A stretch of DNA of 40,159 nucleotides from an uncultured Bacilli bacterium. GTDB lineage: Bacteria > Bacillota_I > Bacilli_A > RF39 > UBA660. The notes below the pieces were generated by a model. That model searched no databases. It had not been told where the DNA came from and was given only the letters and a program-made list of their open reading frames with translations. Position 1 is the first letter of the stretch. Each line of letters opens with the position of its first letter. The stretch covers positions 1 to 40,159 of the forward strand of contig CANQZW010000010.1 in NCBI GenBank assembly GCA_947628435.1. Direction: 5' to 3'. The translations under genes and the position numbers were made by a program. This document shows, in pieces, positions 1 through 40,159 of the stretch.

Positions 1-1155
1 ATTATTCCTAATGAAAAATATAGGATAGATATAGAAAAAGGTCGTAAACATGATGGTTCAAGAAATAGAATAGTAGAAACATTTTATGGAACACTTAGAC
101 AAGCTATAGACCGTCGAGATGAATTACTATATGAAGTTAAACATGAAAAGATTAAACCTGATAGTAGTATGCTTTTCTTAGATTATGCAAAATTATGGCT
201 TAAAGATTATGCAGAACCAAATGTTAAAAAAAATACTTTATATGGATATAAATGTAATCTTAATGCTTACATTTTACCAAGATTTAAAGATTACAAATTA
301 AATGAGATTACACCCTATGATTTAGAGAAATTCTACAATGATTTAAAGAAAACACCAACGCAATATACAAAAGATCTTCCAAAAGAAAACCAAAAATTCC
401 TCTCTTCTACTACTGTACTAAAACAACATAGACAAATTAGTTTAATGTATACAACCGCAATGAAATGGGATTTTATTGATTATAATCCTTGTAGTAAAAT
501 ATTAAAACCACCAACTAAATCAACACCTGAAATGGCTTATTATAACGAAGAAGAAATTAAACAATTATTCAAGTTATTAGATAATGAAGAATTTGGATTT
601 AAAGTAGCAGTATATATGTTAGTGCTTGGTGGATTTAGAAGATCAGAGTTATTAGGATTATATTGGGAAGATGTAGATTTTGAAAATCAAAGCGTTAAAA
701 TTTATAAGTCATTACTATCATATAAAGGTATAGGAATACAAGAAGGTACAGTTAAAACGACAAGAAGTAATCGAGAAGTAGCTCTTCCAAAGGAATGTTT
801 TACTTTATTAAAGGAGTATAAAAATTTACAAGAAGAAAGAAAAAAAATTTTAGGAAGCGCTTGGTCCGATAATAAATATTTATTTAAAATGCCTTGGGGA
901 ACTTGTATGAAACCAGATTGGCTTACTAGACAATGGAGTTCTTTTATTGACAAAAATAATTTAAGACATATAAGACTTCATGATTTAAGACATACTTGTG
1001 CTACTTACTTATTAAGTATAGGAACACCTATAGCAACTGTAAGTAGAAAATTAGGACATTCAGATATTTATACAACTTTAAATACATATACCCACTCTGT
1101 AGATAAAGATGATATACAGGCGGTTGAAAAGTTAGCAGAAAGATTATTTCATTAA
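1..1155 (+). CDS. Tyrosine recombinase (phage/ICE integrase), 5' end off-window
   Basis: Site-specific recombinase of the tyrosine integrase family. The frame is open from base 1, so the first ATG in the window (169) is internal and the true start lies upstream. The first ~55 visible residues fit the tail of an N-terminal arm-binding domain. Next come a SAM-like core-binding domain (from MLFLDYAKLW) and a catalytic domain. The catalytic set is complete: Arg in GGFRRSELLGL, HDLRH, LGHSD and the nucleophile Tyr in NTYTH. It resembles Tn916/phage-type integrases. It reads toward a tRNA-Leu and a tRNA 3' fragment 360 bp downstream, as expected for an integrase near its attachment site. A terminator hairpin overlaps the stop codon. 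Confidence 0.93.
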   Translation: MIPNEKYRIDIEKGRKHDGSRNRIVETFYGTLRQAIDRRDELLYEVKHEKIKPDSSMLFLDYAKLWLKDYAEPNVKKNTLYGYKCNLNAYILPRFKDYKLNEITPYDLEKFYNDLKKTPTQYTKDLPKENQKFLSSTTVLKQHRQISLMYTTAMKWDFIDYNPCSKILKPPTKSTPEMAYYNEEEIKQLFKLLDNEEFGFKVAVYMLVLGGFRRSELLGLYWEDVDFENQSVKIYKSLLSYKGIGIQEGTVKTTRSNREVALPKECFTLLKEYKNLQEERKKILGSAWSDNKYLFKMPWGTCMKPDWLTRQWSSFIDKNNLRHIRLHDLRHTCATYLLSIGTPIATVSRKLGHSDIYTTLNTYTHSVDKDDIQAVEKLAERLFH

Positions 1156-1172
1156 GAATTTAATCTTTTTTT
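1139..1172 (+). terminator. Rho-independent terminator of the integrase gene
   Basis: Eight-base-pair stem AAAGATTA (1139-1146) / TAATCTTT (1161-1168) followed by a T run. It overlaps the integrase stop codon. Confidence 0.65.
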
Positions 1173-1201
1173 GTGATTTTTGTTTCAAAATATCAATTAT
1201 A

Positions 1202-1210
1202 TGATATAAT
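1202..1210 (+). promoter_or_regulatory. Extended -10 promoter for tRNA-Leu
   Basis: TGA-TATAAT (TG at 1202-1203, TATAAT 1205-1210) lies 12 bp upstream of the tRNA. The -35 is poor (TTGTTT at 1180-1185 with a 19-bp spacer), as usual for an extended -10 promoter. Confidence 0.5.
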
Positions 1211-1222
1211 TAGATAGTACTT

Positions 1223-1309
1223 GCTCATATGGCGGAATTGGTAGACGCGATTGACTCAAAATCAATTTTTCGAAAGAAAGTTCCGGTTCGACTCCGGATA
1301 TGAGCACCA
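1223..1309 (+). tRNA. tRNA-Leu(CAA), intact, with encoded CCA
   Basis: A complete type II (long variable arm) tRNA. The acceptor strands GCTCATA/TATGAGC pair fully. The D region GGCGGAATTGGTAGACGC is typical of leucine tRNAs. The anticodon stem is ATTGA/TCAAT around the loop CTCAAAA (1255-1261), giving anticodon CAA at 1257-1259. The T arm contains GGTTCGACTCC, and the 3' end is A plus CCA (1306-1309). It lies between the integrase and the displaced tRNA fragment, so it appears to be carried by the element. Its T arm and acceptor differ from those of the fragment. Confidence 0.93.
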
Positions 1310-1340
1310 AATTGATAGAAAATCAAATGTTTATATAGAT

Positions 1341-1397
1341 GTGGGGAATTTCCCACAAAACTAATACAATAAGATTTTAGTGGGAATTTAGTGGGAA
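1341..1397. repeat. GTGGGAA repeats, candidate integrase arm sites
   Basis: A perfect tandem 11-mer TTTAGTGGGAA occurs at 1376-1386 and 1387-1397. An imperfect inverted pair of the same core (GTGGGGAATTTCCCAC) lies at 1341-1356. The repeats sit between integrase and attachment site, where integrases with an N-terminal arm-binding domain usually have arm sites. The binding role is inference. Confidence 0.45.
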
Positions 1398-1516
1398 TAT
1401 ATCACAATATTTCATTAAAATATTAATTTTCGATATTATTTGAAATTGTATGAAATGTATCGAAACCATTTGTATTTCAAGCAATTTCAGACAAATTCAT
1501 AAACTGATGTGCATTT

Positions 1517-1571
1517 CTCAAAATCCAGTGGTAGTAATACCGTGTCGGTTCAAGCCCGACTACCGGTACCA
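1517..1571 (+). other. Attachment-site remnant: 3' half of a tRNA-Leu(CAA)
   Basis: From the anticodon loop CTCAAAA (1517-1523) onward the sequence is a leucine tRNA 3' half: anticodon stem strand TCCAG, long variable arm, T arm GTCGGTTCAAGCCCGAC, acceptor strand TACCGGT, discriminator A and CCA (1569-1571). No matching 5' half (an ACCGGTA acceptor strand and D arm) lies upstream. This is the classic scar of integration into a tRNA gene: the element supplied a new 3' half at its far end, outside the window, and left the original 3' half here. The element boundary is therefore near 1517-1571, and crossover probably lies in or just after the anticodon loop. Confidence 0.8.
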
Positions 1572-1612
1572 AATTTGCAATGAAACTCGAAAAAAAATAC
1601 GAGGTTAATATA

Positions 1613-1652
1613 AAAACTACTTATCAAAATTAAATTGAAAGTAGTTTTATTT
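1613..1652 (+). terminator. Terminator downstream of the tRNA fragment
   Basis: Ten-base-pair stem AAAACTACTT (1613-1622) / AAGTAGTTTT (1639-1648) followed by ATTTT. It is probably the original terminator of the disrupted host tRNA-Leu gene. Confidence 0.6.
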
Positions 1653-1751
1653 TACCAATTTAAAAACCACATTTATTATAATATAAACAAATTGGTATAC
1701 TTAATTTTCACATAAAAACCAACTTATGCTCTAGTTTTATAATTTAAATAT

Positions 1752-1780
1752 TTGCATATATAATTTTTTTATGATAAAAT
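1752..1780 (+). promoter_or_regulatory. SigA-type promoter for the hypothetical gene at 1806
   Basis: TTGCAT (1752-1757), 17-bp spacer, TAAAAT (1775-1780). A GGGGTGA ribosome binding site follows just before the ATG. The stretch 1572-1805 holds only this promoter and the preceding terminator. Confidence 0.65.
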
Positions 1781-1805
1781 AGCAGCTAAACAAAGGGGTG
1801 ATATA

Positions 1806-2306
1806 ATGAATAAATACGAAAAATATCTGGATATGGTAGATTTTGTAAATAACGTTTTAATGAGTTCTAATTATACAATTGAGAAGCATAACAATAAAAA
1901 GAAAGTTGTTTTATATGAAAAATTAGTAGTTTTATTATTAAATAGAATTAACAAAAAATCAAAAGATCCGAAAGAAAAAGAAAACCTTATAAATCATTTT
2001 ATAACTGATATTAATTTATTAATTAAAAAGAAAACTAATACTACAAACTCAGGTTATAGTGATTCTGATATCGAATTTTTAAAACAGTTTGATACTTTTG
2101 ATTTGAACCAAAAAGAAGCTGATGCTGTTGGTAAAATTGATGAATATAACGATTGGATTAGGTACATATTATATTTACATACAAACGAAAGCAAAATAGT
2201 ACATGAAAAGGTTGAGGAAGAAATGGAGAACGTTAATAATATTTATTCACCTAGATTACTTTATAGTTTTTTTCTAAAGCATAAAAAAAAGCAAAGTAAA
2301 AATTAA
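1806..2306 (+). CDS. Hypothetical protein, 166 aa
   Basis: Not recognised. A soluble, highly charged protein (Lys, Asn and Glu rich) with no signal peptide or membrane segment. It appears mainly helical, with a Lys-rich C-terminus. The start is supported by GGGGTGA upstream and by a good promoter. It sits between the attachment-site scar and scpB, in the opposite orientation to scpAB, and ends at a hairpin shared with scpB. It could be chromosomal, or a leftover of an earlier insertion at this tRNA site. Confidence 0.75.
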   Translation: MNKYEKYLDMVDFVNNVLMSSNYTIEKHNNKKKVVLYEKLVVLLLNRINKKSKDPKEKENLINHFITDINLLIKKKTNTTNSGYSDSDIEFLKQFDTFDLNQKEADAVGKIDEYNDWIRYILYLHTNESKIVHEKVEEEMENVNNIYSPRLLYSFFLKHKKKQSKN

Positions 2307-2323
2307 TTTATAAAATAAAAAAT

Positions 2324-2350
2324 AAAGTAGATACATAAATCTACTTTTAT
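2324..2350. terminator. Bidirectional terminator
   Basis: Stem AAAGTAGAT (2324-2332) / ATCTACTTT (2339-2347) with T-rich or A-rich flanks on both sides. It lies between the converging hypothetical gene and scpB. Confidence 0.7.
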
Positions 2351-2363
2351 TATTATATTAATT

Positions 2364-2924
2364 CTATTTTTTTTCTTTATACTTAGTAATAAAAAGTTCT
2401 GTTTCTTCTTCTAAAGTATCTTCTGGAATCTTTAATTTAGGAAGTTCATTAATAGACGATAAATTAAAATAATCTAAAAACTTATCCGTCGTTTTATAAA
2501 GCATTGGTTTACCAGGTAAATCACTTTTTCCTGCTACATCAATAAGACCTCTAAATAATAATTTTCTTATTATATCCCTACTAGATACTCCTCTTATTTC
2601 ATCAATTTTACCAACAGATATAGGTTCATTATAAGCAATAATTGCAAGAACTTCTAAAGATGCTTGAGTTAGCACACTACAAACACTTTGATTTGCTAAC
2701 AACTCATAATATTTTTTATGTTCCTCTTTAGTTGATAATTTATACTTATTTCCTAAACAAACAAGTTTTAATCCCCTATCTTCCTTATTTAGGATACTTT
2801 GATATTCTTTTAATAATTCGTCAGTATCTTTTTCACTTATTTCTAATATCTTTGCTATTTCTTGTTTTGCTAATCCATCTTCTCCCATAACAAAAAGTAA
2901 TCCTTCTAGTATTCCTAACTTCAT
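2364..2924 (-). CDS. scpB: Segregation and condensation protein B
   Basis: ScpB is the winged-helix (kite) subunit of the SMC-ScpAB condensin that compacts and segregates the chromosome. The 186-aa length fits the family. The beginning (KLGILEGLLFVMGEDGLA) and the core (SLEVLAIIAYNEPIS, DEIRGVSSRDIIRKLLFRGLI) are typical of ScpB. Its ATG overlaps the scpA stop by four bases (ATGA), so it is translationally coupled downstream of scpA; GAAGGTGAT precedes the start. ScpA/ScpB adjacency is conserved in Bacillota. Confidence 0.95.
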   Translation of the reverse strand: MKLGILEGLLFVMGEDGLAKQEIAKILEISEKDTDELLKEYQSILNKEDRGLKLVCLGNKYKLSTKEEHKKYYELLANQSVCSVLTQASLEVLAIIAYNEPISVGKIDEIRGVSSRDIIRKLLFRGLIDVAGKSDLPGKPMLYKTTDKFLDYFNLSSINELPKLKIPEDTLEEETELFITKYKEKK

Positions 2925-3649
2925 TTTTTATCACCTTCTTTTAATGAGACTACAATGGTATTAAAATTGCTATCTTGTTTAACTACAATTTCATTTTTTT
3001 TAATCATTTCTAAAATAGATAGAAAACTAATAACTATTTCTTGTTTAGAATTTGCTCGTAATAATTCTTCAAAATTAACTTTCTTTTTAATCTTAAGAAC
3101 ATTTTTAATACTTATTATCTTATCCTCTAAAGATAACTCTTTTTTTGTTATTTTTGTTGATATTGGTTTATCTAATTTTTTTCTTTCCATTATAGCATTA
3201 AATGCCTCTATAAGATCATCAATTGATAAATCATCATTTTTTTCTTCTTGCTTTGCATAATAACTTAAGTTTTCTGGCTCTTTTGTTATAATGTTTTTTC
3301 TAGATAACTCTAAACTTTTAAACTCACTGGTAACCTCTTTATATTTCTTATAAGCTAATAAACGTTCAATTAAAACCTCTCTTGGATCTTGTTCATAATC
3401 ATCTTCTTTAACTTCTTTATGACTTGGTAATAACATTTTTGATTTCATTTCTATAAGTTCTGTTGCCATTACTAAATATTCACTAGCAACTGATAAGTTA
3501 AGATCTTTCATTGCTTTAATATAATCCAAATACTGCTTAGTTATTTCTTTAATTTCTATATCATATATATCTATGTTATTTTCTTTAATTAAATGTAATA
3601 AAAGATCTAATGGACCTTCAAAATTATCTATGGTGATTTTATATTGCAT
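2921..3649 (-). CDS. scpA: Segregation and condensation protein A
   Basis: ScpA is the kleisin subunit of the bacterial SMC complex; it bridges SMC heads and binds ScpB. The N-terminus (NFEGPLDLLLHLIKENNIDI) is the family signature, followed by YLVMATELIEMKSKMLLP. The C-terminus has the winged-helix region that contacts the SMC head (residues ~165-235). At 242 aa it is standard length. The TGA stop falls inside the scpB start overlap. A GTAGGTAG element precedes the ATG. Confidence 0.96.
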   Translation of the reverse strand: MQYKITIDNFEGPLDLLLHLIKENNIDIYDIEIKEITKQYLDYIKAMKDLNLSVASEYLVMATELIEMKSKMLLPSHKEVKEDDYEQDPREVLIERLLAYKKYKEVTSEFKSLELSRKNIITKEPENLSYYAKQEEKNDDLSIDDLIEAFNAIMERKKLDKPISTKITKKELSLEDKIISIKNVLKIKKKVNFEELLRANSKQEIVISFLSILEMIKKNEIVVKQDSNFNTIVVSLKEGDKK

Positions 3650-3779
3650 TTATAAAACTACCTACTTTCATAATACTTTCATTTATTTTATTTTTTTTTA
3701 TTTCCTTATTTGTTATTACCATGTTATCCACCTTTTTCTTAATAATTATAACATATTTAATAAATATTTTAAACATGTA

Positions 3780-3788
3780 TGATATAAT
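3780..3788 (+). promoter_or_regulatory. Extended -10 promoter of the RNHCP gene
   Basis: TGA-TATAAT (TG 3780-3781, TATAAT 3783-3788) lies 16 bp before the start codon. There is no good -35. Confidence 0.5.
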
Positions 3789-3804
3789 TTATATGGTGAT
3801 AAAC

Positions 3805-4107
3805 ATGAAAAAATTTAATATGTTAGATGAAGAATTTATTTGTGAAAATTGTAACAAAAAAGTAAATAAATTAAGTTATTCCGCACGAGATCACTGCCCT
3901 TTTTGTTTATACTCAAAGCATGTTGATATTAACCCAGGTGATAGAAAAAACAAATGTAATGGAATGTTAAAACCAATAGGCATAGAAAAGTTTAAAAACT
4001 CTTATAAAATTATATATAAATGCGAGCGTTGTGGTCAAATGCATAAAAATATAATGGCAAAAGATGATGATATGGATTTAATTATTGAACTATCAAAACA
4101 GGCTTAA
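3805..4107 (+). CDS. RNHCP-family zinc-ribbon-like protein, 100 aa
   Basis: A small protein of the RNHCP family, function unknown, probably metal-binding. Signature: paired cysteines ICENC (C13, C16), then ARDHCPFC (C31, C34), SKHVDINPGDR, an isolated Cys 51, and CERCG (C73, C76). I chose the ATG at 3805 because GGTGAT lies just upstream and homology starts there. A longer in-frame reading from 3721 would add a hydrophobic leader that overlaps the promoter. It is divergent from scpA and ends in a hairpin shared with rmuC. Confidence 0.85.
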   Translation: MKKFNMLDEEFICENCNKKVNKLSYSARDHCPFCLYSKHVDINPGDRKNKCNGMLKPIGIEKFKNSYKIIYKCERCGQMHKNIMAKDDDMDLIIELSKQA

Positions 4108-4130
4108 TACACTTTGTACTAAGCCTTTTA
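4100..4130. terminator. Bidirectional terminator between RNHCP gene and rmuC
   Basis: Stem AGGCTTA (4100-4106) / TAAGCCT (4120-4126), extended by TAC/GTA inside, with a T tract after it. It overlaps the RNHCP stop codon. Confidence 0.7.
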
Positions 4131-4132
4131 AA

Positions 4133-5206
4133 TTACTCATCAGTTTTATTTTCTATTTTTAATACATCAACATTATTTATGGCATCAAATCTTTTTGATA
4201 TTTTATCAGTAGTAATATGTATATCATTTGCATCTCGACTTATTGCATCTATACTTCTAGATAGTTTATCCCATCTTTCTTTATATCTTTTAAAATCAAC
4301 GGATAATTTACTTAATTCCTCATGAATTATGGAAGTATATTTATCTTTTTCAATGTTTTTAATAACAAGTTCTATCGTTGTTAGCGTACTCATTAAAGTA
4401 GTTGGTGATGCTATCCATACTCTTTTTTTATAAGCATAATCAATTATGTCAGAATGATATGCGTTAAGCTCCGCAAATAACGCTTCCGCAGGTAAAAACA
4501 TTATTGCTTGGTTACTTGTTACTCCATCTATAATATATTTACTACTTATTGCATCAATGTGTTTTTTAACATCTATTTTAAATTGTTTTTCAGCATTTTG
4601 TCTTTCTAAAGCACCAGCCTTTTTATCAATCATAATTCTATAATTTTCTAAAGGAAATTTAGAGTCTATTGCTATTGTTCCTAATGGTTGTGGTGCAAAT
4701 AACACGCAATCTGCTATAACACCCGTATCAAACATATATTGCATTTTATAAATACTATCATTATTTTCTCCAAAAACACTAACTAAAATATGTTTTAAAT
4801 TTACTTCTCCAAAAATACCACGAGTTTTTTTATCAGTAAGAACAGATTGTAAAGAAACAATATCAGTTGATAAACTATCTATCTTTTTTTGAGCCTCATC
4901 TATTTTAGATAATCTTTCAAGAACGGATGTGAATGTCTTATTAGTTTTTTCAAAATTTTCGTTTAATCGTTCATTTACCCTATCATTTATTAAGTCTAAT
5001 TTTTTTTCTATTTTTTCATTTAAATTATTAAAATTACTATTTAATGATGTACTTAAATCGTTTTTAAACATTCCTAATTCCTTTACTAGAGATGTTTCTA
5101 ATTTGCCTAATCTTTCCGTAATATTACTCTCATTAATATTTTTTGATATTGAAAAAATAGTTAGTATTACTATTAATATTAATAAACCTAAAATTAAGTA
5201 TTGCAT
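4133..5206 (-). CDS. rmuC: RmuC-family DNA recombination protein
   Basis: RmuC proteins carry a PD-(D/E)XK-type nuclease fold and limit inversions and rearrangements at repeats. An N-terminal membrane segment (residues ~2-20) is followed by a long coiled coil (~30-125) and the RmuC core. Core motifs: TRGIFGEVNLKHIL, FDTGVIADCVLF, IAIDSKFPLENY, NQAIMFLPAEALFAEL and VWIASPTTLMSTL. Length 357 aa fits. The start is supported by GGAGGTTTAA before the ATG. It is expressed alone from the minus strand, with a terminator on each side. Confidence 0.93.
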   Translation of the reverse strand: MQYLILGLLILIVILTIFSISKNINESNITERLGKLETSLVKELGMFKNDLSTSLNSNFNNLNEKIEKKLDLINDRVNERLNENFEKTNKTFTSVLERLSKIDEAQKKIDSLSTDIVSLQSVLTDKKTRGIFGEVNLKHILVSVFGENNDSIYKMQYMFDTGVIADCVLFAPQPLGTIAIDSKFPLENYRIMIDKKAGALERQNAEKQFKIDVKKHIDAISSKYIIDGVTSNQAIMFLPAEALFAELNAYHSDIIDYAYKKRVWIASPTTLMSTLTTIELVIKNIEKDKYTSIIHEELSKLSVDFKRYKERWDKLSRSIDAISRDANDIHITTDKISKRFDAINNVDVLKIENKTDE

Positions 5207-5254
5207 TTAAACCTCCATTTTATCTATATTTTTATTATACAACATATTTAAGAA

Positions 5255-5280
5255 AAAGAATGAAATAAATTTCATTCTTT
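5255..5280 (-). terminator. Terminator of the rhodanese gene
   Basis: Perfect 11-bp stem AAAGAATGAAA (5255-5265) / TTTCATTCTTT (5270-5280), with a T run on the minus strand downstream. Confidence 0.75.
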
Positions 5281-5320
5281 AGTTATTTAATTTCAAAGAT
5301 TTTAATACATAAAACTATGA

Positions 5321-5590
5321 TTATTCTTTTATATTTTGTATTCCACCAATAATGCTATAACATTTATAACCTAGTGCATTTAAAATATTTGCACAAGATA
5401 AACTTACCGTACCTTTATCACAAATCAAGTAATAATCTTCATCCTTATTTATATAAACATCAGGATTAGACATAAGTATTATTCTTGGAATATTAACACT
5501 ACCTAATATATGTTTCTCATTATAATCCAATGAACTTCTAATATCAATAATTTTAGATTTATCTAATACGTAATCATACTTTATTTGCAC
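5321..5590 (-). CDS. Single-domain rhodanese-like protein, 89 aa
   Basis: A rhodanese fold for sulfur-relay chemistry. Motifs: IIDIRSSLDYNEKHILGS then VNIPR, and the active-site loop ICDKGTVS, where the Cys is the persulfide-forming residue. I prefer the GTG at 5590 because AGGTGAT ends four bases upstream. A GTG at 5599 is also in frame but overlaps the ribosome binding site. It lies downstream of virD4 beyond a terminator and is probably unrelated to the secretion locus. Confidence 0.85.
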   Translation of the reverse strand: MQIKYDYVLDKSKIIDIRSSLDYNEKHILGSVNIPRIILMSNPDVYINKDEDYYLICDKGTVSLSCANILNALGYKCYSIIGGIQNIKE

Positions 5591-5615
5591 AACTATCACC
5601 TATTTTAATATATGT

Positions 5616-5644
5616 AAAAAAGCACTTGTAATTAAGTGCTTTTT
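5616..5644 (-). terminator. Terminator of the virD4 block
   Basis: Eleven-base-pair stem AAAAAGCACTT (5616-5626) / AAGTGCTTTTT (5634-5644). It overlaps the virD4 stop codon and ends the secretion locus. Confidence 0.75.
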
Positions 5645-8126
5645 ACTCAAAGAATTCATCGAAAAAATCTTCATCATCACCATTTTTATCATCATTCATT
5701 ATTTTTTTTATCTCTTCATTATTTGTATAAACTTTTTCTTCTTGTTTTTCAAAATCTAAAACTTCGTTATCATTTTTTATATTATCATTAGCATCATCAT
5801 TAGATTTTGTATCAACATTTAATGGTTCATCGTCAGATAAATCTTCTAAATAATCATCCATCAAATCATATTTTTCAACTGGTTTTTCTACTTTTACATC
5901 ATCATTAGATTTTTTGAATTCAGAAAAATCTATTTTATTAGCAGGCATAATCACATCAGATGATACAACATTATTTGTAGATGGTAATTTAATATCTTCT
6001 ACTAAAGACTTATCTGAGGCTTTTTCTTCATTTTCCTTAGCAGCATTATCCTTCTTTTCTTCTTCTTCTAATTCAGCAATCTTAGCATCAATCTTTTTAA
6101 TCATATCATCAATGTTTAAAGGTTCATCCATTATGTTAGAGTTTGAAATATTATTATTCATGTTACCAAATGGTGAAGGCTGATTATTAGATCCAGGATA
6201 AGGTGATAAAGGATTGGAATTACTACTTCCAAAAGGACTTGCTGAACTTCCTGGACCAAATGGAGATGCGCCAAACGGTGATGCACCACCAAACGGTGAC
6301 GAACTACCAAATGGTGAAGAGCTATTTGGTGAAAAAGGATTATTACCAGAATTACCAAATAATTCATTTCGTTTTTCATCTTTTTTCTTTTGAACAAACT
6401 CTCTTATGTCAAATAATTTTATAGGTTGTTGTTCATGTGATGGCAAAGTTGCTTTAGTTATTTTTTCATTATTCTTACCATATCCAAAATCAGTATTCCA
6501 AAACGGTAAAAACTTTGTTCTAAACGGTGGAAGACGATGTTTTAAAATGAGTACTTCATCTTGCGTGAATCGTTGTAATTCAGTAACCGTTATAAGAGGT
6601 CTTGTTTCTTCTTTTTGGTCTTTACCTACCTTAACTATTTTATCACCACAAAGTTTACTTATTTCTTCCAAAGCTGATAACTCTCCCGTTAATAAGTAAA
6701 GAATATTACCACAGTTACCACGAATAGTTTCAGCATCTTCATTACCATAAACCTGCTTTAGCTGTGCAAAGTTTTGAATAATCATAGTCATTCTAATCTG
6801 TCTTGAACGAGCCGCAGTTATCATCGTAGTAATATCCTTAAACTTTGGCATATTAGCAAACTCATCTAGCAAAAAGTTTGTCCTTATAGGCAACTTTCCT
6901 CCATGCCTTTGAGCAACAGCAATTAAAGATTCATAACATTGTTTTACAAATATAGTTGCTAAAGCGTGATACGTTGTTTTTTCATCTTGAATAATCATGA
7001 AAACAGCAGTTTTTTTCTCCCCTATTGTTTCCATATCAAAATCACTACGCGATAACATTTCAGCTAAATTTTGGGTTACCGCAAATACTTTAATTTTTTG
7101 TTTTAATACTGATAAAATAGAATTTTTAGTATCTTGAGGTGCGTTTACCGTACCTAAAGCATTTATTGCTGCTGGACTTGCCGGATCCTTAAATTTAAAA
7201 TATTCTTTCATGTAAGTTGATGCACCAACTTTTTCTTCTCCAACGGTCATCATTAAGTTAACGGTTGAAATGCTTATTTCATCTTCTTTAGCATCCTCAA
7301 ACATACCCAAAGAAAGTCCGGTTAAATAATCTGCTGCCGAATTAGTCCAGAACGGGTCATCAGCTTTTTCGTCAGTTGCAATATTAATTGCCATATCATT
7401 TAAAAGCTCATTTGCCTTATCTTGGTTACCTTCTTTATAGTATTTATATGGTAATGTATAAGGGTTCCAACAACTACCATTTTTTGGATCACGAAAGTTA
7501 ACAACGATTACATCATAACCTAAGTCCCTAAGCATTTCTCCATTTTTTTCAAATATCTCACCCTTAGGATCAGTAATAACCATTGACTCACCCTTTTTAG
7601 CTAATATGTTAACTAAAGGGTTTATTATCATCTGAGTTTTACCAGATCCAGTTGCACCAATAACTAGTGAGTGTGACTCTCCATTATCGACGTAAACTAA
7701 TTTTTTCTTTTTATCATAAACCAAAGGAAAACCCGCACTAACCGCTTCTTTAGCGGTTAATTCAACTGGTTCAACATCCTTAAATTTTTTATATTCATCT
7801 TCCTTAGCAAATCTACCAAAACCATCTTCTTTTTTTCCTTCTTTAAATCCGAAACCTTTTTCTCTGGTAAAAAAATGACTTGATACACTTGCAGTAAGTA
7901 ATACAACTGATAAAATCCAAAATATAAGAGTGTAACCTAAATAAGGTGGAAAAAAGCCCTTTACAAAATTAAATGTCCAACTAGATTGTTTTACTATCAT
8001 TGTTGTTTCTTCATTTGCTACATGATAAAAATTAACAACACACATAGCAACCACCATCAAAAGTAATAAACAAGCCCATAAAAATGCGATAACATCTTTA
8101 TGATCTGCTCTAAACTTTAATTTCAT
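5643..8126 (-). CDS. virD4: VirD4/TraG-family type IV coupling protein with long acidic tail
   Basis: A membrane ATPase that selects substrates for a T4SS. With the ATG at 8126 (AGGAGG six bases upstream) it is 827 aa. Two N-terminal membrane segments (~12-35 and ~63-83) are followed by the RecA-like motor. Walker A is GATGSGKT (~157-164), preceded by SLVI and followed by VITDPKGE; Walker B is FLLDEFANMPKF (~418-429). After the motor there is a Gly/Ser/Pro/Phe repeat zone of SPFG units (~596-655), a predicted helix rich in Glu/Lys (~665-700), and an acidic disordered tail ending EDFFDEFFE. The tail is unusual for this family. It is last in the block after two lipoproteins, and separated from them by a palindrome. 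Confidence 0.93.
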   Translation of the reverse strand: MKLKFRADHKDVIAFLWACLLLLMVVAMCVVNFYHVANEETTMIVKQSSWTFNFVKGFFPPYLGYTLIFWILSVVLLTASVSSHFFTREKGFGFKEGKKEDGFGRFAKEDEYKKFKDVEPVELTAKEAVSAGFPLVYDKKKKLVYVDNGESHSLVIGATGSGKTQMIINPLVNILAKKGESMVITDPKGEIFEKNGEMLRDLGYDVIVVNFRDPKNGSCWNPYTLPYKYYKEGNQDKANELLNDMAINIATDEKADDPFWTNSAADYLTGLSLGMFEDAKEDEISISTVNLMMTVGEEKVGASTYMKEYFKFKDPASPAAINALGTVNAPQDTKNSILSVLKQKIKVFAVTQNLAEMLSRSDFDMETIGEKKTAVFMIIQDEKTTYHALATIFVKQCYESLIAVAQRHGGKLPIRTNFLLDEFANMPKFKDITTMITAARSRQIRMTMIIQNFAQLKQVYGNEDAETIRGNCGNILYLLTGELSALEEISKLCGDKIVKVGKDQKEETRPLITVTELQRFTQDEVLILKHRLPPFRTKFLPFWNTDFGYGKNNEKITKATLPSHEQQPIKLFDIREFVQKKKDEKRNELFGNSGNNPFSPNSSSPFGSSSPFGGASPFGASPFGPGSSASPFGSSNSNPLSPYPGSNNQPSPFGNMNNNISNSNIMDEPLNIDDMIKKIDAKIAELEEEEKKDNAAKENEEKASDKSLVEDIKLPSTNNVVSSDVIMPANKIDFSEFKKSNDDVKVEKPVEKYDLMDDYLEDLSDDEPLNVDTKSNDDANDNIKNDNEVLDFEKQEEKVYTNNEEIKKIMNDDKNGDDEDFFDEFFE

Positions 8127-8168
8127 AACTAACCTCCTGGTAAAAAAGTAAATAAATCTCAAAAACAT

Positions 8169-8197
8169 TATACCAAATATTTTAAATATTTGGTATA
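8169..8197. repeat. Perfect 14-bp inverted repeat upstream of virD4
   Basis: Arms TATACCAAATATTT (8169-8182) and AAATATTTGGTATA (8184-8197) are separated by one base. It lies in the 78-bp gap between the lipoprotein stop and the virD4 start. The following T tract on the minus strand is weak. It could be an attenuator, an mRNA processing site or a repressor operator. Confidence 0.7.
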
Positions 8198-8204
8198 ACT
8201 TTTA

Positions 8205-8936
8205 TTAATATTCTAATTTATTACTTTTATATTTTTTATATAATTTATTACTACCAAAGCCTAACCCTATTAATATTGCAATAATAACTACTATTTTTAA
8301 AATTAATTTAGCAACGTTTAAAACTTTATTTTTTCTTTCATACTTAACTTCATTTTCCTTTAATTTTGTTTTATCAATTTTAACATAAATTGATTTGTCA
8401 CCTGGCGTATATTTATCAAAATACCATGTATATACATTCTTTTTTATTGAATCTGCATTTGTTTCAAGTGCTTTAATAGGTAATTTTAAATTTAATTCTA
8501 CCTCATCTAATTTTGGCCAATCACTACAATCTTCACAATAAGGAATATAATTAGTATCATTTTTTATTTCATAATATTCATCTGTTTGAGTACACGATAT
8601 ATGTTTAAAAATATATTGATTAAATACGGTATCTTGAAAATAAGAGCATATATTTTCATAATCATTAGTGAACTTAGCTAATGCCATTTTTTCATCGTCT
8701 ATTTTTTCTTTAGTATATCCCCTATAATTTAATACGTATTTATATTTATCAAAATACATATTTATTACATCATTTACATTATCCTTATTATTGCTAATTT
8801 CATTAGAAGAAGTACCTATTGTTACTTCTTCTTTTACTTTTCCATAAGAATCCATAGTTACGTTAGATTTAGCGGTACAACCAGATAGCATCAACAAAAT
8901 AATTAAAATAAAACTATATTTTTTTAATTTTTTCAA
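8205..8936 (-). CDS. Lipoprotein with C-terminal membrane anchor, T4SS-associated, 243 aa
   Basis: Function unknown. A lipobox LMLSGC near residue 20 predicts lipidation, an extracellular domain follows (~21-205), and a membrane helix with a Lys-rich tail closes the protein (~208-243). The outside domain shows MDSYGKVKEEVTIG near its start, ENICSYFQ, and a conserved YTWYFDK motif before the anchor. It is paralogous to the next upstream gene, with the same length, lipobox, NICSYF/NLCDYF and YTWYF/YTWKF motifs, and terminal helix. The start codon is TTG, supported by GGGAGG six bases before it. It is cotranscribed with the multi-hydrolase and virD4, so a role in the secretion channel is likely but inferred. 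Confidence 0.85.
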   Translation of the reverse strand: MKKLKKYSFILIILLMLSGCTAKSNVTMDSYGKVKEEVTIGTSSNEISNNKDNVNDVINMYFDKYKYVLNYRGYTKEKIDDEKMALAKFTNDYENICSYFQDTVFNQYIFKHISCTQTDEYYEIKNDTNYIPYCEDCSDWPKLDEVELNLKLPIKALETNADSIKKNVYTWYFDKYTPGDKSIYVKIDKTKLKENEVKYERKNKVLNVAKLILKIVVIIAILIGLGFGSNKLYKKYKSNKLEY

Positions 8937-8946
8937 ATTATCCTCC

Positions 8947-9678
8947 CTAATAACTTAACTTGATTTTATTACGTCTTTTGCGTAAGAACATAATAATTAA
9001 AATAATTACTAATATTACTGATAAAATCAGTATGTAAATTGCACTAGATTCTTTTTTCTTGTTTTTTTTATAACTAGTAGAATTATTACCATAAAATTTC
9101 TTATCAGTTTTTATTTTAATATGAATAGATTTATCTAAATTATCTTTATTAAATTTCCATGTATAAATACCATTTTTAACATCATCAGCATTTTGTTTTA
9201 CAATATCAAAACTACTCTCGATAGAAAAACTAATATTATCAAAATTATCAACAACATAATTACTTGAGTTTGAATCACTAGAAAGTACATTAGAATTACT
9301 ACTTATTTCATAGTAACCATCTTTTTCTAAACAATTAACAGAACCATATAAATTTTTTATAAATAAAGATTTATTAAAATAATCACACAAATTATCATAA
9401 GTCTTATTTATTTGGGCACCACTTTCATCCATATTAGTATATGCCTTATAATTATAACCCTCATCATACAATTTATTTTCATATAAATCTAGTTGATTAT
9501 TAATGTGAGTAGTAATAGGCTCATCAAATGAAAAATAATATTCATTATCTGCATAAATTTTTAAAGATTCATTTGTCAATCCTGTATTTTCGATTAAAAT
9601 ACTTTCCTTTGCATCACACCCTGATAAAAATATCATCACAATAAATATAATCAAACCATATTTTATTCTTTTTCTCAT
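8947..9678 (-). CDS. Paralogous lipoprotein with C-terminal membrane anchor, T4SS-associated, 243 aa
   Basis: Function unknown. Lipobox IFLSGC (~residues 16-21), extracellular domain with NTGLTNESLKIYADNEYYF and NLCDYFNKSLF, a YTWKFN motif, then a membrane helix (~213-232) and basic tail. It is the paralogue of the downstream gene; the pair probably arose by tandem duplication and has diverged strongly. AGGAGG precedes the ATG. Gaps to both neighbours are about ten bases, so it is part of the hydrolase-to-virD4 block. Confidence 0.85.
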   Translation of the reverse strand: MRKRIKYGLIIFIVMIFLSGCDAKESILIENTGLTNESLKIYADNEYYFSFDEPITTHINNQLDLYENKLYDEGYNYKAYTNMDESGAQINKTYDNLCDYFNKSLFIKNLYGSVNCLEKDGYYEISSNSNVLSSDSNSSNYVVDNFDNISFSIESSFDIVKQNADDVKNGIYTWKFNKDNLDKSIHIKIKTDKKFYGNNSTSYKKNKKKESSAIYILILSVILVIILIIMFLRKRRNKIKLSY

Positions 9679-9687
9679 ATTAACCTC

Positions 9688-12600
9688 CTATTTTATAGGT
9701 TGAAGAAGATAAATATAACCTATAAAATCATGTGTGCCATATTTTTTAATTTGATTTAAAGTTAGAACATTAGTACTGAATTTTTCGCAATTTCTTTTAC
9801 ACCAATTACTTTGACCTACTAATACAGTACCATCATCATTTACTTTTTCAATTATTGCAACATGTCCATACGGGCTTCTTTCATCCCCATCCCATACAAT
9901 AACAGCTCCTGCTTGAGGTTTTGTATAATCATTACTTGTTTTAAACAGTTTTTTCATTCTACTAGGCTTAGTACGATCAGTACAAATTGTTGCATATTGC
10001 AAAGCACATTTTGCTCCTCCAAAATTTCGTTCACTCCATATTTTCGTGTATTTGTATCTATTAATAATACCATCATAGCCAACTTTAGCTGATTTTATTA
10101 TATCAATAGCTCTTTGCTCAACATATTCTATACATTGGCCTGAATGAACACCTGATTTTCTATTATTTGAAGCAAACTGACCATTTGTATTATCAACAGA
10201 TGTTGAACAATATTTCTCAACAATTTCTTTTGACTTACCACTAGTAAATGCAAACCATGCATGTCCTGGAGAAATCCAGCCATTAATAAAACTTGATAAA
10301 GAGTAAGTAGTATTATAAAATTCCCTATGATTAGGATCGCCAACATAAACTTTGCCTTCTGAGTTAATTTTTCTAATTACTATATAATGTCCTGAATTAG
10401 TAAACGGACTTGCAGAATTAACATTTGCAATTATTAATCCTCCACTTCTTAAAATAGTTTCGGCTTTTTGCAATCCTGCTTTATCTACACTTAATTGTTC
10501 ATATGTCAAACCGTGTTTTTTTGCAGCTGCTGAAAAATAAGCTGAGTTTGTACCTATAATTCCTGTTCCACAGTAATTACCACTATAAGCCTCATTCATA
10601 GTATCAACAGGTGTTATATTTTTTTCATCGGTTAAATTAGCTATTACCATTGCCATAGATGTAACACCACATCCAGATGTTTTTATACTACTACCATCTG
10701 TCCTGCCACAAAATGCATCAGTATAATCTTTTTGATCATAATAAACAAACGAATTATCAGGAATTCCGCATGATCCATCATTATTAACACCCTCACAGCT
10801 AAGAGGTGAAGACACCATTAAATTAGCCACATTATCTTGTATATTTATAACCTTATATGAACTATATTGATCAGCAATGATTGACATATAATCAGTTGAT
10901 TTAAAACTATTTAATTCAGTATGTGATAAGCATGTTCCTTTGCTACAAAAACTACATGAACCGCTTCTATCCTGACAATAAGCTCCAGCAGTTTTTTGAT
11001 TTTTATCATCATAAATGTAAACAGAACTTATCACATTCCAAGCCTCATCTAACTTTGATCTTGTTTGTTCATTTACTGGTTCCCTTTTTGCACTTGATTC
11101 ACTAACAATAGTTGCTCCGCTACTACATCCTATATCTATATCACAATAATCCTGATCGTTAGTATTTGCACGCATTTTTATTACATAATTACCATTTGAA
11201 TCTACCGTTGCTGTTCTTCTTCCTAAAGTGTAACTTTTTATTGCTAACATTTGTGCTTTTACCTTTTCAATATCAGAATTAGCATTAACTCCGATTTCTT
11301 CATATGCTACCCCTTTAACATATTTTTCAAAAGGAATTGGTTCAGAATACATACTTTCACAACTATCTATATCATTTTTACAGCTTGAAACTTTAACATC
11401 AATTAATACGTTACCTTTTAATAATTGATCAACCTCAACAGTACCCGCTGATTCATATGTAGATGAACAAGTTTTATTATCATAAAAATAATCAACAAAC
11501 CAATTCTTTTTCTCCATTAAATCTCTAACTATCGCTCTTGCAAGTTCTTCATAATCATCTTTATCAACTGATTTGAACATCTTTTTATAGCCATTGAAAC
11601 TTTCTCCTGAATAAGTCCAATAACCACCATCCCAATTAAAATATTCATTTAAAGCATCATAAAGTGCATCAGTATACTCCAATGAATCATCTTCATCATT
11701 GCTGGTAGTGGTCTGTTTATTAACAATATTATAATTAGGTTCTGTATTACCTCTATTAGCTTTGTTATATGAACTACTAGTATATCCAAAAGGATCCGAT
11801 GTTTTCGTAGGAAAAGTATAAAAAGTATAAATAGAACCATACCTATTATAAATAACGGTTTGATCTTGAACATAATTGTTATGATTTTTTAATTCACTTT
11901 TATTAGTTATTACTTCACCATTTGTTACTATTTTTTTTATATCATAAGAATTAAACCCACATGATATACAATCATGTTCATCCACATATGGTGGTAAAGT
12001 TCTATTGCCATTTAACAACACATCTTTAACAGCCTCCATTACTGAAGCACTTGGTGTTGCAAAACTTACTCCTGTATTCCACCATCCAGAATCTTTCACA
12101 TAATCGGCAATATTACCAAATTTTTTCCCAAATAATTCATATCTATTTGCTATTAATGATGCTTCCGCAGCCGCACCCTCAGCACTACCTTGTTCCCTTT
12201 GACATAGCTTTGCAATATATGTTATATCCTTATCACTTAAATTATCATATTTAGTGCCAGAAAAGGAATTAATTGGTGTTAAATAAGTTGTACCAGAAGA
12301 TGAGGTTGAATTTGTTTTACCATCAATAAGCTTCAATGCTTTTTTAAATTTCTTTCTTACACTTCTTCTTCTAAAAGGTTCCAAATATATATCATCATCT
12401 TCTTCATCAGACTCTTCTTTTTCTATATCATCACCAATATCTTCATCACCAACTTCATCTGATGGTTCTTCTTCGGCATCATTATTGTTATTATCTAAAC
12501 TAATTAATGAGTCAACGTTACCATCCCATAATGTATCAAAATACGGATATAAAACCGTAGCCATTGCTAATGTAGGATCAGCATTTGGATACTTATCAGC

Positions 12601-13824
12601 CAAATCCTGTAATTTTTTTAAGGTCTTTTGATCTACTTTTGAATAGTTTTTCTCTAAATTATCATCTTCTTTAACATCTCCACCTATTCCTGGTGAAAAA
12701 GTTGCGAATAATAAAATTAAACCGCCTATTATAATTACTATTAATAATATTATTGCACTCCAAGGCAAAGCCGATATAAATAATTTTATTAATCCTTGTG
12801 CTGCTTTTGCTGCACCTTTTGCGGCCACCTTTCCAGCTTTAGCTACCGTTTTACCTGCTTTTTTAGCACCATTAGCAACTTTTTTCCCTTTATCTACTGC
12901 ATTTTTTGCCTTATCTATAGATTGACCCAAATCACTATTTTTAAAACCGTTTTTAGCACCTTCTTTAGCATTATTAACCATATTTTTAGCATGATTTTTA
13001 GCACCATTTTTAATTCGATCCTTCATGTCTTTAGCGTTTTTAGGTCTGTTATCCCACTTGTTTTTTAAATCATCTCTTTTTTTATCTAAACCTGTTTTAG
13101 GTTGGGCATTATTATCACTTTGATTATTTTTCTTAGCATCATTATTACCGGATGAGCTATTAGGATTATTTAATTGTTCATTTTTATCATCAGCTTTATG
13201 TGGTTTATCAGAATTAGAACCATCTTTCTTATCATTTTGCGTTTCATCTGTCTTGGATTCATCTAGATTTTGATTAGTATTATCTTTTTTATCAGCGTTA
13301 TTTTGGGTGTCTTCATCTTTATTTTCGTCTTGATTAGTTTGGTCTTGATCACCTGATTCATCTAAATTTTTATCATCATTGACATTTTCATCAGAGTTAT
13401 CTTTGATACCTTCACTTTCGTTTTGATCAGTTTGGTTTTGATCACCTGATTCATCTGAATTTTTATCATCATTGACATTTTCATCAGAGTTATCTTTGAT
13501 ACCTTCACTTTCGTTTTGATCAGTTTGGTCTTGATCATCTAATTCATCTAGATTTTCTTCTTCATTATCAATTTCATCAGCGTTATCTTGAATGTCTTCA
13601 ATTTCGTTTTGATCAGTTTGGTCTTGATCATCTGATTCAACTAGACTTTCATCATTGTTATCTTGAGTATTTTCGTCTTCGTTTTCAGTTATAGCTGCAT
13701 CAGTTTGAAAACTTGAATTTATTTTTACATCTACTTTAGCATCGTCTATACTTAAATCTTCTATTTTAAATTCAAGTTCATCTTTTTCAAGCCCAGGCTT
13801 CTTATTATTCGGATTTTGGTTCAT
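9688..13824 (-). CDS. VirB1-like multi-domain cell-wall hydrolase of the T4SS, 1378 aa
   Basis: A very large wall-remodelling protein. Order: cytoplasmic acidic Asp/Asn/Gln-rich region with 31-residue tandem repeats (~50-200); basic Lys/Ala/Asn helix region (~245-345); one membrane helix (~353-376); extracellular acidic linker (~440-480); SleB-like hydrolase region (~528-670, IAKLCQREQGSAEG, ASLIANRYE); an unassigned region (~715-800); SpoIID/LytB-like domain (~825-1000, EKYVKGVAYEEIG, KAQMLAIKSYTLGRRTAT); a C39-like papain-fold domain (~1027-1195, Cys in TSGCGVTSMAMV, GHYIVI, GDPN); and a C-terminal CHAP domain (~1220-1378, Cys in SGQCIEYVEQRA, His in YGHVAII, GQSNW). GGTGG precedes the ATG. 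Its position between virB4 and virD4 makes it the probable channel-opening hydrolase. Hydrolytic activities are inferred from motifs. Confidence 0.88.
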   Translation of the reverse strand: MNQNPNNKKPGLEKDELEFKIEDLSIDDAKVDVKINSSFQTDAAITENEDENTQDNNDESLVESDDQDQTDQNEIEDIQDNADEIDNEEENLDELDDQDQTDQNESEGIKDNSDENVNDDKNSDESGDQNQTDQNESEGIKDNSDENVNDDKNLDESGDQDQTNQDENKDEDTQNNADKKDNTNQNLDESKTDETQNDKKDGSNSDKPHKADDKNEQLNNPNSSSGNNDAKKNNQSDNNAQPKTGLDKKRDDLKNKWDNRPKNAKDMKDRIKNGAKNHAKNMVNNAKEGAKNGFKNSDLGQSIDKAKNAVDKGKKVANGAKKAGKTVAKAGKVAAKGAAKAAQGLIKLFISALPWSAIILLIVIIIGGLILLFATFSPGIGGDVKEDDNLEKNYSKVDQKTLKKLQDLADKYPNADPTLAMATVLYPYFDTLWDGNVDSLISLDNNNNDAEEEPSDEVGDEDIGDDIEKEESDEEDDDIYLEPFRRRSVRKKFKKALKLIDGKTNSTSSSGTTYLTPINSFSGTKYDNLSDKDITYIAKLCQREQGSAEGAAAEASLIANRYELFGKKFGNIADYVKDSGWWNTGVSFATPSASVMEAVKDVLLNGNRTLPPYVDEHDCISCGFNSYDIKKIVTNGEVITNKSELKNHNNYVQDQTVIYNRYGSIYTFYTFPTKTSDPFGYTSSSYNKANRGNTEPNYNIVNKQTTTSNDEDDSLEYTDALYDALNEYFNWDGGYWTYSGESFNGYKKMFKSVDKDDYEELARAIVRDLMEKKNWFVDYFYDNKTCSSTYESAGTVEVDQLLKGNVLIDVKVSSCKNDIDSCESMYSEPIPFEKYVKGVAYEEIGVNANSDIEKVKAQMLAIKSYTLGRRTATVDSNGNYVIKMRANTNDQDYCDIDIGCSSGATIVSESSAKREPVNEQTRSKLDEAWNVISSVYIYDDKNQKTAGAYCQDRSGSCSFCSKGTCLSHTELNSFKSTDYMSIIADQYSSYKVINIQDNVANLMVSSPLSCEGVNNDGSCGIPDNSFVYYDQKDYTDAFCGRTDGSSIKTSGCGVTSMAMVIANLTDEKNITPVDTMNEAYSGNYCGTGIIGTNSAYFSAAAKKHGLTYEQLSVDKAGLQKAETILRSGGLIIANVNSASPFTNSGHYIVIRKINSEGKVYVGDPNHREFYNTTYSLSSFINGWISPGHAWFAFTSGKSKEIVEKYCSTSVDNTNGQFASNNRKSGVHSGQCIEYVEQRAIDIIKSAKVGYDGIINRYKYTKIWSERNFGGAKCALQYATICTDRTKPSRMKKLFKTSNDYTKPQAGAVIVWDGDERSPYGHVAIIEKVNDDGTVLVGQSNWCKRNCEKFSTNVLTLNQIKKYGTHDFIGYIYLLQPIK
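13347..13718 (-). repeat. 93-bp tandem repeats inside the multi-hydrolase gene
   Basis: About four units of 93 bp (31 codons) start at 13347, 13440, 13533 and 13626. The first two are nearly identical at DNA level; the others have drifted. They encode acidic QDQTDQNESEGIKDNSDEN-type repeats predicted to lie in the cytoplasm. Copy number may vary by slippage or recombination. Confidence 0.8.
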
Positions 13825-13839
13825 AAATACACCACCTAC

Positions 13840-13868
13840 ATTATATAGATTATAGAGTTATTATAACA
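13840..13868 (-). promoter_or_regulatory. Promoter region of the multi-hydrolase/virD4 block
   Basis: Three TATAAT elements on the minus strand (13860-13865, 13849-13854, 13840-13845). The first is an extended -10 (TGT-TATAAT, 13868-13860). It follows directly after the virB4 terminator, so this block has its own start of transcription. Confidence 0.55.
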
Positions 13869-13880
13869 TACTTAGGAATT

Positions 13881-13906
13881 AAAAAAAAGACGTCTTTCGA
13901 CATCTT
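13881..13906 (-). terminator. Terminator of the pilin-to-virB4 operon
   Basis: Eight-base-pair stem (AAGATGTC/GACGTCTT on the minus strand) with a GAAA tetraloop, followed by eight T. It overlaps the virB4 stop codon. Confidence 0.85.
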
Positions 13907-15701
13907 ATAGTCCTCCACCTGATCCAAATGAATCTAATTCTGGTTCTGTTACAACAACATCAATACGCATTCTTCTACTACCGCATACAAGTAAGGCCTC
14001 ACCTTGATTATATTTTTTTATACTTTCTTTTTCCTGCTCATTTAAGTCTATTAACTGAGCTAAATCCTCTACACCTTGCTTTTTTAATCCCATCACAAGA
14101 TAGTATGATGCGTTATCAAATATTGCTTTACCTTGCGTTATAACAGATGGATCTGCAAAATCACTTGGTTGTTGTGTTATAAGAATAGTACCACTATTAT
14201 ACTTTCTAGCTCGTCTTTGTATTTGGGCTAAGAAATCTGCACCTATTGTGTTATTACCAGAAAGTAATATGTGTGCTTCATCAACCATCATAATCGTATT
14301 TATTGTTCTATCTAAGCAGTGACTCCAAGCATACTTTAATATGTTAAAGAATAATGCATTTCTAATGTTTTCATCTGCGTTCATTAAATCTCTGATATTA
14401 AACACAATAAACTTTGTAGTTGGTCTTATCGTTGTATGGCCATCAAAATAAAACTTTAATTCTTTTACAAGAGGTCTAATTTTTAATTCTAGTCTCTCTA
14501 AAATATCTCTTTCATGAGTCATTTGGTCTCCATATGCTTCTAACCTTCTTACTAATGTTTCATAAAGATCTGAAAACGTTGGATACTGCTCTGGAGTTAA
14601 ATTAGAAAAATCAGTTTCAAAAGATATTCCGAAACGTTGATAAGTAAGTTGTGCCATCTCACTAAACATAGTAAGAACATCCTCAGTTATTGTAGGATCA
14701 TAATACTTCATAAACGCTTTTAAAAATTGTAAAGTTTTAGTTAATACGGTATAACCAAGTCCATCTTTTAAATCTTCCTCATCGGCCTCTAAAATAACCT
14801 CTAATGGATTAATCATACCAAACTCTCCACCTTTACCAAGGTCAATAAAGTCTCCATGCATACGAGATACCATCTCTTCTAATTCACCCTCAGGATCTAT
14901 ACAAACTACTTTATAATCATTTCTTATATGAGTTCTTAATAGAAGTTTAGCAGCAGTAGACTTACCACTACCAGTAGTACCTAAAATAATCAAATTGGCA
15001 TTGTTTCTATTAAACTCTTTTCTTATTTGATAAAGAAATTGGTTAAATAATACAACCCCTCCAGAAAAATCCGTTCCAAGAAGACATGATGGTCCAGGAT
15101 CTTTTAAACTGTCAAATATAAAAGGATACATAGCCGCTATGGTTGGAGATGTTATTGGTGTTCCAATTTGATCTTCTATATCCTGTTTTGGAAAAATAGG
15201 AATAATTGACTTAAGCACCTTTCTTTGTTCAAATCTAAGAGGTATAGCTGTTAGTTCCATTGTGGATAAGAAATTTTTGATTTGAAGTTTTTTCTGATCT
15301 AATTCTTCTTTACTATCCGCAGTTATAACAACGTGCATTTGAAAATCGAAAATTCTTGACTGATTTGTAGTAATCATTTGAATAAAATCATTTAATGAAT
15401 CATAATCTTGTCTTAATTGTTCTTGAACTGTTTTATCATTTTCCTTCTCATAATTTGCCTTTAACTCCGCAAGTTGTTTATTAAGCATTTTAGACATAAC
15501 AGAAAAAGGAAGAGGTATATGTTTTATTACAACTTTAACCCCTGGATTACTAGTTATACTAGATAAAAAACCAGGACTTATCCATTTAGGATAAGAAACA
15601 ACTGTTAAAATGGTACACCATTTATCACTGATTATAAACTCAGATGGTTTAAATTCCAGTCCTTTAGGAGCAAGCTCCTTTTTTATATTAATATTTGCCA
15701 T
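13905..15701 (-). CDS. virB4: VirB4-type T4SS ATPase, motor part (598 aa)
   Basis: A traffic ATPase that powers T4SS assembly and transport. The N-terminal ~200 residues are the rest of the VirB4 N-domain, then the RecA-like motor. Walker A is GTTGSGKSTAAKL (~241-253), with VVCIDPEGELEEM; Walker B is MMVDEAHILLSG (~471-482); RRARKYNSGTILITQQPSDF follows. The ATG shares its A with the stop of the upstream ORF (TAATG at 15699-15703), so the two are translationally coupled. In relatives the front ~180 residues are part of the same polypeptide, so this VirB4 is split in two. Confidence 0.93.
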   Translation of the reverse strand: MANINIKKELAPKGLEFKPSEFIISDKWCTILTVVSYPKWISPGFLSSITSNPGVKVVIKHIPLPFSVMSKMLNKQLAELKANYEKENDKTVQEQLRQDYDSLNDFIQMITTNQSRIFDFQMHVVITADSKEELDQKKLQIKNFLSTMELTAIPLRFEQRKVLKSIIPIFPKQDIEDQIGTPITSPTIAAMYPFIFDSLKDPGPSCLLGTDFSGGVVLFNQFLYQIRKEFNRNNANLIILGTTGSGKSTAAKLLLRTHIRNDYKVVCIDPEGELEEMVSRMHGDFIDLGKGGEFGMINPLEVILEADEEDLKDGLGYTVLTKTLQFLKAFMKYYDPTITEDVLTMFSEMAQLTYQRFGISFETDFSNLTPEQYPTFSDLYETLVRRLEAYGDQMTHERDILERLELKIRPLVKELKFYFDGHTTIRPTTKFIVFNIRDLMNADENIRNALFFNILKYAWSHCLDRTINTIMMVDEAHILLSGNNTIGADFLAQIQRRARKYNSGTILITQQPSDFADPSVITQGKAIFDNASYYLVMGLKKQGVEDLAQLIDLNEQEKESIKKYNQGEALLVCGSRRMRIDVVVTEPELDSFGSGGGL

Positions 15702-16240
15702 TATGCTAACACCGTCCCAAACTCAGTTTTATTTCCACCATTTAAGAAGTTATCTAGTATACTTCTTAAATCATCATTATTAGCTTGACTAGATGATAAT
15801 CCAGCATTAGCAAGACCATTAATCATAATTCTTATTTTCTTTTGAATCATTTCAACATTCTTATCCTTAAATAGAAAATAGAACTCAACATCAGATACAT
15901 CATCATTAAAATCATCAGCTTTACTCAAATCCTGGTTAATTAGTTTTCTTATAACTGGATTTTGAGCCCTATTATACATCATTTGAAGCTCTGCTATATA
16001 AACAGATATATCAACTGGTCTATCCGCTATAACAAGCCAAAATTCAAAATCTAAGGTGTTATAAAAATCTTTTAGACTATCTATAACGTTAAACTGTTCA
16101 TTTTCTTCCATTATAAATATGTTTTTAGGAGCTACTTTAACACCAGCCACCTTAAACCCACTATCAAGCTCTATCATGTTATTTATAATTGTTTTAACAG
16201 GAACAAAGCTTTCCGTAGTACCACTAGTCTTTGTACTCAT
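15701..16240 (-). CDS. Detached N-terminal domain of VirB4 (TraE/TrsE-like), 179 aa
   Basis: It resembles the first part of Gram-positive VirB4/TraE proteins: FVPVKTIINNMIELDSG, FKVAGVKVAPKNIF, DFEFWLVIADRPVDI, then ISVYIAELQMMYNRAQNPVI and a FYFLF strand. It lacks ATPase motifs. It stops one base into the virB4 start. Two starts are possible: ATG at 16240 (listed; the AAAGGA is rather far, 13 bases) or GTG at 16249 (AAAGGA four bases away). Both overlap the end of the prgI-like gene, implying coupled translation. Confidence 0.8.
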   Translation of the reverse strand: MSTKTSGTTESFVPVKTIINNMIELDSGFKVAGVKVAPKNIFIMEENEQFNVIDSLKDFYNTLDFEFWLVIADRPVDISVYIAELQMMYNRAQNPVIRKLINQDLSKADDFNDDVSDVEFYFLFKDKNVEMIQKKIRIMINGLANAGLSSSQANNDDLRSILDNFLNGGNKTEFGTVLA

Positions 16241-16538
16241 CTTTAGCACACCATCCTTTCCATACTAATTCATTTCTATCAACGAAATAAAAATTATATA
16301 TATTAATTAAAACACACAGTACGTTATGATAATTTGGTATTGGCATTACCAAAAAAGCACAAGAAAGAAAAGGTAAAAGTACTAATATCCCTAAAAATAA
16401 CGTATCAGGTTGAAATATCAAAAATAAGATAAACGTAACAACCGTACCACCACCTATTATTCCTAAATCAACCGGTCTAAAAACATTAAATATTAATTGG
16501 CCCCTTTTGGTATTAGCCGCTATTAAATATTGATTCAT
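16224..16538 (-). CDS. PrgI/VirB3-like inner-membrane T4SS protein, 104 aa
   Basis: A small protein with two adjacent membrane helices (~27-43 and ~47-66), an N-terminal cytoplasmic strand region (QYLIAANTKRGQLIFNVF) and RPVDLGIIGGG, as in the PrgI family, the Gram-positive counterpart of VirB3. VirB3 works with VirB4 and VirB6, which flank it here. AAGGGG precedes the ATG. It overlaps the next gene by 17-26 bases depending on the chosen start. Confidence 0.8.
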   Translation of the reverse strand: MNQYLIAANTKRGQLIFNVFRPVDLGIIGGGTVVTFILFLIFQPDTLFLGILVLLPFLSCAFLVMPIPNYHNVLCVLINIYNFYFVDRNELVWKGWCAKDEYKD

Positions 16539-16553
16539 AAATTATTCCCCTTT

Positions 16554-19007
16554 CTATTTTTTATCTTCACTTGGTTTTTTTATACCCTCTAGAGTTTTTT
16601 CAAGTTTAGATAACTCAATTGCAAGTGTTTGTTCTTTTTCAGTAGTAGTAGTACCCTTTATACCAGCAACAATAGGTTGAAGCTCATCAAAAGCAGATTT
16701 TAAATCATTCATAGACTCTCTAATAGTACTTAATTGTTTCTGTGAATCATCATAATCTTTTTCATACTTTTTTAAATCATCATATTTTTGTGTTAATAAT
16801 TTTTTTTGGTTTTCATTTGCTACATTACCCAATTCTGTTCCTATTTTCGTAATAGCGTTCTTAATTCCTGACATAGAACTTGCATCAATTTCCACTGATA
16901 TACCAGCACTAGATAACGAACTAGCTAAAGCTGAAGCCAGAACTTGAGCATTTTGTACTGTTGCATTTTGGGTAGAAAGAATTGACTGATAAGTTCCTGC
17001 TTGCTGCATGTATTGCTCTTGAGAATGAATTGAATTTGCAAGTGCATTACTTTGATAAGTATTAAACATTTTCTTAAGATTTTCAATGCCACCTGTTCCA
17101 CTAACATATAATTCATCGTTTAAATTTACATTAGACTTTGTTGGGTTACCATTTTCGTCAATAATATCTGCAATAAACTTACCATCTGAATCTCTTTTTT
17201 TAAGTGTTTCTTTTGTTTTAGCTAAATCATAACTTTTCGCACCAGTTGCTTCAAGATATTGTGCTAACACAGCTTCACCTTCAGATGCAGCTTTATAATT
17301 ATCAAATAGTTTTTTAGCATCACCATTACCTTCTACAATCTTACCTTTACCAAGACCTGCTTGATATTTTCCACCAGAATGGAATTTTGCATTTTTAGCA
17401 TCCTCAAGGGCTTTTCTTTTATCATATAATTCATTCGGATCACCAAAAACTCCTTCGACATTTGATGGTATATCTCTAATCCATTCTCCTGCCTTAGTAG
17501 TATTTTTGGTAAATGCTAAACGATCAGCCTTTTCTTTAGCAGCATCTTTGCCCCCTTTAAAGGCTCCTTTTAAATCATTTGATGCTAAACCTACTTTGCC
17601 TCCTGCTAAAGTACCAACAAATGCAGCAGCTCCAAATTGTTTAAGTGAATCACCTACTCCTACATTATTATCTCTATAAGCATCCCGTTTCATCTGTTTT
17701 AATGCCTTTTTCTTACTCATGTCAGCATACTTGTCTTTATTTGCTTCATAAACTGCATCTCTAGCTTCTCTTGCTTTTCTACCAGGCCCTCTTTTGTATC
17801 CTAATTCTTCTCTAGCAGCCTTTTTTTGAGCACGTCTATTTTGATTATTTTTATGAATCATCGAAGCCGCTCCTACAGCCGCACCAGCAGCAGCATGTCC
17901 TGCTGCAGTAAGAGCACCTCCGATTAAAGCTGCACTTCCAAGTTTCTTTCCTAATCCACCTATGCCAGTTCCTTCATCATCTACACCAATCATGTCTCCA
18001 ATCCACTTAGGAGCTTTTTTAGCAAATATTAGTATAGCAATTAAAATAACTAATGTACCCATGATTCCTAAACCTTTTATTTGTACATTTTGAGATAGAC
18101 TAATTAACATTATCATTAATTCTAAAACAGCAAGCTTTATAAATAAACTAGCGTAAGTTTTTCCAACAGTAGTTAACCATTTATGAAAAGGACCACTTTT
18201 AGCTGATTTAGGATCAATATAAGTTACAATAAATAGCGGTGCCACAATCTGTAAAAAAGCAAGTTCAACAGACCTTACGGCTATATCAATAGCCATGCCT
18301 AGTAAAACATACGTTATAAAAATACCAACAGCAAAAGTTACTAAATACATATAAGTATAAACATAAACTGTTTCACCATCATTTTTTATTGTTCTACCTA
18401 TATTTTTTATAAGAGTTGGCCATAATTTTTCATCACCATTTAAAACATTTTTATTGTATTCATCCACCGCAGTATAACATTTGCCTTCACAATTGTCATT
18501 CGCAACATATTTTCCATCTTTTAAAGTTGCTACTTGTTCATCGGGATGAATAAGGGCTTTTATAGCAATTCTTTGCATTGTTTTTCCCGGATCATCACCA
18601 CTTGTAATATTACTACCTGTAAAAACCTTTGATACATAATTACCTTCAACTATTACGCTTTGAACATGATATAACTCATGAAATAACATAGGTGTAAAAA
18701 TTAATAGTACAAACATAATTATTAAGTTACGTAAAACAGAACCAATACCAGTTTCTTTATCCGTTAATTTATCCGGATTTATTATAGCATTCACAAGTAT
18801 AAGTGCAATTCTAAACAAAGCAAAAATACTTATTATTATATAAGTATTATTCATAATAATTCTAATTGCTTTTTCATCAAAGATTGCTGCCTCAGATAAT
18901 ATTTTAATTAAATTATAAACATTATCAATAAGACCATAAGCAACAGAATCCAATAGTATAAGTATCGCTCTAAGTGGACTAAACCAACTTATTAATATTT
19001 CAAGCAT
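16554..19007 (-). CDS. VirB6/TrbL-like polytopic T4SS membrane protein, 817 aa
   Basis: The probable inner-membrane channel component. The N-terminal half has about six to seven hydrophobic helices (roughly 45-70, 88-108, 207-240, 245-265, 280-302, 312-332). An extracellular loop lies between the second and third (~112-205). The motif ISLSQNVQIKGLGIMG and an Ala/Gly-rich helix (~350-385) follow. The C-terminal half (~390-817) is soluble, Lys- and Gln-rich and coiled-coil-like. Membrane block plus long cytoplasmic tail fits VirB6-like proteins of Gram-positive conjugative systems. AGGAGG precedes the ATG. It lies nine bases after the pilin-like gene. Confidence 0.75.
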   Translation of the reverse strand: MLEILISWFSPLRAILILLDSVAYGLIDNVYNLIKILSEAAIFDEKAIRIIMNNTYIIISIFALFRIALILVNAIINPDKLTDKETGIGSVLRNLIIMFVLLIFTPMLFHELYHVQSVIVEGNYVSKVFTGSNITSGDDPGKTMQRIAIKALIHPDEQVATLKDGKYVANDNCEGKCYTAVDEYNKNVLNGDEKLWPTLIKNIGRTIKNDGETVYVYTYMYLVTFAVGIFITYVLLGMAIDIAVRSVELAFLQIVAPLFIVTYIDPKSAKSGPFHKWLTTVGKTYASLFIKLAVLELMIMLISLSQNVQIKGLGIMGTLVILIAILIFAKKAPKWIGDMIGVDDEGTGIGGLGKKLGSAALIGGALTAAGHAAAGAAVGAASMIHKNNQNRRAQKKAAREELGYKRGPGRKAREARDAVYEANKDKYADMSKKKALKQMKRDAYRDNNVGVGDSLKQFGAAAFVGTLAGGKVGLASNDLKGAFKGGKDAAKEKADRLAFTKNTTKAGEWIRDIPSNVEGVFGDPNELYDKRKALEDAKNAKFHSGGKYQAGLGKGKIVEGNGDAKKLFDNYKAASEGEAVLAQYLEATGAKSYDLAKTKETLKKRDSDGKFIADIIDENGNPTKSNVNLNDELYVSGTGGIENLKKMFNTYQSNALANSIHSQEQYMQQAGTYQSILSTQNATVQNAQVLASALASSLSSAGISVEIDASSMSGIKNAITKIGTELGNVANENQKKLLTQKYDDLKKYEKDYDDSQKQLSTIRESMNDLKSAFDELQPIVAGIKGTTTTEKEQTLAIELSKLEKTLEGIKKPSEDKK

Positions 19008-19016
19008 AGTAACCTC

Positions 19017-19391
19017 CTAAAAACAAATTTGCAATCCGAACCAACCAAATATAACACTTAATGCCCATGGTAAAGCAATTAATATAAGAGCTGCTACTAC
19101 TCTTTTTACCATATTATTAACACTCTTTTTTATAGCATCAGCATCACCGGAGGTCATAGCCTTTATAAAATCAATGGTTATTGTAACAATAAGAGCTAAG
19201 GGTACAATAAACACAACCCATTTCCAATACTTATGAATCAAATCAATAATATCTGTATCACATTTTAAATTCGATACTGTTTCGTTTGAAGTTGTTGTGT
19301 TATCTGCAAAAACTTTGCATGGCATAGTTATAAACGTTAATACCAATAACATAAATATTTCACTAAACTTTTCTTTAATATTTTTTCTCAT
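19017..19391 (-). CDS. VirB2/pilin-like small membrane protein with signal peptide, 124 aa
   Basis: A signal peptide (~residues 8-29, ending VFADN), a short outside segment with one Cys, then two membrane helices separated by a short basic loop (KAMTSGDADAIKKSVNNMVKR) and the end SVIFGWFGLQICF. The topology resembles VirB2/TrbC pilins. The ATG at 19391 is chosen because GAGGTG lies five bases upstream; the earlier ATG overlaps that site. It is the first gene of the operon that continues through VirB6, VirB3 and VirB4, and is paralogous to the next upstream gene. Confidence 0.75.
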   Translation of the reverse strand: MRKNIKEKFSEIFMLLVLTFITMPCKVFADNTTTSNETVSNLKCDTDIIDLIHKYWKWVVFIVPLALIVTITIDFIKAMTSGDADAIKKSVNNMVKRVVAALILIALPWALSVIFGWFGLQICF

Positions 19392-19432
19392 AAAACACCT
19401 CATGCACTATATACCTACTTTACCCTATATAC

Positions 19433-19461
19433 ATAATAACATTTTCTTTTGACTTTGTCAC
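19433..19461 (-). promoter_or_regulatory. Promoter of the main T4SS operon
   Basis: GTGACA (-35, 19456-19461), 17-bp spacer, TATTAT (-10, 19433-19438) with an upstream TGT extension. Confidence 0.65.
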
Positions 19462-19469
19462 TAATAAAA

Positions 19470-19529
19470 ATTAAAAAGTAATAGTTTTGAATATTGTAAT
19501 CTAACAACATTAACAAAACTACTACTTTT
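19470..19529 (-). terminator. Long-stem terminator after the first pilin-like gene
   Basis: Sixteen-base-pair stem with one G-U pair between 19514-19529 and 19474-19489, then a T-rich tract. It separates the first pilin-like gene from the rest, so that gene may be expressed at a different level. Confidence 0.7.
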
Positions 19530-19560
19530 ATTTTGATTAAAATAACTAATTTACTTATGT

Positions 19561-19914
19561 CTATTTTTCACTTACTCCCCAGTTATTATTTTGGTTAAAT
19601 AGACCACCAATTGTTTCATTTGCTTCTGCCCAGCAACCTTTCCAGTCACTATTACCAAACCATCCCATTATAACTGATACAATAAGTGGTATTAAAAATA
19701 CTACTACTGCCGATATAATTCTCTTAATAAGTGCTTGTTGATTCTTCTTAACTTCTTCATCCTTACCTGCAATAACTGCTTTCACTAAGTCAATTGTACC
19801 TAATACAATTAATATTACTGGTACTATCCATTGAACCATTTTAAGCACGAAACGAACAATAGATAGTAAAGGCAATAACCCTTCATAAGTTCCAGAACAT
19901 TCTAATATAAACAT
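19561..19914 (-). CDS. VirB2/pilin-like small membrane protein, 117 aa
   Basis: Two membrane helices (~20-46 and ~66-86) around a charged loop (VKAVIAGKDEEVKKNQQALIKR), then the conserved end SVIMGWFG and a Trp/Asn-rich tail. It is clearly paralogous to the 19017 protein (same KA/G-loop-KR layout and GWFG), but has no cleavable signal peptide. AGGAGG sits nine bases before the ATG. It has its own promoter and terminator, a pattern that suits a major subunit needed in excess. Confidence 0.75.
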   Translation of the reverse strand: MFILECSGTYEGLLPLLSIVRFVLKMVQWIVPVILIVLGTIDLVKAVIAGKDEEVKKNQQALIKRIISAVVVFLIPLIVSVIMGWFGNSDWKGCWAEANETIGGLFNQNNNWGVSEK

Positions 19915-19949
19915 TTTTTATTTCCTCCTTATCTACTTCTTACAAACTA

Positions 19950-19978
19950 ATATTAAACTATTTTTAAAACTTTGTCAA
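19950..19978 (-). promoter_or_regulatory. Promoter of the first pilin-like gene
   Basis: TTGACA (19973-19978, consensus), 17-bp spacer, TAATAT (19950-19955). Confidence 0.75.
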
Positions 19979-19990
19979 TTAATATTTATA

Positions 19991-20036
19991 AAATATACAA
20001 ATGCGCGTTAATTCATAATAATTAGTTTGTATATTT
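19991..20036. repeat. 11-bp inverted repeat between divergent promoters
   Basis: Arms AAATATACAAA (19991-20001) and TTTGTATATTT (20026-20036) surround a 24-bp centre. The right arm covers the -35 of the rightward promoter, so it could be an operator for the thioredoxin-like gene or for both directions. Confidence 0.6.
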
Positions 20037-20055
20037 AATAAATTAGTGATAAAAT
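20027..20055 (+). promoter_or_regulatory. Promoter of the thioredoxin-like lipoprotein gene
   Basis: TTGTAT (20027-20032), 17-bp spacer, TAAAAT (20050-20055). AGGTGATG precedes the start codon. Confidence 0.7.
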
Positions 20056-20074
20056 TATTTTAGGTGATGAATAT

Positions 20075-20491
20075 ATGAAAAAAGTTTCAAAAATTATTTT
20101 AATGCTATTTGTTTTTTGTTTAATACTATGTGGGTGTTCAAAAAAAGAACATATTAAAGAAATTACCTTAGATGAATTTAAAGAAAAAATTGCTAACAAA
20201 GAAACATTTGCAATATACGTAGGAAATAAGAATTGTACACATTGTATAAGTTATAGACCAATATTAGAGAAAGTATTAGATGATTATGATATAACAATTT
20301 ATCATATTGATAATAGTAAGTTAGATGAAGATAGCTACGCAGAATTTAGTACTTATATAAATATTTCTGGAACTCCTACAATAGCATTTATAACTAACGG
20401 TGAAGAAGAAACAACATTAAACAGAATAACTGGAGAAGTATCAAGAGATACAACAATACAGCGCTTTAAAAGTAATGGATATATTAAGTAA
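20075..20491 (+). CDS. Thioredoxin-like lipoprotein, 138 aa
   Basis: A probable extracytoplasmic thiol-disulfide protein. The lipobox LILCGC puts the lipidated Cys at ~21. A thioredoxin fold follows with the CXXC site NCTHC (C54, C57) and the cis-Pro loop SGTPTIAF (~99-106). It is divergent from the T4SS pilin gene, whose partner proteins (the multi-hydrolase and lipoproteins) are Cys-rich outside the cell. A role in their oxidation is possible but inferred from position only. Confidence 0.88.
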   Translation: MKKVSKIILMLFVFCLILCGCSKKEHIKEITLDEFKEKIANKETFAIYVGNKNCTHCISYRPILEKVLDDYDITIYHIDNSKLDEDSYAEFSTYINISGTPTIAFITNGEEETTLNRITGEVSRDTTIQRFKSNGYIK

Positions 20492-20522
20492 AGATATAAA
20501 TACCTTTATTTTTTATATAAAA

Positions 20523-20546
20523 AAAGAAATAAAAAACTATTTCTTT
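20523..20546. terminator. Bidirectional terminator between the thioredoxin-like gene and uppS
   Basis: Stem AAAGAAATA (20523-20531) / TATTTCTTT (20538-20546). It overlaps the uppS stop codon. Confidence 0.6.
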
Positions 20547-21244
20547 ACCCCTCCAAATCTTCTATCTCTGTTATTGTATGCCTCTATTGCTTTATCCATC
20601 TGTTTTTCATCAAAATCTGGCCATAAAGTATCAGTAAAATAAAGCTCAGCATAAGCCATTTGCCACAACATAAAATTACTAATTCTATATTCTCCACTTG
20701 TTCTTATTAATAAATCAATTGGTGGTAAATCATTAAATAAATATTTATTAAATAAGTCTGGATTAATGTCATTACAATCAATAATACCTTCTTTAACATC
20801 TTTACTAATTTTTTTAGTAGCATTTATTATTTCATCTTGTCCACCATAATTTAAGCATATATTAAAAATACCATTAGTATTATTCTTAGTTTCTTGCATC
20901 ATTTTTTCCATCGAATCAATAACCTGTTCACTTAGTTTATCTTTAACTCCAGAAAAAATAACCTTTACCCCTTTTTTCTTAACTGCCTCAAAATTTTCTT
21001 TAAAAGCTTTAAGAAATAAATTCATTAAAAAATCAACTTCTTCTTTATCTCTTTTCCAATTTTCTGTTGAAAAAGCAAAAACACTTAAAACCTTTATTTT
21101 TTTATCATAAGCATACTCTGATATTTTTTTTAAAGCTTCCGCTCCTTTTTGATGACCTTTAGTACGTTTTAATCCTCTTTTTTGTGCCCATCTACCATTA
21201 CCATCCATTATTATGGCCACATGATTAGGAATTTTGTATTCCAT
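20537..21244 (-). CDS. uppS: Isoprenyl transferase (undecaprenyl diphosphate synthase)
   Basis: A cis-prenyltransferase that makes the C55 lipid carrier for peptidoglycan and surface polymers. Motifs: HVAIIMDGNGRWAQKR (catalytic Asp), TKGHQKGAEAL, FAFSTENWKRDKEEV, NICLNYGGQDEII, DLLIRTSGEYRISNF and LPPIDLL/MAYAELYFTDTLWPDF. Length 235 aa is standard. The ATG at 21244 has GGAGGT six bases upstream; an ATG at 21262 is in frame but overlaps that site. An extended -10 (TGT-TATAAT) lies at 21271-21279. Confidence 0.97.
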   Translation of the reverse strand: MEYKIPNHVAIIMDGNGRWAQKRGLKRTKGHQKGAEALKKISEYAYDKKIKVLSVFAFSTENWKRDKEEVDFLMNLFLKAFKENFEAVKKKGVKVIFSGVKDKLSEQVIDSMEKMMQETKNNTNGIFNICLNYGGQDEIINATKKISKDVKEGIIDCNDINPDLFNKYLFNDLPPIDLLIRTSGEYRISNFMLWQMAYAELYFTDTLWPDFDEKQMDKAIEAYNNRDRRFGGVKK

Positions 21245-21270
21245 TTTAATACCTCCATGCAATTAAGCTA

Positions 21271-21279
21271 ATTATAACA
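21271..21279 (-). promoter_or_regulatory. Extended -10 promoter of uppS
   Basis: TGT followed by TATAAT on the minus strand (TATAAT 21271-21276), with a weak -35. Confidence 0.5.
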
Positions 21280-21370
21280 TAAATTTTGCCTGTTTAAAAT
21301 ACTAAAAATAGTATTATGTTATCGTCAATATTAATTTTATATCATTTAATTAAATAGGAGTGAATAATTT

Positions 21371-21529
21371 ATGTGGTTTATATTTTTAATATTAATTATA
21401 CTTTTTATACCGATTTTTATATTATTACTTCCATTTGCTTTATTATTCATAGTTATAAATGCAATATTTTCATGTTTATGTAATAATAAATGTAATTGTA
21501 GTAATAATAATTGCAACTGTAAAAGATAA
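21371..21529 (+). CDS. 52-aa membrane protein with Cys-rich CxC tail
   Basis: A short gene, easily missed. Residues 2-33 form one very hydrophobic stretch (MWFIFLILIILF start, Pro at 14 and 21), perhaps a helical hairpin. The tail holds six cysteines in CxC spacing: CLC (35, 37), CNC (41, 43) and CNC (48, 50), separated by Asn/Lys. AGGAG lies ten bases before the ATG. The tail looks like a soft-metal or Fe-S binding patch. It faces the ORF6N pseudogene and lies divergent from uppS. Family not recognised. Confidence 0.6.
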   Translation: MWFIFLILIILFIPIFILLLPFALLFIVINAIFSCLCNNKCNCSNNNCNCKR

Positions 21530-21532
21530 AGA

Positions 21533-22453
21533 TTATTCTTTATCTTTTACATTTATATTTAATAATAAATTATTTATTATAATTTTATCCTCTATTTTAT
21601 TTATACCAAATACTTTTTTACCCAAATCTTTAAGTGATGCTCCTACATGATATAACTTATTTTTATCTACTATTATGAACCTATCATGAAAGATATTAGT
21701 ATATCTTATTTTTATTTTTGGATACTGATTATTAAACTTTTCTATGTCCAGTTTTGTTATATTACTTTTTTTACTTGTTATTATGTATACAATCACATTT
21801 ATGTTTTTTTTAGTTAATACATCTAGTGTTTTTTTATCTACGTAATTATCTATTATTATAATTTCTTTAGTTGCACTTTTTATTATATCTATTAATAAGC
21901 TATAAGCATCGTATATTTCTCCATTATAAAATAACTTGCTTTTTAAATCTTCTTTTCTATCAAATTTATCAAATAACTCTTCTATTTTTATATCATGCTT
22001 TATTAACGTACTTTGTATATAATCAGTTTTATTTTCTATTGTTATTATCCTTTTAAATATATCTTTATTTTCATTTATTAATTTTCTCATTGATACAAAT
22101 GCATTCATTATATTTACGCTTACTCTTGCAGCATCTTTTGTTCTTAATACGCTTGATAACATTGCAACTTCTTACTTTATAAATACATATGGTAATGTTC
22201 TTTTCATATTTGCGGTTTCAATTTGAAACCGCAAATTGTACTTTTCCTTTATTACTTCATATTCATCTTGAGTTAACTGAAAATAAAAATTTCTCGGAAA
22301 TCTTTCCATGTTTCTTTTTACTGCTAAATTAATCGTTTTTGTACCATTTGTGCATCCATATAAAATAGCTAAATCACTATCTAACATAACTTGTTTTCCT
22401 CTTACATCATATATCAAATTTTTTATATTAACTTTTTCTTTTATTTCTAACAT
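21533..22453 (-). pseudogene. ORF6N-domain protein gene interrupted by an in-frame TAA
   Basis: A phage-type ORF6N (KilA-N-like) DNA-binding protein split by a stop. The first part (22453-22172) has VRGKQVMLDSDLAILYGC, NLAVKRNMERFPRNFYFQL, then LRFQIETANMKRTLPYVF. In relatives the next residues are TEQGVAM; here they read I-K-stop-E-V-A-M, all in one frame, with TAA at 22172-22174. Past the stop comes LSSVLRTKDAARVSVNIMNAF, a coiled coil, and a C-terminal PLD-like region (FHDRFIIVD, LYHVGASLKDLGKKVFG). Either a single nonsense change inactivated it or two separate polypeptides are made; the second part begins with ATG at 22162 but shows no clear ribosome binding site. Confidence 0.8.
22082..22235. 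repeat. Duplicated segment, copy A
   Basis: About 150 bp of the ORF6N gene, repeated 412 bp downstream at about 22494-22647 with few differences. It ends in the perfect palindrome 22209-22235 (13-bp arms TTTGCGGTTTCAA / TTGAAACCGCAAA). Confidence 0.85.
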
Positions 22454-22493
22454 TTATCTATCCTTTCTTTTAATACTTTTAAATATTTTTTAA

Positions 22494-22647
22494 TTTTTTC
22501 ATTAATACAAATACATGCATTATATTTACGCTTGCTCTTGCAGCATCTTTTGTTCTTAATACGCTTGATAACATTGCAACTTTTTACTTTATAAATACAT
22601 ATGGTAATGTTCTTTTCATATTTGCGGTTCCAAATTGGAACCGCAAA
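22494..22647. repeat. Duplicated segment, copy B
   Basis: Second copy of the ORF6N hinge region, including the same stop codon. It ends in palindrome 22621-22647 (arms TTTGCGGTTCCAA / TTGGAACCGCAAA). Relative to copy A both arms changed in a compensating way. Confidence 0.85.
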
Positions 22648-22830
22648 TCATCATTTTTAATCTTATTTAACTCACCATTTCTTAACAATATTTATTAGTC
22701 AAAATTTTTGACCGCAAAGTTTTAAATTCTGAGGTAGTCACTTTAAAACAATATTTTTCCGGAAATTTATCTAGATTTTTTTACCGCTTGATTACTTTTT
22801 TCTTCTAATTCAAACATATATAATCTTCCA
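22494..22830 (-). pseudogene. Decayed second ORF6N gene
   Basis: Minus-strand translation gives pieces of another ORF6N protein: NQAVKK, then after a frameshift NLDKFPEKYCFKV and TLRSKILTNK, and then, after stops, the copy B hinge with PYVFIK and a stop. A start like MFELEEKSNQ is visible near 22820. This fills the gap between the ORF6N pseudogene and the glycosyltransferase; no intact gene is present in it. Confidence 0.65.
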
Positions 22831-22869
22831 CTTTAATTATTCTCTTATAATTCAAAAAAACACTCATAA

Positions 22870-22894
22870 AAAAATGCTTTATTTCTAAAGCATT
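22870..22894 (-). terminator. Terminator of the glycosyltransferase operon
   Basis: Stem AATGCTTTA (22873-22881) / TAAAGCATT (22886-22894), with seven T after it on the minus strand. Confidence 0.75.
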
Positions 22895-23891
22895 ATAAAC
22901 TTTTATATATTTTTTTTAATTTTTCTCCTATTATTCTTAAATCTCTTTGTTTAGCAACCTCATAAGATTGCTCACTAACACTAGGAAGCTTGCCATCAAA
23001 AAATAATTTGATTTTCTTTTCAAAATCATCAACGTCTTTTGCTTTATATACGTTTTTTCCATCAATAAGCCAATTATCAAAAATAGGTATGTCTCTTATG
23101 ATAGCATTTTGTTTACAAGCACAAGCCTCTATTATAGGAATTCCTTCTGTTTCTTCTAACGTTGGAAATAAATATAAATCTCCGCCATTCATCGCTTCTT
23201 TTATTACGTCTTGTTCAACGTATCCTGCAAACGTTAAATTATCAAGCTTAGTATTAACCGCTTTTCTTACCTTTTTAGTAGCTGCTATTAAAGGGCTATA
23301 CCCAAACCAAATGAACTTATATTCTGGAAGTCTTTTAGCAAGTTCTACGAAATCAACGATCCCTTTTCTTTCAATATATAAACCGATACCAAAAATTACC
23401 TTATCATCCTTTGAATATCCATATGTTTTACGAAATTTATCACCTAGCTTTTGATCTTTTTTAAAAAAATCTAATTCAATGCCATTTGATACGTCATAAA
23501 TTTTTTTATCTTCTAGACCTTTATATCCCTGTAATAGCTTTTTAGAATATAAAGTTGGGGTTATTATAACATCTCCTAAGCTATAACACTTAATTAGCCA
23601 TTTTTTAAATAATTTAGATGTTATTTTTGAAAAAATAAACCCATTTTTATAATCTTCTTCAGTAGAATGAGCATGGTAAACGATTTTTTTACCCTGTTTC
23701 TTTGCTTTTTTTGTAAAGAAGTATGATTTAGGAAAATACGTATTTATATGTAAAATATCATAATCATCTTTTGGATTTAAAGTATAAGAAACATTAGCGT
23801 ACTTTAAAGCCTTACACTGGTGCTTTATTGCTTTACCTAACCCAGATTTTCCAACTACCTTTAACCCCTCAGAATATAATAAAACTTTCAT
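22893..23891 (-). CDS. GT4-family glycosyltransferase, probably lipid glucosyltransferase
   Basis: A GT-B glycosyltransferase of 332 aa. Motifs: LYSEGLKVVGKSGLGKAI (N-terminal acceptor lobe), HAHSTEED, SNGIELDFF, GLYIERKGI, and the donor-binding EX7E motif in EETEGIPIIEA. It resembles the enzymes that glucosylate diacylglycerol in Bacillota and Mollicutes; the acceptor is inferred. Its ATG is one base after the stop of the four-helix membrane protein gene (TAA-A-ATG), so the two are translationally coupled and share the transcript downstream of the large RNA gene. Confidence 0.85.
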   Translation of the reverse strand: MKVLLYSEGLKVVGKSGLGKAIKHQCKALKYANVSYTLNPKDDYDILHINTYFPKSYFFTKKAKKQGKKIVYHAHSTEEDYKNGFIFSKITSKLFKKWLIKCYSLGDVIITPTLYSKKLLQGYKGLEDKKIYDVSNGIELDFFKKDQKLGDKFRKTYGYSKDDKVIFGIGLYIERKGIVDFVELAKRLPEYKFIWFGYSPLIAATKKVRKAVNTKLDNLTFAGYVEQDVIKEAMNGGDLYLFPTLEETEGIPIIEACACKQNAIIRDIPIFDNWLIDGKNVYKAKDVDDFEKKIKLFFDGKLPSVSEQSYEVAKQRDLRIIGEKLKKIYKSL

Positions 23892-23892
23892 T

Positions 23893-24486
23893 TTAAGTAT
23901 CCTTTCTTTTAAAAATACTAATTAACTTAGCAAACTTAAAAACTATTACATCACTTTTATTAATTGCATAACTTTTACCCATGGCTTTACCTCCAATTGT
24001 TAAAGCTGCTATTAAAGCGGTTAATACTAAAGTTACTACCGCCATGTTAATATTAAACTTTACCGCAATATTCTCTGATATAAGAATACCAATAGATCCA
24101 GATATTATACCACAAACATCACCAATAACATCATTGCAAAAAGCTGATACTTTTTCTGCATTATGAATTAAATTTATTGCAGTTTTACTTCCCTTTATCT
24201 TCTTTGATGCCATTGAATTAAAAGGTTTTAAATCTGATGCGGTTACCGCAACTCCTATCATATCAAATAATACACCAATAACTATTATTAAAATAACAAT
24301 AATAATTCCAATAATAACGCTTAAGCTAGATACTACGTTTTGGGTTAAGCATGAAATAAATAAAGATATTAAAAAAGCACAAAAAGTAATTGTAACTACC
24401 CATTTCATATCTATTAAACGTCTAGGTATTTTATCTATTTTTTTTATCTTTTTTTCATATTTTTCATTAAAAGACTTTACTTTCAT
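23893..24486 (-). CDS. Four-helix membrane protein, CorB-like annotation; candidate OapA
   Basis: 197 aa. A basic N-terminus (~1-25), four membrane helices (~27-49, 51-80, 121-143, 145-170), and between helices 2 and 3 a conserved-looking cytoplasmic segment: FDMIGVAVTASDLKPFNSM, ASKKIKGSKTAI, NAEKVSAFCNDVIGDVCGI. Small proteins of this type are often annotated as Mg/Co transporter CorB-like. As I recall, OapA, the membrane partner of OLE RNA, is a similar small four-helix protein encoded just downstream of the RNA, and OLE complexes are linked to Mg homeostasis. This gene lies downstream of a ~600-nt structured RNA in the same direction. The OapA assignment is inference. Confidence 0.6.
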   Translation of the reverse strand: MKVKSFNEKYEKKIKKIDKIPRRLIDMKWVVTITFCAFLISLFISCLTQNVVSSLSVIIGIIIVILIIVIGVLFDMIGVAVTASDLKPFNSMASKKIKGSKTAINLIHNAEKVSAFCNDVIGDVCGIISGSIGILISENIAVKFNINMAVVTLVLTALIAALTIGGKAMGKSYAINKSDVIVFKFAKLISIFKRKDT

Positions 24487-24508
24487 AAATCTCTTCCCTT
24501 CATAGATA

Positions 24509-24533
24509 AAAAGGAAAAATTAATTTTCCTTTT
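24509..24533 (-). terminator. Hairpin with T tract between the coiled-coil and four-helix genes
   Basis: Stem AAAAGGAAAA (24509-24518) / TTTTCCTTTT (24524-24533). It overlaps the end of the upstream gene; it could terminate or only attenuate. Confidence 0.55.
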
Positions 24534-25095
24534 GTTTATTAATATAAAAGTTAACCGTTCTTTCTAAAGGATTTTCGTTACTTACCTCTTTTTTGTTCTC
24601 TTCAAAACATACGTCCACTACTACGTTTTTTCTTTCTAGTAATTTATTATATTCATTTTTTACCGAAACTAACTCAGTTTGATACTTTAACAAACTATTA
24701 ACACACGCATCTAAATCATTATACCTTTTTCTTTTTTCCTTTTTATTAGTAGTAAATATCCCAACGTTTATACTCTCTTTTTCAATTATAAACTTACTAA
24801 TTATGGTTTCCACATCATTTACTATGTTATCAATATCATCTATATTATCACTTATCTTTTCATCAGAAAAATTATTTATAATAAGCATCTTATTTATTTC
24901 TTTAGCTATTTTATCTACCTTATCTGATAAAAGATTAACATCCTTTTCTATTACGCTTTTCAATGCGTTATTAAAACCTTCAGAAGCAATTATAGTTTTT
25001 TTAGAATCTAACTCATCTTTGTTAGATATTTTAGATAAATTTATTTTTTCACTACCTAAACTATAAAACTTTATTTTGGAATTAGTATCGCTCAT
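24520..25095 (-). CDS. Hypothetical soluble coiled-coil protein, 191 aa
   Basis: Not recognised. No signal peptide or membrane helix. Charged helices predominate, with coiled-coil heptads around residues ~45-110 and ~130-160. A basic patch KKEKRKRYNDLD lies at ~117-128. The start has AGGAGG eight bases upstream. It lies 46 bp after the terminator of the large RNA gene and before the four-helix protein, with no strong promoter of its own visible, so it may depend on read-through from the RNA promoter. It is a candidate extra partner of the RNA, by position only. Confidence 0.75.
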   Translation of the reverse strand: MSDTNSKIKFYSLGSEKINLSKISNKDELDSKKTIIASEGFNNALKSVIEKDVNLLSDKVDKIAKEINKMLIINNFSDEKISDNIDDIDNIVNDVETIISKFIIEKESINVGIFTTNKKEKRKRYNDLDACVNSLLKYQTELVSVKNEYNKLLERKNVVVDVCFEENKKEVSNENPLERTVNFYINKQKEN

Positions 25096-25140
25096 ATCCT
25101 TTACCTCCTAATATCCTATAAGATAATAATAACACAAAAT

Positions 25141-25167
25141 AAAAAGATTGTACATAAATACAATCTA
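25141..25167 (-). terminator. Terminator of the large RNA gene
   Basis: On the minus strand AGATTGTA and TACAATCT pair around a short A/T loop, then TTTTTATTTT follows. Confidence 0.8.
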
Positions 25168-25740
25168 AAATGGGTGGAATCTTTCATGACAAACTTTGCG
25201 TCTTAGGTCAAGTTGGATTTCCCGAAACCCCACCTTCTGTTACCATTAGGCTGTTCCCATTTAAGAGGTAGCATGCTTCCTTACGGGTAAGCATTACTTG
25301 ATTACCACTTAGTACGCACTGCAATTTCATGAATTCTACAGTCTAGGAAATTTCTTCAAATGAATATGTCACTATTAGCTCTTTTTTGCAAGAAAAATTT
25401 CAAGTAGCAATAACACTTAATCTATGCCTAGAATAAATGTCTGATCTACAATCCCAATATTCTCACTCAAGGCAAGCTACACTACTCATAGCGCAAGCCA
25501 CATAGTAGGTTTAATCTTAAGCCGTACAAAGTCAAATGCCCTGCACGCACTTAAGTCTCCGCGTATTGATGGGTCTTTATAATCTGTATGCCATTACAGC
25601 CAGCCCAGCAAACTCATATCCAGCACTCACCCCAATCTGGGCGAATGAAGCAAGCACAAGACGTTTCACAGGTATGCTCTTTAACGGATTTTTAGGCCCG
25701 TCCTCATAGTGCAATTCAAACTAGAATACTGCTCCACGGA
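25141..25740 (-). ncRNA. Large structured non-coding RNA, ~600 nt, OLE-like
   Basis: No ORF of note, clearly higher G+C than its surroundings, a consensus promoter and a terminator. On the minus strand I can pair several helices: a 9-bp hairpin CAUUCGCCC/GGGGUGAGUG near 25620-25650; CUGUA/UACAG around AUGGCA; CGCUA/UAGUG with a UGAG loop enclosed by GGC/GCC; nested AAG-GGUA / UACC-CUU around UGCUU/AAGCA near 25260-25310; and GGGUUU/AAAUCC near 25225. Conserved RNase P, tmRNA and SRP motifs were not found. Size (~600 nt), ornate structure and a CorB-like four-helix gene downstream favour OLE RNA; ROOL is the main alternative. Confidence is high for a structured RNA gene, moderate for OLE. Confidence 0.82.
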
Positions 25741-25745
25741 TAATA

Positions 25746-25774
25746 CTTATATCATATTTTATTAAAGTTGTCAA
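25746..25774 (-). promoter_or_regulatory. Strong promoter of the large RNA gene
   Basis: Consensus TTGACA (25769-25774), 17-bp spacer, TATAAG (25746-25751) with a TGA extension. Predicted RNA start is about 25739. Confidence 0.85.
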
Positions 25775-25787
25775 AAATTTATAACTA

Positions 25788-25822
25788 AAAAATAAAGGCT
25801 TTTTATTAATACCTTTATTTCT
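25788..25822 (-). terminator. Terminator of the tagO-like gene
   Basis: Stem AAATAAAGG (25790-25798) / CCTTTATTT (25812-25820), followed by T on the minus strand. It separates this gene from the RNA gene. Confidence 0.7.
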
Positions 25823-25833
25823 TATTATTACCT

Positions 25834-26940
25834 TTAATTTTTTTTTATATCATTTTTATCATTTTCTTTTATAACATGTTTTTTTAATACATCAGGTACT
25901 TTAAGATGTATCTTTGCCTTATCCGTTAATATATCAGTTGTTAATACTAACCAAATTATTAAAATCATTATAACAATATAAATTATTAATCCTGCTTTTT
26001 TATCTTTTAAAACATAAAAAATAGATGCTAATGAAAATAATAAGCTTACTGCGTATATTATTAAAACGGTTGTTTTCTGTGAAAACTTTTTATTTAATAA
26101 TTGATGATGGATATGCTGTTTATCCGCAATATAAATAGGCTTTTTATGTATTATTCTTCTTATTATTGCAAATAACGTATCAAGTATTGGAATTGCTAAT
26201 ATAAGCATTGGAACAACAAGTGAGGTTAACGTTACTGCTTTAAATCCCATTAGACAAACAACTGCTATCATAAATCCTAAAAACATCGAACCCGTTTCAC
26301 CCATAAATATTTTAGCAGGATGAAAGTTAAATATTAAAAATCCTAAACAAGCACCTAACATTATAAAGGTAATGGTTATCTCTAAACTACCTATATTATG
26401 CATGATAAATGCTATAACACCTATCGTTGCAAAAAAGATAGTTGAAATTCCACAAGCTAACCCGTCTAATCCATCAATAAAATTAATGCAATTCATAAGT
26501 GCAACTATAAATATAACGGTAAGTGGGTATGAAAAAATTCCAAAATCAAAATAAAGACCAAAAAAAGTTATATCATTAAGTAATATTTTTCCATAAAAGG
26601 TAACTACTAAAGCTGCAATTATCTGCCCTATTAGTTTTTCTTTTGCAGTTAATGGCTTTATATCATCAATCATACCAGTTAAAATAACAATGAATCCAGA
26701 TATTAATATTGCAAGCATTTGCGTACTTTGTGGTGCAAAACACATATAACCAAATAAAAAACCAAAAAACATCATAAGCCCGCCAAGTAATGGCATTGGT
26801 TTTTTATGAACTTTTCTTTCGTTTGGATAATCTAGTGCGTTTACGTGATTAGAAATCCACTTTACTATTGGATAAAAAATGCTAGTCATAAAAGTTACTA
26901 ATATAACTATTTGTAATACTAAAATTATTTTATCTTTCAT
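25834..26940 (-). CDS. tagO: TagO/WecA-type undecaprenyl-phosphate sugar-1-phosphate transferase
   Basis: A polytopic membrane enzyme that moves a (GlcNAc) sugar-1-phosphate onto the C55 lipid carrier, the first step in teichoic acid or related glycopolymer synthesis. 368 aa, about 10-11 helices. Motifs: YPNERKVHKKPMPLLGG, GMIDDIKPLTAKEKL (Asp pair), NCINFIDGLDGLACGIS, FNFHPAKIFMGETGSMFLG, and KQHIHHQLL. The MGETGS motif has Glu where most relatives have Asp. GGTGAT lies before the ATG. It uses the UppS product, and the glycosyltransferases upstream would extend the lipid-linked sugar. Confidence 0.92.
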   Translation of the reverse strand: MKDKIILVLQIVILVTFMTSIFYPIVKWISNHVNALDYPNERKVHKKPMPLLGGLMMFFGFLFGYMCFAPQSTQMLAILISGFIVILTGMIDDIKPLTAKEKLIGQIIAALVVTFYGKILLNDITFFGLYFDFGIFSYPLTVIFIVALMNCINFIDGLDGLACGISTIFFATIGVIAFIMHNIGSLEITITFIMLGACLGFLIFNFHPAKIFMGETGSMFLGFMIAVVCLMGFKAVTLTSLVVPMLILAIPILDTLFAIIRRIIHKKPIYIADKQHIHHQLLNKKFSQKTTVLIIYAVSLLFSLASIFYVLKDKKAGLIIYIVIMILIIWLVLTTDILTDKAKIHLKVPDVLKKHVIKENDKNDIKKN

Positions 26941-26979
26941 ACTATCACCACACTATAACCATTTTAACATAAAAATATA

Positions 26980-27006
26980 AAAACAACCACATTATTTGGT
27001 TGTTTT
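26980..27006 (-). terminator. Terminator after the GT2 gene
   Basis: Stem AAAACAACC (26980-26988) / GGTTGTTTT (26998-27006), overlapping the stop codon of the GT2 gene. Confidence 0.65.
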
Positions 27007-27900
27007 CTTATCAAATCCTATTTTAGTTTTTATTATATAGCATGGTCTTGCAAGCAAGTTACTATATATTCTTGATATATAAAGTGATAATATACCTATA
27101 CAAAATAAAAGTATTCCAATAAGTAATATGATTGTTCTGTGTGATAAATTACCCATTAATATAAAATTAATAAAACAAACAATAAAAGATACAACACCTA
27201 CTATAAAAATACCTTTAATAGGTTTATTTGAAAAAGATACTATTCCTCCAATAGAATATTTAATAAGTTCAAATATAGACCATTTTGAATGTCCGTGAGC
27301 TCTTTTTAAAGGAGTATATGGAACATACAAAGTATTAAAACCTATCCAAGAAAAAATACCCTTTAAAAATCTTCTTTTTTCTGGAAGTGATATAATTGCA
27401 TCTTTAACGTTTGATTTAAATACCCTAAAATCACTTGCACCTGGTAATAATTTTGCATCTGACAATAGATTATTAATACGATAAAACATAGATGTTAAAG
27501 TTCTTTTCAAAGCTGGCTCGTTACTTCTTGATTCTATGTATGATGCAACAACATCAAATTCATCATTTTCTTTTAACTTATAATACATTTTTAGTAAAGT
27601 ACTAGCAGTATGTTGTAAATCTGCATCCATTATAGATATATAATTACCACTTGCATTTTGTAATCCTGCTAACATAGCAGCTTCTTTTCCAAAGTTCTTA
27701 GAAAAACTAATTACTTTAACATTTTTATTTGTTTTACAAATATTATTTAGTTTTTCCATAGTTGAATCAGTACTACCATCATCAACCATTATAAGTTCAT
27801 AAGTTATTTTTTCTTCCTTTAATTTATTAGTTAATTGCTCATGAAGTTCATCTAAAGTATCAGCTTCATTATAACAAGGAATAATTATTGATAATTCCAT
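26992..27900 (-). CDS. GT2-family polyprenyl-phosphate glycosyltransferase (GtrB/DPM-like)
   Basis: It probably transfers a sugar to undecaprenyl phosphate at the cytoplasmic face. GT-A domain at residues 1-~225: IIPCYNEADTL, MVDDGSTDST, FSKNFGKEAAMLAG, SIMDADLQH (DXD-like) and the RRFLKGIFSWIGF, HGHSKWS region. Two C-terminal membrane helices follow (~228-250, ~260-283), then a short tail. This is the layout of GtrB-type glucosyltransferases. AGGTG precedes the ATG. It follows the GT4 gene after 8 bp, so the two are cotranscribed. Confidence 0.9.
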   Translation of the reverse strand: MELSIIIPCYNEADTLDELHEQLTNKLKEEKITYELIMVDDGSTDSTMEKLNNICKTNKNVKVISFSKNFGKEAAMLAGLQNASGNYISIMDADLQHTASTLLKMYYKLKENDEFDVVASYIESRSNEPALKRTLTSMFYRINNLLSDAKLLPGASDFRVFKSNVKDAIISLPEKRRFLKGIFSWIGFNTLYVPYTPLKRAHGHSKWSIFELIKYSIGGIVSFSNKPIKGIFIVGVVSFIVCFINFILMGNLSHRTIILLIGILLFCIGILSLYISRIYSNLLARPCYIIKTKIGFDKKTTK

Positions 27901-27908
27901 AAAAACAC

Positions 27909-29036
27909 CTACTTTCTTTTATTTATTAATCTTTGCCATTTATTTAAAACGTTATTACTACTATAATTTTTTGATTTTAATCTAGCATTTTTTCCTAGCT
28001 TAACTCTTAATTTTTCACTTTCGATTAATGATTCTATTTTTAAAATCATCTCTTGTTCATTTCTATTTTTAATTAAATATCCATTTACACCATCATCAAT
28101 TATTTCATTAGCTCCTTGTGCAGAAGTATAAGATACGCATGCAATACCATAACTCATAGCCTCTATTAAAACTAAACCAAAACTTTCCGTGTGAGATGTC
28201 ATTACGTATATTGAACTTTCAAGTAATAAATTATTTATATAATCCTTATTTTGATATCCATGAAAAATAACTTTATCTCCTAATTTTAATTCACTAGCTA
28301 AATTAAGAAGATTATTTTTCTCCATCCCATCTCCAACAATATTTAATTTCCAGTCCGGATATTTTACACTTATTTTTTTAAACAGTCTAAGTAAATCATC
28401 AAACCCCTTTTCTTTAGATAATCTTCCTATCGCTACTATGTTTTTTTCACTTAACTTTGATACTTTATTAGGTATTTTATCTAAACTATTAGGGATATAA
28501 ACAACTTTATTACCCAAATAATTTTTATAATATTCTGCTAATTCATTAGAAACTAAAACAAGATTATCCATATTTTTACAAGATCTTACTAAATTATTAA
28601 CGTATTTTTTTCTATTATTATGATGATTATGTTCCCATGCTATTTTCTTAATATTTTTACTAACAAATTTAGAAACTAAAAAATTATGTACTTCTCTTGT
28701 TGTTATAATAACATCAGTATTTAATTTTCTTAATACTAAAGGTGTTTTTACATACTTAACAAAACCAGTTTTAATACTTTTGCTTAAACCCTTAAAAAAC
28801 ATACTAAAATTTTTCTTTTTTAAATAATAAATCATTTCGTTTTTATTTGGTTTAATATTTGATATATAACTAACTTTTATTTTGTCATCTAATTTATAAA
28901 TTGGTTCGTTATATAACCTATACACACTTAAAATTTCAACATCATATTTTAAAACTAAAGTATTAGCAAGAGTTGTTATAGCATTTTCTATACCACCATA
29001 ACCCAAATGAAGTGCTAATATAGTTATTTTTTTCAT
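27909..29036 (-). CDS. GT4-family glycosyltransferase, 375 aa
   Basis: A GT-B retaining glycosyltransferase for surface glycan assembly. Motifs: ALHLGYGGIENAI at the start, IPNSLDKIP, AIGRLSKEKGFDDLL, WKLNIVGDGMEK, GYQNKDYI, and the donor-binding ESFGLVLIEAM (EX7E). The ATG at 29036 is chosen because GGTGAT lies four bases upstream and the family N-terminus (KKITILALHLGYGG) starts there; an in-frame start at 29081 would add 15 residues with no site. Sugar and acceptor are unknown. Confidence 0.9.
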   Translation of the reverse strand: MKKITILALHLGYGGIENAITTLANTLVLKYDVEILSVYRLYNEPIYKLDDKIKVSYISNIKPNKNEMIYYLKKKNFSMFFKGLSKSIKTGFVKYVKTPLVLRKLNTDVIITTREVHNFLVSKFVSKNIKKIAWEHNHHNNRKKYVNNLVRSCKNMDNLVLVSNELAEYYKNYLGNKVVYIPNSLDKIPNKVSKLSEKNIVAIGRLSKEKGFDDLLRLFKKISVKYPDWKLNIVGDGMEKNNLLNLASELKLGDKVIFHGYQNKDYINNLLLESSIYVMTSHTESFGLVLIEAMSYGIACVSYTSAQGANEIIDDGVNGYLIKNRNEQEMILKIESLIESEKLRVKLGKNARLKSKNYSSNNVLNKWQRLINKRK

Positions 29037-29103
29037 AATTATCACCAATTTAATTATACTAAAGTAATTATAAAACGTCAAAAAAATGTATTTATAATGT
29101 AAA

Positions 29104-29125
29104 GTAAAAGCACCAATGGTGCTTT
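29104..29125 (-). terminator. Terminator of the pssD-pssE pair
   Basis: Stem AAAGCACC (29107-29114) / GGTGCTTT (29118-29125), followed by TTTTACTTT on the minus strand. Confidence 0.65.
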
Positions 29126-29603
29126 ATAATTTATCTATGTATTCTTTTATTTTATTCATAAAATACGTTTGATTAGATTCGTACTTACATGGTTTAAAAG
29201 TTTTAATTTCTTCTAATGCTTTTGATAATTTTTTAGTATCATAAAGCGGTAATACATATTTTTTTAAGGCAAATTCTTTAGTTATTTGTAACTGATGATC
29301 ATTGGTATGTTCTTTATACTTTTTTAATCTTGGTACAACGATAACTTTTTTGTCTTTTTTTATGCACTCAGTTATGGTACCTACCCCTGCATGGGTTATT
29401 ACAAACCTTGCTTTATCTATTAACTTTTGTATTTCATCTTTTGATTTAAAATCAAAAGTTTTTATGTTGTTATCATAAAGAGTTGTGCACCCAGTTTGTG
29501 CAATAACCTTATCTTTTATGTTACCATTTTTTATTTCTTTTGATACTGCCTTAAGTAACCTATCAAACGGTTTATCTTGCGTCCCTAATAAAATTAATAT
29601 CAT
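29124..29603 (-). CDS. PssE/Alg13-like catalytic subunit of a two-part glycosyltransferase
   Basis: The C-terminal half of a GT28-type enzyme (donor nucleotide-sugar lobe). Motifs: MILILLGTQDKPFDRLL at the start, ARFVITHAGVGTITECI (donor-binding GVGT loop) and DHQLQITKEFA. The ATG at 29603 shares its A with the upstream stop (TAATG); an in-frame GTG at 29615 exists but is less likely. It works only with its membrane partner, the PssD/Alg14-like protein, encoded immediately upstream. 159 aa, normal for the family. Confidence 0.88.
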   Translation of the reverse strand: MILILLGTQDKPFDRLLKAVSKEIKNGNIKDKVIAQTGCTTLYDNNIKTFDFKSKDEIQKLIDKARFVITHAGVGTITECIKKDKKVIVVPRLKKYKEHTNDHQLQITKEFALKKYVLPLYDTKKLSKALEEIKTFKPCKYESNQTYFMNKIKEYIDKL

Positions 29604-30073
29604 TAAAATATCCACCCTTCACACACTGCTTTAGGATATAACTTAAGCATTGAATGCCACTGCACTACAAATACATCTGCTACTGGATATATAAGTTTAC
29701 CTGTAAGTGTTTTAGTTTCAATATTTGCAAAAGACTCTATGTATATAACTTTTTTTCTAAATACTTTTGCAATATAACACATTGCAACGCATGTATGTGC
29801 CCCTGTTGTAACTACAACGTTTGGCTTAAACTTTAAAAATATTATTAGACTTTTAATAAAGTTATACGGAATAACAAATACGTACTTAAGCATGTGATCT
29901 TTATTACCTGCTAAAAGATAATCAATCCTACTTTTATACTTATTTTTAAGATTAAGGGTAGACTTATGCTTTTCTGTTACAATTTTATAATCATATGATT
30001 TAAATATACTTTTTAATTGCATTAACTCAGTTAAGTGCCCACCCATACTTGATATAAACATTACTTTTTTCAT
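29603..30073 (-). CDS. PssD/Alg14-like membrane partner of a two-part glycosyltransferase
   Basis: The acceptor-binding and membrane-anchoring lobe that recruits the PssE/Alg13-like subunit. MKKVMFISSMGGHLTELMQL is the family N-terminus; a hydrophobic helix (~69-83), then VVTTGAHTCVAMCYIAK, VIYIESFANI, YPVADVFVVQW follow. 156 aa. It is translationally coupled to the downstream partner. An extended -10 (TGT-TATAAT, 30091-30099) and a TAGGAG site lie upstream. Confidence 0.9.
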   Translation of the reverse strand: MKKVMFISSMGGHLTELMQLKSIFKSYDYKIVTEKHKSTLNLKNKYKSRIDYLLAGNKDHMLKYVFVIPYNFIKSLIIFLKFKPNVVVTTGAHTCVAMCYIAKVFRKKVIYIESFANIETKTLTGKLIYPVADVFVVQWHSMLKLYPKAVCEGWIF

Positions 30074-30143
30074 AAATAACTCCTAGTTAAATTATAACAA
30101 ATATAATTTTAAATGTACATAAAAGTATTTTATTAATTTAAAA

Positions 30144-30165
30144 AGAAACCATAAATGGTTTCTAA
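30144..30165 (-). terminator. Terminator after the cohesin-like protein gene
   Basis: Stem AGAAACCAT (30144-30152) / ATGGTTTCT (30155-30163), followed by TTTTT on the minus strand. It overlaps the stop codon. Confidence 0.75.
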
Positions 30166-31715
30166 TCTTCATCATCTTCTAATGATACTCTTCTAAAAGA
30201 TGGCTTTGTTTTATCTAGCTTTTTTTTAGCTTCTTCAATCTCTTTTATCTTCTGTTTTCTTGTTTTTTTAGGCACGATGTATTCATCTTCTTCAACCTTT
30301 TTTATAACAGGCTTTTGATCTACATCATCAATGTCATACTTAATATTTTCTTCTTCATCATCAGAATCATTAAGTTTATTTTTTAACTTATTTATTTTAT
30401 TTTCGTATCTTTTAATCTTATTTTCTTTTGATGATAATGCTTTAAATATTTTAATTATAATAATTAAAATTAATATACCAAGTAGCCCTACTACCCCATA
30501 AAATAAATATTTTATTTGTGTATCTTTAAGATCAAAGAAGTCTTTATAATACCTTTGAAACGTTCCATCTTTTTTATCATATAGATAAAAATCTTTATCA
30601 CCAGTTTCTAGATTTTGCGCATAAACCAAGTAATAAATACCTTCTTTATCATCCTTTAGCTTATAACCATTTAAAGTTACGTTATTATGTTTAAACGTAG
30701 TTTTTATAAAACCATTTGGTACGTCTTTTAATGGTTTATCTAAAATAAATAAATTAAGTTCTGCACCCTTTACCTCAGTAAATGCGGTATACGTTTTTTT
30801 ATTTTTATCATAAATAAATAAACTTATTTGTCCTTCATCATCTTTTAAAGCTACTAAAATAAGTTTAGTAAGCTCACTTTGATAAGCAACTACTTCCTGG
30901 TTTTCTATTTTTATTTTGGTTTCTGAAAAACCAACAGGAATATTTTCTACTAATCCACTTTTTCTTACTACGGTATAATTCTTTCCATTTACCTTTACTT
31001 TTACTGGGTCTAATTCTTCTACCGTTAAATCTATAACATACGTTTTTTTCTCACCATGTTGGGCAGTTACAACTATCTCTATTTTGTTTAAGCCATCAAC
31101 CACGTCTATTTCTCCTGCCCCCGTTATAGATGCAGTACTATCCTCTGCGGTTGCTAATACTTTAGCTTTTGTTGTATCAACTGGTAAAGTTGCAGTATAT
31201 TCTGTTACGTTTTTATCAAACGCTGGAGAAAGCTCTGCTCCTTCAACTGATAGTGAGCCTAAATTATTATTTCTACTATAACTTGCTTCTATTTCAGCTT
31301 GCGTTTTCATTGTAACGGAAGAAGAGCCCGTACTAGATAAGCATTCATTAGTACTGGTATAGTCCAAAACAGATGCATTAACTGGCCTAAACGTTGCAAC
31401 ACCTGAGGTTAAAGCCGTAAAAGAATATGAATAACTTGCGGATTTTTTGCTACCATTTCCATAATCAACAACATGCAAACTACCACTATTAAGTCTTACT
31501 TTAGAAGAATCATAGCTAAGTGTGTACTCCCAAGATCCTATTGACGCGTTTGAAGATACGCTAACGGTTACGGTAAAACTTCTTCCAACCACAACAGAAG
31601 ATGGCGCTGATACACCTATCCTACAACTTGCAGCTTTAACATCCGGTAATTTAATTAAGAAAACAAAAAGGAGGATAAAAGCTCCAGTTAATATTTGTTT
31701 ATATATTTTCTTCAT
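30162..31715 (-). CDS. Membrane-anchored surface protein with cohesin-like and cadherin-like domains
   Basis: 517 aa. A signal peptide (~1-28, ending VKA) leads to a cohesin-like beta domain (~33-136: SAPSSVVVGRSFTVTVSV, GSWEYTLSYDSSKVRL). Next is a cadherin-like beta-sandwich domain (~152-232: LGSLSVEGAELSPAFDKNV, TEYTATLPV, KTYVIDLTV), an unassigned extracellular region (~235-400), a membrane helix (~404-424) and a charged cytoplasmic coiled-coil tail (~430-517). It directly follows, after 10 bp, a secreted glucosaminidase that ends in a dockerin, so the cohesin-like domain may hold that enzyme at the membrane. AGGAGG precedes the ATG. The cohesin assignment is from sequence pattern only. 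Confidence 0.8.
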   Translation of the reverse strand: MKKIYKQILTGAFILLFVFLIKLPDVKAASCRIGVSAPSSVVVGRSFTVTVSVSSNASIGSWEYTLSYDSSKVRLNSGSLHVVDYGNGSKKSASYSYSFTALTSGVATFRPVNASVLDYTSTNECLSSTGSSSVTMKTQAEIEASYSRNNNLGSLSVEGAELSPAFDKNVTEYTATLPVDTTKAKVLATAEDSTASITGAGEIDVVDGLNKIEIVVTAQHGEKKTYVIDLTVEELDPVKVKVNGKNYTVVRKSGLVENIPVGFSETKIKIENQEVVAYQSELTKLILVALKDDEGQISLFIYDKNKKTYTAFTEVKGAELNLFILDKPLKDVPNGFIKTTFKHNNVTLNGYKLKDDKEGIYYLVYAQNLETGDKDFYLYDKKDGTFQRYYKDFFDLKDTQIKYLFYGVVGLLGILILIIIIKIFKALSSKENKIKRYENKINKLKNKLNDSDDEEENIKYDIDDVDQKPVIKKVEEDEYIVPKKTRKQKIKEIEEAKKKLDKTKPSFRRVSLEDDED

Positions 31716-31725
31716 CTTATACCTC

Positions 31726-33492
31726 CTACTGATTAATATTTCCAGTTCCTAATAAATATTTTTGAACTAATAATAAGTCTTTTATCGTTATAGCACCATC
31801 ATGAGAAACGTCTGATGCTTCTTTATATGATCCGGTTAAATCTTGTGATCCAAGTAAGTATTTTTGAACTAATAATAAGTCTTTAATACCTATTGCACCA
31901 TCACCTGATAAATCACCATAAACCGCTACTTGGAAAGCTCTATTATCGATACTTATAATATCACCAGTTGCAACTATACCACTCATTTTAGATCCCCAAG
32001 CACTATTTAAAGTACTAATTTCACCACCTTGTTTTTGAAGGTTAGCTTTAATTGCACTTATATCTTGTCCATAAGTAACACCAGTTATATACCCACTAGA
32101 TAATCTGTATCCACTATTTGATACCTTAGTTTCAGGACTTATTGTTGGTTGTTTAGCTTCACTACTATTTCCATTTTGATTTGAATCTTTTTCTTGAGGA
32201 GTTGTTGAACCTCCAACAGTATCAGTTCTTGAAACCTTAAAAGCAGAATCTGGTCTATTATTATAAACTGGTATAACAAAATTATAGTTATCATTTAATT
32301 TGTTATTATCACTATATGATTTAAAAATATTAGATGACTCTGACTGCGGAGCCATAATATTAGTCATGTACTGATGTGTATAAACCTTATATACTTTTCC
32401 ACTTGAAACGTTAAATTTTTGAAAATATAACGTATCTTGTCCTTTATTAATATAAGATGCGCCAATCCATTTAGCACCCTCAGTAATGGCCTTTTGAATA
32501 GAATCCCAACCATTATCCTTAGCGTATTGTAATCCTTTTATATAATTATCAACCCCACTTGTTGCATATATATTATAAAAATTATAATATCCTTCATAAC
32601 CTGGCACTTTTCCACTTGATGCTGATGAACCCTTTGTTCCCATCTCTTGAAGTGCACGAGATGCTAAGTGAATGGATGATACACCTGATTCTTTCCCAGC
32701 TTCTATAAAGGCCTCAGCATAAGTCTTACTATTTCCATTTTCAGTAAATGAGCCCTCCATAAAAGTACCATTTAATAATTTTTGTACTGATGAATCCTCA
32801 TTAGAATTATACTTTAAACTTTGAAACATAAATACGTTTTTTTCAGTTAAAAAGTTTCTTGGATCCATAAAGTACTTAACTGCATCTTTACAAGGAGCAT
32901 ACCAACTTGTACCATCTACTACTATTCCATTAGGATTTAAACTATCTTTAAATATTAAAGAAGGATATAAACTACTAATTGCGCTGGTACCCTTTTGGCT
33001 TTCCGCATCAGCAGACGCCTCCCATTCAAGGTTAGTATAATCAGCTTTATAAGTCCAAGTAGGATGAATAGCATGTAACTTTCTTAAATAAGGTTTATAA
33101 CTTTCTGGAAACGAACTTATACTTTGTTCAAAAGACGAATCATCGCTATATGAATAAGTTTTTTTATCATACATACAAGCTTTTGCAACATAACCTGTGT
33201 ACTGTCTTGCAGCATAATCAAACCTAACTGCATACCAATCTTGGTTTTGCAAACCATTATTAGGACCCTTTACGGTCTTTATATATTCAAGTTCTTGGTT
33301 TTGTGAAACAAAAACATCATCATTACCATTTTTAATCGCACTTACCAAATCACTTGGTGATGTTCTTACCTTACATTTATATCTTACGGTATAAACGTCA
33401 TATGAAGCAGCTTTTACTTTTGATACTGAAACAAAACATAAAAGTGTAATAACAAAAATAAATATTAATTTATAACCTTTAGTATTCTTCAT
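31726..33492 (-). CDS. Secreted N-acetylglucosaminidase with SH3-like and dockerin domains
   Basis: A peptidoglycan hydrolase. Signal peptide ~1-28; SH3-like wall-binding domain (~30-115); glucosaminidase domain (~130-420: LRKLHAIHPTWTYKADY, FMDPRNFLTEKNVFMFQSL, SIHLASRALQEMG, YNFYNIYA, YVTHQYMTNI-like, YNFVIPVYNN); a Ser/Thr/Asn linker; a small beta module (~465-525: SGYITGVTYGQDI); and a type I dockerin with two calcium loops, DLSGDGAIGIKD (~527) and DVSHDGAITIKD (~561), each followed by LLLVQKYLLG. It has no anchor of its own. Cotranscribed with the cohesin-like protein. An extended -10 (TGT-TATAAT, 33516-33524) lies upstream. Confidence 0.9.
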   Translation of the reverse strand: MKNTKGYKLIFIFVITLLCFVSVSKVKAASYDVYTVRYKCKVRTSPSDLVSAIKNGNDDVFVSQNQELEYIKTVKGPNNGLQNQDWYAVRFDYAARQYTGYVAKACMYDKKTYSYSDDSSFEQSISSFPESYKPYLRKLHAIHPTWTYKADYTNLEWEASADAESQKGTSAISSLYPSLIFKDSLNPNGIVVDGTSWYAPCKDAVKYFMDPRNFLTEKNVFMFQSLKYNSNEDSSVQKLLNGTFMEGSFTENGNSKTYAEAFIEAGKESGVSSIHLASRALQEMGTKGSSASSGKVPGYEGYYNFYNIYATSGVDNYIKGLQYAKDNGWDSIQKAITEGAKWIGASYINKGQDTLYFQKFNVSSGKVYKVYTHQYMTNIMAPQSESSNIFKSYSDNNKLNDNYNFVIPVYNNRPDSAFKVSRTDTVGGSTTPQEKDSNQNGNSSEAKQPTISPETKVSNSGYRLSSGYITGVTYGQDISAIKANLQKQGGEISTLNSAWGSKMSGIVATGDIISIDNRAFQVAVYGDLSGDGAIGIKDLLLVQKYLLGSQDLTGSYKEASDVSHDGAITIKDLLLVQKYLLGTGNINQ

Positions 33493-33515
33493 ATAACCAA
33501 CTCCTACTAAGATTG

Positions 33516-33524
33516 ATTATAACA
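33516..33524 (-). promoter_or_regulatory. Extended -10 promoter of the glucosaminidase/cohesin-like operon
   Basis: TGT-TATAAT on the minus strand with a weak -35. It faces the divergent LCP promoter across a 218-bp intergenic region rich in A/T. Confidence 0.5.
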
Positions 33525-33658
33525 TAAAAATTACTTATTTTGTTAAATCTAGATGAATTTTAGGATTTTTTGTAAATTATTGTAAATATAAAAAATAATA
33601 ATTTATTATAAATAAAGCAATTATAATAATAAGATTAATATTTATAATTTTGATATAA

Positions 33659-33687
33659 TTGTCTTTTAAAAAGTTTTATTGTATAAT
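33659..33687 (+). promoter_or_regulatory. Promoter of the LCP gene
   Basis: TTGTCT (33659-33664), 17-bp spacer, TATAAT (33682-33687). GAGGTG lies before the start codon. Confidence 0.7.
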
Positions 33688-33710
33688 TACATAGTATTTG
33701 AGGTGTTGTT

Positions 33711-35339
33711 ATGGAAAAGAAAAAAAAGAAATTTAAAAAAACATCCATCTTGGTTTTGATATTTTTAATAGCAAGCTATATATCAAGTGGATACTTTGTA
33801 AATGAAATATATTATTATAATTCATCAAAAAGTTTTATGACTTACGTTGTATACGCAGTAATATTACTAATATCGCTTATTTTAGTTATATTTACCTATC
33901 AAGGATTTAAATGTATAAAAAAGAATAAAACAAAAAGATATGTATGTTACTTTATATTTATCTTTTTACTTATTGCATCAGAAGTTTTTATAACTATAAA
34001 TATTAATAAGATAAATAGTTCTTTATCAAAAATAGTAAAAAACGAAACGGGTTATTCAACTAGCTTAATAACTTTAAAAAACTCATCATTATCATCAATA
34101 TCAGATATTAAAGATGAAAAAATAGGAATAATAAATGATTATGATAACGTTGAGGGTTACACCCTTGCTATGGAAGCTGTTAAAGAAGAAAAAATAAATA
34201 AAGATAATTTAATAAAATATGATGATTATACTACCATGATAGATGATTTGTATGAAGAAAAAATAGACGCAATGTTTGCAAGTTCATCATACGTATCTTT
34301 ATTTGCAAACGAAGAAGGTTTTGAAAATATTGCAAGCGTAACAAAAGTAATTTATGAAAAAAGTAAAAAAACATCATCTAATAAAAAAACTACAACTAAT
34401 AAAACGTTAGATGAACCATTTACAATTCTTATCATGGGAGTTGATTCAAGCTCAAACTCTTTATCAAAGAGTAATTCATTTAACGGTGATACTTTAATGT
34501 TAATAACCTTTAATCCAAGTACAATGAATGCTACCATACTAAGTATTCCAAGAGATACTAGGGTACCTATTGTTTGTACTAAGTATAAATCAAAAAATAA
34601 AATTAATTCAGCGGCATTATATGGTGCAGACTGCGTAATGGATACCATAACAAACTTTACTGGTATAAAAATCGATTACTGGGCAAAAGTTAATTTCCAA
34701 GGAGTAATTTCACTTGTTAACGCATTAGGCGGAATTGAAGTTGACGTGCCATACGCTTTTTGTGAAAGTGATGCAAAAAGAAGATTTGGTAACAATACCA
34801 TATATATAGAAAAAGGTTTACAAACCCTAAATGGAGATCAAGCGTTAGCCTTTGCAAGAAACAGGCATCCTTGGCCTGCGTATTGTGGTAAGAAATATTC
34901 AAATTACACAAGTAACGATTTCGTAAGAGGACAAAATCAACAACAAATAGTAAAAGCTATAATGAATAAATTAAAAAATATTAATAGTTTATCTAAAATA
35001 TATGATATTTTAAACATAGTTGGAGATAACATTGATACCAACATAGATAAAGATACGATGATAACAGGTTTTGATACCTTTAAAAACATAATATTTAACT
35101 CTAAAAACATTAATAATGATGATTTTATAGGTACTCAAAGATTATACTTATCGGGTTATGATAATTCAATAAATGGTATTTATTACTTCGAATACTACGA
35201 TGGAAGTTTAAAAGAAATAACAGACGCAATGAAGATAAACCTAGAACTTAAAAAGCCAGAAATGGACAAAGAGTTTTCCTTTTCAATTAATAAGCCTTAT
35301 GAAAGTACGCAAATAGGAAAAGGAGTATATAAAAAATAA
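33711..35339 (+). CDS. LytR-CpsA-Psr (LCP) family ligase with extra substrate-binding-like domain
   Basis: LCP enzymes attach lipid-linked glycopolymers to peptidoglycan or surface protein. Three N-terminal membrane helices (~11-31, 43-63, 78-98). Residues ~110-215 look like a piece of a type 2 periplasmic binding fold (LKNSSLSSISDIKDEKIGI, VEGYTLAMEAV, YDDYTTMIDDLYEEKIDAMF). The LCP domain (~236-430) has FTILIMGVDSS, GDTLMLITFNP, ILSIPRDTRV, KINSAALYG, LNGDQALAFARNRH and DFVRGQNQQQ. The usual LCP has one helix and no binding domain, so this is an expanded architecture. It probably acts on polymers made by the neighbouring genes. Confidence 0.92.
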   Translation: MEKKKKKFKKTSILVLIFLIASYISSGYFVNEIYYYNSSKSFMTYVVYAVILLISLILVIFTYQGFKCIKKNKTKRYVCYFIFIFLLIASEVFITININKINSSLSKIVKNETGYSTSLITLKNSSLSSISDIKDEKIGIINDYDNVEGYTLAMEAVKEEKINKDNLIKYDDYTTMIDDLYEEKIDAMFASSSYVSLFANEEGFENIASVTKVIYEKSKKTSSNKKTTTNKTLDEPFTILIMGVDSSSNSLSKSNSFNGDTLMLITFNPSTMNATILSIPRDTRVPIVCTKYKSKNKINSAALYGADCVMDTITNFTGIKIDYWAKVNFQGVISLVNALGGIEVDVPYAFCESDAKRRFGNNTIYIEKGLQTLNGDQALAFARNRHPWPAYCGKKYSNYTSNDFVRGQNQQQIVKAIMNKLKNINSLSKIYDILNIVGDNIDTNIDKDTMITGFDTFKNIIFNSKNINNDDFIGTQRLYLSGYDNSINGIYYFEYYDGSLKEITDAMKINLELKKPEMDKEFSFSINKPYESTQIGKGVYKK

Positions 35340-35346
35340 TATCTAT

Positions 35347-35376
35347 ACCTACTTTCTTTTAGATAGTAGGTTTTTT
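35347..35376 (+). terminator. Terminator of the LCP gene
   Basis: Stem ACCTACT (35347-35353) / AGTAGGT (35365-35371), followed by TTTTT. Confidence 0.75.
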
Positions 35377-35417
35377 AATACTTTAATTATTGTTTTATAT
35401 TATTTTTTATAAAACAA

Positions 35418-35426
35418 TGTTATAAT
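35418..35426 (+). promoter_or_regulatory. Extended -10 promoter of the acetyltransferase gene
   Basis: TGT-TATAAT (35418-35426). A GGAGGTTGTT site follows directly before the ATG at 35448. Confidence 0.55.
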
Positions 35427-35447
35427 ACTTATATACTGGAGGTTGTT

Positions 35448-35987
35448 ATGAAATACTTAACTAAACTTAAGATGTACTTAACTGTTAGTGCGGATAAAAG
35501 AACCAATTATTTAATAAAAAAGAACGTGTTTAAAAGCGTTGGTGAAAACTTTTTTTTCCAACCAAGAATAATACCTGATGAACCTAGGTTAATTAGTTTC
35601 GGTAATAACGTTACGGTTGCATCAGGAGTTACTTTTGTTACTCATGATGTAATTGATAAAGTATTAAATAAAATGGATTATAATTTTAACTTTAACTATA
35701 ATTGCGCTCCTATTTATGTTGGTAATAATGTTTTTATAGGATGTAACGTAACTATCCTGCCAAACGTTAAAATTGGAAATAACGTTATTATTGCAGCAGG
35801 ATCAGTTGTTACCAAAGATGTTTTAGATAATACCATAGTTGGCGGGAATCCCGCTAAAAAAATTGGTGAGTTTGAAAATTATGTTAAAGAAAGAAAAAAA
35901 ATAAATGATAAATTAATTTACCCTAGCAGCGAAAACGAAGTAAACATTATATGGGAAAACTTTAAAAAAGAAAAAGAAATGAAATAA
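35448..35987 (+). CDS. Hexapeptide-repeat O-acetyltransferase, 179 aa
   Basis: A left-handed beta-helix acyltransferase of the LbH/maltose-galactoside acetyltransferase type, likely acetylating a surface glycan sugar. Hexapeptide rungs: ISFGNNVTVASGVTF, VTHD (catalytic His region), APIYVGNNVFIGCNVTILP, NVKIGNNVIIAAGSVV, TKDVLDNTIVGGNPAKKIG. The VGGNPAKKI ending is the family hallmark. GGAGG precedes the ATG. It runs convergently into the ligase/polymerase-like gene. Confidence 0.9.
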   Translation: MKYLTKLKMYLTVSADKRTNYLIKKNVFKSVGENFFFQPRIIPDEPRLISFGNNVTVASGVTFVTHDVIDKVLNKMDYNFNFNYNCAPIYVGNNVFIGCNVTILPNVKIGNNVIIAAGSVVTKDVLDNTIVGGNPAKKIGEFENYVKERKKINDKLIYPSSENEVNIIWENFKKEKEMK

Positions 35988-36010
35988 CTATTTAACATTC
36001 ATTTCTTTTT
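35973..36010. terminator. Bidirectional terminator between converging genes
   Basis: Perfect 11-bp stem AAAGAAATGAA (35973-35983) / TTCATTTCTTT (35998-36008) with T-rich flank. It overlaps the ends of both genes. Confidence 0.75.
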
Positions 36011-37272
36011 TTTATATTAAACATAAAATATGAAATACCTATTATGGTAACTACAAAAATCGAAACTGAAGGAGTCTCTAAAACATGCCCTGCTAATAAT
36101 GCACTTAATATTGAAATAATAATGGAAATTATTAAAGAAGACTTATTAATATCAAAGAAGTTCTCTTTAATTTTATTAAAATAAGATTTAATTATTTTAT
36201 AAACAAACTTAAAGTATAAATAATAAATAATAATAAACCCTACTATACCTTGATGAATTATCGTAACAAAAAAATCCATCTCAGAAGTCTTTAACTGCTC
36301 ATCAGCTAAAACGTAGCCTATACCAAATAGTTTCTGCATTAAAGAAGCTTTTTTAAAGGTGCTAAACGAGTTTTTTAAAAACGTTAGTCTTGAGCTAAAG
36401 ATAAAATGATCGAAGTTCTTAAAGGTAAATAAATCTCCAATTGATTTAATACCTAAAAAGTTTAAATGAATAACTAAATTTTTATAAAAGGCTGTTTTTG
36501 GTAATATTATAATTAGTAATACAACAGATAAGGTAACAAATAGAGTTAATAATATTAGCCACTTATATTTTTTTTCTTTTATTAATTTAAGTAATACTAA
36601 TATAAAATAATATAAAAGTACGATTATTAAGCATAATATAGGTGCTTTTGTTCCCATAGTTAAAATTATATATAAATATATAATAGAAAATATACTTAGT
36701 AATATTATCTTTTTTTCTTTGATTAAATATGCTACTAAAATTGGCATAATAAAACTCAATACACTTCCAACTGCGTTAGCAGAATAAAAAAAGCCTACGC
36801 TGCCTACTTTTGAGTATGCATATGATTTAAAACCAATGTTTAAAACATCAGGAATAAATAAAAGAAATAAATATATGATTAAAACTCTACATAAATGTTT
36901 GATATTAAAATTATTATCATTAAATAAATTTAATACGTATACTATCATTATAGGTAAATATATATTTTTAATTAACATAGATAATTCAAAAGTGATATTA
37001 CCATCTTTTTTAAACAAAAAGTTAGTTAATAAAAACATCATACTATATAACAAAATTATAACTATATATTTAATATTGCACCTTTTTATAAAAAGGATAT
37101 AGTATAAAAGATACGCTAAAAATAATGTTTTAATAACAGAAGATACTCCAAACGTTACGTTATAATTTAACATTATCCCAGTAATAGCATCAAGAACTGG
37201 CTGCATATATAAAAATATAGTAAATATTAAAAAACTTTTTTTATCAATAAACTTATTTATTTTACTAATCAT
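35992..37272 (-). CDS. O-antigen ligase/polymerase-like membrane protein (Wzy_C type)
   Basis: A polytopic membrane protein of 426 aa with about 11-12 helices. The centre has the large extracellular loop characteristic of Wzy/WaaL proteins (~250-335), with SSRLTFLKNSFSTFKKAS, LFGIGYVLA and a conserved His in FVTIIHQGIVGFIII. MGTKAPILCLIIVLL is the conserved preceding helix region. It likely polymerises or transfers lipid-linked oligosaccharides. Specificity is unknown. GGTAGGTG precedes the ATG. Confidence 0.8.
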   Translation of the reverse strand: MISKINKFIDKKSFLIFTIFLYMQPVLDAITGIMLNYNVTFGVSSVIKTLFLAYLLYYILFIKRCNIKYIVIILLYSMMFLLTNFLFKKDGNITFELSMLIKNIYLPIMIVYVLNLFNDNNFNIKHLCRVLIIYLFLLFIPDVLNIGFKSYAYSKVGSVGFFYSANAVGSVLSFIMPILVAYLIKEKKIILLSIFSIIYLYIILTMGTKAPILCLIIVLLYYFILVLLKLIKEKKYKWLILLTLFVTLSVVLLIIILPKTAFYKNLVIHLNFLGIKSIGDLFTFKNFDHFIFSSRLTFLKNSFSTFKKASLMQKLFGIGYVLADEQLKTSEMDFFVTIIHQGIVGFIIIYYLYFKFVYKIIKSYFNKIKENFFDINKSSLIISIIISILSALLAGHVLETPSVSIFVVTIIGISYFMFNIKKRNEC

Positions 37273-37340
37273 AAAGCACCTACCTTACGATATTTATTTT
37301 ATCATTTATTACGTTATAAATAAAGAAATAATTATAATAA

Positions 37341-37363
37341 AAGAACTAGAATAACTAGCTCTT
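37341..37363 (-). terminator. Terminator of the ltaS-like operon
   Basis: Stem AAGAACTAG (37341-37349) / CTAGCTCTT (37355-37363), one G-U pair, followed by TTTTATT on the minus strand. It overlaps the stop codon of the 203-aa gene. Confidence 0.6.
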
Positions 37364-37973
37364 AGTCCATTTCAACTACGTATAATTTTTTATCTTGTTT
37401 TACGATTATCATATTAGCATTACTTTCATAACCTAAATCTTGTTTATAAGACCAACTAATAGTTACCTTATAAGCGTTATTATCAACCGTCTTATCAGCA
37501 TACTTAAATTCCGTTTTTTCTAACGTAACATCATCAATACTACTTACTTCTGGTAATTCTTGGTTACGATCATCAGTTTTTACTTGTAAATACTTATAAA
37601 ACGTACTTCTTGCTTCTTCTATGAAATTATCTTTCATATCATCCTTAATAAACTCAGTACCACCGATATCATTTTTAGATAACTTATTACTTAAAGTATA
37701 AAAATCAATTATAAATAACTTAGCAACAGACTTAGCATACGCATCATAATCAACCTCATCCTTAGTTAAGATATCATTTAATTTATCAAATTCATCTTTG
37801 TATAATTCAGTTTCATTTTCTTTTAAATTATAACCATATTTATTTATTTTCTTTATTACTTTTACTTCTTTTTCATTTTCATTTGAAAATAATAATGTAT
37901 AAGCAAAATAACCTAAAACTACGATTATAATAGCAACTAATATAAATATTAATATTTTTTTACTTTTCTTCAT
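37362..37973 (-). CDS. Membrane-anchored extracellular protein of unknown function, 203 aa
   Basis: A single N-terminal membrane helix (~7-29) with KKSKK before it and no lipobox, then an extracytoplasmic domain (~35-203) with KYGYNLKENETELYKDEF, AKSVAKLFIIDFYTLSNKL and the final strands YKVTISWSY, IIVKQDKKLYVVEMD. The C-terminal part looks like a small alpha+beta (NTF2-like) fold, but this is a guess. It overlaps the ltaS-like gene by 14 bp, so it is coupled to it and may help that enzyme. Confidence 0.8.
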   Translation of the reverse strand: MKKSKKILIFILVAIIIVVLGYFAYTLLFSNENEKEVKVIKKINKYGYNLKENETELYKDEFDKLNDILTKDEVDYDAYAKSVAKLFIIDFYTLSNKLSKNDIGGTEFIKDDMKDNFIEEARSTFYKYLQVKTDDRNQELPEVSSIDDVTLEKTEFKYADKTVDNNAYKVTISWSYKQDLGYESNANMIIVKQDKKLYVVEMD

Positions 37974-40011
37974 TTTTTTCTCCCGACTCTAAGTCATACA
38001 CAATTATTGAATCAGATACCTCGAGTAACTTATTAGCATACGCCTTATTATTATCTATTTCTTCTTTGGTTACAACACTATCCTTAAAAAGATAATGTTC
38101 ATCTTTTTGGGCATTATAATACATCTTATCAGTTATCCAGTTACCATTAGGAAAAACTACTATGTTGTCATTTTTACTAAAGATATCATGACCTAAAGCA
38201 TACTTATAACTAAAGTTTAGCATGTTAGCTAAAGTTGGCATAGCATCATACATTCCCATTACTTTATCAACTTTTTTGTTTAAAAGTTTATCTCCCTTAC
38301 TGTTTTTAGTCCATATTATAAATGGAACTTTTCTATTTAACTCATAATTATAATAATCTACGTCAACGTATCTTTCATCATCTTTATCATACTGTTTTCC
38401 TGTTTCAAAATCATAATTATAAAAGTAACGATACTCGCTTTTAGCTATTTTAGCATCATGGTCACCATATATAACTATGGCAGTATTTTCAAGTAAACCA
38501 GCGGAATCTAATTCATCAATAAATTCTCCTAAAGCAGAATCTGCATAATGAACTGCCTTAAAATAATTTCCTAGTTCCCTTCCTTCCATGAAAGGTAACG
38601 TAACTTCTTTTACACTTCCGTCTTCTTCGGTTACCTCTTTTTTATAATCAACCGTATAATCTCCATACTTATCGCCTTCATCCCAAGGAGTATGGTTAGT
38701 TAACGTAATTAAAGTTATGTAATAATTATTATTTTCTTCACTAATTTTTTTGATTTTTTCTACCGACTGCTTAAAGAACTCCTTATCTGAAAGTCCCATA
38801 CCTAATATTTTACTTTCATCAGAATAATCAAAACTACTTTTAGCATAAAGCTTATTATAACCTAACGTTTTATGCATAACCTCCCTATTCCAAAACGTTC
38901 CGTTATTAGCATGCATACTTGCGGTATAATATCCTTTTTTACTTAGTATGTTAGGCATAGCCTCATAAGTTCTATCCCAGTAATTGACAAAAACGGTACC
39001 AGTTGAAGCAGGAAGTAGTGACGTATTAAAAGTAAATTCTGTATCACTAGAGGTTCCAACACTTACTTGAGGATAATAATTTGAGAAGAATAATCCCTCA
39101 CTAGCTAATCTGTTTAAATTCGGGGTTAACTCCATGTTATTAAACGATAAAGTCATATCATGAGTCATAATACTTTCAGCATGAATAACAATGATATTTT
39201 TACCCTCCAAAATGTTTGAATACTCATTTTTTTCTATAACTTCAGTACTTTTCTTTTCTTCATAAAATTCCCTTACCGTCTTTGATGCATTATCATAACC
39301 AAAAAGACTTGTAAACTTAGACTCAGTACTTTTTATTGCATCGTTTAACTGATATACATAAATACCAAATCTTTCAACCAAATACTCCCTGTTCCATTGT
39401 TTTTTTAACCTACTATAATCTGCGGATTTCATTAAGATTATGGTAATAAAAATAGAAAATGCACCTAAAATAATTGTATTTAAAAATCTTTTTTTACCTT
39501 TTTCTATTTTATCTACGAAATTATAATATTTCTTCTTTTTTAATAAAATATGTACTACCGGAAGAACAATTAGTGGAAAAATTAATAATACGTCCTTAAA
39601 CTTAATTAAAGTAGTTACGACTGCTCCATCCATTTCACCTAAAAAAGAAGCCGTTGATAAAAGAGAAAAAGACGCAAAAGAAACATAATTTTCATAATAT
39701 ACGGCATTTATTATGCAAGTTAATGTCATAACTATCGTAAGCGGCATTAATACTCTAAACTGTTTTTTTGGCTTTACTAAATAAGCAAAAGAACCAACAA
39801 CAAGAATAAAAGCTAAATCCGCAATCATCGCCTTTATGCTAAAATAATTACCCATCGTAACAATTCTAAGTAACCATGAATTTATTAAATTAATCAAAAC
39901 AAAAGTAATAAATAAAACGTTAGTTTTAATATATAAAATAAAACTAATGTTTCTAAATTTATTAATTATTTTATCCTTTATTTTGCATACAATATTTACT
40001 AATTTATTCAT
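37960..40011 (-). CDS. LtaS-like lipoteichoic acid synthase family protein
   Basis: A phosphoglycerol-transferase-type membrane enzyme of the alkaline phosphatase superfamily. Five or so N-terminal helices (~30-200), then the extracellular sulfatase-like domain: IVIHAES (metal-binding Glu), GTSSDTEFTFNTSLLP (nucleophile region), FWNREVM, ITLTNHTPW, IVIYGDHDAKI (metal Asp-His). Where staphylococcal LtaS has its catalytic Thr (GKTSD), this protein has Ser (GTSSD). It probably extends a polyglycerol-phosphate-like polymer. I chose the second of two adjacent ATGs (40011) because GGAGG is five bases away; the first (40014) is only two bases away. Confidence 0.9.
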   Translation of the reverse strand: MNKLVNIVCKIKDKIINKFRNISFILYIKTNVLFITFVLINLINSWLLRIVTMGNYFSIKAMIADLAFILVVGSFAYLVKPKKQFRVLMPLTIVMTLTCIINAVYYENYVSFASFSLLSTASFLGEMDGAVVTTLIKFKDVLLIFPLIVLPVVHILLKKKKYYNFVDKIEKGKKRFLNTIILGAFSIFITIILMKSADYSRLKKQWNREYLVERFGIYVYQLNDAIKSTESKFTSLFGYDNASKTVREFYEEKKSTEVIEKNEYSNILEGKNIIVIHAESIMTHDMTLSFNNMELTPNLNRLASEGLFFSNYYPQVSVGTSSDTEFTFNTSLLPASTGTVFVNYWDRTYEAMPNILSKKGYYTASMHANNGTFWNREVMHKTLGYNKLYAKSSFDYSDESKILGMGLSDKEFFKQSVEKIKKISEENNNYYITLITLTNHTPWDEGDKYGDYTVDYKKEVTEEDGSVKEVTLPFMEGRELGNYFKAVHYADSALGEFIDELDSAGLLENTAIVIYGDHDAKIAKSEYRYFYNYDFETGKQYDKDDERYVDVDYYNYELNRKVPFIIWTKNSKGDKLLNKKVDKVMGMYDAMPTLANMLNFSYKYALGHDIFSKNDNIVVFPNGNWITDKMYYNAQKDEHYLFKDSVVTKEEIDNNKAYANKLLEVSDSIIVYDLESGEKNEEK

Positions 40012-40038
40012 CATAACCTCCGAATTCCAAGTATTATA

Positions 40039-40067
40039 ATTATAGCACTAATAAACAAACTTGTAAA
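40039..40067 (-). promoter_or_regulatory. Promoter of the ltaS-like gene
   Basis: TTTACA (-35, 40062-40067), 17-bp spacer, TATAAT (-10, 40039-40044) with a TGC extension. It is divergent from the gene at the right edge. Confidence 0.75.
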
Positions 40068-40111
40068 TTATCATATACTTAAGATTATGTAAAATAGTTT
40101 GGGGAAAAGGT

Positions 40112-40159
40112 ATGAAAAAAGGAAGACCTTTGTTAAAATGTAGTTGTACAAAACATTCG
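40112..40159 (+). CDS. Partial gene at right edge, 16 codons visible
   Basis: ATG at 40112 with GGGGAAAAGG just upstream and TAAAAT at 40090-40095 as a possible -10. The visible start reads MKKGRPLLKCSCTKHS and shows a CxC pair. Too short to identify. Confidence 0.45.
   Translation, partial: MKKGRPLLKCSCTKHS

Follow-up and report, generated by a model that had tools for sequence, protein, structure and literature searches.

OLE is a large bacterial RNA that acts at the cell membrane together with the protein OapA. Cryo-EM work has described a symmetric kissing loop at L9.3 that covaries among GGCC, GAUC and AGCU, and a k-turn that forms in OLE RNA alone (PMC12286853). Fernando and Breaker described in 2024 variant OLE RNAs from RF39 and TANB77, two clades of gut bacteria in which OapB and OapC are mostly missing, and kept such species out of their profiling (PMC11332333). 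Shortened OLE from gut bacteria whose genomes are very small was thus already on record, and the RNA described here is in itself ordinary. The departures at this locus, as read from sequence, are that a gene which we call p191 splits OLE from oapA, and that neither the customary helper protein OapC nor MpfA, proposed as a stand-in, is present.

The locus lies in a window of 40,159 nucleotides, the whole stretch of DNA analysed, from an uncultured Bacilli MAG of the RF39 lineage with a genome of 0.98 Mb (979,941 bases in 28 contigs). An earlier note, made from the letters of the window, had proposed an RNA gene of about 600 nt on the minus strand, probably OLE, and suggested Infernal with Rfam models as the way to check it. 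In that same test, a cmscan search of the window against Rfam 15, the RNA proved real and the assignment correct: RF01071 (OLE) matched at 25158-25753 of the minus strand with 361.2 bits (E-value 1e-102; gathering score 50), and the model was covered end to end (positions 1-616 of 616). At this site no other Rfam RNA exceeded its gathering score, including RNase P, tmRNA and other housekeeping RNAs, a match to which would have spoken against the proposal. The only other Rfam RNA in the window was a tRNA-Leu, and the host genome contains a single OLE copy. Congener copies scored 365-386 bits against RF01071, and OLE members across the family grade smoothly up to 437 bits. We consider it almost certain that the RNA is a bona fide OLE of reduced-genome gut Bacilli, probably folded as OLE and held at the membrane by OapA. 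The expectation that an OLE here would extend the range of this RNA was overtaken, because the variant OLE RNAs of RF39 and TANB77 appeared in 2024 (PMC11332333).

The consensus promoter, terminator, lack of an ORF and raised G+C that the earlier note had pointed out were all recovered. A sigma-A type promoter with an extended TG, TTGACA-17-TATAAG (25746-25774, minus strand), matches 11 of 12 consensus letters, and our looser promoter scan found just six sites of this grade over both strands of the window. Behind the RNA, an intrinsic terminator-like hairpin of nine pairs (-8.4 kcal/mol) runs into a T-run at 25166-25136 (minus strand); its sequence, TTATGTACAATCTTTTT, is identical in five of five aligned congeners, among which promoter and terminator are both kept. 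The generic promoter and terminator scan reported neither signal, in the case of the promoter because it demands a final T, and the looser scan found both. Transcription probably begins around 25739, which would make about 14 positions at the head of the Rfam match part of the promoter. The longest open stretch in the region is 62 codons and runs antisense, and the G+C content of 40% (27.5% for the window) tops all 596-nt stretches sampled. OLE would have a promoter of its own to start transcription and a terminator of its own to stop it.

Many hairpins had also been listed as evidence. As evidence this did not hold, since the folding energy resembles that of shuffled sequence (z -0.71, with 27 of 100 shuffles equally good), but the structure itself was borne out by covariation. 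Pairs were taken from the Rfam covariance model and projected onto a MAFFT alignment, built without structure, of 36 family OLE sequences. In this test, which is somewhat biased toward the model because the sequences were recovered with it, 98 of 147 pairs had changes on both sides, and 790 double-change cells were observed against 262 in shuffled alignments and 138-225 in controls with the 3' partner slid. Paired cells made up 89.2% of the OLE alignment, compared to 75.8% (shuffled) and 37-47% (slid). Conserved pairing in relatives, whose lack would have counted against the proposal, is thus present far above both controls. A distinct RNA class that is only partly OLE-like might leave ten model pairs opposite gaps and make 17 of the 149 aligned pairs non-canonical, as in this copy, where the other 132 are canonical. 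The end-to-end match, the presence of the partner OapA and the smooth series up to the 437-bit members speak against such a class, and the covariance-model match, family grading and covariation refute it, leaving this fallback of the earlier note practically no probability. The alignment of six congeners has a mean column identity of 92% and keeps the core letters. The k-turn letters at the base of P5, UGAA in J4a/5 and GAG in J6/7, occur in 36 of 36 sequences (a statement about letters, not geometry). The L4 A-tract UAAAAA of the A-A dimer bridge is found in 35 of 36, and the letters of bridge B1 are retained.

The P9.3 hairpin lies at approximately 25411-25440 (minus strand), and its tip, UAGGCAUA (25430-25423), is the site of a GGCC-type kissing loop elsewhere. 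The loop reads GGCA, which is not palindromic, in each of the six congeners that have this locus, and the stem beneath it varies. The loops of relatives include GGCC and AGCU, plus GUAC and GCGC. A self-complementary tetramer was detected automatically in 75 of 93 L9.3 loops, compared to 43.7 expected from shuffled loops, with the automatic location wrong in about 12 of the 93 sequences; these loops we inspected by eye. The exceptions left after this reading were the six GGCA congeners, Clostridium akagii (GGCG) and locus L037, the closest relative outside the genus, where the hairpin is absent. Two congeners with short OLEs lack P9.3 as well. Both the GGCA loop, set against self-complementary tetramers in nearly all others, and these losses of P9.3 would suit an OLE that in this genus is a monomer, or a dimer without the L9.3 bridge (B3). 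We regard this as somewhat less likely than not: GGCA could pair with itself as G-A, G-C, C-G and A-G, and with symmetric UA/UA on its flanks the loop may still kiss; the letters of B1 are also kept.

The earlier note had argued that a downstream gene for a four-helix, CorB-like protein favours OLE, and this argument was sound. The gene (23893-24486, minus strand; 197 aa) is oapA, for the CNNM/DUF21-like OLE-associated membrane protein A, as indicated by homology, fold and co-occurrence with OLE. Its match to CNNM reaches 23.2 bits, under the Pfam cut-off of 28.4, and the same weak match recurs in eight of eight congener copies. An AlphaFold2 model (pLDDT 82, pTM 0.70) aligned with the MtCorB membrane domain at Z 14.6 (rmsd 2.2 over 130 residues) and with bacterial CorC at Z 12.6, while the first unrelated fold scored 8.0. 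Foldseek by itself gave an E-value of only 4e-3. A PDB sequence search with OapA returned no match; it was the comparison of folds that brought out the likeness to CorB. The best 80 relatives in a search of genome contigs include OLE-neighbouring OapA of Clostridium, Acetobacterium, Haloimpatiens and many uncultured Bacilli. Outside the genus, OLE and the OapA homologue lie on the same strand in 101 of 101 loci with both, no more than 200 bases apart in 96 of them. The 197-aa protein is OapA, by its model a predicted CorB-like four-helix membrane protein.

Because this gene is oapA, OLE keeps its usual neighbour. The earlier remark that the RNA lies away from its usual neighbours was mistaken, as oapA sits one gene further on. 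Elsewhere oapA directly follows OLE; here the two are separated by p191, which encodes a 191-aa protein (24520-25095, minus strand). We found no support for p191 as an OLE partner: all 18 congeners have it, with OLE or without, and beyond the genus it did not turn up next to OLE. Upstream of OLE is a TagO/WecA-like glycosyltransferase (25834-26940, minus strand; PF00953, 134.6 bits; TIGR02380, 136 bits, below cut-off). A gene for an IagA/BgsA-family glycosyltransferase of the LTA glycolipid anchor (22893-23891, minus strand; NF053513, 466.6 bits, cut-off 460) starts 1 nt past oapA, probably in one operon with it, and an undecaprenyl-diphosphate synthase is encoded further downstream on the same strand. 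The company of LTA glycolipid-anchor and undecaprenyl enzymes in the OapA operon hints at a link with the supply of membrane and cell-wall lipids. The order in six congeners is wecA-like, OLE, p191, oapA, iagA. The wecA-like gene of OLE-less congeners is followed by p191 and iagA, in several of them with another small gene before p191. In several OLE-less congeners (L024-L028, L030, L031), a gene of 145-170 aa with, by eye, a J-domain-like N-terminus occupies the exact OLE site.

Two further congeners, G003 and G012, have their OLE (491-494 nt, 225-232 bits) at a different locus, where it precedes an RlmN-like gene and a divergent oapA with some 40% identity to the main one. This second lineage of about 490 nt (L008 1501-1994 in G003, L007 1501-1991 in G012) is possibly a separate acquisition, and none of the 18 congeners carries both forms. 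Elsewhere in the window, an ORF6N-domain gene, probably a mobile-element remnant, adjoins iagA (22172-22453, minus strand; short), as it does in a second congener (L025 1-423). A conjugation or type IV secretion-like block at 5643-19914 (minus strand) contains a coupling protein (T4SS-DNA_transf, 200 bits), a VirB4-like ATPase, a TrbL-like membrane protein, pilin-like proteins and a 1378-aa SpoIID/C39/CHAP cell-wall hydrolase.

OLE was found in 186 of 291 sampled family genomes and in 112 of 150 genera. Both OLE and OapA were present in 183 genomes, OLE only in three, OapA only in six and neither in 99. Thus, 183 of the 192 carriers of either have both, and OapA accompanies 183 of 186 OLEs (Fisher p 5e-66, ignoring shared ancestry). 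In the six genomes with OapA and no detected OLE (G102, G104, G166, G230, G271 and G277), the RNA may have been missed or lost at contig ends, or OapA could act alone. Within the genus, OLE and OapA occur in the identical eight of 18 congeners, and the deep nodes of the genus tree are too weak for counting gains and losses. The ten congeners lacking OLE might indicate a lineage that is losing the RNA, with this copy a decaying, non-functional pseudogene; the non-palindromic L9.3 loop would agree, as would a score short of the 390 bits that mark the 'full-length' class in the 2024 paper, though that class was set with another model (PMC11332333). Decay is nevertheless very improbable considering that promoter, terminator, an intact oapA and the core letters are kept in six congeners, alongside the high column identity and the large majority of canonical pairs given above.

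We next turned to other proteins linked to OLE. L7Ae-type OapC (PF01248) scored over the cut-off in none of the 18 congeners and none of the 291 genomes, while Bacillus subtilis and other controls were detected. bS21 (PF01165) is present in the host genome and in 261 of 291 family genomes. The invariant k-turn letters without an L7Ae-type OapC fit a k-turn that forms in the RNA alone (PMC12286853). The CorC_HlyC domain (PF03471) was found in 0 of 291 family genomes and in 11 of 14 controls. Full MpfA occurs in none of the 291, and therefore MpfA, by its 2024 definition, does not compensate for OLE loss here. We rejected the reading that the absence of PF03471 means the absence of a CorB-type exporter, as eight of 18 congeners encode a 342-aa CNNM-CBS protein that lacks CorC_HlyC. 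It occurs in four of eight OLE-bearing and four of ten OLE-less congeners, and there is therefore no anticorrelation. One such shortened CorB-type protein is encoded at G000:C7:3647-4219 (L145).

For the OLE reading that we favour, the RNA would probably adopt the OLE architecture, with OapA holding it at the membrane, and the particle would have to work without an L7Ae-type OapC in the host lineage, where bS21 is at hand. That it sits at the membrane, dimerises and serves in Mg2+ and envelope stress is extrapolated by analogy from Halalkalibacterium halodurans, one distant model species, and seems reasonably likely to apply. We propose only tentatively that across the family OLE makes up a stripped-down RNP with OapA, which does without OapC and for which MpfA does not step in after loss, that the L9.3 contact has been rebuilt or abandoned in this genus, and that selection keeps the RNA-intrinsic k-turn rather than its protein. 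About one third of family genomes lack the RNA and OapA jointly, even inside one genus, and a family of this kind, with small genomes and no MpfA, offers a clean natural comparison for OLE function. Because species with variant OLE were left out of the 2024 profiling (PMC11332333), our comparisons add to it: replacement by MpfA fails to explain the loss of OLE in this family, and the k-turn is kept without its known binder.

With the full-length OLEs of H. halodurans and Clostridium acetobutylicum, this RNA has in common the whole model, the core and k-turn letters, the L4 A-tract and OapA. It differs from them in its score of 361 bits, the order ole-p191-oapA instead of ole-oapA, some shortened stems, the GGCA loop at L9.3 and the missing L7Ae-type OapC. 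OapA shares the CNNM membrane fold with MpfA, CorB and CorC, Mg2+ exporters of CNNM-CBS-CorC_HlyC architecture, whereas the CBS and CorC domains of those proteins are absent from it; the separate 342-aa CNNM-CBS protein of the host genome likewise has no CorC_HlyC. This RNA also resembles the variant OLE RNAs of 2024, which likewise occur in reduced-genome, uncultured gut Bacillota with OapA, no OapC and a shortened RNA (PMC11332333). The score would fall in the 310-390 'variant 1' bin of that paper, although the bins rest on a different model (PMC11332333). Compared to those variants, this genus has six congeners with a form of about 590 nt split from oapA by p191 and two with a form of about 490 nt.
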